From NCBI GenBank assembly GCA_027492795.1, contig JAPUEB010000006.1, positions 62,001 to 126,000 of the forward strand: 64,000 nucleotides of DNA. The letters run 5' to 3'. The translations under genes were made by a program, and so were the position numbers. The notes under the pieces were generated by a model. The model was not told the origin of the DNA. It worked only from the letters and a program-made list of their open reading frames with translations, and ran no database searches. Positions 1 through 64,000 of this stretch are shown here, one piece after another; positions within the stretch are counted from its first letter, which is position 1, and each line of letters begins with the position of its first letter. Source of the stretch: Chryseobacterium sp. (GTDB lineage Bacteria; Bacteroidota; Bacteroidia; Flavobacteriales; Weeksellaceae).

Positions 1-765
1 CCTGTAAAAAGATATTCTTCCGGAATGTATGTGCGATTGGCGTTTGCTGTTGCGGCACATTTGGAATCTGAAATTTTAATTGTGGACGAAGTTTTGGCTG
101 TTGGTGATGCGGAGTTTCAGAAGAAGTGTTTGGGTAAGATGGGTGATGTGAGTAAAGGAGAAGGAAGGACGATTTTGTTTGTGAGCCATAATCTCTCCGC
201 GGTGAGAGAACTTTGTAATTCAGGAATATTATTGGAAAACGGCAGACTTGTACACAATGGACGCATAGAGTCTTGTATTGCTGAATATCAGAAAAATAAC
301 AACCAGTTATCCCGCTATAATTCCCGCGACTCCAATAAAGTATTTGAAAATCAAAACATAAAAATTATTTCATTTAGTGCTTCACCTGAAATAGGAGGCC
401 TTATAACTGTAGATTCGGGAGTAAAAATTTCCGTTACATTTCTTAATAAAATTCCTAGTGGAAGCATTGACTTGTCTTTCTATCTAAAAACTGCCGGGGA
501 AACAACCATTTTCAGTACAGGAATGATGGTGGCGAACAAAAACAATATTCAACAAAAGGAATACACCGTTTCGTTTACCATTCCTGCAAATACTTTAAAT
601 GAAGATCAATATTATTTCGATATGTTTTGGGGGCATAACAGATCGGAAGTTGCATACAGCTTTCAGGATTTTGGATTTGAAATTTTAAATGTTGAAAATG
701 CACTTGGAGAAGTTGTAAAGTCTCCCGGAGTTTTAGCTCCTAAAATACTTTATAGCATTACATAA
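1..765 (+). CDS. ABC transporter ATPase for polysaccharide export, Wzt-like (5' end outside window)
   Basis: This is the C-terminal part of the ATP-binding subunit of an ABC-2 polysaccharide exporter. The frame is open from base 1, so the real start lies upstream; the internal ATG at 25 is inside the ABC signature (YSSGM, bases 13-27). Walker B with the catalytic Glu (ILIVDE) is at 73-90 and the H-loop (VSHN) at 181-192. About 120 residues follow the ATPase domain and look like the beta-sandwich that Wzt proteins use to recognise the finished glycan before export. That tail, together with the glycosyltransferases downstream, argues for O-antigen or capsule export rather than nutrient uptake. 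The membrane partner (Wzm) is presumably upstream. Confidence 0.9.
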   Translation, partial: PVKRYSSGMYVRLAFAVAAHLESEILIVDEVLAVGDAEFQKKCLGKMGDVSKGEGRTILFVSHNLSAVRELCNSGILLENGRLVHNGRIESCIAEYQKNNNQLSRYNSRDSNKVFENQNIKIISFSASPEIGGLITVDSGVKISVTFLNKIPSGSIDLSFYLKTAGETTIFSTGMMVANKNNIQQKEYTVSFTIPANTLNEDQYYFDMFWGHNRSEVAYSFQDFGFEILNVENALGEVVKSPGVLAPKILYSIT

Positions 766-775
766 AGTTCATATC

Positions 776-1729
776 ATGCTTCTAAACATCATATTTTCGT
801 ACAACAGGGCAATGCAGCTAGATTATCTGCTCAATTCTTCTTTAAAGCATTTAAAGATAGACTATGAAGTTGCCATTATTTACCACACTACCGGTGATCA
901 TCATTTGGGATATGAAAAACTGAAAGAAAAATACTCGAAATACCCACAGATTAAGTTTTACGAACGCGAACCTTTGAAACTCTCTCTTATCCAAAATCTA
1001 AGGTATTCTAAAAAGAAAAAAGAAGAACTCTCTAAAAAGGATAATTTCAAAAGTTTACTAGAAAAACTTCTACGGAAAACATCTTGTGACTTTGTGATGT
1101 TTAACACGGATGATGGAGTTTGGTTGGAAGATGTGGTGATAAGTGAAACCGTATTGAATTTAATTCGCTATAACGGCCAATCTTTTTCCTACCGGATGTA
1201 TGTTGGTAAAAACATAGAAGGTTTCCCAGAGTTTGTAAAAAAATGGGGCGATATATATCTTTGGGATTACTATGCTGAGAAGGAAATTACACATTGGACT
1301 TATCCTTTTGCTGTAGATGCAACTATTTATAATACTAAAGAACTTTTAAAAATTCTGCGAAAGGTTTACTATGATTCCCCTATAAATTTGGAAGGAAATG
1401 TGGTAAATTTCGCAATAAATAAAAAATTGTTAGGAATAGGTTTAGGACCTATTACATCAACTCTAAAAGGAACTGTTATAAACAGGGTTTCAACTACAAC
1501 TTTTAATCCAGCCTTAAAGGTAGATCCCAAAAAACTAAATGAAAAATTCCTAGAAGGTTTTTCTTTAGAATTAGTATTACCTGAAGAAAACGGAATAGTA
1601 AATGTAGTTCCAGTTGAGGTCAATATAATTCGAGGCGAAGTCAAAGAGAATCTTTATTCAATTGATGAGTTTGGAAAATCAGTACAGGGTAATTTTGGAA
1701 GTGAAGGTTCAAAAACACAAATGCAATAA
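776..1729 (+). CDS. Putative glycosyltransferase (GT-A-like)
   Basis: A 317-residue protein starting 10 bases after the ABC ATPase gene. The N-terminus (LLNIIFSYNRA) resembles the first beta strand and loop of GT-A glycosyltransferases. A FNTDDG segment around residue 111 sits where a metal-binding DxD motif would be expected. The C-terminal segment contains an NRVSTTTFNP stretch that I associate with small sugar transferases of glycan clusters. No signal peptide or membrane segment is apparent. The acceptor and donor sugars cannot be deduced, and the family assignment rests on overall pattern and context. Confidence 0.6.
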   Translation: MLLNIIFSYNRAMQLDYLLNSSLKHLKIDYEVAIIYHTTGDHHLGYEKLKEKYSKYPQIKFYEREPLKLSLIQNLRYSKKKKEELSKKDNFKSLLEKLLRKTSCDFVMFNTDDGVWLEDVVISETVLNLIRYNGQSFSYRMYVGKNIEGFPEFVKKWGDIYLWDYYAEKEITHWTYPFAVDATIYNTKELLKILRKVYYDSPINLEGNVVNFAINKKLLGIGLGPITSTLKGTVINRVSTTTFNPALKVDPKKLNEKFLEGFSLELVLPEENGIVNVVPVEVNIIRGEVKENLYSIDEFGKSVQGNFGSEGSKTQMQ

Positions 1730-1730
1730 G

Positions 1731-2132
1731 ATGACTAAACCGCAAATAATTGAATTTAGCAAAATTGGATCACCATCTTTAGGATATATTTCTGTAGCTG
1801 AAGCAGAAAAAAACATTCCTTTTACAATAAAAAGGGTTTACTGGACATACTTTACGCCAAACCATGTTGAACGCGGAAACCACGCACATAAGAAACTACA
1901 ACAAGTAATTTTTGCTGTCGCAGGAATAATCGATTTCAAACTGGTAGATCAAAATGAAAATGTTTATGAATTTACTTTAGATTCTCCGGAAAAAGCACTT
2001 TTTATTCCTCAAGGTTATTGGAGAGAGATTAGATTTTCACACAGCGCTGTATTATTATGTCTAGCTTCAGAAGTTTATGATGAGAGTGATTATATTAGAG
2101 ATTATCAAGAGTTTTTAGAAAATAAATTATGA
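1731..2132 (+). CDS. dTDP-4-dehydro-6-deoxyglucose 3,4-ketoisomerase (FdtA/QdtA-like cupin)
   Basis: A 133-residue cupin of the WxcM C-terminal/FdtA family, which moves the keto group of dTDP-4-keto-6-deoxyglucose from C4 to C3. The family hallmark is visible as [12 protein letters not shown], with the two histidines in the cupin barrel, followed by [10 protein letters not shown] chose ATG at 1731, one base after the previous stop; an earlier in-frame start at 1662 would overlap the upstream gene heavily. The gene overlaps the acyltransferase by 4 bases and is two genes before the aminotransferase, giving a complete 3-amino-sugar cassette. Whether the product has the galacto (Fuc3N) or gluco (Qui3N) configuration cannot be told from this sequence alone. 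Confidence 0.88.
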
Positions 2133-2614
2133 TATTTATACACCCACTTGCTGATGTACATAGTTCAAATATTGGCGAAAACACAAATGTTTGGCAATAC
2201 TGCGTGGTGCTTCAAAATGCTGTAATAGGTAAAAATTGTAATATAAACTGTCATGTTCTCATAGAAAATGATGTGAAAATCGGAGATAATGTAACCATAA
2301 AACCGGGTGTACAAATTTGGGACGGCGTTACATTAGAAGACAACGTGTTCATTGGTCCTAATGTTACTTTTACAAATGATTTAATTCCTCGCTCCAAACA
2401 ATATCCTGAATCATTTACTAAAACCTTAGTGAAAAAGGGAGCTTCAATCGGTGCAAATACCACAATAGTTGCAGGAAATACCATTGGCGAAAATTCTTTA
2501 ATTGGAGCAGGAAGTGTAATTACAAAAGATGTTCCGGCAAATACCGTATGGTACGGAAATCCTGCTAAGCAAAAAGGAACAATTGATGAAAAAGGAAAAA
2601 TAACTTATGATTAA
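2129..2614 (+). CDS. Left-handed beta-helix N-acyltransferase (FdtC/QdtC-like)
   Basis: A 161-residue hexapeptide-repeat acyltransferase. Repeats of the form [IV]GxNxxI run through most of the chain ([35 protein letters not shown]), ending in the usual GNPAK cap. In the dTDP-Fuc3NAc and dTDP-Qui3NAc pathways this enzyme class acetylates the 3-amino group after transamination, and the flanking ketoisomerase and aminotransferase make that the likely role. It overlaps the upstream gene by 4 bases (ATGA) and the downstream gene by 8, so the three are probably translationally coupled. Confidence 0.87.
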
Positions 2615-3707
2615 ATTCCTCGACCTTCAAAAAATAAATCTCGCCCACCAACAGGAAATTGAAGGGCGACTAATCAATACTTTTCGAAGCGGATGGTATC
2701 TTTTAGGCAATGAGGTGAAAACTTTTGAAGAAAACCTTTCGGATTTTATTGGTGCAAAACACGCAATTGGTGTTGCTAATGGATTAGATGCTTTACGTTT
2801 AATATTGCGTGCATACATTGAAATGGGCGTGATGCAAAAAGGAGACGAAATTATTGTTCCCGCAAATACCTACATTGCATCCATATTGGCGATTTCAGAT
2901 AACGGACTCGTTCCTGTTTTGGTAGAACCTGATTTGGAGACGTACAATATTGACATTTCTAAAATCGAAGAAAAAATCACTTCCCGCACAAAAGGAATTA
3001 TGATTGTGCATTTATATGGCAGAGTTGTTTTTTCAGAAGAATTAAAAAATATTGCCAATAAATATTCTTTGAAAATTATTGAAGATAATGCACAAGCAAT
3101 CGGTGCGGTATGTAACGGATTCAAAACCGGAAATTTGGGTGATGCATCGGGTTTTAGTTTTTATCCTGGGAAAAACTTAGGAGCTTTAGGTGATGCAGGT
3201 GTTGTGACGACTAATGAGGATGAATTGGCAAAAACCATTCGTGCATTAGCGAATTATGGTTCAAACGAAAAGTATGTAAATATTTTTCAGGGGCTTAATT
3301 CTCGGCTGGATGAAGTTCAGGCAGCAATTTTGGATGTGAAGTTAAAATACATCAATGAAGAAAATGAAAAAAGGCGTCAAATTGCTAAGCGATATATTTC
3401 TGAAATTAAAAATCCAAAAATTATTCTTCCCGAAAACCCTAAGGATGAAGCTGAACATGTTTGGCATTTATTTGTAATTAGAACTGCCGAAAGAGATCAT
3501 CTTCAAAAATATTATGCAGAAAACGAAATTCAAACTTTAATTCATTATCCGATTCCGCCGCATAAGCAGAAAGCATATCAAAATTTGCATCATCTTTCTT
3601 TCCCAATTACAGAAAAGATTCATCAGGAAGTATTAAGTTTACCCATAAGTCCGGTTATGGAAGATCATGAGGTTACAAAAGTGATTACAACTATAAACAA
3701 TTACTAA
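2607..3707 (+). CDS. DegT/DnrJ/EryC1-family sugar aminotransferase (FdtB/QdtB-like)
   Basis: A 366-residue PLP-dependent aminotransferase of the DegT/DnrJ/EryC1/StrS family. The Schiff-base lysine is K189 in [14 protein letters not shown], and D160 in IIEDNAQA is placed to contact the pyridine nitrogen. Length and motif spacing are normal for the family. With the preceding ketoisomerase and N-acyltransferase it should make a dTDP-3-amino-3,6-dideoxyhexose from the 3-keto sugar using glutamate. The RmlA/RmlB enzymes needed to supply dTDP-4-keto-6-deoxyglucose are not in the window. The stop codon overlaps the next start by one base (TAATG). Confidence 0.92.
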
Positions 3708-4612
3708 TGGAATTACCTTTAGTTAGTATTATTGTCGTTTCTTATAATCATTCTCAATTTTTATTAGAATGCTTAGACAGCATTAAAAATCAAACCTATA
3801 CCAATTGGGAATTGATTGTTGCTGATGATGCCTCTCCTGATGATTCTGTAGAGGTTATAAAAAAATGGCTAAGTGAAAATAATATAACTGCTAAAACAAA
3901 TTTCCACACCAAAAACACAGGTCTTGCAAAAACATTGAACGAATGTGTTGAATTGTGCAATGGCAAGTATGTAAAAATGTTAGCTGCCGATGATTTTTTA
4001 CATCCATTATGCTTCCAAAAATCTGTAGAAAAACTAGAAAAGTTAGGCAACAAATATGGAATGATTTTTACAGATATTTTTACGGTTAATAATCTGTCCG
4101 AAAGAATATCTGATTATGCAGATTATGATTCTTTGGGCGATATAGATCCTTTGATTTTTCGCAGAGAACTTATTAAAGGAAACAGAATAGCTGCACTTAG
4201 TGTAACAATGACTGCTGAAGCCCTTCGCGCCACAGGAAATTACGAAAACTCATTTTTAGCGGAAGACTATTATAGATGGTTGAAAATCAGCAAGAAATAC
4301 TTAATTGTTTATATTCCTGAAAAATTGGCCTTCTACAGATTACATAATGAGAACATTTCGACTTTAAAAAAAGAAAAACTTGAAGAAGAAGCTTTCTTGC
4401 TGAAAATGATGTTCGATGAAGAAGGGGAACTTGCAAAAGATATTCGATACGGAATCTTATGGAAATATCAAAAAGGCAAATTAACCGAGCAAATAAGATC
4501 ACTTTATAATAGCTACCACGGCAAAGACCATCAGTTAAACAAATGTATTCAACTAAGATTTCCTTTTGTTGTTTACAGAATCATTAAAAAATTAAGATTA
4601 TGGCAGAATTGA
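3707..4612 (+). CDS. Glycosyltransferase family 2
   Basis: A 301-residue GT-A enzyme of family 2. The N-terminal strand PLVSIIVVSYNHSQFL, the nucleotide-binding aspartates in VADDASPDDS and the metal-binding motif LAADD (about residue 90) are all present. The C-terminal part includes an AEDYYRW motif typical of the acceptor side of these enzymes. It overlaps the aminotransferase gene by one base and the next transferase by 13, so it belongs to the same transcription unit. Substrate unknown. Confidence 0.88.
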   Translation: MELPLVSIIVVSYNHSQFLLECLDSIKNQTYTNWELIVADDASPDDSVEVIKKWLSENNITAKTNFHTKNTGLAKTLNECVELCNGKYVKMLAADDFLHPLCFQKSVEKLEKLGNKYGMIFTDIFTVNNLSERISDYADYDSLGDIDPLIFRRELIKGNRIAALSVTMTAEALRATGNYENSFLAEDYYRWLKISKKYLIVYIPEKLAFYRLHNENISTLKKEKLEEEAFLLKMMFDEEGELAKDIRYGILWKYQKGKLTEQIRSLYNSYHGKDHQLNKCIQLRFPFVVYRIIKKLRLWQN

Positions 4613-5481
4613 TTTCTATCATCGTTCCCTGCTACAACCAATCCCAATTCTTAGATCAATGCTTGCAATCAGTTTTGGATCAAACCTATCAAAACTGGGA
4701 ATGCATTATTGTAAATGATGGTTCGCCAGATAATACTGAAGAAATCGCAAAAAAATGGACTGTAAAAGACAGCAGATTTCGGTATCTAAAAAAAGAAAAT
4801 GGCGGATTGTCATCTGCAAGAAATGCAGGTATTAACATAGCTAAAGGTCATTTTATACAATTTCTGGATTGCGATGATTTACTGGAAATTAATAAACTGA
4901 TGTCTCACGAACCCTACATGGATCAAAATATTGACATATCCATTTCTGGTTATAGGTATTTTGAAAGTGATGAGGGTGCATCCAAAAAAAGAATATTTGG
5001 AAGAAACTATTTTTTACCAGAAGTAGCCATCTGTGAACATGACGAAGTAGATTTGAAGGAACTTTTCAAAATAAAAAACCCCTTTGTAATTTCTGCACCT
5101 TTGTACAGAAAAAAAATCTTTCAAAAAATAGGAAATTTTAGTGAACTGCTTACTTCTTTGGAAGATTGGGAATTTAATCTAAGATGCGCTGTTAATAACT
5201 ATACTTTTCAGCATATTGGTTACCCTTCAAAAAGCTTTACTCTTATAAGGCTACATAACTCAAGTATGATGAGGGATGCAGAAAAGATGCAGCAGAATTA
5301 TAAAACTTTTTTAGAAATTTGCAATTGCAACCCTAAATACTTAGAAGCATTTGGTAAAACTGAAATCGTACATGTAAAAAAGCAAAAAACATCAAATTTC
5401 CGCAAAGTAATAAAATTGTTAATGCCTCCAATTCTAACCATTTTTGTAGATAAATTACTTCACAGAAGAAAAACACAATGA
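4600..5481 (+). CDS. Glycosyltransferase family 2
   Basis: A 293-residue family 2 glycosyltransferase. It has SIIVPCYNQSQFL at the N-terminus, VNDGSPDNT as the nucleotide site, FLDCDD as the DxD motif and a SLEDWEF motif further on. It closely resembles the gene at 10038 in these motifs (PCYNQ, VNDGS, LEDWEF), suggesting duplication within the locus. The start overlaps the previous gene by 13 bases. The basic C-terminus (KLLHRRKTQ) may touch the membrane. Specificity unknown. Confidence 0.88.
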   Translation: MAELISIIVPCYNQSQFLDQCLQSVLDQTYQNWECIIVNDGSPDNTEEIAKKWTVKDSRFRYLKKENGGLSSARNAGINIAKGHFIQFLDCDDLLEINKLMSHEPYMDQNIDISISGYRYFESDEGASKKRIFGRNYFLPEVAICEHDEVDLKELFKIKNPFVISAPLYRKKIFQKIGNFSELLTSLEDWEFNLRCAVNNYTFQHIGYPSKSFTLIRLHNSSMMRDAEKMQQNYKTFLEICNCNPKYLEAFGKTEIVHVKKQKTSNFRKVIKLLMPPILTIFVDKLLHRRKTQ

Positions 5482-6569
5482 AAACCAGAACCCGCGCTTT
5501 AGCCTTTTACCTTCCACAATACTACCCCACTCCCGAAAACGATGAGTGGTGGGAAAAAGGTTTTACAGAATGGACTAATGTTACCAAAGCAAAACCACTG
5601 TTCCCAGGACATCACCAACCGAATCTGCCATCAGAATTGGGTTTCTATGATTTAAGAATTCCAGAAGTACGGGAACAGCAGGCTCAATTGGCAAAAGAAC
5701 ACGGTATCGAAGGATTTATTTATTGGCATTATTGGTTTGGCAACGGAAAAAGGTTGCTCGACAGAATTTTCAAAGAGGTTTTAGAAAGTAAAAAACCTGA
5801 TTTCCCATTCTGCCTTGCTTGGGCCAATGAAACTTGGAAAGGAATGTGGCACGGATTGGGAGACAAACCTTTAGCAGAACAAACTTATCCGGGAATTGCA
5901 GACTATACCGCACACTTTTATGAAGTTCTTCCTGCATTCAAAGATCCAAGATACATCAGAGTACACAATAAGCCACTTTTTATGATTTATCGGGTGGTTG
6001 ATTTTCAGGATTGTCAAGTTTTTATTAACCTATGGAATAATCTGGCGAAAGAAAATGGTTTGGAAGGAGTTTTCTTTGTAGGACAGGTTTTTGATTACAG
6101 AAGAATTGAAGAAGCGTTTGCAAAAGGAGTGGATGCAGTGAACGAAATCCGCCTCAATGAGTTTCAGCACCGTTTCCCAAAACCTCAGTTTACTGCGAAA
6201 GAAAAATTGATGAATCGACTGCGGAAAGTACCTAAAGATTTACAAAAATACAATTACGAAAGCGTTATAAAATATCTGGTTGGTAAAGAAACTAAGAAGA
6301 ACAATGTAATTCCAACAATTTTTCCTAATTGGGATCATTCACCAAGAAGCAAAGGAAAAACACTTATTGTACACAATTCCACACCGGAACTTTTCCGAAA
6401 ACATATCCGTGAAGTCATTGAAATTGTAGAAAAAAAACCTGAAGAAGAAAATTTAGTTTTCATAAAATCTTGGAACGAATGGGCGGAAGGTAATTATATG
6501 GAACCGGATAGAAGATATGGACGGAAGTATTTGGAAGTCTTTCAAGAGGAAAATACGCTAAGAGATTAA
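5478..6569 (+). CDS. WbsX-like / glycoside-hydrolase-99-like protein of glycan clusters
   Basis: A 363-residue protein of the WbsX type (glycoside hydrolase 99-like fold) found in O-antigen and capsule clusters. Recognisable blocks are ALAFYLPQYYP near the N-terminus, GFTEWTNV, FIYWHYWFGNG, FCLAWANETW and the C-terminal SWNEWAEG. The family was first annotated as glycosyltransferases, but the fold resembles endo-mannosidases, so transferase versus hydrolase activity remains open. It overlaps the previous gene by 4 bases and lies in the middle of the locus. Confidence 0.85.
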   Translation: MKTRTRALAFYLPQYYPTPENDEWWEKGFTEWTNVTKAKPLFPGHHQPNLPSELGFYDLRIPEVREQQAQLAKEHGIEGFIYWHYWFGNGKRLLDRIFKEVLESKKPDFPFCLAWANETWKGMWHGLGDKPLAEQTYPGIADYTAHFYEVLPAFKDPRYIRVHNKPLFMIYRVVDFQDCQVFINLWNNLAKENGLEGVFFVGQVFDYRRIEEAFAKGVDAVNEIRLNEFQHRFPKPQFTAKEKLMNRLRKVPKDLQKYNYESVIKYLVGKETKKNNVIPTIFPNWDHSPRSKGKTLIVHNSTPELFRKHIREVIEIVEKKPEEENLVFIKSWNEWAEGNYMEPDRRYGRKYLEVFQEENTLRD

Positions 6570-6582
6570 CTAAAAGCAAAAA

Positions 6583-7347
6583 ATGATGAAAATCCCAGTA
6601 TTCAACGAGAAGAAAAAGCAAAAACTAGAATTTGCAGAAAAACATTTTAACGACACATACAATATAGAAGCCAAAAAATCGGCAGAAAAGGAACTTGCAA
6701 AAAGGCCTTTCAGATACGACATCATCAATTTTTTGGTGAAACAATTGAACCGTGAAGTCACCTATCTCGAAATCGGGGTTCGTGTACCTGCACACAATTT
6801 TGACAAAATAGAAGCCGCAGTAAAGTACAGCGTAGATCCTGGTGTAGAACGTGAACATAATCCTGTGGACTTCGCAGTGACAAGCGATGAATTTTTTCGA
6901 CAGTTGGAAGCAGGTGAGATTTTAACTAGGGATACCAAATTCGACATTATTTTTATAGATGGCCTTCATTTGGCAAATCAAGTGGAAAAAGATATTGAAA
7001 ACGCCCTTAAACATCTTTCAGACGACGGCTTTATCGTAATGCACGATTGTAATCCGCCGACAGAGTTTCATGCCCGAGAAAATTTCAGTTATATACTATC
7101 TCCTGTTGGTGGCCAATGGAATGGCACAACATGGAAAGCATTTTTCAAAACAAGAAAAAGAAAAGATATATTTTCTTGTTGCGTAGATACGGATTGGGGA
7201 GTTGGTATACTTTCTAAAAATATAAATTTTGGCAGCTCTTCCGAAGTAAGTAATGACTATTTTGAGTATGAAATCCTGAATGCAAACAGAAAATCTTCAT
7301 TAAACCTTGTATCTTTTGATGATTTTTGTGGTTTTTTCAAAAAATAA
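6583..7347 (+). CDS. Class I SAM-dependent methyltransferase (Methyltransf_24-like)
   Basis: A 254-residue methyltransferase-like protein. TYLEIGVRVPAHN (about residue 60) is the SAM-binding first motif and FDIIFIDGLH (about residue 123) is the post-II acidic strand, followed by GFIVMHDCNPP. These are features of the Methyltransf_24 group often seen in glycan and O-antigen clusters, where they modify sugars or transferred glycans. Two adjacent Met codons (6583 and 6586) are possible starts. The window has a second, unrelated-looking methyltransferase at 17727. Confidence 0.8.
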   Translation: MMKIPVFNEKKKQKLEFAEKHFNDTYNIEAKKSAEKELAKRPFRYDIINFLVKQLNREVTYLEIGVRVPAHNFDKIEAAVKYSVDPGVEREHNPVDFAVTSDEFFRQLEAGEILTRDTKFDIIFIDGLHLANQVEKDIENALKHLSDDGFIVMHDCNPPTEFHARENFSYILSPVGGQWNGTTWKAFFKTRKRKDIFSCCVDTDWGVGILSKNINFGSSSEVSNDYFEYEILNANRKSSLNLVSFDDFCGFFKK

Positions 7348-7359
7348 GCACTGCATAAG

Positions 7360-8286
7360 ATGACAAAAATTGCTGCTATTGTAGTTACTTATAACGCAGA
7401 CCGTAATAACTGGATTCAAAAATGTCTGGTCTCTCTGTTCGATTCGGATGTCGCAATAGATGTTATTGTTGTAGATAATGCCTCTAAAGACAATACTTGC
7501 AATATTATTAATAGCCAATTTCCAGACGTAACTTTAATTTCCTCAGAAAAAAACTTAGGTTTTGGCGGTGCAAATAATATAGGCCTGGAAACCGCATTGA
7601 AAAAAGGCTGCTCCCACTTCTTTCTACTTAATCAGGACGCTTGGGTAGAAAAAGATACCGTTCAAAAATTAGTTACATTACAAGACAAAAATCCTGAATA
7701 TGGAATTTTAAGTCCACTTCACCTTTCTGGTGATGGCAAAAAACTGGATTTTCATTTTATCAGTTCAGCATCTTACTCCAAATGTCCAGATTTATGCTCC
7801 GACTTTATTTTAGGATTAAACACAGATAGAATTTACGAAACCGAAAATGTTTGTGCTGCAGCTTGGATGCTTTCAAAAAAATGTCTGGAACTTGTTGGTG
7901 GTTTCAGTCCATCATTTTTTCATTATGCCGAAGACAATAATTATATACACAGGTTACAATTTAAAGGATTAAAAGCTGGAATTTATCCTAAGGTAAAAAT
8001 GTACCATGATAGGGATACACGCACAAAAAACAACCAGTACAGCAATAAAGAATTTGATTTAAATAACATTTATCTTTTAAAGCTTTTAAACCCTAAAGAA
8101 ACATTTACAACCTCACAGCTTATTAAATTACTTCGTAAAGAGGCACTAAAATCTCTTTTATCTCGAAATGTAGCGGATTTTAAGATGAAGAATAGACAAA
8201 TAGAAAACTTTAAGAAGAAAAAAAATGATATAAATTTTAATTTATCTGCTTCTAAAAAAGGGAGTTACCCATTCTTAAATCTATAG
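7360..8286 (+). CDS. Glycosyltransferase family 2, rhamnosyltransferase-like
   Basis: A 308-residue family 2 glycosyltransferase of the rhamnosyltransferase-like subgroup (COG1216 style). Diagnostic parts are IAAIVVTYNADRN, VVDNASKDNT, NLGFGGANNIG, the LNQDAW acidic motif at about residue 91, and FFHYAEDNNYIHR for acceptor binding and catalysis. This subgroup often adds 6-deoxyhexoses. The lysine-rich C-terminal 30 residues are unusual for the group. It sits 12 bases after the methyltransferase. Confidence 0.86.
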   Translation: MTKIAAIVVTYNADRNNWIQKCLVSLFDSDVAIDVIVVDNASKDNTCNIINSQFPDVTLISSEKNLGFGGANNIGLETALKKGCSHFFLLNQDAWVEKDTVQKLVTLQDKNPEYGILSPLHLSGDGKKLDFHFISSASYSKCPDLCSDFILGLNTDRIYETENVCAAAWMLSKKCLELVGGFSPSFFHYAEDNNYIHRLQFKGLKAGIYPKVKMYHDRDTRTKNNQYSNKEFDLNNIYLLKLLNPKETFTTSQLIKLLRKEALKSLLSRNVADFKMKNRQIENFKKKKNDINFNLSASKKGSYPFLNL

Positions 8287-8293
8287 TTTCATC

Positions 8294-9103
8294 GTGAAAA
8301 ACTTAATTGGAAATATCATTAAAAAGAACCTCCCAAAGCTTTACGAGGAATTGATCTTCAGGAAACAAGGTCGGTATTGCTATACCTATAATGCCGCCAA
8401 ATATCCCGACAGCTTCCTAGATAAAAATAAAAACACCTTTGAGAATAACGCAGAAAGTAAAATTACGGAGACCATATTTTGTTTTTGGACTGGAGAAAAT
8501 GAAATGAGCGATAACAGGAAAAAAGGATTAAAATCTTTGGAGGAAAAAACGATGATGAAGGTTACTCTCATTACGCCAGAAAATCTCGAACAGTATATTT
8601 TACCTGATTATCCCCTTCATAAAGGTTACGAACTGTTGAGCTTGGTTCACCGTTCGGACTATTTACGTTGCTATTTTATGCATCATTATGGTGGAGGATA
8701 TGCCGATATCAAAACATTTCACCATTCTTGGAAAAAGGCTTTTCAAAAAATAAAATCATCAAAAAAAGATAAATTTATAATAGGATATCAAGAAGTTGGA
8801 GGCGTCGCACAAGTTGGCGGAAAATTATATGATGATTTGAAGTTTTATTACCGCCTTCTTATAGGAAATGGTGCCTATATTTGCAAATCCAACACATGTT
8901 TTACAAAAGAATGGTATAATGAACTGCATAATAGAATGGATGTGCTGTACCCAAAGCTTATAGAACATTCCAAAAGAAATGCTGATTATCCAGTTCCTTA
9001 CACATATTTATTAGGACAGATATTTCATCCTTTATGTTTGAAATACCATCGTAATTTAATTCAGGATAACAACTTAAAGCCAGATTTTACAAATTATCAT
9101 TAA
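8294..9103 (+). CDS. Capsular polysaccharide synthesis-type sugar transferase (GT32/Caps_synth-like)
   Basis: A 269-residue sugar transferase related to the Caps_synth/Gly_transf_sug group. The core is IFCFWTGENEM near residue 60, then VHRSDYLRCYFMHHYGGGYADIK. In this family the Gly-Gly-x-Tyr-x-Asp segment carries the donor-binding DxD motif. Here it reads ADIK, so the second Asp of a strict DxD is replaced by Lys. The start is GTG at 8294, the first usable codon after the preceding stop. Confidence 0.72.
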   Translation: MKNLIGNIIKKNLPKLYEELIFRKQGRYCYTYNAAKYPDSFLDKNKNTFENNAESKITETIFCFWTGENEMSDNRKKGLKSLEEKTMMKVTLITPENLEQYILPDYPLHKGYELLSLVHRSDYLRCYFMHHYGGGYADIKTFHHSWKKAFQKIKSSKKDKFIIGYQEVGGVAQVGGKLYDDLKFYYRLLIGNGAYICKSNTCFTKEWYNELHNRMDVLYPKLIEHSKRNADYPVPYTYLLGQIFHPLCLKYHRNLIQDNNLKPDFTNYH

Positions 9104-9109
9104 TTAAAA

Positions 9110-10060
9110 ATGTCTCATCTCAATATTACAGTAATCATCCCTATTTACAATGCCGCTGCTTTTCTCCAAAAATCGGTTGAATCCTGTCTGCAATTTGATG
9201 AGGTGAAAGAAATTTTATTGATTGATGACGCTTCAAAAGACAATTCTCTCGAAATTGCTATCAATCTTGCAAAAAATAACGGCAAAATAAAAGTTTTGCA
9301 GCATCCCGACAAAAAAAATCATGGCGTTTCTGCGACAAGAAACTTGGGAATTGACCACGCTTCACAAGATTTCATTACTTTTCTAGATGCTGATGATTAT
9401 TGGCTCCCAAACCGCTTTGATGCAGAAAGAGAGTATTTTAAAAATCCTAAAATAGACGGTGTTTTTGGAGCACTTTCCACCGAATTTGTTACAGAGGAAG
9501 GCAGAAGACAATACATAGAAAAATTTGAAGGCGATGGTTTAACAACCGTGAATTATCCAGCAGAAGGAAAAGACATTTTCTACGGGCTTATCGGGGAAAA
9601 GAAAGGATTTGGCGCTTTCTTTTCAATGATTGCATTAACAGTTCGAAAATCTGCTCTTGAAAATCCAAAAAGAAGGCTCAACGAAAAAATGGGAATAGGT
9701 GAAGACAAAGATTTCACTATTAAATTAGCTTTTGAAAAAAATCTAAAAACCGGCATTATAGATCGAGCTGTAGCAGTGAGAACCGGCCACGAAAACAACA
9801 GCATCACCAAAGTGAAAAACTATTCCTCGAAATTTTTTCATCATAATGCTTTGCTTTATGAATCATTATACAAATGGAGCCGAAACACTAAAGAAATGCC
9901 TCGAAATATCGTAGAAATTTTTAAATATAAATATCTCTCAGCAAAAATTGCGAGCGCAAGTGGTATAAAAAAGTATATGATGTTTGGCTTTTATGCTCCT
10001 TTTAATCCAAAACTATTAAAAACGAGATATCGTTATTATGCCCTTAAAAACAATGGATAA
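9110..10060 (+). CDS. Glycosyltransferase family 2 (paralogue set A)
   Basis: A 316-residue family 2 glycosyltransferase. NITVIIPIYNAAAFL, LIDDASKDNS and FLDADDYWLPNRF are the standard GT-A motifs, and MGIGEDKDFTIKLA corresponds to the acceptor-side acidic motif. It shares an HPDKKNHG...RNLGI block and the DADDYxLPNRF motif with the genes at 15828 and 16799, so these three form a recent paralogue family inside the locus. The 3' end overlaps the next gene by 23 bases. Confidence 0.88.
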   Translation: MSHLNITVIIPIYNAAAFLQKSVESCLQFDEVKEILLIDDASKDNSLEIAINLAKNNGKIKVLQHPDKKNHGVSATRNLGIDHASQDFITFLDADDYWLPNRFDAEREYFKNPKIDGVFGALSTEFVTEEGRRQYIEKFEGDGLTTVNYPAEGKDIFYGLIGEKKGFGAFFSMIALTVRKSALENPKRRLNEKMGIGEDKDFTIKLAFEKNLKTGIIDRAVAVRTGHENNSITKVKNYSSKFFHHNALLYESLYKWSRNTKEMPRNIVEIFKYKYLSAKIASASGIKKYMMFGFYAPFNPKLLKTRYRYYALKNNG

Positions 10061-10910
10061 TTTGAAGGAAAATTTGGTAAGCGTAGTAATCCCCTGCTAC
10101 AATCAGGCGGAGTATATTGAAGAAACGGTAGATTCTGTTTTGAAGCAAAGTTATGTTCCAATTGAAATTATTATCGTAAACGATGGTTCTACCGATAATT
10201 CGGGTAATGTTATTGAAGAAATTATTTCGAAATATCCAACAATAAAAAGCATAGTAATAAAAAATAGCGGTGTTTCCCGAGCAAGAAATATCGGAATAGA
10301 AAATGCGGAAGGAAAATATATTTTACCACTAGATGCGGACGATTTGATAGAGCCGGATTACATAAAACTCGCTGTTGAAGAATTTCAAAAAAATCCAGAT
10401 TTATTGGTAGTAACTGCAAAAGGAAGGTTTTTCGGAAAAGAAACCGGTGATTGGAATTTAGAAGATTTCTCGATGAAAAAAATGTTGCACGGAAATGTAG
10501 TTTTTTGTCCAAGCATTTTCAAAAAATCGGATTGGCAAAAAGTGGGCGGTTTTGATGAAAACATGACACATCTGGAAGATTGGGAATTCTTTATTCGACT
10601 TACTTCGCTGGCTCCTGAACAAGTGAAAAGACTAGATTACAGAGCGCTGAATTATCGCATAAAAGAACTTGGAGCAAGAAATACGGAGGGATTTGAAAAT
10701 CCAGAAGTTTATCATAATAATTGTCTATACATCTACAACAAGCACAAAAACCTCTACTTTCTGCACTATAACAATCCGTTGTTCCTCATTAAAGATTTGG
10801 AAAAACAAAAATGGGAGAAGGAGAAAATGCATAGAGAATTAAACTATCTGAAACGTTTTTTTACTACAAGAATTCTCTTAAGAATAAGAAAAATAATGCA
10901 TAGCAAATAG
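10038..10910 (+). CDS. Glycosyltransferase family 2
   Basis: A 290-residue family 2 glycosyltransferase with SVVIPCYNQAEYI, VNDGSTDNSG, LPLDADDLIEP and THLEDWEFFIR. It is most like the gene at 4600. An alternative start at 10053 (five codons later) would reduce the overlap with the upstream gene from 23 to 8 bases and is equally plausible. The C-terminal Lys/Arg-rich segment may associate with membrane. Confidence 0.87.
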   Translation: MPLKTMDNLKENLVSVVIPCYNQAEYIEETVDSVLKQSYVPIEIIIVNDGSTDNSGNVIEEIISKYPTIKSIVIKNSGVSRARNIGIENAEGKYILPLDADDLIEPDYIKLAVEEFQKNPDLLVVTAKGRFFGKETGDWNLEDFSMKKMLHGNVVFCPSIFKKSDWQKVGGFDENMTHLEDWEFFIRLTSLAPEQVKRLDYRALNYRIKELGARNTEGFENPEVYHNNCLYIYNKHKNLYFLHYNNPLFLIKDLEKQKWEKEKMHRELNYLKRFFTTRILLRIRKIMHSK

Positions 10911-10915
10911 TCCAA

Positions 10916-11917
10916 ATGCAAAAAACACAATGGTTAGATACCGCAAGAAGTATTGCAACGCTTGCTGTAATATTGGTACACATTCTTGGAGTCTATATAA
11001 ATAGCTATGGATCAATAGATGAGACATCATGGGCTATAACTACTCTATTTGGTAGTGGAATACGATTTTGTGTGCCTTTTTTCCTTATGCTTACTGGTGC
11101 ATTGTTGCTAAATAAAGATTATACAATTAAATCCTTCCTTAAAAAAAGATTTTCAAGAATTTTACTGCCATTTTTATTTTGGAGCATTATTTACGTGTTT
11201 ATTCAGAACAATTTTCAAATTGATAATAGCATAAAAGATCTTAGCAGCATCTTTTTGAAACCCACGGCTTTTCATTTATGGTATATTTATATGCTGATTG
11301 GAATTTACTTAATAATCCCAGTAGTAAATCAGGTTACAAAAGGCGTCAGCAGAAATATTATCCTGTATTACCTATTAATTTGGTTCGCAGTTCTTTTTTT
11401 CAATTTACCCTTGCTCTCCAAATTGCCAAAGTCCTTCGATCTCACCTATTTTTCGGGTTATCTTGGTTATGTACTTTTAGGGTTCTACCTATACAGGTAC
11501 AGCGGAAATGTTTTTCGCTACAAAAAAATACTATTTACAATCTTTTTAGCTTCTGTCTTATTTACTTTTGGCTTCACTTATTTATATTCCACAAAATATT
11601 TCAAATATGCAGATCAATTTTTCAACTATCTAACACCGAATATAGTTTTAATGTCATCATCATTATTTCTATTGCTAATGAATTCAAGTTCTCCACACGG
11701 AAAATTTACCGTTTTAGTTAATCTGATAAGTAAATACAGCTATGGCATCTACCTTTCTCATATTGCTACAATTATGCTGTTGCAGTTCTTTCTTCCGCAT
11801 CTCTTTCAGTTAAACCTAATGTCAATCATTTTTGTATTTTTACTTTGTGTCATAGTATCATTCGTTATTACCTATATTCTAAATAAATTACCTTTCGGAA
11901 AATATTTTGCAGGATAG
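10916..11917 (+). CDS. Membrane acyltransferase, acyltransferase-3 family
   Basis: A 333-residue polytopic membrane protein with about ten hydrophobic segments. The N-terminus WLDTARSIATLAVILVHILG carries the Arg and the His after the first helix that mark the acyltransferase-3 (OafA/WecH-like) family, and RFCVPFFLMLTGALLL is the conserved second-helix block. Such enzymes move acetyl or other acyl groups across the membrane onto glycans. Together with the second member at 19726 it suggests O-acylation of the exported polymer. Confidence 0.85.
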   Translation: MQKTQWLDTARSIATLAVILVHILGVYINSYGSIDETSWAITTLFGSGIRFCVPFFLMLTGALLLNKDYTIKSFLKKRFSRILLPFLFWSIIYVFIQNNFQIDNSIKDLSSIFLKPTAFHLWYIYMLIGIYLIIPVVNQVTKGVSRNIILYYLLIWFAVLFFNLPLLSKLPKSFDLTYFSGYLGYVLLGFYLYRYSGNVFRYKKILFTIFLASVLFTFGFTYLYSTKYFKYADQFFNYLTPNIVLMSSSLFLLLMNSSSPHGKFTVLVNLISKYSYGIYLSHIATIMLLQFFLPHLFQLNLMSIIFVFLLCVIVSFVITYILNKLPFGKYFAG

Positions 11918-11935
11918 CAAAACCACATAAAAAAA

Positions 11936-12868
11936 ATGGAAAATAATCCCCTGGTCTCCGTCATCATGCTCACATACAATCACGCACCCTATCTAAAGCA
12001 AGCGATAGAAGGTGTTTTGATGCAGAAAACAGATTTCCCTTTCGAATTGATTATATTTAATGACAATTCACCCGATAATTCAGATGAGATCATTAAACCT
12101 CTTGCAGAAAAAAACCCTAAAATCATTCGTTATTTCAAACATGAAAAAAACATTGGATTTGAAGAAAACCAACGTTTCGCTTTTCAACAATGCAAAGGGA
12201 AATATATTGCCTATTGCGAAGGCGACGATTACTGGACAGACGAAAAAAAACTTCAGTTTCAGGTAGATTTTTTAGAACAGCATCCTGATTTTGTGATGAC
12301 AACTGCGAGAACTTTTGCATACAAACAAAATACCGGAAAAACTTCCGAAGACGGCAAGGACGAAATCTTCAGAGGAAAAGATTGGGTAGATTACACGCAA
12401 GAAAGTTTCTTTAAAGAAAGGCCTACGCAAACCTTAACCTACCTCATCAGAAGAGATGTAATAGATTTGAAATGGATTGATATTTATCCAGATTACAGAG
12501 ATTTATACTATTTTTACCATGCGTTAGAATTTGGCAAAGGAAGAGCATTTAATAGAATTGTAGGGGTTTATAGATTACATGACGGCGGTGTTTTTAGCGC
12601 GTTGGATATTGAAAAACAACTAAATACCTCTATCAATTTGTTTAAAAACATCAAAAAAGTTAATAATGATTCGAGAGCTGATTTTCAGATAATCAAGGAT
12701 TATGACACCTTGATTAATAAATACTATTATATGAAAGAATTTCCAGTTCCAGTAAGAAATAGAAAGCTTTTCGAAAAAATTTTTGCGCGATACTCTATCT
12801 CTAGTAATTTTCAGATTTTGGTAAAGCAACTATTAAAAACTATAAAATATTCTATTAAAAAGGTATAA
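11936..12868 (+). CDS. Glycosyltransferase family 2
   Basis: A 310-residue family 2 glycosyltransferase: LVSVIMLTYNHAPYL, FNDNSPDNSD and YCEGDDYWTD. The CEGDDYW form of the DxD motif defines a common subgroup in Bacteroidota glycan clusters. Eighteen bases separate it from the acyltransferase gene. The C-terminal third has no motif I recognise. Sugar specificity unknown. Confidence 0.87.
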   Translation: MENNPLVSVIMLTYNHAPYLKQAIEGVLMQKTDFPFELIIFNDNSPDNSDEIIKPLAEKNPKIIRYFKHEKNIGFEENQRFAFQQCKGKYIAYCEGDDYWTDEKKLQFQVDFLEQHPDFVMTTARTFAYKQNTGKTSEDGKDEIFRGKDWVDYTQESFFKERPTQTLTYLIRRDVIDLKWIDIYPDYRDLYYFYHALEFGKGRAFNRIVGVYRLHDGGVFSALDIEKQLNTSINLFKNIKKVNNDSRADFQIIKDYDTLINKYYYMKEFPVPVRNRKLFEKIFARYSISSNFQILVKQLLKTIKYSIKKV

Positions 12869-12876
12869 AAAGAACC

Positions 12877-14679
12877 ATGTGCGGAATCGCCGGAATAATC
12901 GCAAATAACGCAGAAAAGTATAAAGAAAATCTGCAAAAAATGACCGACAGCATCGCCTATCGCGGTCCAGATTCTGCTGCTCATGAGTTTTTTGAAAACG
13001 CCGCTCTCGGTCACCGCCGACTCGCAATTTTAGACTTATCTGAAACAGGAAAACAACCTATGTTCTCCGACACCAAGAACGAATGCGTCGTTCTGAACGG
13101 CGAAATTTATGGCTATCTAGATTTAAAGAAAAAATACAGCGATTATCCTTACAGAGGAACTTCCGACACCGAACTTATTTTGGCGATGTACCAACAAAAG
13201 GGCGAAAACCTCATCAACGAACTCCCCGGAATGTTCGCTTTTGCGATTTGGGACGAAAAAAAACAGGAACTGTTCTGCGCAAGAGACCGTTTTGGCGAAA
13301 AACCATTTTATTACGCATTTGGAAAAAATGGCGAATTTATTTTTGCTTCAGAAATCAAAGCAATCATTGCTTCAGGATTGATAAGGCCAGAAATCGACAA
13401 AGCTCAAATCGCTTACTATTTAAAGAACGGATACATTCATCCGCATCACAGCATCTACAAAAATATTTTCAACCTAAAACCCGCCCATACTTTAACCCTG
13501 AAAAATGGAAAAGTAGAAACAAAACCTTATTGGAAAATCCCGACAGAAACATCAAAAATTTCCCTTGAAGAAGGTATTGAACAGTTTAAATTTCTTCTGG
13601 ATAATGCGGTTAGAAAACAGCTTATTGCCGATGTTCCAGTTGGTTCTTTTCTTTCAGGCGGTTTGGATTCCAGCACTATTGTTGCCGCAGCGTCGAAATA
13701 TGAAAAAAATCTGATGACAATTTGCTACGGCTACGAAACAGGCGACCTGAACGAAATGCCATACGCAAAAGCCATCGCAGAAAAATATGAAACCAACCAT
13801 TTTGAAATCCTGGATAAAGAACAAAGCATTTTCGATACGTTGAACGAGGTTTATTCTTACATGGACGAGCCTTTGATGGACTCTTCGCTTTTACCTATGC
13901 ATCTTATTTTCAAGGAAGCTTCCAAAAAACTGAAAGTGGTGCTTTCAGGCGATGTTGGCGATGAACTTTTCGGGGGTTACACATTTTACAAATACAATGT
14001 GGATTTGAGCCAGAAAGGATTTTATCCAGATTATCTCTCTAAAATTTTTCTGATGATGAACAAATTCAGAAATATAGGTTCTGAAAGAATTCACCGTGCA
14101 GAATACAGCGACTCCATTGATTTTCATCAAAATAAAGTGCGGAATTATTTTACGGAAAACGAAATAAAAAGCTTAGGCGTTACCGAAAATGTTCCCAATC
14201 AGAGTTTTAGTTTTGAATTTAAAGATGGAGATTTTAATGATTTAATGCGAATCGATTTAGAAAAATATGTTCCCGGAAATATGCTTTTGAAAGGTGACAG
14301 AACGGCGATGTTCAACTCCGTGGAAGCAAGAATTCCTTTTCTGGATGTTGATTTTGCAGAGTTCTGTATTAAATTACCATGGCAATTTAAAATGAATAAA
14401 TCTGATGATAAAATCATTCTACGAAAAGCCTACGCAAAAGCTTGGACAGAAGAAATTGCCAATCGCGGGAAAAATGGTTTTGCCGCATCGGTTACGGAGT
14501 GGTTTAAAGAAGATGCGCTGCAAGACTTAAATAAAGAATTATTAGAAAATAAAAATAGTTATATTTTCAACTATTTGAATTATAATGAAGTTCAAAAAAA
14601 GCTCAACAATAATCTTCAGCATTGGAGTTTGCTTATTTTAGCATTGTGGTTCCGAAATCAGCATCAAAATTTTGCGTAA
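12877..14679 (+). CDS. asnB: Asparagine synthetase-like glutamine amidotransferase
   Basis: A 600-residue class II glutamine amidotransferase fused to an ATP-pyrophosphatase domain, the architecture of glutamine-hydrolysing asparagine synthetase. The N-terminal nucleophile Cys follows the initiator Met (MCGIAGI), glutamine-binding VLNGEIYGY and GTSDTELIL are present, and the PP-loop is SGGLDSS at residues 261-267. Because it lies between two glycosyltransferase genes it may not make free asparagine. Relatives in O-antigen loci (for example WbpS of Pseudomonas) are thought to amidate uronic acids. The sequence does not distinguish these roles. Length is normal for the family. Confidence 0.85.
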   Translation: MCGIAGIIANNAEKYKENLQKMTDSIAYRGPDSAAHEFFENAALGHRRLAILDLSETGKQPMFSDTKNECVVLNGEIYGYLDLKKKYSDYPYRGTSDTELILAMYQQKGENLINELPGMFAFAIWDEKKQELFCARDRFGEKPFYYAFGKNGEFIFASEIKAIIASGLIRPEIDKAQIAYYLKNGYIHPHHSIYKNIFNLKPAHTLTLKNGKVETKPYWKIPTETSKISLEEGIEQFKFLLDNAVRKQLIADVPVGSFLSGGLDSSTIVAAASKYEKNLMTICYGYETGDLNEMPYAKAIAEKYETNHFEILDKEQSIFDTLNEVYSYMDEPLMDSSLLPMHLIFKEASKKLKVVLSGDVGDELFGGYTFYKYNVDLSQKGFYPDYLSKIFLMMNKFRNIGSERIHRAEYSDSIDFHQNKVRNYFTENEIKSLGVTENVPNQSFSFEFKDGDFNDLMRIDLEKYVPGNMLLKGDRTAMFNSVEARIPFLDVDFAEFCIKLPWQFKMNKSDDKIILRKAYAKAWTEEIANRGKNGFAASVTEWFKEDALQDLNKELLENKNSYIFNYLNYNEVQKKLNNNLQHWSLLILALWFRNQHQNFA

Positions 14680-14682
14680 AAC

Positions 14683-15825
14683 TTGAAAATTGCGGTTTCA
14701 CATATCGGTTATCCCATCACTCGGAATATTTTAAATAAAATTCCCAGAGCAGTTTATGTGGTCTTGAAAAAAAACAACAATCTTTTTCATACCCTTTCTA
14801 CAATTAAAAATTTAGTTTTCAGAAAAAAAATTGATTTTGACGGGAAATATTTTTTCTATAAGAATAGCGATGTTGATATTCTACATCTCTACAACGACAT
14901 CAATTATTCCTCAAGAAAATGGGTGGCTTCTTTTGAAACATTGGTTCCAAGATTTATGGAAACCAAAAACGACCATCAAAAAGCAGAACCTTTTCATCAA
15001 AAAAATGAAAAAACCAGCAAAGGTTTAGAGCAAATTGCAAAGAAAAACTGTTTGGGAATAATAGCCATTTCACAAGCAAGTGCAAATATCCAGTTAGAAC
15101 TTTTGCAACATTATCCTGAATTTGAGGATGCAGTAAAAAAGAAACTCCACATTTTGCATCCCTCCCAAAAGATTATCTCGGAGAAGATTGAAAAAAATAC
15201 GGATCAACTCCATTTTATTTTTATTGGAACACAGTTTCACTTGAAAGGCGGCGTTGAAATGTATGAAGTTTTAAAAAAACTGAAAGAAAAATACGATTTC
15301 AAGCTTACTGTAATTTCAAGTTTTAAGACGGATCATTACGTAACTAAAGTTTCCGAACAAGAAGCAAAAAAAACAAAAGAAACGCTCGAAAAAGAAGACT
15401 GGATAGATATTTACGAAAGTATTCCAAATGAAAAAGTGTTGGAATTGATTCAAAAATCAGATATCGGCTTGCTCCCAACTTGGAGCGACACCTACGGTTT
15501 TTCTGTTTTGGAAATGCAAGCTTGCGGAGTTCCCGTCATCACGACAGATATTCGGGCTTTGCCGGAAATCAATAATAATGATTGTGGCTGGATGATTCAT
15601 CTTCCGCAAAATCGCTTGAAACAGGCATTGTATTTCAATGATGAACAAACGGAAAATCTAAAGGAAACCTTGAAAAAACAATTTGAATTAATCTTGATTT
15701 CTATTTTTGAAGACAAATCCGTAATTTTAGCTAAAGCAATAAAATCGTTAGAAAGGATAAGAGAAGAACATAATCCTGAAGTTTTTGCAAAAAAGCTTTT
15801 AAGAATTTATACTGAAAAATTTTAA
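14683..15825 (+). CDS. Glycosyltransferase family 4
   Basis: A 380-residue GT-B enzyme. The second domain is clear: LHFIFIGTQFHLKGG, then IGLLPTWSDTYGFSVLEMQACGVPVI, the family 4 nucleotide-sugar-binding block with its ExxACGxP core. The start is TTG at 14683, three bases after the asnB stop; it gives the expected N-terminal strand (KIAVSHIGYP). It is the first GT-B enzyme in a run of mostly GT-A genes. Confidence 0.87.
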   Translation: MKIAVSHIGYPITRNILNKIPRAVYVVLKKNNNLFHTLSTIKNLVFRKKIDFDGKYFFYKNSDVDILHLYNDINYSSRKWVASFETLVPRFMETKNDHQKAEPFHQKNEKTSKGLEQIAKKNCLGIIAISQASANIQLELLQHYPEFEDAVKKKLHILHPSQKIISEKIEKNTDQLHFIFIGTQFHLKGGVEMYEVLKKLKEKYDFKLTVISSFKTDHYVTKVSEQEAKKTKETLEKEDWIDIYESIPNEKVLELIQKSDIGLLPTWSDTYGFSVLEMQACGVPVITTDIRALPEINNNDCGWMIHLPQNRLKQALYFNDEQTENLKETLKKQFELILISIFEDKSVILAKAIKSLERIREEHNPEVFAKKLLRIYTEKF

Positions 15826-15827
15826 TA

Positions 15828-16760
15828 GTGAACATTTCCGTTATCATCCCTGTTTACAATGCGGAACGCTTTTTGGAAAAGGCGGTCGATTCCGCATTGC
15901 AGTTTGAGGAAGTGAAGGAAATTCTGTTGATTGAAGATTGTTCCCCAGATAACTCATTGGAAATCTGTAAAAATTTAGTTTTAAAAGATTCCAGAATCAA
16001 ACTGTTTCAACATCCCGATCAAGGAAATCACGGAGCTGGAGCAACCAGAAACTTGGGTTTGGTAAAAGCTTCGCAGGAATTCATCGCTTTTTTGGATGCG
16101 GATGATTATTATCTTCCTAACAGATTTACTGAAGAAAAGAAACTTTTTGAAAATCCAGAAATCGAAGGCGTTTTCAATGCAGTAGGGACCGATTTCCTCA
16201 CAGAAAAAGGAAAATTAGAATTCAAGGAAAAATTTAAGGACGCAGAGCTCACCACTTTTAGAAAACCAGCTGAAGGAAAAAAAGTTTTTTATGCCCTTTT
16301 GGGCTTGGACAAATCTTTTGGAACTTTCTTTCACCTCAATGGACTAGCCATTCGAGCCGAAAGTATTCGAAAAAATAATTTAAGATTTAATGAAGCTTTG
16401 AAAGTTCATCAGGATCAGGATTTCATTACAAAACTAGCCTATCATTGTTATTTGAAATCTGGGAAAATTGATAAAGCGGTTGCAATGAGAGGAGTTCATG
16501 ATGATAATCGAATCACCAAAATAAAACTGTATTCAGAAAAATACAATCAGCGACAAGCTCTTTTGTGGAATTCAGTTCACGATTGGTCGAAAGATAAAGA
16601 CATCGAAAAAAAATATCGTGATCATATTTCTCTATCACACAAAGCTTTTGAGCTTGCGATAAAAAAAGGGGGTGCAAAATATTTTTCCTTAATTTTAAAC
16701 ATAATAAAAAATCCAAATATCCTAAAAACAAGGTATCGTTTCAGTTATTTAAATCGTTAA
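15828..16760 (+). CDS. Glycosyltransferase family 2 (paralogue set A)
   Basis: A 310-residue family 2 glycosyltransferase starting at GTG. Motifs are ISVIIPVYNAERFL, IEDCSPDNS, FLDADDYYLPNRF and VHQDQDFITKLAY. It resembles the next gene and the one at 9110 along their whole length, including the HPD..NHGAGATRNLG block, which marks gene duplication. It begins two bases after the stop of the preceding gene. Confidence 0.88.
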   Translation: MNISVIIPVYNAERFLEKAVDSALQFEEVKEILLIEDCSPDNSLEICKNLVLKDSRIKLFQHPDQGNHGAGATRNLGLVKASQEFIAFLDADDYYLPNRFTEEKKLFENPEIEGVFNAVGTDFLTEKGKLEFKEKFKDAELTTFRKPAEGKKVFYALLGLDKSFGTFFHLNGLAIRAESIRKNNLRFNEALKVHQDQDFITKLAYHCYLKSGKIDKAVAMRGVHDDNRITKIKLYSEKYNQRQALLWNSVHDWSKDKDIEKKYRDHISLSHKAFELAIKKGGAKYFSLILNIIKNPNILKTRYRFSYLNR

Positions 16761-16798
16761 AATAATTGCAGATTGTCGATATTAAATCAACATTTTCT

Positions 16799-17725
16799 AT
16801 GAAAATTTCCGTCATCATTCCCGTTTATAATGCAGAAAAATATGTTGCAAAAGCTGTAGAATCTGCTTTGGAGTTTGACGAGGTTTTTGAGGTAATTATG
16901 ATTGAGGATAAATCTCCCGATAATGCTTTGGAAGCTTGCAAAGTTTTGGTTAAAAAATATCCTCGCGTAAAACTATATCAACATCCCGACAAAAAAAATC
17001 ACGGAGCTGGAGCAAGTAGAAATCTTGGAATAGAAAAAGCAACTGGAGATTTTATCGCTTTCCTTGATGCGGATGATTATTATTTACCCAACCGTTTCCA
17101 TGCGGAAAAGGAACTTTTTAAAAACTCGGAAGTGGAAGGAGTTTACGGCGCAATTGGGGTAGAATATTATTCTGAAAAAGCAAAAGAACAATTCTACCAT
17201 ATTTACCAAAATAAATTGGATACGGTTTACAAAAAAGCTGATCCAAAAGATGTTTTTCCTGGCCAGATGCATCTGCGTGGTAGTTTTGGGCTTATTCATT
17301 TGAACACTTTAACCGTCCGAAAATCTGCTTTGCAAAAAATGGATAGGCTTTTTGATACATCACTGCGACTGCATCAAGACACAGATTTTACGATAAGATT
17401 AGCTTATTATCTGCAACTTTTTACGGGAATTAATGACAAAGCAATTGCAATGCGCGGAGTTCACGAAAGCAATAGAATTACTGCAATAGAAACAAAAAAA
17501 ATAAATCCTGCAACAACAAGGGTTTTACTTTGGAAAAAGCTGAAAGACTGGGCTATCGTTGAACAAAATTTACCTGAAGAATACCGAATACACATCATCA
17601 GGATGCACCGTAGTTTTGAGATTGCAAATGCTGCTTCTCTAAAAAAATGGGGAATGATTTTGAAATATTTGATGGTGGATTTTAAAAGTATAAGATCGGG
17701 CCTTTACAACATCAATTTCCGCTAA
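16799..17725 (+). CDS. Glycosyltransferase family 2 (paralogue set A)
   Basis: A 308-residue family 2 glycosyltransferase with KISVIIPVYNAEKYV, IEDKSPDNA, FLDADDYYLPNRF and LHQDTDFTIRLAY. I chose ATG at 16799 because it aligns with the start of the paralogue at 15828; an in-frame TTG at 16766 would add eleven residues without similarity. It is the last gene of the uninterrupted + strand run and ends one base before the convergent methyltransferase gene. Confidence 0.87.
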   Translation: MKISVIIPVYNAEKYVAKAVESALEFDEVFEVIMIEDKSPDNALEACKVLVKKYPRVKLYQHPDKKNHGAGASRNLGIEKATGDFIAFLDADDYYLPNRFHAEKELFKNSEVEGVYGAIGVEYYSEKAKEQFYHIYQNKLDTVYKKADPKDVFPGQMHLRGSFGLIHLNTLTVRKSALQKMDRLFDTSLRLHQDTDFTIRLAYYLQLFTGINDKAIAMRGVHESNRITAIETKKINPATTRVLLWKKLKDWAIVEQNLPEEYRIHIIRMHRSFEIANAASLKKWGMILKYLMVDFKSIRSGLYNINFR

Positions 17726-17726
17726 A

Positions 17727-18497
17727 TTATTTCACAAAAACCCCGATAAACTTTCCCTCGAAATCTACAATTGTAGGCTCTAAGCCGTTTTTTTCACAAA
17801 AATCTTGAAAAGCCGAATTATCATTAATGTCATCGCTGATGAAGACTCCTCCTTTTCTTAAATTGCTGTACAGTTTTGGATACGCCCACGACATTCCTTC
17901 ATAAGCCTTATCAGAATCATAATGCACCACATCAACCTCATTACAAATTGAGAAAATTTTAGGTAGCGACTCGCGGTCTGCATGCCTAAAAAGCTTCCAA
18001 TTCTTTTTCAATTCTTCCGGAACAACAAAACCCACATATTTGTCGCCATCTTGGCTTAAATAGGGCATATCCGAGCTGTAAAGCGTCCCATTTCTTTTTT
18101 CCAAAGATTTCAAAGCAGCAAAAGACGACCAACCGTATGCAACCCCTGTTTCGATGACATTTTTAGCTTTTGTAAACTCGCATGCCTCATAAATAAGCTC
18201 CAATGCTCCTGCTCCACCCATTTTCACGGGGCAATTCTGTTGTTTTCTTAAAGCCTCAAGGTATTCTTTATCAAATTTTTCAGCAAATTTTTCCATCTTT
18301 TTGCCGAATAATTTTTCAATAGCTTCCGTTTGGCTTACAGCATTTTCAGAAGCCCAAAGGTTCGTCTTTTCTTTACCCTTGAAGGCACTTTTTCTATTGA
18401 AAACATTTTTGATGATTTTTCTGCCTAGTTCAGGATAAAGATCTGGTCTTTTAAGATAACCTGCTAAAGTTTTGGTAACCCGTAGTAATTCGCCCAC
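17727..18497 (-). CDS. Class I SAM-dependent methyltransferase
   Basis: A 256-residue methyltransferase-like protein on the minus strand, the first break in the + strand run. KNVIETGVAYGWSSFAAL is the SAM-binding motif, YSSDMPYL contains the acidic residue after strand 2, and DVVHYDSDKAYEGM the next acidic strand. The start is GTG (CAC at 18495-18497); no earlier Met gives a better one. It may methylate a terminal sugar; chain-terminating methylation is common in ABC-exported O-antigens, but this is only contextual. Confidence 0.8.
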   Translation of the reverse strand: MGELLRVTKTLAGYLKRPDLYPELGRKIIKNVFNRKSAFKGKEKTNLWASENAVSQTEAIEKLFGKKMEKFAEKFDKEYLEALRKQQNCPVKMGGAGALELIYEACEFTKAKNVIETGVAYGWSSFAALKSLEKRNGTLYSSDMPYLSQDGDKYVGFVVPEELKKNWKLFRHADRESLPKIFSICNEVDVVHYDSDKAYEGMSWAYPKLYSNLRKGGVFISDDINDNSAFQDFCEKNGLEPTIVDFEGKFIGVFVK

Positions 18498-18553
18498 TTA
18501 TGTTTTATTTCCGGCAAAAATACTAAAATTATAAATCTTTTTAAAAAAGGCTT

Positions 18554-18561
18554 TATCTTTG
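18554..18561 (+). promoter_or_regulatory. Candidate -7 box TATCTTTG
   Basis: This matches the Bacteroidota -7 consensus TAnnTTTG. It is the only good match on the + strand in the gap before the glycosyltransferase at 18880 and could restart transcription of the second half of the locus, though over 300 bases would remain untranslated. No clear -33 TTG was seen. Confidence 0.3.
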
Positions 18562-18562
18562 T

Positions 18563-18700
18563 TCAGATTTTTTTAACACAAATGATCTGGAAAAACTTTT
18601 CACTTGCAATAATGGCTTTAGGATATTTTGAATCATCTATAAGATAGGCATTACAAAGCACTTTCCCAGCTTTCTTTATTTTTGAATTTAGAATTTGAGC
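18563..18700 (-). pseudogene. Remnant of a protein C-terminus, unidentified
   Basis: Read on the minus strand, this frame runs 45 codons to a TGA at 18563-18565 and ends ...LIDDSKYPKAIIASEKFF..., a composition that looks like real protein. It has no start codon and an in-frame stop just upstream. A neighbouring frame continues the apparent coding upstream (FLSSNSKFKNKESWESAL), which would fit a frameshifted and truncated gene. I cannot name the family. Confidence 0.35.
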
Positions 18701-18790
18701 TTAAAAAAATCACATTTTATTAAATATCAATTTCCTCTGAAATTGAAATAGCGCTAAAAAAGATTTTCTAAAGATAAAAGAATAACCAAA

Positions 18791-18883
18791 ATGACTGTAA
18801 AACCTCAAGAAATCGAAAACTGCATTACAGGCAAGAAGTTTAGTGAAGGGAAGATTTTGGTATCATTAAAATCAGTTCAATGA
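18791..18883 (+). CDS. Possible 30-codon ORF coupled to the next gene
   Basis: ATG at 18791 opens 30 codons ending in TGA at 18881-18883, which overlaps the ATG of the downstream glycosyltransferase (ATGA). The product (MTVKPQEIENCITGKKF...) has no recognised similarity. It may be a leader peptide for translational coupling or the tail of a decayed gene. Evidence is limited to position and open frame. Confidence 0.25.
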   Translation: MTVKPQEIENCITGKKFSEGKILVSLKSVQ

Positions 18884-19716
18884 AGTTTTCAATTCTTATA
18901 GCCAATTACAACAACGGGAAATATTTTCAGGACTGCTATGAGAGCATTCTGAAACAAACCCATCAAAATTGGGAAGCCATAATTTTGGATGACGCTTCTA
19001 CCGATAACTCTGTGGAAATCATTAAAAACACAATAAAGAATGATACTCGTTTTAAGTTTTATGAAAATGAAAAAAATGAAGGGGTTGGTTTTACCAAAGG
19101 CAAATTAATCGAACTTTCGTCTGGCGAAATTTGTGGGTATCTCGATCCTGATGATGCCATTTTACCTAATGCTCTAAATGCTTCCATTCAGGTTTTTAAA
19201 AAAAACAAAGATGTTGTTCTCACTTATTCCCGACTTGCAAAATGTGATGAAAACTTGAATAAAATTTCAGAATTTCAATCCGCAATGCAAGTTCCGAATG
19301 GAGATTCCAACTGGTTTAATTGTCCGGTTCAGATCGCCCCGTTCGTAGGATTCAGAAAAGATATTTACCTGAAATGCGAAAGAATGAATCCCGAACTAAG
19401 AATTGCCGAAGATCAGGATTTATATTTTAAGTTTTATGAAAAAGGAAAGGTTTTTTTTATCAACCAAACAGATTATCTGTATCGCGCACATGCAGGTGGA
19501 ATTTCGCAGAACGAAAACAAACAAAAATCTTATGAATATTTTGCGCAGGCGATATTTCTTGCCATGAAACGCAGAAAAATTGAAAAAATTAATGACGAAA
19601 AAATCCCTGAAACTTATCCCGGTTCAGAAAAGATTTTTAAAATTCTCGAATATCAAAACGGAATCCCCTATAGAATAAAGAAAAAGATAAAAGTATTTTT
19701 TCAAAAATTTTTGTAA
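18880..19716 (+). CDS. Glycosyltransferase family 2
   Basis: A 278-residue family 2 glycosyltransferase with FSILIANYNNGKYF, LDDASTDNS, YLDPDDAILP and an acceptor-side IAEDQDLYFKF motif. It restarts the + strand run after the minus-strand methyltransferase. The start overlaps the stop of a 30-codon ORF. Substrate unknown. Confidence 0.88.
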   Translation: MKFSILIANYNNGKYFQDCYESILKQTHQNWEAIILDDASTDNSVEIIKNTIKNDTRFKFYENEKNEGVGFTKGKLIELSSGEICGYLDPDDAILPNALNASIQVFKKNKDVVLTYSRLAKCDENLNKISEFQSAMQVPNGDSNWFNCPVQIAPFVGFRKDIYLKCERMNPELRIAEDQDLYFKFYEKGKVFFINQTDYLYRAHAGGISQNENKQKSYEYFAQAIFLAMKRRKIEKINDEKIPETYPGSEKIFKILEYQNGIPYRIKKKIKVFFQKFL

Positions 19717-19725
19717 CACAGGCAG

Positions 19726-20811
19726 ATGAAAAAAAAATCTACAGGTTTTATTCCCGCTCTTACCGGATATCGTACCATTGCAGCATGGATGATATTCGTT
19801 TATCATTTCATGCCCTACGACAATCCTAAATATCCACAATGGATTCGTGATTTTGTTCTTGAGTTTCATATGGGCGTGGATATGTTTTTTGTTTTGAGTG
19901 GATTTCTGATTACTTACCGTTATTTCAATCAAACCCCAATTCCGATGCGAGGTTACTTGGTGAACCGTTTCGCTAGGATTTACCCCATGTATTTCTTAAT
20001 TTCTGCTGCGTATTTTTTGATTTGGTACCTGCAGAATCAATCATGGGATTCCGAAAAAACCATTGAAGCTATTCTCAGCTTTACCATGACGAAAGCATTT
20101 TTCACGAAATATCAGTTTACAGCAGTTGCACAAGGATGGACTTTGACGCTGGAAGAGATGTTTTATTTCACAGCCCCATTTTATTTTATTTTAATCAGAA
20201 AAAACATTAAGTGGTTTTTCATCATTCCATTTGTAATTTTTGCATTCGGCACCTTATTGCAACATCTTTTTAAAGGGCCAGAAAATACATGGGAATTTAT
20301 GACGAGAAACATTTCCGTTTACATTTTTGAATTTTTCGCCGGAATTGGTTTGGCGTATATTGTGATGAAAAAAAATATAAAGTTTAAGTTTAATTGGGTG
20401 ACTTGGTTTGGGATCATCAATATTTTGCTTTTTCTTTTCTTCGTGAAATATTATTACCTTACCAACAACACCATAGGTCCATTGTTAATTATTTGTCTTT
20501 CTATCTTCGGAATTTCTCCTTTATTGTGGGGATTGATCCACGAAAAAACAATCGTCCAAAAAATTCTTAGCACAAAACTCTTCGTTTTGCTTGGTAAAAG
20601 CTCCTATATTTTCTATCTTGTTCACAAAGGATATCTCCCCGTTTTCATCAACGATTATATAAGTGACAACAAATTGGTGAATTTTATTTTATTAAATGTA
20701 ATTTCCATAGTAATGTTCCTTTATTTGGAAGAGCCAATTAATAATTTCATCAGAAGAAAATGGAACCCTAAAAAACCAACAGTTGCAAATATTATCAATG
20801 AAAAAGCCTAA
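19726..20811 (+). CDS. Membrane acyltransferase, acyltransferase-3 (OafA-like) family
   Basis: A 361-residue polytopic membrane protein. GFIPALTGYRTIAAWMIFVYH gives the conserved Arg and His of helix 1, and HMGVDMFFVLSGFLITYRY is the textbook second block of OafA-type O-acyltransferases. About ten hydrophobic segments follow, without the SGNH domain that some members carry. It likely acetylates a sugar of the exported glycan. The next gene starts 14 bases before its stop. Confidence 0.9.
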   Translation: MKKKSTGFIPALTGYRTIAAWMIFVYHFMPYDNPKYPQWIRDFVLEFHMGVDMFFVLSGFLITYRYFNQTPIPMRGYLVNRFARIYPMYFLISAAYFLIWYLQNQSWDSEKTIEAILSFTMTKAFFTKYQFTAVAQGWTLTLEEMFYFTAPFYFILIRKNIKWFFIIPFVIFAFGTLLQHLFKGPENTWEFMTRNISVYIFEFFAGIGLAYIVMKKNIKFKFNWVTWFGIINILLFLFFVKYYYLTNNTIGPLLIICLSIFGISPLLWGLIHEKTIVQKILSTKLFVLLGKSSYIFYLVHKGYLPVFINDYISDNKLVNFILLNVISIVMFLYLEEPINNFIRRKWNPKKPTVANIINEKA

Positions 20812-21943
20812 AACCAAACTCTTATTCAGACTCCGCTCCATGGAAACAGGTGGCGTACAGAAGGTTTTATGCGACATCATGAAAAATCTTCCGGAAGAAA
20901 AATTTGAAATCTTTCTGCTACTGAACATGAAACAGGGAGAAATGCTTCCTTTAATCCCAAAAAATGTGAAAGTTTTCACTTTAAGCGAGGGAAAAGAAAG
21001 TTTTTCAAAAAATAGTCTGATTCAAAAAGCCCAGCTTGCCGTAAGAAGGATCAAACTTGAGCTCTATAACAAATTTCCAAATCTTATTAGAAATACAATA
21101 AAAATAATTCCCGATGTTGAAGTAGCATTCACTTCCACGGAATATGAAGCCCTTTTGAAAAGCCCGTTCAAAAATTCCAAAAAAATTGGCTGGTTTCATG
21201 CGGATATTCGCGATGTAGGACTTAATGAAGACGAAAAACTTTTCGTTATCAGTCAGCTCCAGAAAATGGATACGGCAGTTTTTGTTTCAAAACAAACCAA
21301 AAATATTATCAAAGAAGTTTACAATATTGATTTTCCGAACGGAGAAGTGGTTTACAATCCTTTTGAACACGAAATCATTAAGGAAAAATCTAATAATTTT
21401 GAGGTAGATTTCAAAACCGATGAACCTGTATTTATTTCTTTGGGAAGACTGATCCCGAGAAAAGGAAACCACATCTTGGTTGAAGCGCATAAAATATTAA
21501 TTGACAAAGGTTTAAAGCATAAAGTCTATGTTTTCGGTGATGGACAGGAGAAAGAAAATCTGGAAATTTTGATTGAGAAATACAACCTTAAAGATTCATT
21601 TTTTATTAAAAATCCCGTCATCAATCCGTATCCTTATTTAAAAAAGGCGGATTTTTATGTTTTACCCTCAAAATCAGAGGCTTATCCGTTGGTAATTGGC
21701 GAAGCTTTGATACTTGAAAAACCAATAGTCGCCACCAATGCAGGTGGTGTAAAAGAAATGATGGATGATGGAATCAACGGTTTAATCGTAGATTACGATG
21801 CTGAAAAACTGGCTTTAGGAATGGAAAAATTACTCACCGATAAAGATTTTGTAGATAAAGTAAGGGAAAACAACAAAAATGCTTTTCAACGATTCGATAA
21901 CGAAAAAATTTACCGGCACATCACACAAATTTTAGAAAAATAA
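20798..21943 (+). CDS. Glycosyltransferase family 4 (paralogue set B)
   Basis: A 381-residue GT-B enzyme of family 4. The N-terminal domain begins LLFRLRSMETGGVQKVL (glycine-rich acceptor loop); the C-terminal domain has FISLGRLIPRKGNH and FYVLPSKSEAYPLVIGEALILEKPIVATNAGGV. I prefer ATG at 20798 over TTG at 20783, since the alignment with the paralogue at 24838 begins there. Compared with that paralogue it lacks an interdomain insertion. It overlaps the ligase gene by one base (TAATG). Confidence 0.9.
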   Translation: MKKPKTKLLFRLRSMETGGVQKVLCDIMKNLPEEKFEIFLLLNMKQGEMLPLIPKNVKVFTLSEGKESFSKNSLIQKAQLAVRRIKLELYNKFPNLIRNTIKIIPDVEVAFTSTEYEALLKSPFKNSKKIGWFHADIRDVGLNEDEKLFVISQLQKMDTAVFVSKQTKNIIKEVYNIDFPNGEVVYNPFEHEIIKEKSNNFEVDFKTDEPVFISLGRLIPRKGNHILVEAHKILIDKGLKHKVYVFGDGQEKENLEILIEKYNLKDSFFIKNPVINPYPYLKKADFYVLPSKSEAYPLVIGEALILEKPIVATNAGGVKEMMDDGINGLIVDYDAEKLALGMEKLLTDKDFVDKVRENNKNAFQRFDNEKIYRHITQILEK

Positions 21944-23385
21944 TGAACCCATTTATAGAACACCTTTACCAATCTTTTCAAAAAAACAGCAATGAAATTT
22001 GTCTGAAAATTGAGGAGAAAAAATATACCTATTCTGAAGTTTTTACCTTTGCTCAAAACATCCGTCATCAATTACAAAATATTGACTACCAAAACATTGG
22101 AATTTATTTAACGGATGATGTTTATATGTACGCTTCCATTTTGGCAATTTGGTTGGAAGGGAAAACCTACGTTCCCATTCACCCCGAATTTCCTCTAAAT
22201 AAAAATTTGAGCGTCATTAATCAGGCGGAAATAAAGTTTCTTTTAAGCTCTGTTGAGATTCAGGAAAATTTTGAAGTCCAATATCTCGATTCCACAAAAA
22301 GTTTTGAAATTGAAGATTTTGCTCCAAAAGATTTCCCTATTTCTACAAACGCATACATACTCTTCACATCGGGAAGCACCGGAAATCCGAAAGGCGTTCC
22401 CATCACTTTTTCTAATCTGTACCACTTCTCGAAATCTTTTGAAAAAACTTTTGGGAAATTATCAACTTCCGACCATGTTTTGCAAATGTTTGAACTCACC
22501 TTCGATTTATCGGTGATGAGTTACCTCATTCCTTGGTTGAATGGTTCCACAGTGGTTGCGCTTCATAAAAAGGAAACCAAATTTTTGCAGATTTTAGACT
22601 TGTTGGAAGCCGACGAAATTACGGTTGTATTGATGGTTCCAAGCATTTTGAACCTCATCATTCCTTATCTTGATTCCGAAATCAAAAACAGCAGTTTAAG
22701 ATTAAATTTATTCTGCGGCGAAGCTTTACTCACCAAACAGATCCAAAATTGGAAAGGCTTTATCCCAAACGCTGAAATCTACAATGTTTACGGCCCAACT
22801 GAAAACACTATTTTTTGTACGCACTATAAAGTTGGCGAAAACATCAAGGAAAAAAACGGAATTATCAGCATCGGAAAATCAATGACAGACAGCGAAATGA
22901 GCTTCCTTAATAACGATGAAAACGAAGGCGAACTTTTACTTTCCGGAAAATTTTTAACCAAAAATTATTGGAAAAACCCCGAAAAAACTAAAGAAACCTT
23001 TATTGAAAAAAATGGCGAAACCTTCTATAAAACCGGAGATTGGTGCATCCGTGACACCGATGGAGATTTTTTCTACACCAACCGAATCGATTTTCAGGCA
23101 AAAATAAACGGACACCGAATTGAACTCGCTGAAATTGAACACTTTGCCAATCAAGTTTTGGAAAATTCAGTAAGTGTTGCATTGATTCACAAAGATAAGA
23201 ATGACAACGATGAGCTGGTTCTATTTGTGAATGATTTAGAGGTTGATGAAAACGAAATTTTTGCCAATTTGAAAGAAAATCTTCCCGATTACGCAGTTCC
23301 GTCAAGAATCATTAAAGTGGAGAATTATCCTACAAACACTTCGGGAAAAACAGATAGAAACGAACTGAAAAAAACATTGTCATGA
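21943..23385 (+). CDS. AMP-dependent ligase, DltA-like amino-acid adenylation enzyme
   Basis: A 480-residue stand-alone adenylation enzyme. Core motifs are LFTSGSTGNPKG (140-151), FDLSV (187-191), YGPTEN (283-288), YKTGDW and C-terminal SGKTDRNEL with the catalytic Lys469. In adenylating enzymes the Asp of the FDxS motif (D188 here) binds the substrate alpha-amino group, so an amino acid is the likely substrate, and FDLSVM is close to D-alanine:carrier ligase DltA. Overlap with a GNAT gene (ATGA) and a nearby carrier protein gene suggest activation, carrier loading and transfer to an amino sugar. There is no C or TE domain. Confidence 0.85.
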   Translation: MNPFIEHLYQSFQKNSNEICLKIEEKKYTYSEVFTFAQNIRHQLQNIDYQNIGIYLTDDVYMYASILAIWLEGKTYVPIHPEFPLNKNLSVINQAEIKFLLSSVEIQENFEVQYLDSTKSFEIEDFAPKDFPISTNAYILFTSGSTGNPKGVPITFSNLYHFSKSFEKTFGKLSTSDHVLQMFELTFDLSVMSYLIPWLNGSTVVALHKKETKFLQILDLLEADEITVVLMVPSILNLIIPYLDSEIKNSSLRLNLFCGEALLTKQIQNWKGFIPNAEIYNVYGPTENTIFCTHYKVGENIKEKNGIISIGKSMTDSEMSFLNNDENEGELLLSGKFLTKNYWKNPEKTKETFIEKNGETFYKTGDWCIRDTDGDFFYTNRIDFQAKINGHRIELAEIEHFANQVLENSVSVALIHKDKNDNDELVLFVNDLEVDENEIFANLKENLPDYAVPSRIIKVENYPTNTSGKTDRNELKKTLS

Positions 23386-24002
23386 TCATCAGAAACGCAA
23401 CGAAAGAAGACATCCCGTTTATTGTAAACTCCATTATTGAGATAGAAAAAACTTCAGATTCAAATACCTATAACAACCTTTTTGACTGCGATACCGAAAC
23501 CACCAAAAAATATCTCACCCAGTTTTTAGAGGATGATGAAAATTTGGATACCGAACTTTCTTTAAATACATATCGCGTTGCAGAAATTGATGATAAAGCT
23601 GCAGGTTGCTGTTCATTGGTTTTCACAAATCATCATTATTACCAAAACAAAGGAGAGCTTTTCCCTGTTTGGCTTCAAAGAAATCATTTGGACTATTTTT
23701 TGGAAAATGCAAAGAATCTACCCGATATAAAAAATGCTTCCGAAGAAAAATATTTTGTGGAATATATCTTTGTAGATGAACAATTCCGCGGAAAAGGAAT
23801 GGCAAAAAAGATGATTGATGATCAAATGACTAAAATTCCTGCGAAAAACCTTTACATCAATGTTTTAGAAAACAACATCTCTGCAATTGAATATTATGAA
23901 AAATTAGGTTTTACAAAATTCAAATCGTTAGAAATTGACAATCAAGAAAATAAAATTTATCCTTGCCTGCGAAAATTGATTTTGTGCAAAGAAATTAATT
24001 GA
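23382..24002 (+). CDS. GNAT-family N-acyltransferase
   Basis: A 206-residue GNAT protein. The pantetheine-binding loop is QFRGKGMAKKM (R136 to A141) after the strand VEYIFVD, followed by LYINVLENNISAIEYYEKLGF, the usual C-terminal GNAT block. It overlaps the ligase by four bases and converges on the carrier protein gene with an 8-base overlap. By position it is the best candidate to pass the activated acyl or aminoacyl group from the carrier to an acceptor, but it could also simply use acetyl-CoA. Confidence 0.82.
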   Translation: MIIRNATKEDIPFIVNSIIEIEKTSDSNTYNNLFDCDTETTKKYLTQFLEDDENLDTELSLNTYRVAEIDDKAAGCCSLVFTNHHYYQNKGELFPVWLQRNHLDYFLENAKNLPDIKNASEEKYFVEYIFVDEQFRGKGMAKKMIDDQMTKIPAKNLYINVLENNISAIEYYEKLGFTKFKSLEIDNQENKIYPCLRKLILCKEIN

Positions 24003-24225
24003 ACTTTTCCGTACCTATCGCCTCAACCAGTTCATTGACGGTTTTTATGTTTCTAAAACTTCTCGGATTTATCTTCACGCCGAATTGGTCTTCAACCAGC
24101 TGCAGGATGAGAACCGCAGAAAGCGATCCGTAATTTTCAAGCTCTTTAAAATTCGTTTCAGGAGTTACGTTGCCCTCTTCTTTCAATTCATCTTTCAACA
24201 AGCTGCAAAACTGCTCTATATTCAT
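23995..24225 (-). CDS. Acyl/peptidyl carrier protein with altered DSL motif
   Basis: A 76-residue carrier protein. Helix II reads YGSLSAVLILQLVEDQFGVKI, followed by FRNIKTVNELVEAI, matching the ACP pattern in length and spacing. The phosphopantetheine serine is S34. The Asp that normally precedes it (DSL) is Gly here, which is unusual and may affect recognition by the phosphopantetheinyl transferase. It lies on the minus strand with its own TAAATTTG box and probably partners the adjacent DltA-like ligase. Confidence 0.8.
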   Translation of the reverse strand: MNIEQFCSLLKDELKEEGNVTPETNFKELENYGSLSAVLILQLVEDQFGVKINPRSFRNIKTVNELVEAIGTEKFN

Positions 24226-24246
24226 TGTGTTTCATATTTAAGGCAG

Positions 24247-24254
24247 CAAATTTA
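24247..24254 (-). promoter_or_regulatory. -7 box TAAATTTG for the carrier protein gene
   Basis: The + strand reads CAAATTTA. It lies 21 bases before the carrier protein ATG (24225) and is divergent from the box at 24268, so the intergenic region holds two back-to-back promoters. Confidence 0.5.
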
Positions 24255-24267
24255 GAAAAATTAATTT

Positions 24268-24275
24268 TACCTTTG
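24268..24275 (+). promoter_or_regulatory. -7 box TACCTTTG for the acyltransferase at 24284
   Basis: A TAnnTTTG match eight bases before ATG at 24284, implying a 5' leader of only a few bases. Confidence 0.5.
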
Positions 24276-24283
24276 CTACAATC

Positions 24284-24838
24284 ATGATTAATAAAATTAT
24301 TACCAAAATTTTTACCATTTTAGACGATTTGCGACAATCTGCGTATGTGAAAATCTGCGTTGAAAAAGGCTTGAAATTGGGCAAAAGCGTTTCCATCAGA
24401 AACAAAACATCTTTCGGCTCCGAACCCTTTTTAGTGGAAATTGGCGATGACACGAGAATCGGCGAAGGCGTTCAATTCATCACTCATTCTGGTTTTACAG
24501 TAAACTTAAGAAAAATTGAAGGCTACGAAACGGTAAGGAATTTTGGGCATATCAAAGTGGGAAAAAACTGCGCGATTGGAAACAACTCTATCATTTTGCA
24601 AAATGTGGAAATTGGCGACAATTGCGTATTGGGCGCCAATTCTGTACTTTCCGATTCTATGCCGAGTAACACGGTTTACCTCGGAAATCCTGCAAAATAC
24701 ATCTGCGAAATCGAAGATTATGGCGATGTTTTGAAAAAAAACACAATAGATTATCCTATAGAATTGGAAAAAGACCGCTACAAGCTTCATGAATGGCTAA
24801 AAAATAATCTGCCCAAAAAATTCAAAGCCGCGGAATAA
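24284..24838 (+). CDS. Left-handed beta-helix acyltransferase (CatB/MaA-like)
   Basis: A 184-residue hexapeptide-repeat acetyltransferase. Repeats include IGDDTRIGEGV, IKVGKNCAIGNNSII, IGDNCVLGANSVL, with an active-site-like FITHSGFTV segment and the GNPAK cap (VYLGNPAKYIC). This is the typical trimeric sugar O- or N-acetyltransferase of glycan clusters. It is separated from the upstream genes by divergent promoters and overlaps the next gene by one base. Confidence 0.86.
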   Translation: MINKIITKIFTILDDLRQSAYVKICVEKGLKLGKSVSIRNKTSFGSEPFLVEIGDDTRIGEGVQFITHSGFTVNLRKIEGYETVRNFGHIKVGKNCAIGNNSIILQNVEIGDNCVLGANSVLSDSMPSNTVYLGNPAKYICEIEDYGDVLKKNTIDYPIELEKDRYKLHEWLKNNLPKKFKAAE

Positions 24839-26121
24839 TGCAAAAAAAGAAAATCCTCATCAGAATTGGTTCCCTGCGTCACGGTGGGGCAGAAAAAGTT
24901 TTGGTGACTTTTCTAAAAAATCTGCCAGAAAATAAATATGAAATCGATTTATTGCTGAATCTTTACAGCGGAAAATATTTATCCGAAGTTCCTAAATGGA
25001 TTAATATCCTTTATTTGAACAAGGGCGAAATGATTACTACAAATCGACCTCAAGACATTCCCCAAAAAGCGTATCGTGTTGTTTATCAAAAGATTCTGAA
25101 AAAATTTCCGAAAATTCTTTATTCCAACATTTTAAAAAACAAAAAATACGATGTCGAGTTCGCTGCGATTCACGGTTTTCGGGATGAAATATTGAATTCA
25201 CCTTTGAAATCTTCCAAAAAAATCGTCTGGATTCACAACGATTTGCGAAAAACCCATTTTCACAACTATACCGACGATGAAATCCGCAAGTTTTTTGGTT
25301 TCGATAAAATTATGGTGATTTCCGAACAAATTCAGAAAGATTTTGAAAATCTGGCGGAAAATGATGATGAAAAAAATAGAATTGTGCGAATTTATAATCC
25401 TTTGGATACGGAGGAAATTCTTTTAAAGTCCGAAGTCCGAAGTCCGAAGAAGCGGGAAGATGGAAGATGGAAGATGGAAGATGGAAGTTTTGAGTCTGAA
25501 GTCCGAAGTCCGAAGTCCGAAGATAATCCTATACAAGAATCCTCGTTCCTCGGAACGACAACTTCTGAAAGCGGAATGCCAAAAGCCGAAAGCAACTTTC
25601 CAACTTTTGTAAGCGTAGGAACCGTATTTCCGCAAAAAGGTTTTGATAGGTTGCTGAAAGTTCATAAAAAATTGTTGGATGAAGGTTTTAAACATCGAGT
25701 TTTAATTGTTGGAGACGGCTACGATTTTGAGAATATTAAGAATTTAAAAACTGAACTTGGAGTTGATGAAACTGCGACTATGATTGGTTTTACCGATAAT
25801 CCTTATCCTTTTTTTAAAAATGCTGATTTTTATGTTTTGAGTTCCCGTTACGAAGGTTTCCCGACGGTTTTGTTTGAGGCGATGACATTAAATAAAAACA
25901 TCATTGCCACAGATGTTTCAGGCGTTCGCGAAATGTTGGAAGATGGAAAACTCGGTTTAATTATAGAAAACTCTGAAGAAGGAATTTACGAAGGAATGAA
26001 AAAAGCACTTCAAAATCCTGAAATTTTTGAAAAATACCAACAGGAATTGCAGCATTACGAAATGCCTTTTAATCTTGAAAATTCCGTGAATACCATCATA
26101 AAAATAATTGATGAATTATAA
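24838..26121 (+). CDS. Glycosyltransferase family 4 (paralogue set B) with repeat-derived linker
   Basis: A 427-residue GT-B enzyme. ILIRIGSLRHGGAEKVL opens the acceptor domain and FVSVGTVFPQKGFDRLL plus FYVLSSRYEGFPTVLFEAM make up the donor domain. Its paralogue at 20798 is 381 residues. The extra length lies between the domains, roughly residues 197-254, where the DNA is made of tandem repeats (AAGTCCG and GGAAGAT units) like those normally found between genes. The insertion stays in frame and is charged, so it probably forms a flexible linker. Whether the enzyme is active is unknown. Confidence 0.87.
   Translation: MQKKKILIRIGSLRHGGAEKVLVTFLKNLPENKYEIDLLLNLYSGKYLSEVPKWINILYLNKGEMITTNRPQDIPQKAYRVVYQKILKKFPKILYSNILKNKKYDVEFAAIHGFRDEILNSPLKSSKKIVWIHNDLRKTHFHNYTDDEIRKFFGFDKIMVISEQIQKDFENLAENDDEKNRIVRIYNPLDTEEILLKSEVRSPKKREDGRWKMEDGSFESEVRSPKSEDNPIQESSFLGTTTSESGMPKAESNFPTFVSVGTVFPQKGFDRLLKVHKKLLDEGFKHRVLIVGDGYDFENIKNLKTELGVDETATMIGFTDNPYPFFKNADFYVLSSRYEGFPTVLFEAMTLNKNIIATDVSGVREMLEDGKLGLIIENSEEGIYEGMKKALQNPEIFEKYQQELQHYEMPFNLENSVNTIIKIIDEL
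25426..25600 (+). repeat. Composite repeat inserted in a coding region
   Basis: Within the glycosyltransferase gene: about three AAGTCCG units, then about four GGAAGAT units (near 25455-25486), a second block of three AAGTCCG units (about 25500-25521), an inverted pair CGTTCC/GGAACG at 25544-25557, and AAAGCCGAAAGC at 25581-25592. The last unit is the reverse complement of the GCTTTCGG repeat seen between nadB and nadC. Boundaries are approximate. Confidence 0.75.
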
Positions 26122-26129
26122 TTCTCGAA

Positions 26130-26190
26130 GATTTTGTAGATAAAGCAGATGAAAAAATCTGCTCAATCTGTTTAATCTGCGAGAGAATTT
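26130..26190. repeat. Intergenic inverted repeat (AGCAGAT / ATCTGCT)
   Basis: The short gap between the glycosyltransferase and the next acyltransferase holds AGCAGAT, a six-base spacer and ATCTGCT, followed by AATCTG units, flanked by TTCTCG and CGAGAGAA. It could form a hairpin and resembles short dispersed repeats rather than a T-run terminator. Confidence 0.4.
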
Positions 26191-26192
26191 TC

Positions 26193-26200
26193 TAAATTTG
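26193..26200 (+). promoter_or_regulatory. -7 box TAAATTTG, leaderless arrangement
   Basis: A TAnnTTTG match with only five bases (CTCAA) before ATG at 26206. Initiation at the usual distance would start the mRNA at or within a base or two of the start codon. Confidence 0.5.
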
Positions 26201-26205
26201 CTCAA

Positions 26206-26760
26206 ATGTCAGAAAAAACCATCATCCAAAAAGATTTCTATCGGGAAAGCGGAAAATGGCTTACCACACAGCAGATTTGGGCGAAATGCGTCAATCCGAA
26301 CCTGCATTACATTTATTTATTCAGAAAATGCCAAAAATATCCTCGCAAATCATTGAAAGGAATTTTTTGGCGGCTGATTCTGCGACATCATCAGATTAAA
26401 TACGGTTTCCAAATTTATCCCGAAACCGAAATCGGTGAAGGTCTTTATCTCGGACATTGGGGAATGTTGGTCATTAATCCCAAAACAAAAATTGGCAAAA
26501 ACTGCAATATTGCACAGGGCGTTACCATTGCACAATCCAACCGCGGAAAAAGACAGGGCGCTCCGGAAATTGGTGATGAAGTTTGGATAGGTCCAAATGC
26601 CGTGGTTGTGGGAAATATAAAAATTGGCAGAAACGTCCTTATTGCGCCAAATGCCTATGTAAATACAGATGTACCAGAAAATTCTTTGGTTTTAGGCAAT
26701 CCTGCGAAGATATTTAGCAAAGAGGACGCCACAGAAGGCTATATTAATAATAAAATATAG
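26206..26760 (+). CDS. Serine acetyltransferase-like left-handed beta-helix acyltransferase
   Basis: A 184-residue hexapeptide-repeat protein with a helical N-terminus of about 70 residues followed by repeats IGEGLYLGHWGMLVI, IGKNCNIAQGVTI, IGDEVWIGPNAVV, IGRNVLIAPNAYV and the cap VLGNPAKIF. The HWG segment and AQGVTI block resemble CysE-type serine acetyltransferases, but position at the end of a glycan locus suggests sugar acetylation. It has its own promoter box five bases upstream. Confidence 0.82.
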   Translation: MSEKTIIQKDFYRESGKWLTTQQIWAKCVNPNLHYIYLFRKCQKYPRKSLKGIFWRLILRHHQIKYGFQIYPETEIGEGLYLGHWGMLVINPKTKIGKNCNIAQGVTIAQSNRGKRQGAPEIGDEVWIGPNAVVVGNIKIGRNVLIAPNAYVNTDVPENSLVLGNPAKIFSKEDATEGYINNKI

Positions 26761-26814
26761 ATGGATAAAATAAAATTGTAAAACATTATTTATCAAACAT
26801 CATTTATAAACGCT

Positions 26815-27495
26815 ATGGGAAAAACTTACGAAACCATCTTCGAAAACAATAAAAAATGGATTGCCGATAAACTTGGGAAAGACCCGGATTTTTTTAAAAA
26901 ATTAGCAGCCGGACAAACGCCGGAATATCTCTACATCGGATGTTCCGATAGTCGCGCTACTGCAGAAGAATTGATGGGTTTGAAACCGGGAGAAGTTTTC
27001 GTACACCGAAACATCGCCAATGTTGTAAACACTTTGGATATGAGTTCCACAGCGGTAATTCAATATGCCGTTCAACATTTGAAGGTGAAACACATCATCA
27101 TTTGTGGACATTACGGTTGCGGCGGAATAAAAGCGGCAATGACGCCCGAAGATTTGGGTTTGATGAATCCTTGGCTGAGAACGATTCGTGATGTTTACCG
27201 ATTGCACCAAAAAGAGTTAGATTCTATAGAATGTGAAAAAATGCGCTACAGAAGACTGGTGGAACTGAATGTTCAGGAACAGTGCATCAACGTGATAAAA
27301 ATGGCGTGTGTTCAGCAACGCTATATTTTGGACGATTATCCTATTGTTCACGGATGGGTTTTCGATATGAGTACCGGAAATTTAATTGATTTGGATATCG
27401 ATTTTGAGGAAATTCTACACGATATTCAGAAAGTATATGATCTCACAGATTCTTCATGGGTGATGAGCAGGAAGAAAAATAGGAATTTGTTGTAA
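26815..27495 (+). CDS. Beta-class carbonic anhydrase
   Basis: A 226-residue beta-carbonic anhydrase, interconverting CO2 and bicarbonate. Zinc ligands are C43, H99 and C102, with D45 of the Asp-Arg dyad in CSDSRA. VHRNIANVV and CGHYGCGG are the family signatures. Length is normal. It appears to be an independent gene after the glycan locus; no TAnnTTTG box was seen in the 54 bases before it. Confidence 0.95.
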   Translation: MGKTYETIFENNKKWIADKLGKDPDFFKKLAAGQTPEYLYIGCSDSRATAEELMGLKPGEVFVHRNIANVVNTLDMSSTAVIQYAVQHLKVKHIIICGHYGCGGIKAAMTPEDLGLMNPWLRTIRDVYRLHQKELDSIECEKMRYRRLVELNVQEQCINVIKMACVQQRYILDDYPIVHGWVFDMSTGNLIDLDIDFEEILHDIQKVYDLTDSSWVMSRKKNRNLL

Positions 27496-27610
27496 AACAA
27501 ACTTGCAGCAAACTTTGCTAAAGTTATATTTTCAAGCACATTAACTTTGCCGAAGTTGATTAATGCCAATTCAATATTAACCAAATGTGAATTTAATTTA
27601 AATAAATCTC

Positions 27611-27618
27611 TATTTTTG
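27611..27618 (+). promoter_or_regulatory. -7 box TATTTTTG upstream of the PAP2 gene
   Basis: TAnnTTTG match 13 bases before the TTG start at 27632. A second match, TAACTTTG, lies at 27542-27549. Confidence 0.4.
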
Positions 27619-27631
27619 AAGATTATTTAGG

Positions 27632-28528
27632 TTGAATTTGAACTTTTCACTACAAAATTTTTCAAAAGTCTGGCTTTCGGTATTGCTGTATTTCGCAGTG
27701 ATTGAACTGATTGTGATTTTCACAAAACCATCTTTATTTTTGAATGGAAATCTAATGTTGACAAGAGGTATTTTTGTCGCTTTTTTCCTGATTTGTTTTT
27801 TCCTAAAAGACAGATTACCAAAGAAATTTTTTGACTTTCTCCAAGTTGTAGGAATTTATGCTTTACTGAGTTTACTATACAAAGAAACGGCAGTTTTCAA
27901 CACTTTACTGTTTCCAAAAATTGATGGATTTCTTGCCCATCTTGATGAAAAATTATTTGGATTTCAACCGGCGATTGCATTTTCAGAACATTTTAATTCT
28001 TTGTTTTTCATCGAAATAATGTTTTTCGGATATTTCTGTTATTATTTGATGCCGATTTCAACCCTTTTGATTTTATTAAAAAAAATTCCGGAGAAAATAG
28101 AGGAATTTGGTTTCCTATTCATCACTTCTTTTTTAGTGTATTACCTGATTTTCATATTCCTTCCGGCAGAAGGTCCACAATTTTACTTTCCATTTCCTGA
28201 AAACTCCATTGAAGCGAAAGGTTTGGTTGGAACCCTCATCAAAATCATTCAAAAAAACGGCGAAGCACCAACCGCAGCATTTCCAAGTTCGCACGTGGGA
28301 ATTGCGGTGATCGTTTTGATTTGGCTTTATAACAACTTGAAAAATTGGGCAAAATATTTTCTGCCGTTTGTTGTGCTGCTTTGTTTTTCAACCGTTTACA
28401 TAAAGGCGCATTATTTTGTAGATGTTGTTGCAGGAATTATTTCAGCACCAATTGTGTATTATATTGTATCTCAACTATATAAATTTTCAAAACGTAATTA
28501 TGCTGGTGTCATTCTGAAAGAATCGTAG
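27632..28528 (+). CDS. PAP2-superfamily membrane enzyme, inositol-phosphorylceramide-synthase-like
   Basis: A 298-residue protein with about six membrane helices. The PAP2 active-site parts are present: FPSSH around residue 214 and KAHYFVDVVAG near residue 255, the second His and Asp of the catalytic set, preceded by FLPAEGPQFYFP. The arrangement resembles PAP2_3 proteins related to inositol phosphorylceramide synthases rather than soluble-loop phosphatases. The start is TTG at 27632. The last codons (GVILKES) are encoded by the left arm of a dispersed inverted repeat. Confidence 0.78.
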   Translation: MNLNFSLQNFSKVWLSVLLYFAVIELIVIFTKPSLFLNGNLMLTRGIFVAFFLICFFLKDRLPKKFFDFLQVVGIYALLSLLYKETAVFNTLLFPKIDGFLAHLDEKLFGFQPAIAFSEHFNSLFFIEIMFFGYFCYYLMPISTLLILLKKIPEKIEEFGFLFITSFLVYYLIFIFLPAEGPQFYFPFPENSIEAKGLVGTLIKIIQKNGEAPTAAFPSSHVGIAVIVLIWLYNNLKNWAKYFLPFVVLLCFSTVYIKAHYFVDVVAGIISAPIVYYIVSQLYKFSKRNYAGVILKES

Positions 28529-28596
28529 TGAAGCGAAGAATCTTTTAACTACAGATTCTTCACTTCATTCGTTACACTCATTTCGTTCAGAATGAC
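28508..28596. repeat. Dispersed 89-base inverted repeat (GTCATTCTGAA / TTCAGAATGAC)
   Basis: The terminal arms GTCATTCTGAA (28508-28518) and TTCAGAATGAC (28586-28596) are perfectly complementary, and an inner pair AGAATCT/AGATTCT extends the stem. It overlaps the 3' end of the PAP2 gene and fills most of the gap to the next gene. A related element with the same GTCATTCTGA/TCAGAATGAC ends lies inside mfd at 38083-38184. Confidence 0.8.
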
Positions 28597-28615
28597 ATTG
28601 AAAAAATAAAAACCG

Positions 28616-29740
28616 ATGTCCATAAAAATCAAAGAAGTCCGCAGCAAAGAAGATTTAAAAACCTTCATTTATCTGCCGGAAAAAATTCATAAAAACCACA
28701 AAAATTGGCTTCATCCATTGTATATGGATGATGAAAAATTCTTTGATGCTAAGAAAAATTCTCTGTTTGAACACAATTTGGCGATTTTATTTTTGGCTTT
28801 CAAAGACGGAAAAGCCGTTGGAAGAATTATGGGCGTCATTCCCACCGATTACAATAAACTTCACGGAAAAAGCAACGCAAGATTTTCATTTTTAGAATGT
28901 TATGAAGACAAAGAAGTCTTTAATGCATTAATTTCTGCTGTTGAAAATTGGGCAAAATCTCACAACTGCACCGAAATCATCGGACCAATGGCGTTTTCCG
29001 ACAAAGAACCACAAGGTTTTCTCACCAAAGGTTTTGAAGAAAAAGCAATGATGGTTACCAATCACAGTTTTCCGTTTATGGTAGATTTTATTCAGGAAAA
29101 TGGTTACAAATCTTATGTAGAACTCGTACAGTACGATGTTCCTTTAACTTCTGAAATTTTAGACCGCTATAAAAATTTTACCAAACGCGTTGAACAAAAT
29201 TTGAAAATAAAATCTGTAGAATTTACCTCCACAAAACAAGTTCGTCCTTATGTGAAGCCAGTTTTTGACCTCATCAACAGAACCTATCACGAAATTTACG
29301 GTTTCACCAAACTCACCGAAAAAGAAGCCAACGAATTTGCCGACCGTTTTCTGCCGCTCCTCAATCCGAAACTCATCAAGATGATTGAAAATGAAAAGGG
29401 CGAAATTGTGGCATTCGTCATTGCAATGGCAGATTTAAGCGACGCGATTCGAAAATCGCGCGGAAGAATGTTGCCTTTCGGTTGGGCAAGAATTTTTTAC
29501 GCGATGAAAACTTCAAAAAGATTGCAATTGTTATTAGGCGCAGTTGCTCCCGAAATGCAAAACAAAGGTTTAGATGCAGTTTTGGCAACCAAACTTTTCG
29601 GCTCTGCGATAAAATTAGGATTTAAAACCGTTGATTCTCATCTCATTATGCGCGACAACACGAAAATGCGAGGTGAAATCGAGCGTTTGAAAGGAAGCGT
29701 GATGTATAAGGAATATGCGATTTTTAGAAAAAATATCTAG
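28616..29740 (+). CDS. Large GNAT-like acyltransferase (YghO-like)
   Basis: A 374-residue protein of a conserved Bacteroidota family with a GNAT-like fold. Visible blocks are an N-terminal PEKIHKNHKNWLHPLYMDD, GRIMGVIP (a strand-loop typical of GNAT), IIGPMAFSDKEPQGFL, and a C-terminal DSHLIMRDNTKMRGEIERL. It resembles E. coli YghO. As I recall, the bacterial ceramide synthase of Caulobacter is a GNAT-like protein of this kind, which would fit its position next to an inositol-phosphorylceramide-synthase-like gene. That functional link is inference. Confidence 0.65.
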   Translation: MSIKIKEVRSKEDLKTFIYLPEKIHKNHKNWLHPLYMDDEKFFDAKKNSLFEHNLAILFLAFKDGKAVGRIMGVIPTDYNKLHGKSNARFSFLECYEDKEVFNALISAVENWAKSHNCTEIIGPMAFSDKEPQGFLTKGFEEKAMMVTNHSFPFMVDFIQENGYKSYVELVQYDVPLTSEILDRYKNFTKRVEQNLKIKSVEFTSTKQVRPYVKPVFDLINRTYHEIYGFTKLTEKEANEFADRFLPLLNPKLIKMIENEKGEIVAFVIAMADLSDAIRKSRGRMLPFGWARIFYAMKTSKRLQLLLGAVAPEMQNKGLDAVLATKLFGSAIKLGFKTVDSHLIMRDNTKMRGEIERLKGSVMYKEYAIFRKNI

Positions 29741-29794
29741 CTTTTTAAGGCAAGACTTTAGAAATGTTAAAAAATTGACTATTCACAAAAAAAA

Positions 29795-30358
29795 TCACTT
29801 CCCATTAAAAGCATTCATCGTATTATTCATTCCCGCGAAAACAAATGAAAGGCAGGCTTTTGCGAAGACATCAATCCTTTCCTGCAAGGTTTTCAGTTCT
29901 TCTTCATTCCATTTTCCGAGGACGTAATCTACTTGTTGTCCATCTTTAAATTCCGCTGAAATTCCGAATCGTATTCTTGCGTATTCTTGTGTATTTAGAA
30001 CTTCCTGAATATTTTTCAATCCGTTGTGTCCTGCATCAGAACCTTTTTTTCTCATTCTCAACGTTCCGAAAGGCAGTGCCAAATCATCGGTAATTACCAA
30101 AACATTTTCCAAAGGAATATTTTCTTTCTGCATCCAAAAGCGAACGGCATTTCCGGAAAGATTCATATAAGTGTCGGGTTTCAGCACAAAAACTTTTCTG
30201 CCTTTGTATTTTCCTTCGGCTACCCAACCGAAATTGGCAGATTTGAAAGGCGCTTCCAACGTTTCCGCAATTTTTTCGGCGACTTTAAAACCAACATTGT
30301 GGCGCGTTTCTGCGTATTCTTCTCCTTTGTTTCCGAGACCGACGATTAAGTATTTCAC
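29795..30358 (-). CDS. pth: Peptidyl-tRNA hydrolase
   Basis: A 187-residue Pth that cleaves peptidyl-tRNA to recycle tRNA. Conserved parts are YLIVGLGNKGEEYAETRHNVGF with the catalytic His, DTYMNLSG, VITDDLALPFG and GSDAGHNGLKNI. Length and motif order are standard for bacteria. It is transcribed opposite to the gene upstream and converges with the GNAT-like gene. Confidence 0.96.
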   Translation of the reverse strand: MKYLIVGLGNKGEEYAETRHNVGFKVAEKIAETLEAPFKSANFGWVAEGKYKGRKVFVLKPDTYMNLSGNAVRFWMQKENIPLENVLVITDDLALPFGTLRMRKKGSDAGHNGLKNIQEVLNTQEYARIRFGISAEFKDGQQVDYVLGKWNEEELKTLQERIDVFAKACLSFVFAGMNNTMNAFNGK

Positions 30359-30420
30359 TTTTTAGATAAATGATCAATGATGAGCGATAAATGATTTTGC
30401 AAAGATAATTTTTTGGAAAT

Positions 30421-30454
30421 AAAAAATCCCAAACCTTTTGGACTGGGATTTTTT
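30421..30454 (-). terminator. Hairpin terminator AAAATCCCA / TGGGATTTT
   Basis: A stem with A-run on one side and T-run on the other, just downstream of the lipoprotein gene ending at 30468 on the minus strand. It could work in both directions. Confidence 0.7.
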
Positions 30455-30467
30455 TTAAAAATTTATT

Positions 30468-31283
30468 TTATAGTACTTGATACTCAAATTTCAGAACTCT
30501 CGTAGGAGAACTCGCCTGCGTAGGATAACCTCCCGAATCATAAGTATAAGATAGATTTTCTGAAACTCCTTGTGTTGTTGAAGTTTTGTAATTATTTGTA
30601 GAAAGCCCTCTAGTACCTTCTAAATCCAAATTCCAATTGATATTTGAAACCAAATATGATGTTGGTAAGGTACGGAAAGGGTTTGGATCGGAATCGTAGT
30701 TGGAGTAAGTGGTTATAATATTTGTAGCAGGTGCTCCAGCTATCTGTTCTGAATAATTTATTTTGGAAACATTGTTGGCTGCATACTCTATATCGGTAAT
30801 GATGGTTTTTGTTGCAACTGTGCTACCTGGTAGAAAAGTTTCGGTTTTCACCTGAGAAATCTTTCCGCCGGTATAAGCAATATTTGTTGAAAAAACCTTT
30901 GTAATTGCACCTCCTTCAGATAGGTTTCCATCAATTTTAGAAAGCTGTGAGCCAATGTAAACCATATTCGAGGTTAATACCTGCATTGGATTGCTCTGAA
31001 CATTTCTTGTAATTTTTGATATCTGAGTTCCGATATACTCAATAACATAAGAATATGAATTATTACTGGTAGTTACTGATGTGAGCTTTCCTGTGGAAAA
31101 AAGATAATTTACATCATAAGCTGTGCCGCCGCTTTCTTGAATATTAACTTTTTTCAAAACTTTTGTGTTCAGGTAATTGGGCAGTACATTATTTAGACCA
31201 ACTAAATCACCGGTTGAACCACCACAAGAAAAGAGTAAAAATGCAGATGCAAATACTGCCATTATGCTAAAAATATTTTTCAT
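30468..31283 (-). CDS. Secreted lipoprotein, paralogue 1 of 4
   Basis: A 271-residue lipoprotein. The signal peptide ends in a lipobox (FLLFSCGG), so Cys20 should be lipidated. The rest is rich in Thr, Ser, Asn and short beta hairpins of the form YxxGKLTSV, YIGTQISKI, YTGGKISQV, resembling YD-type or DUF4595-like beta repeats. Three neighbours have the same design. No catalytic motif is seen. It follows a hairpin terminator and no TAnnTTTG box was found close upstream. Confidence 0.8.
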   Translation of the reverse strand: MKNIFSIMAVFASAFLLFSCGGSTGDLVGLNNVLPNYLNTKVLKKVNIQESGGTAYDVNYLFSTGKLTSVTTSNNSYSYVIEYIGTQISKITRNVQSNPMQVLTSNMVYIGSQLSKIDGNLSEGGAITKVFSTNIAYTGGKISQVKTETFLPGSTVATKTIITDIEYAANNVSKINYSEQIAGAPATNIITTYSNYDSDPNPFRTLPTSYLVSNINWNLDLEGTRGLSTNNYKTSTTQGVSENLSYTYDSGGYPTQASSPTRVLKFEYQVL

Positions 31284-31300
31284 CGTAAATGTTATAAAAT

Positions 31301-31328
31301 TAAAAGAGAAATGTTTTCACATTTCTCT
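31301..31328 (-). terminator. Hairpin terminator AGAGAAATG / CATTTCTCT
   Basis: A perfect 9-base stem with a 6-base loop, followed on the minus strand by a T-rich tract, directly after the lipoprotein gene ending at 31345. Confidence 0.7.
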
Positions 31329-31344
31329 ATGTATTATCTTTTTT

Positions 31345-32235
31345 TTAAAAAGGTCGGTATTCGTAGTTCACTCCCCAACCTGTAAGCGCATATCCCAAAT
31401 GGTCGTAGGTATAAAGCGTATTATAAGGAATAGGAACGGGTATTAAATCGCCGCTAAGCATAACTCTTTTCGGATTATTAGGAGAAAATCTATAATTATT
31501 AAAAGAGTTTTCAAAAGACTTATGAAGCAGATATCCAAAAGGTATTAGCCTGTAAGGACTTTTTTTATCATCATAATTTCCAAAATCGTAAGCTACATTG
31601 TTACTGGGCGCTTGCAACACTCCTGCTGCTACACCTCCATAAGCTACTGCAGCTTTAGTTACATTTTGAAGTGCATCATAGGTATAGGTGGTTTTTTGGT
31701 AGGATGTAAAGTTAAATGTTGTTAATGGCAAATCGTTTCCTGTCTTTTTTATAACATTATCAAGCTTTCCTGCTGTATTAAAAGTAATATCGTATTTTGA
31801 TTTTGTTTTGGTAGCAACCAGAGGTGGAGGCAAAAGGTGTTGCGCCTTTATTTTTTTATAAATGCTTTTGGTTTCTGTAATGTTGCTTAAGATGTTATTA
31901 TTATTAGGATTGTAATTAAATAATTGGGTATACACAATACTGTCGCCTTCCACGATGCCGTTGAAGTCAATACTGTTAATAAGGTCTCCGGAATAAATGA
32001 TGTTTGTGAGTGTACTATCACCTAAAACCTTGGTGAGCTTTCGTCCAGTATAATGGTACTCTGCTATTGTGTCTGCAGAAGTAACCTCTTGGTAAAGAAA
32101 TCGGTTTTCACCCAAAAGCCCATTATTCAGACCCATATCATTGAGTAGATTTCCATCGTCGTCTCCGATTTTTTTGCAAGAGTGTATTGCTGAAACCAAA
32201 AACAAAGAAATAAAAATGTAAAGTATTTTTTTCAT
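31345..32235 (-). CDS. Secreted lipoprotein, paralogue 2 of 4
   Basis: A 296-residue lipoprotein with a signal peptide ending VSAIHSCKK (lipidated Cys20). Hairpin-like segments such as YHYTGRKLTKV, IIYSGDLINSI and FNTAGKLDNVI mark the same beta-rich family as its neighbours. The conserved C-terminal region contains YDFGNYDDKKSPYRLIPFGYL, matching the YDSDPNPFRTLPTSYL block of paralogue 1. Probably anchored to the outer membrane. Function unknown. Confidence 0.8.
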   Translation of the reverse strand: MKKILYIFISLFLVSAIHSCKKIGDDDGNLLNDMGLNNGLLGENRFLYQEVTSADTIAEYHYTGRKLTKVLGDSTLTNIIYSGDLINSIDFNGIVEGDSIVYTQLFNYNPNNNNILSNITETKSIYKKIKAQHLLPPPLVATKTKSKYDITFNTAGKLDNVIKKTGNDLPLTTFNFTSYQKTTYTYDALQNVTKAAVAYGGVAAGVLQAPSNNVAYDFGNYDDKKSPYRLIPFGYLLHKSFENSFNNYRFSPNNPKRVMLSGDLIPVPIPYNTLYTYDHLGYALTGWGVNYEYRPF

Positions 32236-32259
32236 ATCTCTTTAAAGTTAAAATTCTTA

Positions 32260-32267
32260 CAAATATA
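32260..32267 (-). promoter_or_regulatory. -7 box TATATTTG of lipoprotein paralogue 2
   Basis: Read on the minus strand; 24 bases before the start at 32235. The boxes at 33186 and 34227 are at similar distances and share the flanking TTAxATTTGTAA context. Confidence 0.55.
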
Positions 32268-32290
32268 ATTTTTTATATTTAAATTGTAAA

Positions 32291-33163
32291 TTATGGTGCA
32301 GGCTGATATTTAAAAGCTCTGTATCCGTTGGTTGTAGGATAATTATGAGTGTCAAATTTGTAGTTATAAACGGTTTCCGTAGCAGCTGCTGTTCCCACTT
32401 TCAGTTTCAGTTTCCCTGCATTGTTTTCAGAAAGATTTGCATACATATCCGGAAAAACACTTGCCATAATGGTGAGATAATTATCCTGTATGGTAGTATA
32501 AGGATTAATCCTCCAATCATATCCGCTGTAATCAAAGGTAGTCTTCACCTCACTTTGTATTAAACCAGTCTGCAAATTCACGACTTGCTTGCTGGATTCT
32601 ACTTTCACAACATTGCTACCATCATAAGTAATAAAGTCATTCGTAATATTAGGATATACATAAACATTAGGAGTGGAAGGATTTACAGTTGCTGTTTTTT
32701 GATATGCATTCACCATTTTACCGGCAGCATTATAATTGTATATGGTGATGGAATGTTTTTTGTGCACAGTACCCTCAAAATAATCATTCATTAAGCTTAC
32801 CATTTTTCCTGCGACATCATAATTGGGTGTAAGTACCGCTCTTCCAGCAGAGGATGTATTGCCAGGAATATTGCCATTTACCTCTACCTGAGATAATTTA
32901 GTCCCCAAATAAGAAAGATAAATCGTTTGGCTTTCCTGAATAGAGGATGAGTTGTAAATTTTTCGCTCTACCTTGAAGAGATTACCCGAGTTTGGGAAAT
33001 ACTCTTCTTCAGTTTGATTGTTCACAATAACCTTCTTCAGCATCCTTGGTCCAGAAATATCCTCCGGATCATCCCAACCAAAAATTTGTGCCGGATCGTT
33101 CGTTCTACAAGAAACAACAACAAGGACAAAGAGAAAACTTAAAAGATGTAATATTTTTTTCAT
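32291..33163 (-). CDS. Secreted lipoprotein, paralogue 3 of 4
   Basis: A 290-residue lipoprotein; the lipobox is VLVVVSCRT with Cys19. Soon after it, DPAQIFGWDDPEDISGPRMLKKV parallels DPAAIYGLN...ITGPRIITKI in paralogue 4, so these two are the closest pair. Hairpin segments (YLSYLGTKLSQV, YDVAGKMVSL, YNAAGKMVNAY) and a late YSGYDWRINPYTTI block are shared across the array. Function unknown. Confidence 0.8.
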   Translation of the reverse strand: MKKILHLLSFLFVLVVVSCRTNDPAQIFGWDDPEDISGPRMLKKVIVNNQTEEEYFPNSGNLFKVERKIYNSSSIQESQTIYLSYLGTKLSQVEVNGNIPGNTSSAGRAVLTPNYDVAGKMVSLMNDYFEGTVHKKHSITIYNYNAAGKMVNAYQKTATVNPSTPNVYVYPNITNDFITYDGSNVVKVESSKQVVNLQTGLIQSEVKTTFDYSGYDWRINPYTTIQDNYLTIMASVFPDMYANLSENNAGKLKLKVGTAAATETVYNYKFDTHNYPTTNGYRAFKYQPAP

Positions 33164-33185
33164 ATCTTTTTAAAATAAATATTTA

Positions 33186-33193
33186 CAAATCTA
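33186..33193 (-). promoter_or_regulatory. -7 box TAGATTTG of lipoprotein paralogue 3
   Basis: Minus strand, 22 bases before the start at 33163. A TTG (CAA at 33214-33216 on the + strand) lies 20 bases further upstream, matching Bacteroidota -33/-7 spacing. Confidence 0.6.
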
Positions 33194-33346
33194 ACTTTTT
33201 TTTGAAAATTTAGCAACATCAAGCTGCTAAAATTTTGATTTTCGGGTAATAATATCTTTTCTGATGAAAATTTGTGGGTAAATTTTCAATTAAATAATTT
33301 CAAATAGACTATTAAAAATTATCGTAATAACGAATACATCAAAAAA

Positions 33347-34207
33347 TCACTGAATAGCTTTGTAATATATTTTCATAACGTTTTGAAGGTCAGAAATTGG
33401 ATAATTCTGAGGATCATAATTTAAACCCGATGACTGATGAATGATTGGTGTCATTGTGGGAGAAGGCAAGATAGTAGTTTTCAAAAAATTATTGTAACTC
33501 AACTGCGCGAAAGCTAATGAACCAGCCAATCCGCAACCAATTAAAAACTCCTTTGGCAATGTCGTCATGGGATTTATTTTATTATCAAAATCACTAATTG
33601 TATAAGTTGTAATCATATTGGGATCTACCGGATCCATAACTCCATTAACAATAAGCCCATTGCTGTCTTTTATTTTTGTAACATTTTCACCGTTGTAAGT
33701 TATTTCTACTAAAGTGTAATGAGAAAATTGGTTTGAAATTAGATTGAACATCATTTTCTTTACAACAGAAGTAAGTTTGTTATTTGAGTTATATGACAAT
33801 GTACTTATAACTGTTGAATGAAGAGTTGTATTATTTATAAAATTTTCTTGTTTAGAAGAAGTAACTCTTCCTGTAGAATCATAATATAACGATAATTTTG
33901 TTTTGTTTGGCAGTTGTTCGTTGAATGTTATTGTACTAATTTTTTGGTTGTTACCGTAGGTTATCACATCATCAGCATCATTATATTGTTTCACAAGCTG
34001 CAAAATACCGCTATTCGAAGATACATACTCTGTCTTTGTAATATTTGCGCTATCAATTTTAGTGATAATTCTTGGCCCTGTAATACTATTTGGATTGTTC
34101 GGATTATTACTATTCAATCCATAAATTGCAGCAGGATCATTTGGAACACAGGAAAAAATAACCAATAATGTGGCTAAAATCCCAAAAATAGATTGAATTC
34201 TTTTCAT
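33347..34207 (-). CDS. Secreted lipoprotein, paralogue 4 of 4
   Basis: A 286-residue lipoprotein with lipobox LLVIFSCVP (Cys20). DPAAIYGLN and SITGPRIITKI near the N-terminus match paralogue 3, and the DFDNKINPMTTLPKEFL block matches the corresponding C-terminal blocks of the others. Repeats such as YDSTGRVTSS and YNSNNKLTSV are YD-like. It is the first gene of the array in transcription order. Confidence 0.8.
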   Translation of the reverse strand: MKRIQSIFGILATLLVIFSCVPNDPAAIYGLNSNNPNNPNSITGPRIITKIDSANITKTEYVSSNSGILQLVKQYNDADDVITYGNNQKISTITFNEQLPNKTKLSLYYDSTGRVTSSKQENFINNTTLHSTVISTLSYNSNNKLTSVVKKMMFNLISNQFSHYTLVEITYNGENVTKIKDSNGLIVNGVMDPVDPNMITTYTISDFDNKINPMTTLPKEFLIGCGLAGSLAFAQLSYNNFLKTTILPSPTMTPIIHQSSGLNYDPQNYPISDLQNVMKIYYKAIQ

Positions 34208-34226
34208 AAGACATTTTTTAGTATTA

Positions 34227-34234
34227 CAAATCTA
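34227..34234 (-). promoter_or_regulatory. -7 box TAGATTTG of lipoprotein paralogue 4
   Basis: Minus strand, 19 bases before the start at 34207, in the same sequence context as the box at 33186. A TTG is found 16 bases upstream. Confidence 0.55.
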
Positions 34235-34273
34235 ATTTTTTTTTTGAATTCAAAACTACACAGAAACAAACAT

Positions 34274-34378
34274 TTATGATAAAATCCCCTCAAGAACCTC
34301 CGTCACCTCATCCACATTCCTCACATTATCCTTCCAAATCATCAGCCAGCTGACCTCTTTTTCAGATTTTCTTTCATT
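34274..34378 (-). pseudogene. Displaced remnant of the mfd 3' end
   Basis: On the minus strand this reads NERKSEKEVSWLMIWKDN..., then VRNVDEVTEVLEGILS and a stop. The intact mfd C-terminus has LKEKMSKEGNLLMMRKEN followed by VKNVDEVNLVLNKIL. The core DNA (about 34303-34345) matches mfd (about 35670-35712) at most positions, with roughly seven differences in 43 by eye. There is no upstream mfd coding sequence, so this is an orphan tail. It lies beyond the AAA+ ATPase gene, in the same orientation as mfd. Confidence 0.8.
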
Positions 34379-34406
34379 AAATGTCTTTATTTTTCAAATA
34401 CGAATT

Positions 34407-35558
34407 TTAGACATAATTTTCATTAAAATAAACCTTTTTGAACCACAATTCAAAAACAGGGTCCAAAAGTTCTTGGGTTTTATTTTCCTCATTAATGATG
34501 TCTTTCTGCAAAAGGATATTTTTATTTTTTGAAACACTCGCCGAAGTTCCCAAATGATAAGTTTGAAGCGTATTTTTAGAAGAAAGTTGTTCTTCTTGTT
34601 TTACAATGGCTTTCAAGAGGTTGATTTGTCCGACACTTAAATCCTCAATTCTTTCTTGAAACAACGGTAAATTACTACTAACCAATAGGTTGAGTGCGTT
34701 ATTGAAAATAGTTTCGTTCACTTCTTTTTCAGTTTCAGACCAAATATAATACGAGAATTGCTGAACATACCAAGAGTGGTTTTTCATCATTTCGGGGATT
34801 TTTTGTGCAAATTTTTCCGAAATTTTTTTGCCAGTTTCTGCAAATTTTTCTTTAATGAAACTCACCCACTTTTCTTTTTTAATTTTTTGCAAAAGAAACA
34901 AATCGCCGAACTTATAGAACGGTTTTGAGCTGTTATTGAAAATATCCACCATCATATGTCTTTTGCTTCCGTACAGACAATACACCGTTTTTTTCTGCTT
35001 TTGCCAAACCGAACGCATCTTTTTTTCAAGCGATTCAAAATCGTGGAAATGAGCCAAGTTCTGAAACTCATCGATACAGATAATGAATTTAACACCGTTT
35101 TTTTCGGCTAAAAGTTCGGGAAGATTCAGGATTTCCTGCGAATTTTTTTTAAGTTCCTTCCATTCAAAAGACAAACTGAAATCGCTGTCCGGCTGAATTC
35201 CAATGCTGATTTTCGGAATTAAATTTTTAAAAATTTGGCGGGATTCCTCAATCCAATGTTCCCATTTTGTAGAACTTGCCTTAATTACTTCTCGTGCAAA
35301 ACTTTCCAAAAAAGCCTCTTCGGAATTTATGGAAAACAGGTCTATTTTTACAGTTTTGTAATTGGGATTTTCTGTGTTTATTTCCTGTATTGCTTTCTCA
35401 ACCAAAGAAGATTTCCCCCATCTTCTCGGCGAAATTATGATGGTATTTATCCCGTGAATTAGGTTTTTTTTTAGTCTTTTTAAATCTTCTTCCCGATTGG
35501 TAAACGAATATAGATTCACCAAATTCCCGAAAACAAAGGGAGAAATTTCATCTTTCAT
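34407..35558 (-). CDS. AAA+ ATPase of the archaeal-ATPase (ATPase_2) type with C-terminal winged helix
   Basis: A 383-residue ATPase. Walker A is SPRRWGKSS (43-51, K49) and Walker B is FIICIDEF with D163/E164. An arginine-bearing GSKRHMM segment follows in the sensor region. The last 100 residues (LSVGQINLLKAIV... and LLDPVFELWFKK) look like the winged-helix/DUF234-like tail of this family. These genes are patchily distributed and often duplicated in Bacteroidota; their function is unknown. It sits between mfd and an orphan copy of the mfd 3' end, and 15-bp tandem repeats lie just before the start, both suggesting insertion. Confidence 0.82.
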   Translation of the reverse strand: MKDEISPFVFGNLVNLYSFTNREEDLKRLKKNLIHGINTIIISPRRWGKSSLVEKAIQEINTENPNYKTVKIDLFSINSEEAFLESFAREVIKASSTKWEHWIEESRQIFKNLIPKISIGIQPDSDFSLSFEWKELKKNSQEILNLPELLAEKNGVKFIICIDEFQNLAHFHDFESLEKKMRSVWQKQKKTVYCLYGSKRHMMVDIFNNSSKPFYKFGDLFLLQKIKKEKWVSFIKEKFAETGKKISEKFAQKIPEMMKNHSWYVQQFSYYIWSETEKEVNETIFNNALNLLVSSNLPLFQERIEDLSVGQINLLKAIVKQEEQLSSKNTLQTYHLGTSASVSKNKNILLQKDIINEENKTQELLDPVFELWFKKVYFNENYV

Positions 35559-35570
35559 ACTAATAAATTT

Positions 35571-35615
35571 TAACTTACCACGTAGTAACTTACCGAATGG
35601 TAACTTACCGAATGG
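35571..35615 (-). repeat. Three 15-base tandem repeats with GGTAAGTTA core
   Basis: On the minus strand GGTAAGTTA recurs three times at 15-base intervals between the mfd stop and the ATPase start; two + strand units are identical (TAACTTACCGAATGG) and the third differs (TAACTTACCACGTAG). The GGTAAGTTACC form is a near-perfect 11-base palindrome. It may be an operator array for the ATPase gene or the edge of a mobile unit. Confidence 0.75.
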
Positions 35616-35625
35616 TTAGCCAAAA

Positions 35626-38600
35626 TTAAGAATTATTTTTGGAAATTAGAATTTTATTTAAAACCAAATTCACCTCGTCCACATTTTTCACATTTTCCTT
35701 CCGCATCATCAGGAGATTTCCTTCTTTGCTCATTTTTTCTTTCAGTTGTGCTTCCTGCGGATTTTGGGAAAGATAATTGATGATATTTCTAAATTTTTCG
35801 CTTTGATAAAATTTATCTTGCGGATTTTGTGGGAAATAGCCAAGGAAAATTCCGTTTTTCATTACGATTTTTTCAAAACCAATGTCGGAAGCGAGCCATT
35901 TTAATTCAACTGATTTTAAAAGATTGACGGCTTCTTTCGGAAGATTCCCAAATCGGTCAACCAATTCATTTTCAAATTTTTGCAATTCTTCTTTGCTCTG
36001 GATTTCGGCTAATTTTTGATACAGCGAAAGTCGTTCTTCGATAGAATTCACATAAGAATCGGGCAACATTAACTCTAAATCCGTATCAATATTGACTTCT
36101 TTAGTTGATTTAAATAACTTTTTACGGTCATCTTCGTTTTCAAATAAATTTTGAAAATCGTCCTCGTTCTGCAATTCTTCCAGCGCTTCCTGCATTAATT
36201 TTTGGTAGGTTTCAAATCCCATTTCATTAATGAAACCGCTTTGTTCAGCACCCAACAAATCTCCGGCTCCACGAATTTCCAAATCCTTCATCGCAATCTG
36301 GAAACCGCTTCCCAAATCCGAAAATTGTTCCACCGCTTCCAAACGTTTTCGCGCATCGGAAGTGATCATATCAAAAGGCGGAGTTATCAAATAACAAAAC
36401 GCTTTTCGGTTGCTTCGTCCAACTCTTCCACGCATTTGGTGCAAATCTGCCATACCAAATTTTTGGGCATCGTTGATGAATATCGTGTTTGCATTGGGAA
36501 CATCAACTCCCGATTCTACAATCGTTGTCGAGACCAAAACGTCGTATTTTCCTTCCATGAAATCCAAAACATTGCGCTCCAATTCCTTTCCGTCCATTTG
36601 TCCGTGACCTGTAATTACACGTGCATCGGGAACCAATCTTTGAATTAATCCTGCAATATCTTTCAGATTTTCAATTCTGTTATTGATGAAATACACTTGT
36701 CCATCTCGTTGAATTTCATACGAAATCGCATCACGCAAAATTTCTTCTGAAAAACCAATGGCTTGTGTTTCAACAGGTTGACGATTTGGCGGCGGCGTTT
36801 TTATCACCGACAAATCTCTTGCTGCCATCAACGAAAATTGCAATGTTCTCGGAATTGGAGTTGCCGTTAAAGTCAATGTATCAATATTGGTTTTCAGCGT
36901 TTTAAGTTTGTCTTTTACATTCACCCCGAATTTATGCTCTTCATCAATAATCAACAATCCTAAATCTTTGAATTTCACGTCTTTGCTTACCAATTGATGA
37001 GTTCCAATTACGATATCCAATTTTCCCGATGCTAAATCTTTCAACGTTTCCGTTTTTTGTTTGGCGGAACGAAATCGGTTTAAATACGAAACATTTACGG
37101 GAAATTCCTTCAATCTTTCTTTAAAAGAACGGAAATGTTGAAACGCCAAAATCGTGGTCGGAACCAAAACTGCGACTTGCTTTCCATCGGTTGCAGCTTT
37201 GAAGGCGGCACGAATTGCGACTTCCGTTTTCCCGAAACCAACGTCTCCACAAATTAATCTGTCCATCACTCCATCATTTTCCATATCATTTTTCACGTCC
37301 AAAGTCGCTTTTTCTTGGTCTGGAGTATCTTCGTAGATGAAACTAGCTTCCAATTCGTTTTGCAAATAAGAATCTGGCGCAAAACTGAAACCTTTCGCGG
37401 TTTTTCTTTCGGCATACAATTTTATCAAGTCAAAAGCGATTTGTTTAACCTTCGCTTTGGTTTTTTGTTTTAAAGATTTCCACGCTGGAGAACCCAATTT
37501 TGAAAGCATAATTTCCTTTCCGTCGGGACCATTATATTTTGAAATTTTATGAAGCGAATGAATGGAAACGTAGAGCAAATCACCGTTTTTGTAAGTCAAT
37601 TTAAAACATTCCTGAATTTTTCCGTGGTTGTTCACTTTCACTAAACCCATAAATTTTCCAATTCCGTGGTCAATGTGAGTGATAAAATCTCCAACTTTTA
37701 AAGACATTAAATCCTTCAAAGTCAATTGCTCTGATTTTGCAAAAGAATTTTTTGCTTTGAAGCGTTGATAACGGTCAAAAATCTGATGGTCGGTGTAAAC
37801 TGAAATTTTGTTTTCGGAATCTATGAAACCTTCGTGAAGTTCGGACTTGAAGGAGTTGTAAAGTCGTTGAGTTGTTGAGTTGTTGAGTTGTTGAGTTGAA
37901 AATTTCTCGCCCAAAAGCGACGCGAAAATTTCGTCTAACCTTTCTTTTTGTTTTTCGGATGAAAAAGAAATCCAAGTTTGGTAATCTTCTGCTTTTTTGG
38001 CGTTTAAATCTGCGAGTAAAAGTTCAAAATTTTTGTGGAATGCAGGTTGTTGAGTCTGGTTCAGATGAATGATTTTCAGTTTGTCATTCTGAGCGAAGCG
38101 AAGTGTAGTCGAAGAATCTTTTGAATCTAAAAAACTTTTTTCTTGAAGAGATTCTTCATTTCGCTGCGCTGCATTCAGAATGACAGACTGTTCTTCTTGT
38201 AATGTCAGCGAAGTGAAATCTATCGTTTTAAATTTTTCAAAATCTTTCAAAAATTCTTCTTCGGAAACGAAAAGTTCCGCGGGTTTTTGATGCTTGATAT
38301 CTTTATTTAAAGTTTCAAATTTTTCTTCAGCTTTTTGATAGAAATCTTTGATTTTTTTAACTGTTAAAAAAGCACTTTCCGTAATGATGAACGAATCTTT
38401 TGGCAGCAAATCAAAAAAAGAAACCTTCGTTCCCGAAACTGCGAAATTCATATTGGAAACCAACTCAAATTCCGAAACTTTTTGGGTGGAAAGTTGGGTT
38501 TCAATATCAAATTCCTTGATGCTTTCTACTTCATTTCCGAAAAAGGAAATTCGGTAAGGTTTTTCGTTGGCGTAGGAAAAAACGTCCACAATTCCGCCTC

Positions 38601-39147
38601 TCACAGAAAATTCGCCAGGCTCGGAAACAAAATCTGTAAAGTGAAAATTAAACTGATTCAACAGTTCTTCCGTAAAATCAAAATCCAATTGGTCGCCGAC
38701 TTTAATTTTATGCGAAATCGCCTTGAAATCTTCCTTTTTCAAAACTTTTTCGCACAAAGCCGACGCATTCGCCACGATGATTTTCGGTTTTTTTTCGGTC
38801 GTGAGTTTATTTAAAACTTCAGTCCTTAAAACGATATTGGCGTTCTGTGTTTTTTCGGTTTGATAAGGTTCCAAATGGGTTTCTGGAAAATAAAAAACGA
38901 GGTCATTTCCTACCAATTCTTCCAGTTCCGTAGTAACATAATGCGCTGATTCTTTGTCTTCTGTAATAAATAACACGTCTTTTTTCTGCGTTAAAAAAAG
39001 TTCTGCCGCAAAAATCGACGGGAAAGATCCTGCATAACCTTTCACAGAAAGATGCAGCGTTTTTTCTAAATTTTCAAATAGAGTCTGCCCGAAATTCTTT
39101 TTCAGAAAATCGGGTAAAAGCGTTTCGCTGATGGTTTTTAAATGCAT
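35626..39147 (-). CDS. mfd: Transcription-repair coupling factor Mfd, with two repeat-derived insertions
   Basis: A 1173-residue Mfd, the ATP-driven translocase that removes stalled RNA polymerase and recruits UvrA. The RNA polymerase-interacting region (GDFITHIDHGIGKFMG), Walker A (CGDVGFGKTEVA), DEEH helicase motif (LLIIDEEHKFG), TRG-region motifs (GRVGRSNRKAFCYLI) and the C-terminal autoinhibitory D7 domain are all present. The N-terminal half is longer than usual because two low-complexity stretches encoded by dispersed repeats (37864-37899 and 38083-38184) are inserted in frame, in the region linking the UvrB-like domains to the polymerase-interacting domain. The gene starts after a GGAGAGG that resembles a Shine-Dalgarno sequence, rare in this phylum. 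Confidence 0.94.
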   Translation of the reverse strand: MHLKTISETLLPDFLKKNFGQTLFENLEKTLHLSVKGYAGSFPSIFAAELFLTQKKDVLFITEDKESAHYVTTELEELVGNDLVFYFPETHLEPYQTEKTQNANIVLRTEVLNKLTTEKKPKIIVANASALCEKVLKKEDFKAISHKIKVGDQLDFDFTEELLNQFNFHFTDFVSEPGEFSVRGGIVDVFSYANEKPYRISFFGNEVESIKEFDIETQLSTQKVSEFELVSNMNFAVSGTKVSFFDLLPKDSFIITESAFLTVKKIKDFYQKAEEKFETLNKDIKHQKPAELFVSEEEFLKDFEKFKTIDFTSLTLQEEQSVILNAAQRNEESLQEKSFLDSKDSSTTLRFAQNDKLKIIHLNQTQQPAFHKNFELLLADLNAKKAEDYQTWISFSSEKQKERLDEIFASLLGEKFSTQQLNNSTTQRLYNSFKSELHEGFIDSENKISVYTDHQIFDRYQRFKAKNSFAKSEQLTLKDLMSLKVGDFITHIDHGIGKFMGLVKVNNHGKIQECFKLTYKNGDLLYVSIHSLHKISKYNGPDGKEIMLSKLGSPAWKSLKQKTKAKVKQIAFDLIKLYAERKTAKGFSFAPDSYLQNELEASFIYEDTPDQEKATLDVKNDMENDGVMDRLICGDVGFGKTEVAIRAAFKAATDGKQVAVLVPTTILAFQHFRSFKERLKEFPVNVSYLNRFRSAKQKTETLKDLASGKLDIVIGTHQLVSKDVKFKDLGLLIIDEEHKFGVNVKDKLKTLKTNIDTLTLTATPIPRTLQFSLMAARDLSVIKTPPPNRQPVETQAIGFSEEILRDAISYEIQRDGQVYFINNRIENLKDIAGLIQRLVPDARVITGHGQMDGKELERNVLDFMEGKYDVLVSTTIVESGVDVPNANTIFINDAQKFGMADLHQMRGRVGRSNRKAFCYLITPPFDMITSDARKRLEAVEQFSDLGSGFQIAMKDLEIRGAGDLLGAEQSGFINEMGFETYQKLMQEALEELQNEDDFQNLFENEDDRKKLFKSTKEVNIDTDLELMLPDSYVNSIEERLSLYQKLAEIQSKEELQKFENELVDRFGNLPKEAVNLLKSVELKWLASDIGFEKIVMKNGIFLGYFPQNPQDKFYQSEKFRNIINYLSQNPQEAQLKEKMSKEGNLLMMRKENVKNVDEVNLVLNKILISKNNS
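37864..37899. repeat. TTGTTGAG tandem repeat inside mfd
   Basis: On the + strand the 8-base unit TTGTTGAG is repeated about four times. On the coding strand it gives STQQLNNSTTQRL. The unit is not a multiple of three, yet the reading frame is kept overall. Confidence 0.75.
38083..38184. repeat. Dispersed inverted repeat inserted in frame in mfd
   Basis: The ends GTCATTCTGA (38083-38092) and TCAGAATGAC (38175-38184) are complementary, with an inner GAAGAATCTTTT/GAAGAGATTCTTC part. The element is 102 bases, exactly 34 codons, and is translated as ...VILNAAQRNEESLQ...TTLRFAQND. It matches the intergenic element at 28508-28596. Confidence 0.8.
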
Positions 39148-39163
39148 ATAATCCTCTCCTAAA

Positions 39164-39182
39164 TCCTCTCCAAAGGAGAGGA
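39164..39182. repeat. CCTCTCC / GGAGAGG hairpin in the mfd leader
   Basis: TCCTCTCC, AAA, GGAGAGGA: a perfect 8-base stem. On the minus strand a second GGAGAGG copy lies outside the stem, a few bases before the mfd ATG, so the repeat supplies a Shine-Dalgarno-like sequence. Confidence 0.55.
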
Positions 39183-39202
39183 CTTTTTAAAATTGAACAA
39201 AA

Positions 39203-39240
39203 CAGAAAAGCGGTTTCGGGATTGCTCCGGAACCGTTCTG
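39203..39240 (-). promoter_or_regulatory. Hairpin in the mfd 5' leader
   Basis: CGGTTTCGG (39211-39219) and CCGGAACCG (39227-39235) pair with one mismatch across a 7-base loop, flanked by CAGAA/TTCTG. There is no T-run on the minus strand after it, so it is more likely a structured leader or repeat than a terminator. Confidence 0.4.
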
Positions 39241-39245
39241 CGGTG

Positions 39246-39253
39246 CAAATTTA
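39246..39253 (-). promoter_or_regulatory. -7 box TAAATTTG of mfd
   Basis: Minus-strand TAnnTTTG match, giving a leader of about 95 bases that contains both hairpins above. Confidence 0.45.
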
Positions 39254-39376
39254 CGGATTAATTCTTTGGAATATTTGTGGTAATTTCACAATTTTAAGCT
39301 TTGTTTCCATAATTATTTGATTTGCCGTTTTTTGCACATGAATTGCTTTTTCAAAAACAACTTAAAAATGATTATT

Positions 39377-39667
39377 ATGAAGAATATTTTAACGGCAATT
39401 TTCCTAGCTTTGGGAATTGTTTTTGCAAGTGCGCAAAAGTTGCCACCAAGACCGCCGCATCCGCCACATCCGGCTCACTTAAAACATCCGCCACATCCAC
39501 CACATCCTTTACACTCTAAAAAATATAAAAAATACGAAAAGAAAAGAATGGTGGCGCACAAACGTCCAATATTGATAACACCGGATGGACAGAAATTTCG
39601 CGCAGGCGATTTGCCACCGCGCCCGAAAAGACTTCCTTTGCCTCCAAGACCTCCGAGAAGTAATTGA
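39377..39667 (+). CDS. Small secreted His/Pro-rich protein
   Basis: A 96-residue protein with a clear signal peptide (ILTAIFLALGIVFASAQ). The mature part is a chain of PPHPPHP-type units, then a basic KKYKKYEKKR stretch, ILITPDGQKFRAGD and a final proline-arginine tail (PPRPPRSN). I chose ATG at 39377 because it begins the signal peptide; in-frame ATGs exist upstream (39317, 39338, 39368). The histidines could bind metal ions. No family was recognised. A terminator follows. Confidence 0.7.
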   Translation: MKNILTAIFLALGIVFASAQKLPPRPPHPPHPAHLKHPPHPPHPLHSKKYKKYEKKRMVAHKRPILITPDGQKFRAGDLPPRPKRLPLPPRPPRSN

Positions 39668-39680
39668 AAAAAAATCATTA

Positions 39681-39715
39681 AGAACTGCTGCTTTCATAAG
39701 TTGCAGTTCTTTTTT
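39681..39715 (+). terminator. Hairpin terminator AGAACTGC / GCAGTTCT
   Basis: Perfect 8-base stem followed by a run of eight T, directly after the His/Pro-rich gene. Confidence 0.8.
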
Positions 39716-39716
39716 A

Positions 39717-39724
39717 TATTTTTG
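39717..39724 (+). promoter_or_regulatory. -7 box TATTTTTG, leaderless arrangement
   Basis: TAnnTTTG match with four bases (CTTC) before ATG at 39729, overlapping the end of the preceding terminator. Confidence 0.5.
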
Positions 39725-39728
39725 CTTC

Positions 39729-41228
39729 ATGCTACAATTTTTAAAGAAAAATGCCGCACTTATTTGGGCTAAAAAACATATAAAACAAAGCAAAGTATAT
39801 AAAGAAAACGCCGAAATCCTTCAGGAAAAGCTGCTTCTGGATTTGGTAAAAACTGCCGAGAAAACGCTCTTCGGGATGCATCATCATTTTTCTGAGATCA
39901 AAAGTGTGAAAGATTTTCAGGAAAAAGTAAAAATATCGGATTACGAAGACCTGAAACCCTACATAGAAAAAGTAAAACACGGCGATCGAAATATACTTTG
40001 GAGCGCAACACCAGAATATTTTGCAAAAACTTCCGGTACAACTTCCGGTACGAAATACATCCCAATTTCTAAAGAAGGAATGCCTTACCAAATTGCAGGA
40101 GCGCAAAGTGCAATTTTCCACTACATTGCGCAAAAAAACAACGCCGATTTTGTGAACGGAAAAATGATTTTTCTGCAAGGAAGCCCAGAATTACAAGACA
40201 TAAATGGCATCAAAACAGGACGACTTTCGGGGATTGTGGCGCATCATATTCCCAATTACCTTCAAAAAAACCGCTTGCCAAGTTTGGAAACCAACCTGAT
40301 TGAAGATTGGGAAACCAAAGTGGACAAAATAGTAGAGGAAACCGAAAGAGAAAATATGACGTTGATTTCGGGAATACCGCCTTGGTTGATTATGTATTTT
40401 GAAAAATTGATTGAGCGAAACAGAAAAAAGATTAAAGATTTGTTTCCAAATCTACAGTTAATTATTACAGGAGGCGTAAACTACGAACCCTATCGAGAAA
40501 AAATGGAAGAGCTGTTGGGCGGAAAAGTAGATATCATCCAAACATTTCCGGCGAGTGAAGGTTTTTTTGCATTTCAGGATGATTTTGAAAAAGAAGGCTT
40601 GCTATTATTAACCAACCATGGGATTTTTTATGAATTTGTTCCATTGGAATCTTATGGAAAGCCCGATGCAAAACGTTTAACTTTAAAAGAAGTTGAGCTG
40701 AATAAAGATTACGCAATGATTTTAACCACCAATTCCGGACTTTGGGCATATTCAATAGGCGATGTGGTAAGGTTTATCTCTAAAAATCCTCACCGTATTT
40801 TGGTTTCGGGAAGAACGAAGCATTTCACTTCTGCATTTGGTGAGCACGTGATTGCTTTTGAAGTGGAAGAAGCCATGAAAGCCACGGTTGAAAAATTTCC
40901 GGCACAAATTACGGAGTTTCATCTCGCACCACAAGTTATTGTTGATGCGGGACTTCCTTATCATGAATGGTTCATTGAATTTGAAAAAGACCCCAAAAAT
41001 TTGGAAGATTTTAGAAAAAATTTGGATTTGGAAATGCGGAAACGTAATACTTATTATGATGATTTGATTTCGGGAAATATTTTGCAGCCATTGGTGATTT
41101 CAAAACTTCACAAAAATGCCTTTCAAGAATATGCAAAATTGGAAGGAAAACTGGGTGGACAAAATAAAATCCCTAGATTGGCAAACGACAGAAAAATTGC
41201 GGAAAAACTGGAAAAATTTAAAATTTAA
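39729..41228 (+). CDS. GH3 auxin-responsive-promoter-family acyl-adenylating protein
   Basis: A 499-residue member of the GH3 family, whose plant members conjugate amino acids to hormones through acyl-adenylates. The adenylate-forming motif is AKTSGTTSGTKYIPIS, followed by ITGGVNYEPYREKM, TFPASEGFFAFQDD and WAYSIGDVVRF. I place the start at ATG 39729: the promoter box and terminator lie just upstream, and an earlier in-frame start (39585) would run through the previous gene. Bacterial GH3 substrates are mostly unknown. Confidence 0.88.
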   Translation: MLQFLKKNAALIWAKKHIKQSKVYKENAEILQEKLLLDLVKTAEKTLFGMHHHFSEIKSVKDFQEKVKISDYEDLKPYIEKVKHGDRNILWSATPEYFAKTSGTTSGTKYIPISKEGMPYQIAGAQSAIFHYIAQKNNADFVNGKMIFLQGSPELQDINGIKTGRLSGIVAHHIPNYLQKNRLPSLETNLIEDWETKVDKIVEETERENMTLISGIPPWLIMYFEKLIERNRKKIKDLFPNLQLIITGGVNYEPYREKMEELLGGKVDIIQTFPASEGFFAFQDDFEKEGLLLLTNHGIFYEFVPLESYGKPDAKRLTLKEVELNKDYAMILTTNSGLWAYSIGDVVRFISKNPHRILVSGRTKHFTSAFGEHVIAFEVEEAMKATVEKFPAQITEFHLAPQVIVDAGLPYHEWFIEFEKDPKNLEDFRKNLDLEMRKRNTYYDDLISGNILQPLVISKLHKNAFQEYAKLEGKLGGQNKIPRLANDRKIAEKLEKFKI

Positions 41229-41270
41229 TTCAGTTTGTGAACGGAAAGTGTGTTTTTTGAAAAAAATTTA

Positions 41271-41278
41271 TAAATTTG
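41271..41278 (+). promoter_or_regulatory. -7 box TAAATTTG
   Basis: TAnnTTTG match 16 bases before ATG at 41295. Confidence 0.45.
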
Positions 41279-41294
41279 AGGAAATAAAATTGTT

Positions 41295-41663
41295 ATGAGA
41301 TTATCTTTATCTGCAAAGTCTGTTTTGGTTGCTGCTGCGTTTATTTTTTCTTCGTGTGCCACTACCAAATATCCTGATGATGTGAACCAAAAAAACTTTT
41401 CTAACCTGCGATCCGGCAAACCTTACTCCTTTAAACTTAAGGGAAGTAGCGAGAGAAAAAAAATAGTGTTCTCTAACCTCACCAAAGACAGTATCATAGG
41501 ATATTCCACCAATAAAGACTCTTTGCGCATTGCAATTGCCAAATCTAACGTTACGGAATCGAAAGATGTAAAAAAATCTACGATTTCCACAGCTGCGATT
41601 GCCATTGGCACAGTTGGCGTAGCGGCTATCATTTTAAGCTCTACACGCGCTACGAAAAATTAA
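41295..41663 (+). CDS. Small lipoprotein with C-terminal hydrophobic segment
   Basis: A 122-residue protein with a signal peptide and lipobox FIFSSCATT (Cys22). The mature region is short and polar (KPYSFKLKGSSERKKIVFSN), and near the end there is a hydrophobic stretch (ISTAAIAIGTVGVAAIIL) that could be a membrane helix or a glycine-rich packing helix. No family recognised. Flanked by its own promoter and terminators. Confidence 0.7.
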   Translation: MRLSLSAKSVLVAAAFIFSSCATTKYPDDVNQKNFSNLRSGKPYSFKLKGSSERKKIVFSNLTKDSIIGYSTNKDSLRIAIAKSNVTESKDVKKSTISTAAIAIGTVGVAAIILSSTRATKN

Positions 41664-41700
41664 TGGTTTTCCGCCGAAAATAATATTACAATAAAAACTT

Positions 41701-41741
41701 AAAATCCCATCCGAGCAAACAAGCTGTTTGGTGGGATTTTT
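41701..41741 (+). terminator. Long hairpin terminator AAAATCCCA / TGGGATTTT
   Basis: Outer stem AAAATCCCA/TGGGATTTT, inner stem CAAACA/TGTTTG, then T-run. Confidence 0.8.
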
Positions 41742-41748
41742 CAATTCT

Positions 41749-41771
41749 GGGGTTTCAAACCCCTATTTTTT
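41749..41771 (+). terminator. Second hairpin GGGGTTT / AAACCCC with T-run
   Basis: A 15-base palindrome (41749-41763) followed by TATTTTTT, in tandem with the previous terminator and only a few bases before the MFS gene. Confidence 0.55.
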
Positions 41772-41776
41772 CATTG

Positions 41777-43015
41777 ATGATTTCTCTTGAGCCGATAAAA
41801 ACACTGAAAATTGCCGAGTTCAGGAATTTAATGTCCGGAAGGTTTTTTCTGATACTTTCCTTCAGAATGTTGGCTACGCTTCTTGGATGGTGGGTTTATC
41901 AGCTCACGAAAGATCCTTTTGCCATAGGATTGATAGGGCTTTCGGAGGTGATACCGGCAGTAAGTTCTGCTCTTTACGCAGGACATGTAATAGATAACAC
42001 AGAAAAGAAGCGCCTCCTTCTTATATGCAATTATGTGTATGTAGTACTGATTGGCTTTTTGGCGTTTTTAGCTTTTTATGTAAAAGATTTTCATCGTTTT
42101 TCTAATACCGAAATCACTTATCTTATTTACGGAACTATTTTCTTTACTGGAATTTGCAGAGCTTTCATTGGGCCCTTAGTTCCTTCGATGATTCCAAAAA
42201 TTGTGGGAAAAGAAAAACTTCCGGCGGCTATTACCATTAACCAAGCTACATTTCTTACAGCTTCTGTGATGGGTCATGCTTTGGGCGGTTTCTTTATACA
42301 TTGGTTTGGTATTTCGGGAACACTTTTTATAATTGTGGGAGTAATGTTTTTTGCATCTTTCTTTTTTTGGATGATCAACAGGCATTTTTCTGAAAACGAA
42401 GGCTCGGAAACCAAGGTTCTAGAAAGCATGAAAGAAGGCTTGCAATATATTTACAAAACAAGGGAAATTTTGGGAGCGCTTCTTTTGGATATGTTTGCTG
42501 TTCTTTTCGGGGGAGCGGTAGCGATGATTCCTGTTTATGCAAGCGACATCCTGAAAGTAGGTTCGCAAGGTTTCGGGATATTGAATGCTGCATCGGATAT
42601 TGGCGCAATGCTAATTATCATCACATTAAGCTTCATCCCTTTGCGAAAAAATCAGGGGAAAATTTTGCTTTTTGCTGTGGCAGGTTTTGGGCTTTGCATT
42701 ATTGCCTTCGGATTATCGAAATGGTATTGGCTTTCGTTCTTTTTCTTGGTTTTAAGCGGGATTTTGGATGGAATTTCGGTTGTAATTCGCGGAACAATTG
42801 TACAATTGAAAACACCGGAGAAAATTCGGGGAAGGGTTTTGAGCGTGAATTCCATTTTCATTATGTCGAGCAATGAACTTGGGCAATTCGAGAGCGGAGT
42901 AGCGGCAAAACTTTTAGGCGTGGTACGATCCGTAGTGTTTGGCGGAACGATGACGTTGCTGATTGCCTTGCTTGTATCCAAGAAGTTTCCAAGCCTGCGC
43001 AGGATGCAGTATTAA
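41777..43015 (+). CDS. MFS transporter (drug/siderophore exporter-like)
   Basis: A 412-residue major facilitator with about twelve hydrophobic helices. The N-terminus lacks a signal peptide; LLGWWVYQLTKDPFAIGLIGLSEVIPA leads into the first helices, GHVIDNTEKKRLLL contains the loop 2-3 D-x-x-x-x-R/K motif, and a late GILDGISVVIRGTIVQLKTP segment is typical of MFS_3 exporters. ATG at 41777 is preferred over TTG one codon earlier. Substrate unknown. Confidence 0.85.
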   Translation: MISLEPIKTLKIAEFRNLMSGRFFLILSFRMLATLLGWWVYQLTKDPFAIGLIGLSEVIPAVSSALYAGHVIDNTEKKRLLLICNYVYVVLIGFLAFLAFYVKDFHRFSNTEITYLIYGTIFFTGICRAFIGPLVPSMIPKIVGKEKLPAAITINQATFLTASVMGHALGGFFIHWFGISGTLFIIVGVMFFASFFFWMINRHFSENEGSETKVLESMKEGLQYIYKTREILGALLLDMFAVLFGGAVAMIPVYASDILKVGSQGFGILNAASDIGAMLIIITLSFIPLRKNQGKILLFAVAGFGLCIIAFGLSKWYWLSFFFLVLSGILDGISVVIRGTIVQLKTPEKIRGRVLSVNSIFIMSSNELGQFESGVAAKLLGVVRSVVFGGTMTLLIALLVSKKFPSLRRMQY

Positions 43016-43098
43016 ATTTTTTTTTGGTGAAATATTGTGCTTCAGATGCAACCTTTTGCCGAGTTTGCATCCTATAGTGTAAATAATTATATTATTTC

Positions 43099-43128
43099 TT
43101 GCAATATCCTCATAAATGATTAATTTTG
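43099..43128 (+). promoter_or_regulatory. Promoter: TTG, 19 bases, TAATTTTG
   Basis: TTG at 43099-43101 and TAATTTTG at 43121-43128, with the 19-base spacing expected of Bacteroidota housekeeping promoters. It precedes ATG 43145 by 16 bases. Confidence 0.65.
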
Positions 43129-43144
43129 TTGAAAATCCTTAAAA

Positions 43145-43519
43145 ATGAAGAAATCCTTACTTGTTTTATGTCTAGCCCTTTTTAGCATTGCAACTTTTGC
43201 ACAAAACAAATTTGATATCCAGATTAAAGACAAAAGCGCCAAACTTAACAAATCGACAACTGTAGAGCAATTTGACTCCCTATTCCAAGAATTTGCAACT
43301 TTGGTAAGAAGCAACGATGCCAACAAATGGAAAGCCTATTACTTTGCCGGTCTTGCACAATATAAAAAAGCAGAATTACTTTTGAAGGCAGGAAATACTG
43401 CTGCGGCTTCCGATGCTAACGCTATTGCATTCAAATACATTTCGGGAGGTGTTCCAGCTGACAATTTAGACGGTAAAAAACTTCTTCAAATGATAGCTGA
43501 ACAAAAAAAACAACTTTAA
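43145..43519 (+). CDS. Small secreted TPR-like protein, pair 1
   Basis: A 124-residue protein with a signal peptide ending TFAQ. The mature sequence is helical (IKDKSAKLNKSTTVEQFDSL, AYYFAGLAQYKKAELLLKAG) and resembles TPR-type helical hairpins. It is homologous to the N-terminal half of the 207-residue protein at 45955 (FDSL, K.KAYY/VPAYYA blocks). Each lies directly before a large T9SS adhesin, so the two probably act together. Confidence 0.75.
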   Translation: MKKSLLVLCLALFSIATFAQNKFDIQIKDKSAKLNKSTTVEQFDSLFQEFATLVRSNDANKWKAYYFAGLAQYKKAELLLKAGNTAAASDANAIAFKYISGGVPADNLDGKKLLQMIAEQKKQL

Positions 43520-43570
43520 TAACCTCAATAAAGAGTTCGCAAGACTTTTTTTTAAAATATTACACCCAAC

Positions 43571-45886
43571 ATGAAAAAGTTTCTACTTTCTTTTTTATTT
43601 CTTCTTGCCCAATTGAATTTTGCACAGTCTGATTGTGCATCTTCAATTCAGATATGTGGCAACTCCAGTATTTCTTATACGCCAACAGGACCCGGAACAC
43701 CTGAACCATTAAGTGGCTGCGTAGCTACGGAGCATTATTCAGTATGGTACACGTTTCAAGTTGCAACAGCCGGAACACTTACGATGACTATTACTCCGAA
43801 CGGAACTGGTTCCACGGATTATGACTGGACGATGTTTGGGCCCAATGTTACTTGCGCAAACTTGGGACAACCTATACGCTGCTCTTATGCAAGTACCGCT
43901 CAAGGAATATTAACCGGAATGAATATGACTGCAACCGATACTACTGAAGGAGCTGGAGGCGACGGCTGGGTTCAGTATATGAATGTGCTTCCGGGACAAA
44001 CCTATTATTTGATGGTGGACAACTTTTCACAAAACACTAATGGATTTGTATTGACTTGGGGTGGAACAGCTACATTTACCTCACCATTTAATTCCACTAT
44101 ACAGCCTAATCCATTTGTTTATCCCGGAACCAATCAAAACGGACATGTTTTAATTTGCTCCAATCCACAATTTTTTAATTTTTCTTCGTTATCCGCAGGA
44201 ATTTTAAATGGAAATCAAAACTTCGCTGTACAGTACTATTTAACTGCTAATAATGCGATAACAGGAACCAATCCAATTACCACTCCAATAAACGTAAACA
44301 CTACTACTACTTATTATTATACAATATCCTATTCGGACCCTACGAATCCAACAAGCACGCTGAATTTCTGTAAGGAAGTCAAGACCATTAATTTTGATTC
44401 TGGAGCAATTACGGTGACTAATGCAACCATTAAAGCTTGTAACAATAACAATTTGGGTACAGGTACATTCAATTTAACATCAGCTACGGTTTATAACGGA
44501 CAGGCTACTATACAATACTACCCTTCTATTGGAGACGCCAATGCGGGAACAAATGAAATTACCAACCCGACAGCCTACGTTTCACAACCGGGGCAGGTTT
44601 ATGCTCTGGTAACTTCACCTCAAGGTTGTAAGAATATAGCAACATTAACTCTGGAGTTTCATCCATTGCCACAGCTCAACACCGTTACGCTTATGGCCTG
44701 CAACAACAATAATAGTGGGGTTGCAACATACGATTTAACCACGGCAAATGTATTCGCAGATCCTAATGCACCTAAAACGTATTACCCAACCATTAATGAT
44801 CTTCTAAACCATACGAACCAAATTACGCATCCTACAAACTACACAAGTGCGCAGGGACAGGTATATGTGGAAGTAACCAATAATTTGGGATGCACCAATT
44901 ACGGCGTTATAAATCTTACTTTTTTCCCAAATATTAACACATCGGATGCAACACTTACCGAGTGCTTCCTTCCAGGCACACCAACTAAAGGTGAGTTTGA
45001 TCTTACAAAAGCAAATGTAACTACTACACTTCCTAATACAAAACAGTATTACCCATCACTTCAAGACGCTATTAACAATACGAATCAAATCACCAATCCT
45101 ACCACTTATATCGCACCCAATTCAGAGGTTTTTGTTCGTGTTATTGATGGAAACAATTGTTGGAAAGTAGCCAAGATAACTCTTGTGGTTACTCCTCCGA
45201 AATTTTCACCTACGTTAGTTGATAAAACGATTTGTATTGAAAAAAGAACCACTCTTGATGCCGGTCCTGGTTTTTCAGGATATATGTGGAGCACAGGAGC
45301 AACTTCTCAAGTGATTTCCAACGTAATGGTTGGAGAGTATTGGGTGGATTTGAAAACAGACGGCTGTATTACAAGACAAACAGTGCGTGTTCACGCTTCG
45401 CCAAAGCCTGTAATTTCCAATCTTGAGATTGGTAACAATACCATAACGGTAACTGTTGTGGGTGGAGTTGCGCCTTATGAATTCTCTTTGGATGCCATCA
45501 ATTGGCAGCAGTCCAACATCTTGAAAAACGTACCAAGAGGACAAGCAACAATTTTTGTAAAAGACAGCTTTGATTGTGAGCCAATAGTAGTAGCTGTTAC
45601 TGTACCAAACCTTGTAAATGCCATTACACCAAACGATGATAATGTAAATGATTACCTTGATTATTCGGCACTTGCCTATAAAAAAGATTTGAAAATCACG
45701 ATTTTTGACCGATACGGCTCTCCTATTCATACTGCAGACAAAAAGAACAATTATCGCTGGGACGGAAGAGTAGGAAGCAATAAATTATCCACAGGAAACT
45801 ATTGGTACACGATAACTTGGACTGAACCTGGTACTGATACGCAAGTGAAGTATTCGGGTTGGATATTAGTTAAAAACAGAGATTAA
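43571..45886 (+). CDS. T9SS type-B-sorted multi-repeat adhesin, copy 1
   Basis: A 771-residue secreted protein. After the signal peptide (LLAQLNFAQS) comes a Cys-containing beta-sandwich domain (about residues 20-170; VWYTFQVATAGTL, LMVDNFSQNTNGF), then three ~90-residue repeats that begin ACNNNN or ECFL and contain YYPS/T...DA and ITNPT. A DAGPGFSGYMWSTGATS domain and an SprB-like repeat (VVGGVAPYEFSLDAINW) follow. The end is a gliding-motility-type CHU_C domain: ITPNDDNVNDYLDYSAL...YRWDGR...YWYTITW, a type-B T9SS sorting signal. The protein should be exported and surface-attached. Confidence 0.92.
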   Translation: MKKFLLSFLFLLAQLNFAQSDCASSIQICGNSSISYTPTGPGTPEPLSGCVATEHYSVWYTFQVATAGTLTMTITPNGTGSTDYDWTMFGPNVTCANLGQPIRCSYASTAQGILTGMNMTATDTTEGAGGDGWVQYMNVLPGQTYYLMVDNFSQNTNGFVLTWGGTATFTSPFNSTIQPNPFVYPGTNQNGHVLICSNPQFFNFSSLSAGILNGNQNFAVQYYLTANNAITGTNPITTPINVNTTTTYYYTISYSDPTNPTSTLNFCKEVKTINFDSGAITVTNATIKACNNNNLGTGTFNLTSATVYNGQATIQYYPSIGDANAGTNEITNPTAYVSQPGQVYALVTSPQGCKNIATLTLEFHPLPQLNTVTLMACNNNNSGVATYDLTTANVFADPNAPKTYYPTINDLLNHTNQITHPTNYTSAQGQVYVEVTNNLGCTNYGVINLTFFPNINTSDATLTECFLPGTPTKGEFDLTKANVTTTLPNTKQYYPSLQDAINNTNQITNPTTYIAPNSEVFVRVIDGNNCWKVAKITLVVTPPKFSPTLVDKTICIEKRTTLDAGPGFSGYMWSTGATSQVISNVMVGEYWVDLKTDGCITRQTVRVHASPKPVISNLEIGNNTITVTVVGGVAPYEFSLDAINWQQSNILKNVPRGQATIFVKDSFDCEPIVVAVTVPNLVNAITPNDDNVNDYLDYSALAYKKDLKITIFDRYGSPIHTADKKNNYRWDGRVGSNKLSTGNYWYTITWTEPGTDTQVKYSGWILVKNRD

Positions 45887-45898
45887 TTTAAAAAACAT

Positions 45899-45931
45899 GA
45901 AATGACCCCTTTATAAAAAGGGTTCATTTTT
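45899..45931 (+). terminator. Hairpin terminator after adhesin copy 1
   Basis: AAATGACCCCTTT and AAAAGGGTTCATTT form a long, nearly perfect stem with a short loop, ending in a T-run. Confidence 0.75.
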
Positions 45932-45954
45932 AAATACTTCAAAATTATTTTTTT

Positions 45955-46578
45955 ATGAAAAATGTACTGTTCATCCTATTTCTTTCCTTATCGTTTCTTT
46001 ACAATGCACAGATATCTTTAGATTCAAAAATTAAAGATAAAATTGGCAAGCTTGAAACATCGCTAACTGCCAAAGAATTTGATTCTTTAAAAGATGACTT
46101 CGTACTTTTAACCAATGAGAAAAAGTATGGCTGGGTTCCAGCTTATTATGCAGCAGTTTCCTCTTACAACGAAGGATATTTATGGTTAAAATCTAAAAAC
46201 ACCGAAAATATTGAAAACTCAACCTTGACGGCTTTAAAATACCTTTCTGTTTTTTCTGACGGTAAAAACGTAGAAGCGCAAATCCTTAAAGGTTTGATAT
46301 ACGCACTACAGGTAAAATCTAATTCTGAAGTATATTCAGCAAAAAACATCCCACTTATTAACGATATTATTAGAGAAGCTGAATTGAAAGTAAAAGATAA
46401 TGCTCGTTTAGCCCTACTGAAAGCAGAATTAATTTCCTTGATGCCTGAAAACAAAGGTAAAAGCAATGTAGATCTTTATTACGAAGTACTAAAGAAATAC
46501 AAATCACCGGTAACAAAATCAAATATTGATCCTACATGGGGAGAAAATTTAATTAGCAACTCCATTTTAGGAAAATAA
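45955..46578 (+). CDS. Small secreted TPR-like protein, pair 2
   Basis: A 207-residue protein with a signal peptide ending YNAQ. The first half matches the 124-residue protein at 43145 (IKDKIGKLETSLTAKEFDSL; WVPAYYAAVSSYNEGYLWLKS). The second half adds a helical region (AELKVKDNARLALLKAEL) and a VDLYYEVLKKY...DPTWGENL end that is found in many short TPR-like Bacteroidota proteins. It lies 21 bases before adhesin copy 2. Confidence 0.75.
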   Translation: MKNVLFILFLSLSFLYNAQISLDSKIKDKIGKLETSLTAKEFDSLKDDFVLLTNEKKYGWVPAYYAAVSSYNEGYLWLKSKNTENIENSTLTALKYLSVFSDGKNVEAQILKGLIYALQVKSNSEVYSAKNIPLINDIIREAELKVKDNARLALLKAELISLMPENKGKSNVDLYYEVLKKYKSPVTKSNIDPTWGENLISNSILGK

Positions 46579-46599
46579 TATAACCAACTATTCATAATC

Positions 46600-48660
46600 A
46601 TGAAAAAAATTCTATTAACATTTTTATTTTGTTTGTCAATATATAGTTTCGGGCAGTCCGATTGTATTACTGCAATTCCGGTTTGTGGTAATTCAAACTT
46701 ATCCTACACACCTTCAGGTCATGGTTTGATTGCTGAAGAACTGGGAGGATGCATGGCAACAGACGAAAGATTCACAGTATGGTACACCTTCAGTGTGGGA
46801 ACATCCGGTACATTGGCATTTACAATTACCCCTAACAATTTGAGTGATGATTATGACTTCGCAGTATATGGTCCAAATATCCCTTGCTCTCAGGTAGGAA
46901 CTTCAACTGGGCAACCAATGAGATGTAATTATTCGGGCACACCTGGTCTTACAGGGTTAAGCCTTACAGTTCCAGGTCCTGGAAATAACAATCAGTGGAG
47001 TCCATTTATAAACGCTATAGCAGGAGAATCCTACATTTTGGTTGTGGACAATTACAGCATGTCTACCAACGGCTTCACTTTATCTTGGCAAGGAACGGCA
47101 GCTTTAACATCGCCATTTACTCCTTCCATGCAGCCCAATCCTTTTATTTCTCCGGGGCCTAATCAAAACGGAGAAGTTATTATTTGCAACAATCCTCAGC
47201 TTTTTGACTTTTCAACACTTTCTGCGGGAATATTAAATGGGAATACAAATTTCAGTATAAATTATTATAATAACTCAAATGATGCATTAACAGGGAATAA
47301 TCCTATTACTACACCAATAAACGTTAATACAACCACTAACTATATTTATGCAATTTCTTATACAGATCCTACAAACCCCAATAATCCTGCTAACACCTGC
47401 AAGGAATTTGCAATTATAAAGTTTAAAGACGGTTCAATTCCTTTAACACCTGCAACTTTAACAGCATGTAATAACAACAATGCAGGTACAGCAATATATG
47501 ATCTTACGACCGCAAACGTTTATACCGGAACCCAAACAATGACATCTGTAAAGTACTATCCTACTATGACGGATGTAAATGCAGGTACCAACCAAATAAA
47601 TAATCCACAAGCATATCTTTCTTCACAAGGAACGGTTTATGTGAAGTACGTTAACACCTTCCAATGTGAAAGAACCACATCAATAACGCTTCAGTTCTAC
47701 CCTTCTACTCCGGTAATGGATGCAACTTTGGAAGAATGTTTCCTTACAATCGACCCAACAAAGGCAGAATTTGATTTGACCACCGCACACGTAACCACAC
47801 TTTCTTCTGCAATAAAAAATTATTATCTAACAATGCAGGATGCAATTCATGATATCAACCCAATTGCTAATCCTTTTGTGTACCAGTCAACTACAACAAC
47901 GGTTTATGTAAGGGTTTATAGCGGAGACGGTTGTTGGAATATTGCAAAAATCAACCTTAAAGTAAAGCCGCCAGTATATTCAAGCGTCCTAACAGACAAA
48001 ACAATCTGTATAGAAGACCGTACAACTTTGGATGCCGGTCCCGGATTTACCTCCTATAAATGGAGTACAGGTGCTACAACGCAATCTATTAGCAATGTAC
48101 AGGTAGGTGAATATTGGGTAGAATTAGGAAAAAATGGCTGCATCACAAGGCAAACAGTAAAAGTTAATGCATCAAACCAGCCTGTAGTTACCGCTTTAGA
48201 TGTTAATTTTACTACCATTACTGTAACTGTATCAGGTGGAAAAGCCCCATATCAATACTCATTGGATGGTATAACTTGGCAAACCTCTAACGTGCTGAAC
48301 AATGTTCCAAGAGGACAGGCAATTATTTACGTGAAGGACATTTATGATTGTGATCCTGTTGCCACAGAAATCACAGTGCCAAACCTTGTAAATGTTATTA
48401 CGCCGAATGATGATAATGTAAATGATTATATAGACTATTCTGCACTACAGTACAAAAAAGACTTAACATTTACCATCTACAATCGCTATGGCAATAAAGT
48501 TTATGAGGGCAACAAAAAAAATCTTTACAGATGGGATGGTAGATCTGGAGGTAAAAAAGTATCTACCGGAACCTATTGGTACACCATAACTTGGAACGAG
48601 CCGGCAACCAACGCACCAATCAAGTATTCAGGCTGGGTAATGGTGAAAAATAGAGAATAA
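46600..48660 (+). CDS. T9SS type-B-sorted multi-repeat adhesin, copy 2
   Basis: A 686-residue paralogue of the protein at 43571. The signal peptide, N-terminal beta-sandwich (VWYTFSVGTSGTLAF; LVVDNYSMSTNGF), DAGPGFTSYKWSTGATT domain, SprB-like repeat and CHU_C sorting domain (ITPNDDNVNDYIDYSAL) all correspond. Only two of the ~90-residue ACNNNN/ECFL repeats are present against three in copy 1. The 85-residue length difference is accounted for by one repeat. Surface adhesion or gliding are typical roles of such proteins; the ligand is unknown. Confidence 0.92.
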   Translation: MKKILLTFLFCLSIYSFGQSDCITAIPVCGNSNLSYTPSGHGLIAEELGGCMATDERFTVWYTFSVGTSGTLAFTITPNNLSDDYDFAVYGPNIPCSQVGTSTGQPMRCNYSGTPGLTGLSLTVPGPGNNNQWSPFINAIAGESYILVVDNYSMSTNGFTLSWQGTAALTSPFTPSMQPNPFISPGPNQNGEVIICNNPQLFDFSTLSAGILNGNTNFSINYYNNSNDALTGNNPITTPINVNTTTNYIYAISYTDPTNPNNPANTCKEFAIIKFKDGSIPLTPATLTACNNNNAGTAIYDLTTANVYTGTQTMTSVKYYPTMTDVNAGTNQINNPQAYLSSQGTVYVKYVNTFQCERTTSITLQFYPSTPVMDATLEECFLTIDPTKAEFDLTTAHVTTLSSAIKNYYLTMQDAIHDINPIANPFVYQSTTTTVYVRVYSGDGCWNIAKINLKVKPPVYSSVLTDKTICIEDRTTLDAGPGFTSYKWSTGATTQSISNVQVGEYWVELGKNGCITRQTVKVNASNQPVVTALDVNFTTITVTVSGGKAPYQYSLDGITWQTSNVLNNVPRGQAIIYVKDIYDCDPVATEITVPNLVNVITPNDDNVNDYIDYSALQYKKDLTFTIYNRYGNKVYEGNKKNLYRWDGRSGGKKVSTGTYWYTITWNEPATNAPIKYSGWVMVKNRE

Positions 48661-48682
48661 TTAATATTAAATATCCAATCAG

Positions 48683-48717
48683 AAAAAACCTTCAAACTAT
48701 TTTGAAGGTTTTTTTTA
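48683..48717 (+). terminator. Hairpin terminator AAAACCTTCAAA / TTTGAAGGTTTT
   Basis: Perfect 12-base stem with a 4-base loop and T-run after adhesin copy 2. Confidence 0.85.
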
Positions 48718-48808
48718 TTAACATTTTATCTTATACACTTTCAGCATCTTAGGCAATAATCTCAGGAAATTGTTAATTAATGCATTCGGGGAAACTTTAT
48801 AAAAAAGC

Positions 48809-48816
48809 TATATTTG
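48809..48816 (+). promoter_or_regulatory. -7 box TATATTTG of dnaB, leaderless arrangement
   Basis: Consensus TATATTTG followed by only four bases (CCTT) before ATG at 48821. Confidence 0.55.
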
Positions 48817-48820
48817 CCTT

Positions 48821-50416
48821 ATGGTTCAAAAGGAAACTTTATCGTCTTTAGTTCAGGGAAATTTTGCAAGAGAGCTTTCTATTTCGGACGGCAAAATGCC
48901 TCCAAATGCAATAGATTTCGAAAAACTCGTCATTGGTACTTTTCTTATCGACAAGAAAGGGCTGGATTATTCCATAGACCTTATGAAGCCGGAACATTTT
49001 TATGATCCCAGACACGAAATTGTTTTTGCAACAATTCAAAAAATGTATCTGGACAATAATCCTGTGGATTTGGTAACCGTAATTAATGAACTTAAAAAAG
49101 AAAACAAACTTTCTTTAGCAGGAGGAGATCAATACCTCATAGAGCTTACATTGGGCGTAAGTTCTTCAGCACACATTGAATATCATGTTCGTGTAATTCT
49201 TGAAAAATTTATTTTAAGAAGCCTTATTAATATTTCCGCCAATGTAATTGATAACGCCTATAAAGAATCCACAGACGTTTTTGAACTTTTAGATAGAGCA
49301 GAACAAGGCTTTTTCGACATCACCAACGATACTATTAAAAAAGGGTTTGACACAGCAAACTCCCTCGTAAAACAAGCAATTGAAACCATAAAATCTTTAA
49401 GGGACAAAGAAGGACTATCGGGAATTCCTTCCGGCTTCAAAAGGCTGGATGAAGCAACCGGTGGTTGGCAAAATTCTGACCTCATCATCATCGCAGCGCG
49501 TCCTGCAATGGGAAAAACGGCATTCTTACTTTCGATGGCGAGAAATATTGCTGTAGAACATAAAATTCCTTTGGCACTTTTCTCTTTAGAAATGGCTTCG
49601 GTGCAGCTTATCACCAGAATGATATCTTCCGAAACACAAATTTCTTCGGAAAACCTAAGAAAAGGAACATTAAAAGATGATGAATGGAACCGCCTTTTCC
49701 ACAACGTTTCACAGCTGGAAAACGCCCCACTTTATATTGATGAAACACCATCGCTTTCCGTGTTCGATTTTCGTGCAAAATGCAGAAGACTCGTAATGCA
49801 GCACGGCGTGAAAATAATTATGGTGGACTATCTTCAGCTAATGACCGCAAATAACGGCGGAAAAGGAAGCGGAAACCGCGAACAAGAAATTGCCACCATT
49901 TCAAGATCTTTAAAAGCCATCGCAAAAGAACTGAATGTTCCCGTAATTGCCTTGTCACAGCTATCCAGAAGTGTAGAAACAAGATCTGCCACCAACAAGC
50001 GTCCTCAACTTTCAGATTTAAGGGAATCTGGAGCAATTGAACAGGATGCAGATATCGTTTCATTTATTTACAGACCTGAGTATTATAAACTTCTCCTTTG
50101 GGACAACGATCCTGAAGGCCAAGAAACCTCCACGGAAAATCAAGCAGAACTTATCATCGCAAAACATAGAAATGGTGCTACTACAGATGTAAGACTCGCA
50201 TTCCTTAAAAACATAGGAAAATTCGCAGATTTGGATCAAAACAGCGACGGCTACAGTTATCAGCAGTCCAGTTTCAGCCAGCAAGATGAACCAAGTGGTT
50301 TCGACAGGATAAAGACAACCATTCAGCCGGGAGCCGCGTTCGATATGCCCGACAATTCCAACCTTTCCGGTTCTTCCATGAATGACTTGGATGATGACGA
50401 TGATTTTATGTATTGA
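48821..50416 (+). CDS. dnaB: Replicative DNA helicase DnaB
   Basis: A 531-residue hexameric helicase. The N-terminal primase-interaction domain starts around PNAIDFEKLVIGTFLI; the RecA-like domain has GIPSGFKRLDEATGGW, Walker A AARPAMGKTAF, IIMVDYLQLM as Walker B, and ALSQLSRSVE...KRPQLSDLRESGAIEQDAD. No intein is present. The acidic C-terminal tail (DDDDDF) is typical of Bacteroidota DnaB. The promoter box is four bases before the start codon. Confidence 0.97.
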   Translation: MVQKETLSSLVQGNFARELSISDGKMPPNAIDFEKLVIGTFLIDKKGLDYSIDLMKPEHFYDPRHEIVFATIQKMYLDNNPVDLVTVINELKKENKLSLAGGDQYLIELTLGVSSSAHIEYHVRVILEKFILRSLINISANVIDNAYKESTDVFELLDRAEQGFFDITNDTIKKGFDTANSLVKQAIETIKSLRDKEGLSGIPSGFKRLDEATGGWQNSDLIIIAARPAMGKTAFLLSMARNIAVEHKIPLALFSLEMASVQLITRMISSETQISSENLRKGTLKDDEWNRLFHNVSQLENAPLYIDETPSLSVFDFRAKCRRLVMQHGVKIIMVDYLQLMTANNGGKGSGNREQEIATISRSLKAIAKELNVPVIALSQLSRSVETRSATNKRPQLSDLRESGAIEQDADIVSFIYRPEYYKLLLWDNDPEGQETSTENQAELIIAKHRNGATTDVRLAFLKNIGKFADLDQNSDGYSYQQSSFSQQDEPSGFDRIKTTIQPGAAFDMPDNSNLSGSSMNDLDDDDDFMY

Positions 50417-50420
50417 TTTT

Positions 50421-51164
50421 ATGAAAAAATTTGCTTTATTTTTTTCCTCTTTCATATTCTTTTTTTCACACTCATTAAAAGCGCAGATTTTAGATGATTT
50501 CCCAAAAAATCAAGAATTTTACAGCGGCGGATTAGAAAAATTGTATGAAAAAATTCATCAGATTTCAATTGATGAGAATCTGCTGCCTTGTGACAATAAA
50601 AAAGAAATTTATCACGCCAAAATTTTGCTTACAAAAGATGGAAATATAAAGTTCATAAAGGATTTCGATAGCTTATCCATAAAAAAGAATAAGTGTGCTT
50701 ACGACTTTACGCTTAAAATTCTTAAAGGTTTGAAGAATGACAAAAATTGGCAGCCTGCTAAAATAGATGGTAAACCTTACGATGCAATTGTGCGTTTATT
50801 TTTTGTGCCTAATCATATTTTCAATTTCAAAAAAAATTATACTCCTTACCAATATTACATTCCTCCATCCTATATTGGTGGTTACGAAAAACAGCAGAAA
50901 GACATCCAAGATAATTTCAAGGCAATATTTTCAGATTTTCATGTAAACGGAAGCATGTTTCTTGATTTCGTGGTTGATGAAAATGGAGAAATCATCAATC
51001 CTATTATTACGCCTACAATAGATAACAATGAATTTGTAAGTAGAATGAAACAGACTTTGAAGCGCCTTAACCAAAAATGGAAACCTGCACAAATGGACGG
51101 AGTCCCAATAAAAGCAAGGCTATCAATTCCTCTTACTTTTTCTGTAAATTTCAAAGAGAGATAA
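50421..51164 (+). CDS. Secreted protein with two TonB-C-like domains
   Basis: A 247-residue protein with an N-terminal signal peptide (FFSSFIFFFSHSLKAQ). Two segments resemble the TonB C-terminal fold: KNWQPAKIDGKPYDAIVRLFF and QKWKPAQMDGVPIKARLSIPL, each preceded by a strand with DGNI or ENGEI. It lacks the proline-rich spacer and membrane anchor of true TonB and may be an isolated periplasmic protein. I chose ATG 50421, five bases after dnaB; the in-frame start at 50382 would lie inside dnaB. Confidence 0.7.
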   Translation: MKKFALFFSSFIFFFSHSLKAQILDDFPKNQEFYSGGLEKLYEKIHQISIDENLLPCDNKKEIYHAKILLTKDGNIKFIKDFDSLSIKKNKCAYDFTLKILKGLKNDKNWQPAKIDGKPYDAIVRLFFVPNHIFNFKKNYTPYQYYIPPSYIGGYEKQQKDIQDNFKAIFSDFHVNGSMFLDFVVDENGEIINPIITPTIDNNEFVSRMKQTLKRLNQKWKPAQMDGVPIKARLSIPLTFSVNFKER

Positions 51165-51166
51165 AC

Positions 51167-51649
51167 GTGGCGCTAAAAATAGAAATCTACACCGACGGCG
51201 CCTGCAGCGGAAACCCCGGAAAGGGAGGTTACGGAATTCTGATGCGTGTTCCCGAAAAAAACTATCAAAAAACATTTTCAAAAGGCTTCAGAAAAACTAC
51301 CAATAACCGTATGGAACTTTTGGGGGTAATTGTGGCATTAGAAAAATTAAAATCCTCCGAAAACGACATCCACATTTACACCGACAGCAAATATGTTTCC
51401 GAAGCCATCAACCAAAAATGGATTTTTGGCTGGGTAAAAAAAGGTTTTGCAAAAGTGAAAAATCCCGATTTATGGAAACGGTTTTATCCTCTTTTTAAGC
51501 TTCACAATCCCAGTTTTCATTGGATCAAAGGACATTCCGGACATCCCGAAAACGAAATCTGCGACCAACTTGCAGTAAAAGCATCTCAATCCGAAACCTT
51601 GGAAATAGATACTTTTTTTGAAAATCCCGATGAAGGCGGACTTTTCTGA
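51167..51649 (+). CDS. rnhA: Ribonuclease HI
   Basis: A 160-residue RNase HI that degrades RNA in RNA-DNA hybrids. The catalytic set is visible: Asp in IYTDGACSGNPGKGG, Glu in NRMELLGV, Asp in IYTDSKYV and Asp in ENEICDQLA. I place the start at GTG 51167, two bases after the upstream stop; a longer in-frame version from 51077 would overlap the previous gene. Confidence 0.94.
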   Translation: MALKIEIYTDGACSGNPGKGGYGILMRVPEKNYQKTFSKGFRKTTNNRMELLGVIVALEKLKSSENDIHIYTDSKYVSEAINQKWIFGWVKKGFAKVKNPDLWKRFYPLFKLHNPSFHWIKGHSGHPENEICDQLAVKASQSETLEIDTFFENPDEGGLF

Positions 51650-51780
51650 TAAATGGTAATTGATAAATGATAATTGATGGGTTATAATAACATCTTTCTA
51701 AACAACTCCTCCACTCAATCACTCTCAAACCCTCCCACTCAAAAACTCCTCGCTTCCCTCTCCCATCTTCCTACTTTTTT

Positions 51781-51788
51781 TATCTTTG
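51781..51788 (+). promoter_or_regulatory. -7 box TATCTTTG, leaderless arrangement
   Basis: TAnnTTTG match with four bases (TTAA) before ATG at 51793. Confidence 0.55.
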
Positions 51789-51792
51789 TTAA

Positions 51793-52422
51793 ATGAATTA
51801 CGTTGAAGCATTACAAAAGCGGTATTCCGTTAAAAAATTTGATAAAGACAAAAAGATTCCTGCGGAAATTTTAAATGATATTTTAGAAGCTGGGAAACTT
51901 TCCGCAAGTTCATTAGGACTTCAACCTTATCGAATGATTGTTGTGGAAAGCGATGAAATGAAGGAAAAATTAATTCCCACATTTTACAATCCCTCGCAAA
52001 TTTCCACTTGTTCGCATCTCGTAGTTATTATTACCAAAAAGAAAATCGACGAAACTTATATTGGAAATTACTTCAATCATATTTCCGAAACACGCGAAAT
52101 CTCTTTGGAAAATCTTCAGCCTTTCAAAAAAAGCATCGATTTTTATATGACCTTAAATTCCGATGAAGAAATGCTTCACTGGAACGAAAAACAAGGCTAT
52201 TTAGTTCTCGCCAACCTCATGTTTGCAGCGGCTTTGGAAAAAGTAGATACTTGTCCGATGGAAGGTTTCAAACCCGAAGAAATTTCCGAAATACTAGAAA
52301 TTGATAATGAAACGGAGAAAGTAACGGTAACTTTAGCTTTAGGCTATCGCGCAGAAGACGATATTTTTCAAAATTTTAAAAAAGTGAGGAAGCCAAACGA
52401 AAGGCTTTTTAAATTTATTTAA
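51793..52422 (+). CDS. Nitroreductase-family NAD(P)H-dependent oxidoreductase
   Basis: A 209-residue flavoprotein of the nitroreductase family (NfsB-like). The N-terminus YVEALQKRYSVKKFD and LEAGKLSASSLGLQPYR contain the FMN-phosphate-binding Arg and Ser residues, and PMEGFKPEEISEIL and TLALGYRAEDD complete the pattern. Such enzymes reduce quinones or nitro compounds; the physiological substrate is unknown. It has its own promoter four bases before ATG. Confidence 0.9.
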   Translation: MNYVEALQKRYSVKKFDKDKKIPAEILNDILEAGKLSASSLGLQPYRMIVVESDEMKEKLIPTFYNPSQISTCSHLVVIITKKKIDETYIGNYFNHISETREISLENLQPFKKSIDFYMTLNSDEEMLHWNEKQGYLVLANLMFAAALEKVDTCPMEGFKPEEISEILEIDNETEKVTVTLALGYRAEDDIFQNFKKVRKPNERLFKFI

Positions 52423-52476
52423 AACTAGACTTTCCATCGAATCTCAAATTTAAAACTTCAAATCTCAAATCAACCC

Positions 52477-54072
52477 ATGATAAAAGCAGACGTCCTTGTA
52501 ATCGGTTCTGGAATTTCCGGGCTTTCTTACGCCATAAAAATTTCTGAAAAAATGCCCGATGCCAAAATCATCATCGTCACCAAAGCCGATGAAGACGAAA
52601 GCAACACCAAATATGCACAAGGCGGATTGGCTGTAGTAACCGATTTCGACAAAGATAATTTCCAAAAACACATCGACGATACGATGCGAGCTGGAGACGG
52701 CGAAAATAATTTGGAAGTCGTGAAAATGGTGATTGAGGAAGGTCCTGCAAGATTTCGGGAACTCGTAGATTGGGGAACGCATTTCGATCAGGAAAAAGGA
52801 GGCGACTTTAAATTAGGTCGAGAAGGAGGCCATACCGAAAACCGGATTGTTCATCACAAAGATATTACCGGTGCAGAAATTGAGCGTGCACTTTTGGAAA
52901 CAATCAAAAAATCTCCAAATATCGAGATGATGGATCATCATTACGTCATCGACCTCATCACGCAACACCATGTTCCGGGAAAAGAGTGGGATTTTGAAGA
53001 TATTCATTGTTACGGAGCCTATATTTTGGACGAAAAAAACAAAAAAATCAAGAAAATTACGGCAAAAATTACCCTTGTTGCAACCGGAGGAGCAGGTCAC
53101 GTTTACAAAAACACCACCAATCCAATTATTGCGACTGGTGATGGAATTGCCTTTGTTCATCGTGCGCGCGGAAAGGTTTCCAACATGCAGTATTATCAAT
53201 TTCATCCAACTGCGCTTTTTTCAAAAAGAGATGGAATGCTTTTCCTAATTTCGGAGGCAGTTCGCGGCGACGGCGCAAAACTTCGTTTGAAAAACGGCGA
53301 AAAATTCATGCATAAATATGATGAGCGTGAAGAATTGGCTTCGCGAGACATCGTAGCAAGAGCCATTGACAATGAATTGAAAATTTCCGGCGACGAATAT
53401 GTAGGTTTGGATTGCCGAGAAATGGAACCCGAAAAATTTAAGGAACATTTCCCAAATATTTATCAAAAATGTTTGGATGAAGGCATTGATCCTTTCAAAC
53501 AGCTCATTCCCGTAGTTCCGGCTTGTCATTATTTGATGGGCGGAATAGACACTGATATGAATGGGCAAAGTTCCATCAAAAATCTTTTTGCAGTGGGCGA
53601 ATGCACCAACTCAGGTCTTCACGGCGCAAATCGTTTGGCTTCAAATTCTCTTTTGGAAGGTTTGGTTTTCGGACATAATGCGGCGATGAAAACCGTGGAA
53701 TTATTGCAAATCAACGATTTTAATTTTGATGACTTAAAAGCGGTTCCCGAATGGAACGAGGAAGGCATGAAAATGATGGATGAAATGGTGATGGTTTCTT
53801 ATTTGCGCCGACAATTGCAGGAAATGATGAGCGATTTGGTAGCCATTGTTCGCAGCAACGAACGTTTGGAACTCGCCAAGAAAAAACAGCGCGAAATTTT
53901 TGAAGCCGTAACAGAACTCTACAACTACTCTATTCTTTCACCGCAACTTTCGGAATTGAGAAATTTGGTGAATGTTTCGTATTTAATCATCAAACATTCG
54001 CTACAAATGAAGGAAAACAAAGGAAGTTTTTACAACAAGGATTTGGCGAAAAAGCCGTTGACAATTGATTAA
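52477..54072 (+). CDS. nadB: L-aspartate oxidase
   Basis: A 531-residue FAD enzyme that oxidises aspartate to iminoaspartate in NAD biosynthesis. The FAD-binding motif is VIGSGISGLSYA (6-17). Further hallmarks are TKYAQGGLAVV, REGGHTENRIVHHKD, HPTAL, and GLHGANRLASNSLLEGLVFG. Only nadC follows; nadA is not in the window. Length and ends are normal. The 92-base gap to nadC is filled by low-complexity repeats. Confidence 0.96.
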   Translation: MIKADVLVIGSGISGLSYAIKISEKMPDAKIIIVTKADEDESNTKYAQGGLAVVTDFDKDNFQKHIDDTMRAGDGENNLEVVKMVIEEGPARFRELVDWGTHFDQEKGGDFKLGREGGHTENRIVHHKDITGAEIERALLETIKKSPNIEMMDHHYVIDLITQHHVPGKEWDFEDIHCYGAYILDEKNKKIKKITAKITLVATGGAGHVYKNTTNPIIATGDGIAFVHRARGKVSNMQYYQFHPTALFSKRDGMLFLISEAVRGDGAKLRLKNGEKFMHKYDEREELASRDIVARAIDNELKISGDEYVGLDCREMEPEKFKEHFPNIYQKCLDEGIDPFKQLIPVVPACHYLMGGIDTDMNGQSSIKNLFAVGECTNSGLHGANRLASNSLLEGLVFGHNAAMKTVELLQINDFNFDDLKAVPEWNEEGMKMMDEMVMVSYLRRQLQEMMSDLVAIVRSNERLELAKKKQREIFEAVTELYNYSILSPQLSELRNLVNVSYLIIKHSLQMKENKGSFYNKDLAKKPLTID

Positions 54073-54160
54073 TTGCTTTCGGCTTTCGGCTTTCTGCTTT
54101 CGGCTTTCTGCAAAAAACATCAAACAAATTCAAACCATTTCAAACAAAATCAAACAAAAA
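54073..54160. repeat. Low-complexity repeats between nadB and nadC
   Basis: GCTTTCGG and GCTTTCTGC units repeat several times (54074-54111), then CAAACAAATTCAAACCATTTCAAAC units (54119-54160). GCTTTCGG is the complement of the AAAGCCGAAAGC unit in the glycosyltransferase insertion at 25581-25592. Confidence 0.7.
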
Positions 54161-54164
54161 AAAT

Positions 54165-55028
54165 ATGAAACGACCACCCTACGTTACCGATAAAGCCTTA
54201 AAAGAATTTATAAAAAACGCTCTGGAAGAAGACATTCGCGATGGTGATCATTCCACGCTTTCCACCATTCCGAAAGATTTGGAGCAACAGGCAAAACTTT
54301 TAGTGAAAGAAGACTGCATTCTTGCAGGAGTAGAATTGGCTGAGTTTATCTTCAAAACCTTTGATAAAAACATGAAAGTGGAAGTCTTCATCAAAGACGG
54401 CGAGTCTGCAAAAGTGGGCGATATCGCATTTATTGTCAGCGGAAAAGCTCAATCTATTCTACAAACAGAAAGGCTGGTTCTGAACTGTATGCAAAGAATG
54501 AGCGGAATTGCCACTTTAACACACGATTGGGATTCCAGACTTTTGGGTACAAAAACAAAACTTCTCGACACCAGAAAAACGACGCCAAATTTTAGAATTT
54601 GTGAAAAATGGGCAGTTGCCATTGGCGGCGGAACCAATCACCGTTATGGATTGTATGATATGATTATGCTGAAAGACAACCATATCGATTACAATGGAAG
54701 CATCACAAATGCCGTAAAAATGGCGAAAGATTACATTAAAAAAAATAAACTGAAACTAAAAATCGAGGTCGAAACCAGAAATTTAGAAGAAGTTCAGGAA
54801 GCGATAAATGCAAAAGCAGACCGAATAATGCTCGATAATATGGATGTTCCAACGATGAAAAAAGCAGTAGAATTGATAAAAGGAAAAGCTGAAAGTGAAG
54901 CTTCGGGAGGAATCACACGAGAAATGTTGAAAGATGTCGCTTCAACCGGTGTTGATTTTATTTCTGCGGGAGCGTTAACGCACTCTGCTGAAAACATTGA
55001 TTTAAGCTTAAAGGCAGTCAAAAACTGA
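54165..55028 (+). CDS. nadC: Nicotinate-nucleotide pyrophosphorylase (carboxylating)
   Basis: A 287-residue quinolinate phosphoribosyltransferase, converting quinolinate and PRPP to nicotinate mononucleotide. Motifs are EEDIRDGDHST, NCMQRMSGIAT, LLDTRKTTPNFR, GGGTNHRYGLYDMIMLKDNH and the C-terminal EASGGI...GVDFISAGALTHS. Next to nadB, it completes two of the three de novo NAD steps. No clear promoter lies in the repeat-filled gap, so it may be co-transcribed with nadB. Confidence 0.96.
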   Translation: MKRPPYVTDKALKEFIKNALEEDIRDGDHSTLSTIPKDLEQQAKLLVKEDCILAGVELAEFIFKTFDKNMKVEVFIKDGESAKVGDIAFIVSGKAQSILQTERLVLNCMQRMSGIATLTHDWDSRLLGTKTKLLDTRKTTPNFRICEKWAVAIGGGTNHRYGLYDMIMLKDNHIDYNGSITNAVKMAKDYIKKNKLKLKIEVETRNLEEVQEAINAKADRIMLDNMDVPTMKKAVELIKGKAESEASGGITREMLKDVASTGVDFISAGALTHSAENIDLSLKAVKN

Positions 55029-55084
55029 ATTATGTGATAAATAATAAATTATCGGTTTTTTCGTGAAAAATTTAAAAATATTTT

Positions 55085-55092
55085 TATCTTTG
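55085..55092 (+). promoter_or_regulatory. -7 box TATCTTTG upstream of the receptor gene
   Basis: TAnnTTTG match 158 bases before the TonB-dependent receptor. A second, TATTTTTG at 55212-55219, is 31 bases before the ATG and is the likelier main promoter. Confidence 0.4.
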
Positions 55093-55211
55093 AATATGAT
55101 TTTTATCATAAAACAAAACTTTAAACCCCTGAAAAACAATATTTTTAGCTGAAATTTTAACAAAACGTTAATAATTAATAATTTATTAATGTTTTTACTA
55201 TTTATTATCAT

Positions 55212-55219
55212 TATTTTTG
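55212..55219 (+). promoter_or_regulatory. -7 box TATTTTTG, proximal promoter of the receptor gene
   Basis: TAnnTTTG match 31 bases before ATG at 55251, in an A/T-rich stretch. Confidence 0.5.
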
Positions 55220-55250
55220 CGCCGTGAAAATTAATCTAAATTGAACAAAT

Positions 55251-57956
55251 ATGAATTGTAATCCAATCAAGAAATCAATGCTAACGGTAGTTATCACACT
55301 ATCTACAGCTAGTGTTTATTTTGCACAGACAGTAAGAGATACTGTACAAAAGGAGTCTGAAATAGAAGCGGTGGTACTTACAGGTGTTGCCGATATAGCA
55401 AAGGACAGAAAAACTCCGGTTGCAGTTTCCACCATCAAAGAAGCTCAAATTGTAGAAAAACTTGGAAATCAGGAATTTCCAGAGATTCTAAACACAACCC
55501 CTTCAGTTTATACCACAAAAGGCGGTGGTGGTTTTGGTGACAGCCGTATCAACATCAGAGGTTTTGCCAATGAAAATATCGCAGTGATGATCAACGGTAT
55601 GCCTGTAAATGATATGGAAAATGGCGCTGTTTACTGGTCAAACTGGGCAGGATTATCTGACGTAACTTCAGCAATGCAGGTACAAAGAGGTTTAGGTTCT
55701 TCTAAATTGGCAATTGCTTCTGTAGGTGGAACAATTAACGTTTTAACAAGAGCTGCCGACAAAAAAAGACAGGGAAATGTAACAATAGGATTTGGTAACG
55801 ATGGTTATCACAAATCCTTATTTTCATACAATACAGGAAAATCTGCAGCAGGTTGGGCTACTTCAGTATTATTAAGCAGAACCGCAGGTTCCATGTATAT
55901 TGATGGTTCTAAATTCGAAGGATACAACTATTATTTCGCATTAGGATACCAAAAACCTGGATCAAACCACGATTTTCAGTTTACTTTCACAGGAGCGCCG
56001 CAATGGCACCACCAAAACTTCACAAATTCTATCGCTACTTATTTAGATATGGGTGATGGTTTATTGGATGGTGTAAAAGCTGCTGATCCGAACAGAAGAT
56101 ACAACTCTAACTGGGGAATGCTGAACGGCGAAGAGTTTACTACCAACAGAAACTTTTATTCAAAACCAATCATGTCTTTAAACTGGGATTGGAAAATGTC
56201 TGAAAGATCTAAATTGGCAACAGTTGCATACGCTTCTTTCGGTAGAGGTGGTGGAACTGGAGCTCTTGGAACAATAAACGGCAAAACTGTATTTACCTTA
56301 CCAAAAACTGCTGATGGACAAATTCGTTTTGATGATATCGTAGCTTGGAACCAAGGAGCTGCAGTTTCAGGTTTTGGCGCAAACAATACTTTCCCAGCTG
56401 GACCATTAACAAACAGAAGCAATAACGGTATTACAATGAGAGCAAACGTAAACTCTCATAACTGGTATGGTTTATTATCCAGCTTCAACCACAAACTTAC
56501 TGATGAATTAAATTTCTCTGTAGGTATTGATGGTAGATACTATTATGGATATCACCCAGGTGTAATTACCAATTTCTTGGGTGCACAAAGATATCAGGAA
56601 AGAGGAGACTTGAACAATCCAAACAATTATTATGTAACGATGTCTCAAAATCCTAGTCCATCCGCAAATCCTTTTGCAGTTGCTGTGAAAGATAAATCTC
56701 AAATTGCAAACCGTAATTTTGATGGTGAAGTGCTTTGGTACGGTGGTTTTGGACAAGTGGAATATTCTAAAAACGATTTTACAGCTTTTGTACAAGGTGC
56801 AGTTTCCAACCAATCTTATCAAAGAATTGATAACTGGATTATTGATGGCGTTACAAAACAGCCAAACACACCAAACGGACAAATTGTAAACACGAAAACA
56901 GGCTTTAAAGACTTATTGGGATACAACCTTAAAGGAGGTATGAACTATAACCTAACTGCAAATCATAATGTTTTTGGAAATGTTGGATATTTCTCAAGAC
57001 AACCATTCTTTAGTGGAGTTTACCCAAGTAACAGACAGGTTTTGAACCCTAATTTAACGAATGAAAAAGTATTCAGTGCAGAATTAGGATATGGTTACCG
57101 TTCTTCAAATTTTAGAGCAAATTTAAACCTATTTAGAACTACTTGGAAAGACCGTTTCCAAAGAAGAACCGGACTTACAGTTACTGATATAAGCGGTGTA
57201 TCTTATAGCAATGCTTATGCGGAAGTTTTCGGAATTCAGCAAATCCACTATGGTGCTGAATTGGACGCTATCTACAGCATCGGGAAATATGTAGATCTTG
57301 AAGGTATGTTCTCTTGGGGTGATTACAGATACAAAGGAAACGCAACCAGCCAAACTTTCTCAGACAACAACGATCCAATCCAACTTAACAGTGCTTCAGC
57401 ACCAACAACATTGCTTTTGGATAATGTAAAGGTTGGAGATGCTGCACAAGTAACCGCATCCTTAGGAGCAACTTTCAAACCTGTTGAAGGACTTCGTATC
57501 TTCACAAACTGGAGATATGTTGATCAATTGTATGCACGTTTTGACATTAATGGTTTCGACTCATCTCAAGCAAAAACAGGTTCTGCTACACAAGCTGCAT
57601 ACACTCCTGCTGCTTTAGAAAAAGGCGCTCTTAGATTGCCTAGCTACAATCTTTTAGATTTAGGTGCTAATTACACTTTCTCTGTTGCGGACGCTAAAAC
57701 CATAACAATTGGAGCTAATGTGTACAATGTTTTGGATACTACATACATTTCTGAAGCAACAACTAACAACCATACCAATCTTACAGCGCAAAACTTCGCA
57801 CCAACTGGCGGAACACTTGCATTACAACAGGCTTCACAAAATACCGCACTTACCAACTATAACAATGTTGGAACGTATAAAGGTATCCACCAATCCAACC
57901 AAGTATATTTTGGATTTGGCAGAACTTGGGCTGCTAACCTTACTTTCAAATTCTAA
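55251..57956 (+). CDS. TonB-dependent outer membrane receptor
   Basis: A 901-residue outer membrane receptor. The signal peptide ends VYFAQT; an EAVVLTGV segment fits a TonB box. The plug domain is clear (EILNTTPSVYTTKGGGGFGDSRINIRG; INGMPVNDMENGAVYW; VQRGLGSSKLAIASVGGTINVLTR), and the C-terminus ends in aromatic Phe (LTFKF) like a beta barrel. It lacks the N-terminal CarboxypepD_reg domain common in SusC proteins, and no SusD partner follows, so it is probably a small-substrate (siderophore or cofactor) receptor rather than a glycan transporter. Confidence 0.92.
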   Translation: MNCNPIKKSMLTVVITLSTASVYFAQTVRDTVQKESEIEAVVLTGVADIAKDRKTPVAVSTIKEAQIVEKLGNQEFPEILNTTPSVYTTKGGGGFGDSRINIRGFANENIAVMINGMPVNDMENGAVYWSNWAGLSDVTSAMQVQRGLGSSKLAIASVGGTINVLTRAADKKRQGNVTIGFGNDGYHKSLFSYNTGKSAAGWATSVLLSRTAGSMYIDGSKFEGYNYYFALGYQKPGSNHDFQFTFTGAPQWHHQNFTNSIATYLDMGDGLLDGVKAADPNRRYNSNWGMLNGEEFTTNRNFYSKPIMSLNWDWKMSERSKLATVAYASFGRGGGTGALGTINGKTVFTLPKTADGQIRFDDIVAWNQGAAVSGFGANNTFPAGPLTNRSNNGITMRANVNSHNWYGLLSSFNHKLTDELNFSVGIDGRYYYGYHPGVITNFLGAQRYQERGDLNNPNNYYVTMSQNPSPSANPFAVAVKDKSQIANRNFDGEVLWYGGFGQVEYSKNDFTAFVQGAVSNQSYQRIDNWIIDGVTKQPNTPNGQIVNTKTGFKDLLGYNLKGGMNYNLTANHNVFGNVGYFSRQPFFSGVYPSNRQVLNPNLTNEKVFSAELGYGYRSSNFRANLNLFRTTWKDRFQRRTGLTVTDISGVSYSNAYAEVFGIQQIHYGAELDAIYSIGKYVDLEGMFSWGDYRYKGNATSQTFSDNNDPIQLNSASAPTTLLLDNVKVGDAAQVTASLGATFKPVEGLRIFTNWRYVDQLYARFDINGFDSSQAKTGSATQAAYTPAALEKGALRLPSYNLLDLGANYTFSVADAKTITIGANVYNVLDTTYISEATTNNHTNLTAQNFAPTGGTLALQQASQNTALTNYNNVGTYKGIHQSNQVYFGFGRTWAANLTFKF

Positions 57957-57981
57957 AAAAATCAAAATTTAGAAATACTCA

Positions 57982-58009
57982 AAATCCCGACCTTTCGTCG
58001 GGATTTTTC
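57982..58009 (+). terminator. Hairpin terminator AAATCCCGAC / GTCGGGATTT
   Basis: Perfect stem around CTTTC, followed by a T-run, after the receptor gene. Confidence 0.85.
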
Positions 58010-58017
58010 TATATTTG
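58010..58017 (+). promoter_or_regulatory. -7 box TATATTTG
   Basis: Consensus match immediately after the receptor terminator, 25 bases before ATG 58043. Confidence 0.5.
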
Positions 58018-58042
58018 CAATTAACATTAAAATTTTAATAAA

Positions 58043-58477
58043 ATGGATTTCAGTTTAATGCTCAATGCGCACCGTGGATTTGCGTATTTAATTCTTTTAA
58101 CAACAGCAATATTTATCATTGCTTTAGTAATGACGATGTTCGGATATTCCGGGAAAATCACCAAATTATTGAGAAAATCTACTCTCTTTACCATGATTTT
58201 CTTCCACACACAAGCTTTAATCGGATTAATCATGTTGTTTTTCTTCTCACCCGGATTCAAAGCTGCATTAGAAGCTGGAGAATTAATGACAAAAAAATAT
58301 AGACCAACTTACATTGAACACCCTACTGCAATGATTATTGCGGCTGTTTTATTAACGATTTTAAATAAAAAGTTTAAAACCAACGATAAAATGCAGATGT
58401 CATGGGTAATCATGGCAGTAATAGCTTTGGCTTTGATGTTTTGGGCGTTTCAATGGAACAGACTTTTTGGCGGATAA
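58043..58477 (+). CDS. Small four-helix membrane protein
   Basis: A 144-residue protein with four predicted membrane segments (YLILLTTAIFIIALVMTMF; TMIFFHTQALIGLIMLFFF; TAMIIAAVLLTIL; WVIMAVIALALMFWAF). Histidines in the first, second and third segments (AHRGF, FFHTQA, IEHPTA) are spaced like the heme ligands of cytochrome b561-type bundles, but no heme-binding function is established here. Of unknown function. Confidence 0.7.
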   Translation: MDFSLMLNAHRGFAYLILLTTAIFIIALVMTMFGYSGKITKLLRKSTLFTMIFFHTQALIGLIMLFFFSPGFKAALEAGELMTKKYRPTYIEHPTAMIIAAVLLTILNKKFKTNDKMQMSWVIMAVIALALMFWAFQWNRLFGG

Positions 58478-58537
58478 AATAAGTTCAAAATTGTTCCGAT
58501 TGGTTGAAATAGTTCAATATTGTTTATCAAATAAAAT

Positions 58538-58939
58538 ATGTCCACTATAAAACGTTTTGAAGATTTAGAAATTTGGCAACTTTCAAGAGTGCTTTGCAAC
58601 GATATTTACGATATTATCGAAAATACTAATTTGAATAGAAATTATAAACTTTCTAATCAAATAGATGGCTCTTCTGGATCAATTATGGACAACATTGCTG
58701 AAGGATTTGAGAGAAATGGAAACAAAGAATTTAGTCAATTTCTATCTATTGCTAAAGCATCTTGCGGAGAAACTCGTTCACAGCTCTATCGCGTTTTAGA
58801 CCGTAAATTTATTAGTGAAGAACAATTTCAAAAACTAAAATCGCAAACCGAAAATTTAAGTATAAAAATCTATAATCTCATAGATTATTTATCTAAAAGT
58901 GAAATGAAAGGTTCAAAATATCACAATCCAAACAAATAA
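58538..58939 (+). CDS. Four-helix bundle (S23 / 23S rRNA-intervening-sequence family) protein
   Basis: A 133-residue helical protein of the family first found in 23S rRNA intervening sequences. Motifs are FEDLEIWQLSRVL, KLSNQIDGSSGSIMDNIAEGF and FLSIAKASCGETRSQL. Here it is a stand-alone gene, not within an rRNA. Family members are common in Bacteroidota chromosomes and their role is unknown. A 61-base gap separates it from the previous gene. Confidence 0.88.
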   Translation: MSTIKRFEDLEIWQLSRVLCNDIYDIIENTNLNRNYKLSNQIDGSSGSIMDNIAEGFERNGNKEFSQFLSIAKASCGETRSQLYRVLDRKFISEEQFQKLKSQTENLSIKIYNLIDYLSKSEMKGSKYHNPNK

Positions 58940-59005
58940 TTTAAGGGAACATCAAACTTTTTGAACAATCTTGAACCAAATTGAACAATTATTGAACTAA
59001 ATTTT

Positions 59006-59998
59006 ATGAAAATCGCAGTTGTAGGCGCCACCGGAATGGTAGGACAAGTAATGTTGAAAGTTTTGGAGGAAAGAAACTTTCCCATAACGGAACTGATTCC
59101 TGTTGCCTCCGAAAAATCGGTGGGAAAAAAGGTTTCTTTCAAAGGAAAGGATTTAGAAATCGTATCCATGCAAACAGCCATTGATATGAAACCTAAAATT
59201 GCTATTTTTTCTGCAGGTGGCGGAACTTCATTGGAATTTGCACCAAAATTTGCCGACGTAGGAACTTTCGTTATCGACAATTCTTCAGCGTGGAGAATGG
59301 ATCCTACAAAAAAACTGGTAGTTCCAGAAATCAACGCCAATGTTTTGCAAAAAGACGATAAAATTATTGCAAATCCGAACTGTTCTACCATACAACTCGT
59401 GATGGTTTTGCATCCTCTGAATCAAAAATACGATGTAAAAAGAGTGGTGGTTTCCACTTATCAATCGGTTACAGGAACGGGAAAAGCTGCGGTTGACCAA
59501 TTAAATTCAGAAATTAACGGCGACGATTCTGTAGCAAAAGTATATCCTTACGAAATTTTCAAAAATGCGCTTCCACAATGCGACGTTTTCGATGAAGGAG
59601 ATTATACCAAAGAAGAACTGAAACTGATGCGTGAACCGAAAAAAATAATTGGCGACGACAGTTTTAGTCTTACCGCTACTGCAGTTCGCGTTCCGGTTCA
59701 AGGTGGACATTCCGAAAGTGTGAATATCGAGTTTGAAAATGATTTCGAGATAGACGACATCAAAAAAATCCTATCCGAAACTTCAGGAGTTGTCGTGATG
59801 GACGATGTTGCCAACAAAATTTATCCGATGCCTCTTTACTCTGAAGGAAAAGACGAGGTTTTTGTTGGTAGAATTCGCAGAGATCCTTCGCAACCAAAAA
59901 CTTTAAATCTTTGGATTGTTGCAGATAATCTACGGAAAGGTGCCGCTACAAATGCGGTACAGATTGCAGAGTATTTGGTTGCCAATCAGTTGGTGTAG
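59006..59998 (+). CDS. asd: Aspartate-semialdehyde dehydrogenase
   Basis: A 330-residue NADP enzyme making aspartate semialdehyde for lysine, threonine and methionine. VVGATGMVGQ is the dinucleotide-binding motif, C126 in NPNCSTIQ is the catalytic nucleophile, and VPVQGGHSESV contains the conserved His. Normal length. It stands between the four-helix bundle gene and the toxin-antitoxin pair. Confidence 0.96.
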   Translation: MKIAVVGATGMVGQVMLKVLEERNFPITELIPVASEKSVGKKVSFKGKDLEIVSMQTAIDMKPKIAIFSAGGGTSLEFAPKFADVGTFVIDNSSAWRMDPTKKLVVPEINANVLQKDDKIIANPNCSTIQLVMVLHPLNQKYDVKRVVVSTYQSVTGTGKAAVDQLNSEINGDDSVAKVYPYEIFKNALPQCDVFDEGDYTKEELKLMREPKKIIGDDSFSLTATAVRVPVQGGHSESVNIEFENDFEIDDIKKILSETSGVVVMDDVANKIYPMPLYSEGKDEVFVGRIRRDPSQPKTLNLWIVADNLRKGAATNAVQIAEYLVANQLV

Positions 59999-60031
59999 AA
60001 ATTGTTTGTAAATTTGGAGAAAATAAAGGTC

Positions 60032-60283
60032 ATGACAACACTAGACAAAAATATTATCGACAGCTATTTTTTTCAACTAGAAAAGTTAAGTTCGTTGGCA
60101 AAACTTGAATTGATTGAAAAATTAATAAATTCTCTAAAAAAAGAGAAACCAGCAGAAGCTGATGAACGTGAAAAACTATTTTACGAATCTTTTGGCGGTT
60201 GGGGAGACGATAAACCTGCTGAAGAAATTATTCGAGAAATACGCGAAAGCAGAAGATTTCGAAAAAAAGATTTAAAATTGTAA
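60032..60283 (+). CDS. Antitoxin of a PIN-toxin pair
   Basis: An 83-residue acidic-then-basic protein with a helical N-terminus (LEKLSSLAKLELIEKLINSL) and an acidic middle (EADEREKLFYESFGGWGDDKP). No standard DNA-binding domain is evident, but Bacteroidota PIN toxins often have antitoxins of this kind. I chose ATG 60032; TTG at 60002 in frame would add ten residues and would nearly abut the asd stop. It overlaps the toxin gene by one base (TAATG), as expected for a toxin-antitoxin operon. Confidence 0.75.
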   Translation: MTTLDKNIIDSYFFQLEKLSSLAKLELIEKLINSLKKEKPAEADEREKLFYESFGGWGDDKPAEEIIREIRESRRFRKKDLKL

Positions 60284-60684
60284 TGAAATATTTACTGGAC
60301 ACCAATATTTGCATTTTCTCTTTACGAGGAAAATACGGTATTGAGGAAAAGATTAAAAAAATCGGAATAAGAAATTTCTGTATTTCTGAGATTACAGTTT
60401 TTGAATTGTATTTCGGGGCAGAAAGAAGTGCAAATCCACAGAAATCTTATCAAAGTATCGAAAAGTTCATACAAGGTTTGGAAATCATTCCTATTTATTC
60501 AACGGTACAAGAATACGCACAAGAAAAAAACGATCTTTTTAAAATCGGCAAACCTATTCATGATGAATTTGATTTGCTAATTGGTATTTGCGCAAAGAAA
60601 AATAATTTGATCCTCATCACAGAAAACATTAAAGACTTCAAAAACATCCGAAATCTAAAAGTAGAAAACTGGATCGAAAGATAA
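60283..60684 (+). CDS. PIN-domain toxin, VapC-like ribonuclease
   Basis: A 133-residue PIN-domain protein. The acidic residues expected to bind metal are D6 (LLDTNI), E41 (FELYFG), D94/D97 (HDEFD) and E114 (TENIKDF); the last is commonly Asp in relatives. Members cut tRNA or other RNA and are neutralised by the upstream antitoxin. A terminator directly follows. Confidence 0.88.
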   Translation: MKYLLDTNICIFSLRGKYGIEEKIKKIGIRNFCISEITVFELYFGAERSANPQKSYQSIEKFIQGLEIIPIYSTVQEYAQEKNDLFKIGKPIHDEFDLLIGICAKKNNLILITENIKDFKNIRNLKVENWIER

Positions 60685-60686
60685 AC

Positions 60687-60709
60687 TCCCGCAAAAAGCG
60701 GGATTTTTT
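60687..60709 (+). terminator. Hairpin terminator TCCCGC / GCGGGA
   Basis: Stem TCCCGC, AAAAA loop, GCGGGA, then T-run, ending the toxin-antitoxin operon. Confidence 0.85.
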
Positions 60710-60744
60710 ATTGTTAGACCTCTCAAACATTCATAATTTCAAAA

Positions 60745-61746
60745 ATGGAACTTCAAAAAAATATAGATCGTCAAAAATTTAATTTCCAGCGAAACGTTGC
60801 TATTGTTGGCGTGATTCTATTCATCGGAAAATTGATTGCATGGCATCTTACCAATTCAGACGCAGTTTTTTCCGACGCAATGGAAAGCATTGTGAACATT
60901 ATCGCAGCATTTATGGGGCTTTACTCGCTTTACCTCGCTGCAAAACCAAAAGACCACGATCATCCTTACGGACACGGAAAAGTAGAATTTGTAACCTCCG
61001 GAATAGAAGGCGCACTCATTATTTTTGCCGGAATTATGATTATTGTGGAATCCGTAGATTCTCTTCTTCACGGCAATAATTTGAAAAAACTGGATTATGG
61101 GATTCTGATTATCGCTGCGACTGCAATTATTAATTATTTAGTGGGCTACATTTCCATTCAAAAAGGAAAAAAAGAGAGTTCTGTGGTGTTGATTTCTTCG
61201 GGAAAACATCTTCAAAGCGACACTATTACGACAGCGGGAGTTGTCATTAGCTTGATTTTGGTTTATTTCACTAAAATTAATTGGATCGATTCTGCGGTTG
61301 CCCTTGTTTTCGGAGGTTATATAATGTTCGTGGGCTACAAAATTATTCGTCAGGCTTTGAGCGGAATTATGGATGAGGCTGATTTGGAAATGCTCAACAG
61401 ACTGGCAAAGTTTTTAAATGAAAATCGCAAACCGGAGTGGATAGACGTTCATAATACTCGAATTCAGCAGTACGGAAGCGGACTCCACATCGATTCCCAC
61501 ATTACACTTCCTTGGTATTACGAACTTCGCGAAGCGCATGGAGAAATGGAGGAAATGATAAAATTAATCGCAAAAAACTCCGAAAGAAAAATTGAATTTA
61601 ATTTCCACATGGACGATTGCAAACCTTTTTCCTGCGAAATTTGCCAACTTTCAGATTGTAAGGTGCGCCAAAAACCTTTTGTGAAAAAAATTGAGTGGAA
61701 TGTAAAAAATATCGCACAAGTGAATAAACACGATATAAAAAACTGA
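60745..61746 (+). CDS. Cation diffusion facilitator transporter
   Basis: A 333-residue divalent metal exporter. Membrane helices carry SDAMESIVNII (the Zn-binding Asp motif in helix 2) and LQSDTITTAGV (helix 5); DHDHPYGHGKVEF is the histidine loop. The C-terminal cytosolic domain is followed by a Cys-rich tail (MDDCKPFSCEICQLSDCKV), less common in this family and possibly a regulatory metal site. Confidence 0.9.
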   Translation: MELQKNIDRQKFNFQRNVAIVGVILFIGKLIAWHLTNSDAVFSDAMESIVNIIAAFMGLYSLYLAAKPKDHDHPYGHGKVEFVTSGIEGALIIFAGIMIIVESVDSLLHGNNLKKLDYGILIIAATAIINYLVGYISIQKGKKESSVVLISSGKHLQSDTITTAGVVISLILVYFTKINWIDSAVALVFGGYIMFVGYKIIRQALSGIMDEADLEMLNRLAKFLNENRKPEWIDVHNTRIQQYGSGLHIDSHITLPWYYELREAHGEMEEMIKLIAKNSERKIEFNFHMDDCKPFSCEICQLSDCKVRQKPFVKKIEWNVKNIAQVNKHDIKN

Positions 61747-61800
61747 AAATCTTATCTTTACATTATCACATATCAAGCATATTTATAAAATCTAAATTGA

Positions 61801-61825
61801 AATAGGGAAAAACTTCCCTATTTTT
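61801..61825 (+). terminator. Hairpin terminator AATAGGGAA / TTCCCTATT
   Basis: Perfect 9-base stem with T-run after the transporter gene. Confidence 0.85.
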
Positions 61826-61827
61826 CG

Positions 61828-61835
61828 TAAATTTG
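61828..61835 (+). promoter_or_regulatory. -7 box TAAATTTG of the aconitase gene
   Basis: TAnnTTTG match 43 bases before ATG at 61879, immediately after the preceding terminator. Confidence 0.5.
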
Positions 61836-61878
61836 AACATCTATTATCATTTATTTAACTCATTAAACATTTTTCGAT

Positions 61879-64000
61879 ATGATTTTTGACCTTGATATGA
61901 TCAAAAAAGTGTACGAGCGCTATCCTGAAAGAATTGCTGCGGCAAGAAATGTGGTAGGAAAACCGCTTACACTCGCAGAAAAAATTCTTTACGCTCACCT
62001 TTGGGAAGGCAACGCATCACAAGCTTATGAAAGAGGAAATTCTTATGTTGATTTTGCTCCAGATAGAGTTGCAATGCAGGATGCGACTGCACAAATGGCG
62101 CTTTTGCAGTTTATGCAAGCCGGAAGAAAAAAAGTTGCCGTTCCTTCCACCGCTCATGCGGATCACTTAATTCAGGCGAGAGTTGGCGCAGAAGCCGATT
62201 TGCAGGAAGGAATTAATAAAAACTCTGAAGTTTTCAATTTTTTAAGTTCAGTTTGCGATAAATACGGAATTGGATTTTGGAAACCAGGTGCAGGAATTAT
62301 TCACCAAGTAGTTTTAGAAAATTATGCATTTCCAGGCGGAATGATGATTGGAACCGACTCTCATACCGTAAATGCAGGAGGCTTAGGAATGGTTGCGATT
62401 GGCGTTGGAGGAGCAGATGCTGTTGATGTAATGGCAGGAATGGCGTGGGAATTGAAAATGCCAAAATTAATCGGTATCAAATTAACCGGAAAAATGAACG
62501 GATGGACTTCTGCAAAAGACGTTATCCTAAAAGTTGCCGGAATTCTTACCGTGAAAGGTGGAACTGGTTGCATCGTAGAATATTTTGGTGAAGGAGCGCA
62601 ATCGCTTTCTGCAACAGGAAAAGGAACGATTTGTAATATGGGAGCAGAAATTGGCGCAACCACCTCTACTTTCGGTTATGACGATTCTATGAGAAGATAT
62701 TTGGCAGCAACAGGAAGACAGGAAGTTGTAGATGCAGCCGATAAAATTGCCGAACATTTAACAGGAGATGCTGAAGTTTACGCAAATCCAGAACAATATT
62801 TCGACCAAGTAATTGAAATTAACTTATCTGAATTAACTCCACATTTAAACGGTCCTTTCACTCCAGATTTGGCGACGCCAGTTGCAGAATTTAGAGCAAA
62901 AGCCGAAGCAAATGGATGGCCTTTAGATGTTGAATGGGCATTAATTGGTTCTTGCACCAACTCTTCTTATGAAGATTTATCAAGAGCAGCTTCCATCGTT
63001 GAAGATGCGGTTGCAAAAGGTGTAAAACCAAAAGCAATTCTAGGAATTAATCCGGGTTCTGAACAAGTGAAATTCACGGCGGAAAGAGACGGATTTTTAA
63101 ATTCTTTCAGAAAATTTGAGAACGCAAGAATTTTTACCAACGCTTGCGGACCTTGTATCGGACAATGGGACAGAGAAGGCGCTGATAAAGGCGAGAAAAA
63201 CTCCATTATCCATTCTTTTAACAGAAATTTTGCAAAAAGAGCTGACGGAAATCCAAATACTCACGCTTTCGTAGCGTCTCCGGAAATGGTTGCTGCGGTT
63301 GCGATTTCAGGAAGATTAGATTTTAATCCAATTACTGATACTTTAACAAATTCTTCTGGTGAACAAGTAAAATTAGACGAACCAAAAGGTTCTGAACTTC
63401 CAGAAAAAGGTTTCGCGGTTGACGACAACGGTTATCAAGCACCTTCTGAAGATGGTTCTGGTGTTCAAGTAAATGTGAGTCCAACTTCAGATAGACTGCA
63501 ACTTTTGGAATCTTTTCCAGCTTGGGACGGTTTAAATATTACTGGAGCATTCGTTTTAATAAAAGCTTTCGGAAAATGTACAACCGACCATATTTCTATG
63601 GCAGGTCCTTGGTTGAAATATCGTGGACATTTGGATAATATTTCCAATAATATGTTGATTGGCGCCGTAAACGCTTACAATATGGAAACCAACAAAGTGA
63701 AAAACGAATTAACTGGAGAATTTGGCGAAGTTCCTGCTGTAGCAAGAGCATATAAAGCAGCTGGAGTTCCGTCAATCGTTGTTGGAGACGAAAATTACGG
63801 TGAAGGTTCTTCCAGAGAACACGCCGCAATGGAACCAAGACATCTTGGTGTGAAAGCAGTTTTGGTAAAATCGTTCGCTCGTATCCACGAAACGAATTTG
63901 AAAAAACAAGGAATGCTTGGTTTGACTTTCGCAGACAAAGCCGACTACGACAAAATTCGTGAAGATGATGTGGTAAATTTCTTGGATTTAGACCAATTTG
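61879..64000 (+). CDS. acn: Aconitate hydratase (3' end outside window)
   Basis: About 707 residues of an aconitase of the mitochondrial-like type found in Bacteroidota (about 755 residues in full, so roughly 50 are missing). The [4Fe-4S] cysteines are in GSCTNSS and [26 protein letters not shown] and the active-site [12 protein letters not shown] are also visible. It catalyses citrate to isocitrate in the TCA cycle. The frame is open from ATG 61879 to the window end. Confidence 0.95.

Follow-up and report, generated by a model that had tools for sequence, protein, structure and literature searches.

Four genes at positions 21943-24838 of the window (the whole 64,000-nucleotide Chryseobacterium stretch that we analysed) form one exchangeable unit within a glycan locus. 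They encode a ligase, a GNAT-fold transferase, a carrier protein and a hexapeptide acyltransferase. We propose that this unit is an aminoacyl-donor module of a surface-polysaccharide locus, in which an aminoacyl group would pass from ligase to carrier to GNAT to sugar, and to which the hexapeptide enzyme would add an acylation of its own; we put the probability of this reading at a little under one half. In simple terms, the cassette probably activates a small amino acid, keeps it bound to the carrier and then links it to a surface sugar chain, in a slot that otherwise houses other tagging genes or is nearly empty.

A first-pass annotation of this DNA had proposed an activate-load-transfer pathway that decorates an amino sugar. 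The outline of that pathway survives as an interpretation, with an amino-acid-type ligase, a carrier and a GNAT kept as one unit in all 13 close loci; the dTDP-3-amino sugar that was suggested as acceptor is not supported. That annotation also overlooked the hexapeptide gene, which belongs with the trio, and the other contents that the slot can have.

Results

The ligase gene (21943..23385, + strand) encodes a stand-alone adenylating protein of the amino-acid type, 480 residues long and with an A-domain fold (Pfam AMP-binding, E 6e-50). Its last four bases, ATGA at 23382-23385, overlap the gene for a GNAT-fold acyltransferase of 206 residues (23382..24002, + strand; Acetyltransf_1, E 3e-12). 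This gene converges, across an 8-base overlap, with that of a 76-residue carrier protein (23995..24225, - strand; PP-binding, E 4e-10). The overlap, the convergence and an FDLSV motif in the ligase with its Asp (Asp188, codon 22504-22506) had all been described in the first pass, and all are present. The three Pfam matches exceed their gathering scores; for the carrier, PF00550 scores 40.3 bits against a cut-off of 20.8. The fourth gene of the exchanged block (24284..24838, + strand; Pfam Hexapep) encodes a left-handed beta-helix (hexapeptide) acyltransferase, whose 53.4 bits with the NeuD/PglD/VioB model TIGR03570 fall short of the cut-off of 160.8. Glycosyltransferase GT4 genes border the slot on the left (20783..21943, + strand) and on the right (24838..26121, + strand), and both are also found in most cassette-free loci.

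The cassette recurs in close relatives. We compared 13 cassette loci (the window, 11 relatives and a further relative, G984), the first 12 of which make up our alignments. In every one of them the ligase, GNAT, carrier and hexapeptide genes follow one another in a fixed order on fixed strands, flanked by the same pair of glycosyltransferase genes, and because of this constancy the grouping is not a matter of chance. With the nearest upstream ATG taken as start, the ligase/GNAT overlap is 4 bases in 9 of the 12 aligned loci and 1 base in 3. The window's left-border glycosyltransferase is 41-43% identical to the copies in the 11 relatives and 74% identical to that in G984.

Slot content varies among relatives while the bordering glycosyltransferases stay constant. 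Of 42 ligase-free relatives examined, 10 have a KAS III/carrier cassette in the slot (hereafter cassette B, which usually includes a ketoreductase), 25 have only a hexapeptide gene there and 7 have other contents. Between G501, which has the cassette, and its sister G478, which has a hexapeptide gene only, the flanks are 83-93% identical in DNA, similarity breaks at gene boundaries and the hexapeptide gene is exchanged together with the trio. Between the sisters G536 and G307, similarity stops within the left glycosyltransferase; the exchange boundary can thus lie inside a gene. A search with the right-border glycosyltransferase, which served only to find G307 and G473, returned 2 of 78 genomes; this is an unreliable undercount, as it misses G501, G527 and G539, which carry the gene, probably owing to an insertion that breaks up the matches of the window's copy.

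The ligase resembles enzymes that activate amino acids. Its best E-value among 97 families is with the amino acid adenylation domain TIGR01733 (E 3e-79), at 266.9 bits where the curated score is 317.4. The DltA models reach E 1e-77, with 261.7 bits (TIGR01734, cut-off 559.85) and 267 bits (NF003417, cut-off 476). Amino-acid A domains are the best matches of both the whole protein and its pocket half; the latter (51 residues) matches, by E-value, the second A domain of LgrA, 6akd (IdnL7), 4oxi (AlmE) and 7r27 (DltA). Module 2 of LgrA presumably uses Gly. We also take DltA to have the FDLS motif, and, by our mapping, Asp188 and Leu189 to occupy the positions of GrsA D235 and A236. A fragment search around FDLSV gave one chance match.

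The pocket positions come from sequence alignment. Asp188-Leu189 (22504..22509, + strand; FDLS motif) and Cys258 (22714..22716, + strand) match the D-Ala pocket residues Asp197, Leu198 and Cys269 of DltA, the first two by motif and Cys258 by coordinates: query residues 3-48 align with 263-308 of chain 3dhv_A, equal lengths that we treated as ungapped. The Gly pocket residues of AlmE (Asp247, Leu248 and Cys316) likewise have counterparts by motif and match position. Leu189 and Cys258 are invariant in all 12 aligned loci; Asp188, Lys469 and the remaining pocket code (DLMLLCVIFK in the window) are invariant in these 12 and in G984. In the available part of PMC11253843, from which we take the role of the Asp188-Leu189 positions, Leu and Cys are the key pocket residues of DltA and AlmE, and the substrates given for AlmE, IdnL7 and DltA are of the size of Gly or Ala. 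The DltA/AlmE-like Leu189 and Cys258 therefore point to Gly or Ala, and it is a small amino acid of this kind, in D or L form, that the ligase would activate.

The carrier departs from the usual pattern. Ser34 (codon 24124..24126, - strand), at which the motif and the PP-binding match predict phosphopantetheine attachment and hence loading, is invariant, and in all 13 loci it stands in Gly-Ser-Leu (GSLS in the window) rather than Asp-Ser-Leu. The carriers of cassette B and of the distant sets described below have Asp or Glu before the Ser. The absence of the usual Asp counts against our main reading. In its favour, the genome has one match to a phosphopantetheinyl transferase (PF01648).

The GNAT has features that suit other roles as well. 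The best PDB neighbour of its AlphaFold model (pLDDT 85.6) is 4m85_C (Z 18.7, rmsd 2.6 over 179 residues), and its nearest structures (Foldseek/VIA) are ordinary acetyltransferases, matches that speak for the GNAT fold only. SbzI, a GNAT-family transferase discussed below, is among the fold matches at rank 16 alone (8zt3, TM 0.49) and at rank 42 with its carrier (8zt4, TM 0.48), TM values not above those of unrelated GNATs. Moreover, the protein retains an ordinary CoA-type loop, with R136 and G139 invariant. It may therefore use acetyl-CoA, which argues against aminoacyl transfer. Also against our main reading, two genes for Acyl_transf_3 membrane proteins in the window (10916-11917 and 19726-20811) could supply the transferase instead.

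The first-pass annotation would have been refuted had the three genes not been conserved together elsewhere, and it withstands that test. Outside the 13 close loci, five distant Bacteroidota ligase loci all have a carrier-like ORF in the same gene run and three have a GNAT, so that the complete ligase, carrier and GNAT set is present in 13/13 close and 3/5 distant loci. In the other two, a protein with no significant Pfam match replaces a recognisable GNAT; the 365-residue protein that adjoins the L019 ligase has a predicted structure of pLDDT 48.5, too low to use. Six distant GNATs are similar to that of the window (66 to 36 bits, E 4e-17 to 2e-6 in a nine-sequence database), and all six share a gene run with a ligase and a carrier. 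In L185, two ligase-GNAT pairs stand in tandem with a single carrier, and the pocket code of one of the two ligases is identical to the window's. A different code in distant lineages, DATKIGHVCK, resembles what we take to be an Asp code. A contig scan with two poor seed peptides gave three loci, which is not a census; its L018 is a clostridial match at 24%.

Discussion

We suggest the following mechanism. The ligase would convert a small amino acid, either Gly or D- or L-Ala, into its aminoacyl-AMP and load the aminoacyl group onto the Ser34-phosphopantetheine of the carrier. The GNAT would take it from the carrier thioester, not from CoA, and pass it to an amino or hydroxyl group on a sugar, which would sit in the part of the glycan built by the constant glycosyltransferases. 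The hexapeptide enzyme would add a further acyl group, probably acetyl, to the aminoacylated sugar unit or to the amino acid. We found no chemistry of the glycans of cassette loci.

On our best reading, the module would work like the ligase/carrier/GNAT sets of the altemicidin pathway. The SbzB/SbzG/SbzC and SbzL/SbzG/SbzI sets (altemicidin/SB-203208) likewise combine a stand-alone adenylating ligase, a free carrier and a GNAT-family transferase. One GNAT makes an amino acid ester and the other an amide; SbzB and SbzL were each shown in vitro to work with the carrier and their GNAT, and SbzB with SbzC gave no product when CoA replaced the carrier (PMC6331615, in part). However, these sets belong to a Streptomyces antibiotic pathway with a small-molecule acceptor, whereas ours lies in a surface-glycan locus, and no close sequence relation emerged.

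AlmE/AlmF(/AlmG), which adds glycine to lipid A in Vibrio cholerae, shares a ligase with Gly as substrate, a carrier, the Leu/Cys pocket and a role in Gram-negative surface modification (PMC11253843 and PMC12930378, both in part). AlmG acts on a lipid A acyl chain. In our locus, inside a glycosyltransferase cluster, the ligase instead adjoins a GNAT and a hexapeptide enzyme, and the 25 genes scanned, out of 31 in the locus, include no AlmG-type transferase. Both Alm and Sbz are closer analogues than the teichoic acid D-alanylation system DltA/DltC, to which the first pass had turned without considering either. Dlt shares a ligase, a carrier and the Leu198/Cys269 positions, but the DltA models score 262-267 bits here against cut-offs of 476-560 and, as that annotation recognised, DltB and DltD are missing from the 25 of 31 genes scanned with Pfam.

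Two further systems are instructive. Lincosamide synthetase (LmbC A domain, LmbN carrier, LmbD) also joins a carrier-bound amino acid to an amino sugar; LmbD, however, is described there as resembling no known protein in any recognisable way, and the available part of the paper names no GNAT (PMC4351081). In Flavobacterium psychrophilum, the R-group genes wfpC-wfpG for a carrier-bound acyl donor differ between strains of one O-polysaccharide locus type, much like cassette B; they make a dihydroxyhexanoyl group via KAS, ACP and reductase, and the available part of PMC6519341 names no amino-acid ligase or GNAT. In a literature search across titles and abstract openings of open-licence papers, no glycan locus with a ligase, a carrier and a GNAT together came up.

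Amino sugars of bacterial O-polysaccharides are known to bear N-acetyl-alanyl, N-acetylglycyl and similar substituents (PMC3210612, in part). If our reading is true, the cassette would be a compact, testable gene set for such an aminoacyl substituent in Flavobacteriia, and the ligase-carrier-GNAT logic of an antibiotic pathway would extend to cell-surface glycans. Where closely related strains differ naturally in the slot, a comparison of their glycans would reveal what the slot does to them, and slot content would help to predict surface variation from sequence. A wider proposal, which we advance tentatively and hold to be somewhat doubtful, is that the interval between the conserved glycosyltransferases is a slot for acyl donors, where entire pathways replace one another (aminoacyl, ketide-type acyl or hexapeptide gene alone), and that the triad is a general amide- or ester-forming Bacteroidota module, free of condensation domains, that would serve as a source of the aminoacyl substituents that chemistry has long revealed on bacterial glycans.

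Of the alternatives, the one that fares best, unlikely as we consider it, assigns the transfer to the hexapeptide enzyme. The ligase would load Gly or Ala onto the carrier, the GNAT would acetylate the alpha-amino group with acetyl-CoA, as its CoA-type loop would allow, and the hexapeptide enzyme would move the N-acetyl-aminoacyl group from carrier to sugar. The known N-acetyl-aminoacyl sugars fit such a product, and a PglD-like enzyme of F. psychrophilum is predicted to use the acyl group of an O-polysaccharide-specific carrier (PMC6519341, in part). The 12 hexapeptide alleles of cassette type group together (SH-aLRT 93), and the gene is exchanged along with the trio in G501; but its physical position within the exchanged block could account for this linkage without any partnership. 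Of the 10 cassette-B alleles, 5 fall in the same groups as those of carrier-free loci, which counts against this alternative, and the other 5 form a group apart. No hexapeptide gene was recognised in the L184 and L185 ORF lists, where family scans covered part of the ORFs.

That the module N-acylates a dTDP-3-amino sugar, as the first pass had it, now appears improbable. The genes concerned (FdtA, a hexapeptide acyltransferase and an FdtB-type aminotransferase; 1731..3707, + strand; Pfam FdtA, Hexapep and DegT) are left out of our unit. A close FdtB homologue is present in 10 of the 13 cassette loci, and 3-amino sugars with N-acetyl-alanyl are known in other bacteria (PMC3210612, in part). Against this, three cassette loci lack one: no homologue in the whole G035 genome exceeds 39% identity, and the G536 cassette locus has no match at E 1e-5 within 39.8 kb. 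FdtB is also frequent without the cassette. Among 173 genus genomes, 119 have FdtB (E <= 1e-140) and 10 the ligase (E <= 1e-70); 9 of these 10 have both, and 110 have FdtB without the ligase. FdtB is thus unlinked to the cassette (Fisher p 0.12), and we rejected it as a guide to the acceptor by gene correlation. Furthermore, FdtA and FdtB have their own hexapeptide acyltransferase, encoded between them (2129-2614).

We give equally little credence to a ligase that activates a non-amino carboxylic acid, such as a short fatty or hydroxy acid, in a trio that would be a variant acyl-loading system. The KAS III/carrier set does occupy the same slot, and the window's carrier is 36-44% identical to cassette-B carriers and 26-30% identical to the genome's two other carrier matches. 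Since an Asp at the alpha-amino position is not strictly needed for amino acid substrates (PMC11253843, in part), Asp188 is no strict test of amino-acid use. Yet Asp188 and Lys469 never vary, and amino-acid A domains head the matches of the ligase and of its pocket half.

Least likely, and very improbable in our view, is that the trio serves the synthesis of a small molecule or acts on a non-glycan target and merely happens to lie in a glycan locus: FkbH, LuxE and LuxC genes adjoin distant triads, and those of L184 and L185 have no obvious glycan context, with no glycosyltransferases recognised in the stretches fetched, but all 13 close loci sit between glycosyltransferases common to most cassette-free loci, in a slot that also houses other acyl genes, and the L186 triad, by our reading of its ORFs, again adjoins sugar genes.

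A conserved four-gene cassette

The first-pass annotation described a ligase gene (21943-23385, plus strand), a GNAT gene (23382-24002, plus) and a carrier protein gene (23995-24225, minus), and all three open reading frames are confirmed by the window sequence. The ligase and GNAT genes do share an ATGA (23382-23385), and the GNAT and carrier genes do converge, with 8 bases in common. Pfam places the products in the AMP-binding, GNAT and PP-binding families, each above the gathering score. In NCBIfam the ligase is closest to the amino acid adenylation domain, at 266.9 bits against a cut-off of 317.4, and to two DltA models, at 267 bits (cut-off 476) and 261.7 bits (cut-off 559.85). It therefore belongs with the amino-acid A domains while falling below the curated cut-offs of both. 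At full length, its best matches among solved structures are linear gramicidin synthase A domains, ahead of other NRPS A domains and of DltA.

Among 149 relatives the ligase was found in genome G035 (69% identity), the other matches being NRPS-type (30-33%), and a search of a named genome collection added Halpernia humi and Chryseobacterium sp. ISL-6. It is present in 10 of 173 genomes of genus group g20 (E <= 1e-70) and in 13 of 320 family genomes, the window's own included (E <= 1e-120). We fetched about 40 kb around the ligase in each of the 12 relatives. The three-gene set, which the annotation had proposed to seek elsewhere, keeps its order in all 13 close loci, and three of five distant Bacteroidota loci also have a ligase, a carrier-like ORF and a GNAT. 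All 12 aligned sets (window included) read ligase (plus), GNAT (plus), carrier (minus), hexapeptide acyltransferase (plus; 24284-24838 in the window), and genome G984 supplies a thirteenth cassette with identical gene order. In the aligned sets, ligase and GNAT overlap by 4 bases in nine and by 1 base in three; between GNAT and carrier the overlap is 4 or 8 bases in 11 sets, and in G536 a gap of 164 bases separates the two.

The surroundings are equally constant. On the left, all 13 loci have asparagine-synthase-like and GT2 genes, a minus-strand gene (17727-18497 in the window), a GT2 gene and a GT4 gene (20783-21943), the last with 41-43% identity to the window copy in 11 of the relatives and 74% in the twelfth, G984; on the right are GT4 (24838-26121), hexapeptide and carbonic anhydrase genes. 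The far-upstream part, with the sugar-nucleotide genes, is variable. The asparagine-synthase-like amidotransferase gene (12877-14679) occurs in all 13 loci; an enzyme of this type may amidate a uronic acid in such loci. The 17727-18497 gene, a Methyltransf_24 match (E 2e-10), is a handy anchor for locus comparison and is found in 156 of the 173 genus genomes (E <= 1e-70).

Exchange between two glycosyltransferase genes

What lies between the two GT4 genes when the ligase is missing? We inspected this slot in 42 ligase-free genomes (G307, G473 and 40 picked ones), whose stretches gave no ligase or GNAT match (tblastn, E 1e-4, coverage >= 30%). In 25 the hexapeptide gene stands alone, with at most 223 bases between the left GT4 and hexapeptide matches. 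In ten (L115, L116, L121, L122, L124, L130, L131, L136, L137 and L146) it is preceded by an alternative cassette of a KAS III-like gene and a carrier gene, joined in seven by a FabG-like reductase gene, all of them on the minus strand. These carriers are 36-44% identical to the window carrier. The L115 KAS III exceeds the NF006829 cut-off and Pfam concurs for L115 and L122, the other eight alternative cassettes being identified from ORF sequences. Four of the remaining slots hold other genes, and in three the flank gene is the sole match. The alternative cassette accompanies a distinct allele of the right GT4, which three carrier-free loci also have.

Pairwise comparison locates the borders. 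Between G501 (cassette) and G478 (none), DNA similarity breaks off where the left GT4 ends and restarts just before the right GT4, with flanks 83% (left) and 93% (right) identical enclosing about 2.96 kb and four genes in the former and 0.59 kb and one gene in the latter. Between G536 and G307 it stops within the left GT4 (72%) and restarts at the right GT4 (86%), so the left boundary there is not at the gene end. In trees built by a quick method with 12 of the 13 cassette loci (all but G984), the aminoacyl state needs five changes on the 17727-18497 gene and six on the right GT4, of which strong branches force at least two and three, respectively. These several changes indicate that the cassette has probably moved between lineages. 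The 12 cassette alleles of the hexapeptide protein cluster (SH-aLRT 93); the allele of G473, a long cassette-free row, adjoins them with weak support, and those of the alternative cassettes fall half (5 of 10) among carrier-free alleles and half in a separate group. The right GT4 of the window itself carries an in-frame low-complexity insertion (25435-25524 and 25549-25587; 30 + 13 residues, repeat RSPK..ED..WKMEDGSF) relative to the 397-aa copy of L017. Similar repeat insertions occur in Bacteroidota.

Relatives of every part are known: AlmEF and DltAC in the case of ligase and carrier, the altemicidin (Sbz) proteins in that of the GNAT. Strain-variable carrier-bound acyl donors are also known, from the R-group genes of F. 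psychrophilum (excerpts of PMC6519341). The ligase-carrier-GNAT combination as an exchangeable glycan module was not found in the open-licence literature searched by title and abstract start.

Distant ligase sets

Of 395 genomes in an order sample, seven passed the threshold (window included), four through NRPS-sized frames; in a phylum sample five of 395 did, again counting the window. Together they yielded six additional stand-alone ligases, spread over five genomes. Each of the five distant loci also carries a small carrier-like ORF in the gene run with the ligase; in the four scanned with Pfam, there is support in L019, L020 (at cut-off) and L186 and none in L184. GNATs occur in L184, L185 and L186 (one of each scanned with Pfam). 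L186 reads ligase-carrier-GNAT, its GNAT only weakly similar to that of the window (E 0.006). The six GNATs of L184 and L185 are similar to the window GNAT (bit scores from 66 down to 36; E values from 4e-17 to 2e-6 in a nine-sequence database). The 4-base ligase-GNAT overlap recurs in L184 and in one of the two L185 pairs.

The L184 run (1518-7848) encodes a single ligase alongside four GNATs, an FkbH-like protein and the carrier-like ORF. The L185 run (174-9360) combines two ligase-GNAT pairs with a single carrier, a FabG-like gene, LuxE, LuxC and a third AMP-binding protein, and resembles a small-molecule pathway that ends in reductive release. Thus FkbH in L184 and LuxE and LuxC in L185 indicate that the triad is not glycan-bound everywhere. 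In L019 and L020 a 365-383-aa protein lies directly upstream of the ligase-carrier pair (L019:390-1487, L020:389-1483); it has no significant Pfam match, a structure prediction from two sequences gave no usable model (pLDDT 48.5), and it is possibly the transferase of that variant.

Proposed activation, loading and transfer

We propose that the ligase would activate an amino acid, load it on the carrier and have it transferred, the three steps forming one unit. Mapped to GrsA by our own alignment, the pocket code is DLMLLCVIFK (Asp188, Leu189, Met192, Leu230, Leu256, Cys258, Val282, Ile290, Phe291 and Lys469), invariant in all 12 sets and G984 and identical in one L185 ligase; the L019 and L020 ligases have DATKIGHVCK. 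Cys258 falls on DltA Cys269 in an equal-length match to 3dhv, and excerpts of a review (PMC11253843) place DltA Leu198/Cys269 and AlmE Leu248/Cys316 beside the substrate methyl group or alpha carbon. Moreover, the pocket half alone (51 residues) matches LgrA, 6akd (IdnL7), AlmE and DltA best, and the same excerpts list Gly- or Ala-sized substrates for the last three. From these residues and matches we predict Gly or Ala as substrate.

Ser34 of the carrier is invariant. The preceding residue is Gly in all 13 cassette loci, Asp in the alternative-cassette carriers and Asp or Glu in those of the distant sets; this Gly is truly unusual and is the point at which the case for the predicted loading is weakest. 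The window genome has one phosphopantetheinyl transferase match and two further carrier matches, both weak.

The GNAT model (12 sequences, pLDDT 85.6) has the GNAT fold (4m85: Z 18.7, rmsd 2.6, 179 residues), with R136 and G139 invariant in the CoA/pantetheine loop. SbzI, a GNAT using a carrier-bound acyl group, appears among the fold matches of the model at rank 16 as SbzI alone and at rank 42 in complex with its carrier (TM 0.49 and 0.48), amid hundreds of ordinary GNATs, so that the fold does not discriminate CoA from carrier donors. The Sbz set shows that such chemistry exists: SbzG or SbzK is charged by SbzB or SbzL, and two GNATs, SbzC and SbzI, use the carrier-bound acyl group to build an ester and an amide (excerpts of PMC6331615).

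Which enzyme makes the bond, and on what? We favour the GNAT, because it accompanies the ligase in L184 and L185, where the ORF lists, scanned in part against protein families, showed no recognisable hexapeptide gene. The cassette-type hexapeptide enzyme is a live alternative, since N-acetyl-alanyl and N-acetylglycyl sugars exist in other O-polysaccharides (excerpts of PMC3210612). As for the acceptor of the GNAT reaction, the first-pass annotation had suggested the dTDP-3-amino sugar made at 1731-3707. Gene anatomy supports its activate-load-transfer scheme; that acceptor is unlikely, because close FdtB homologues are missing in the G035, G536 and G984 loci (judged within 40 kb for G984), 110 of 119 FdtB-bearing genus genomes have no ligase, and FdtA and FdtB have their own hexapeptide enzyme encoded between them. 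A sugar placed by the constant glycosyltransferases, to which the amino acid would be joined by an amide or ester bond, is the likelier target, given that the cassette lies within the constant region of the locus and that its slot is otherwise filled with genes for other acyl groups. Two Acyl_transf_3 membrane acyltransferases (10916-11917 and 19726-20811) are further candidates for making the bond but were not seen consistently across the cassette loci. The 19726-20811 gene lies two genes upstream of the ligase.
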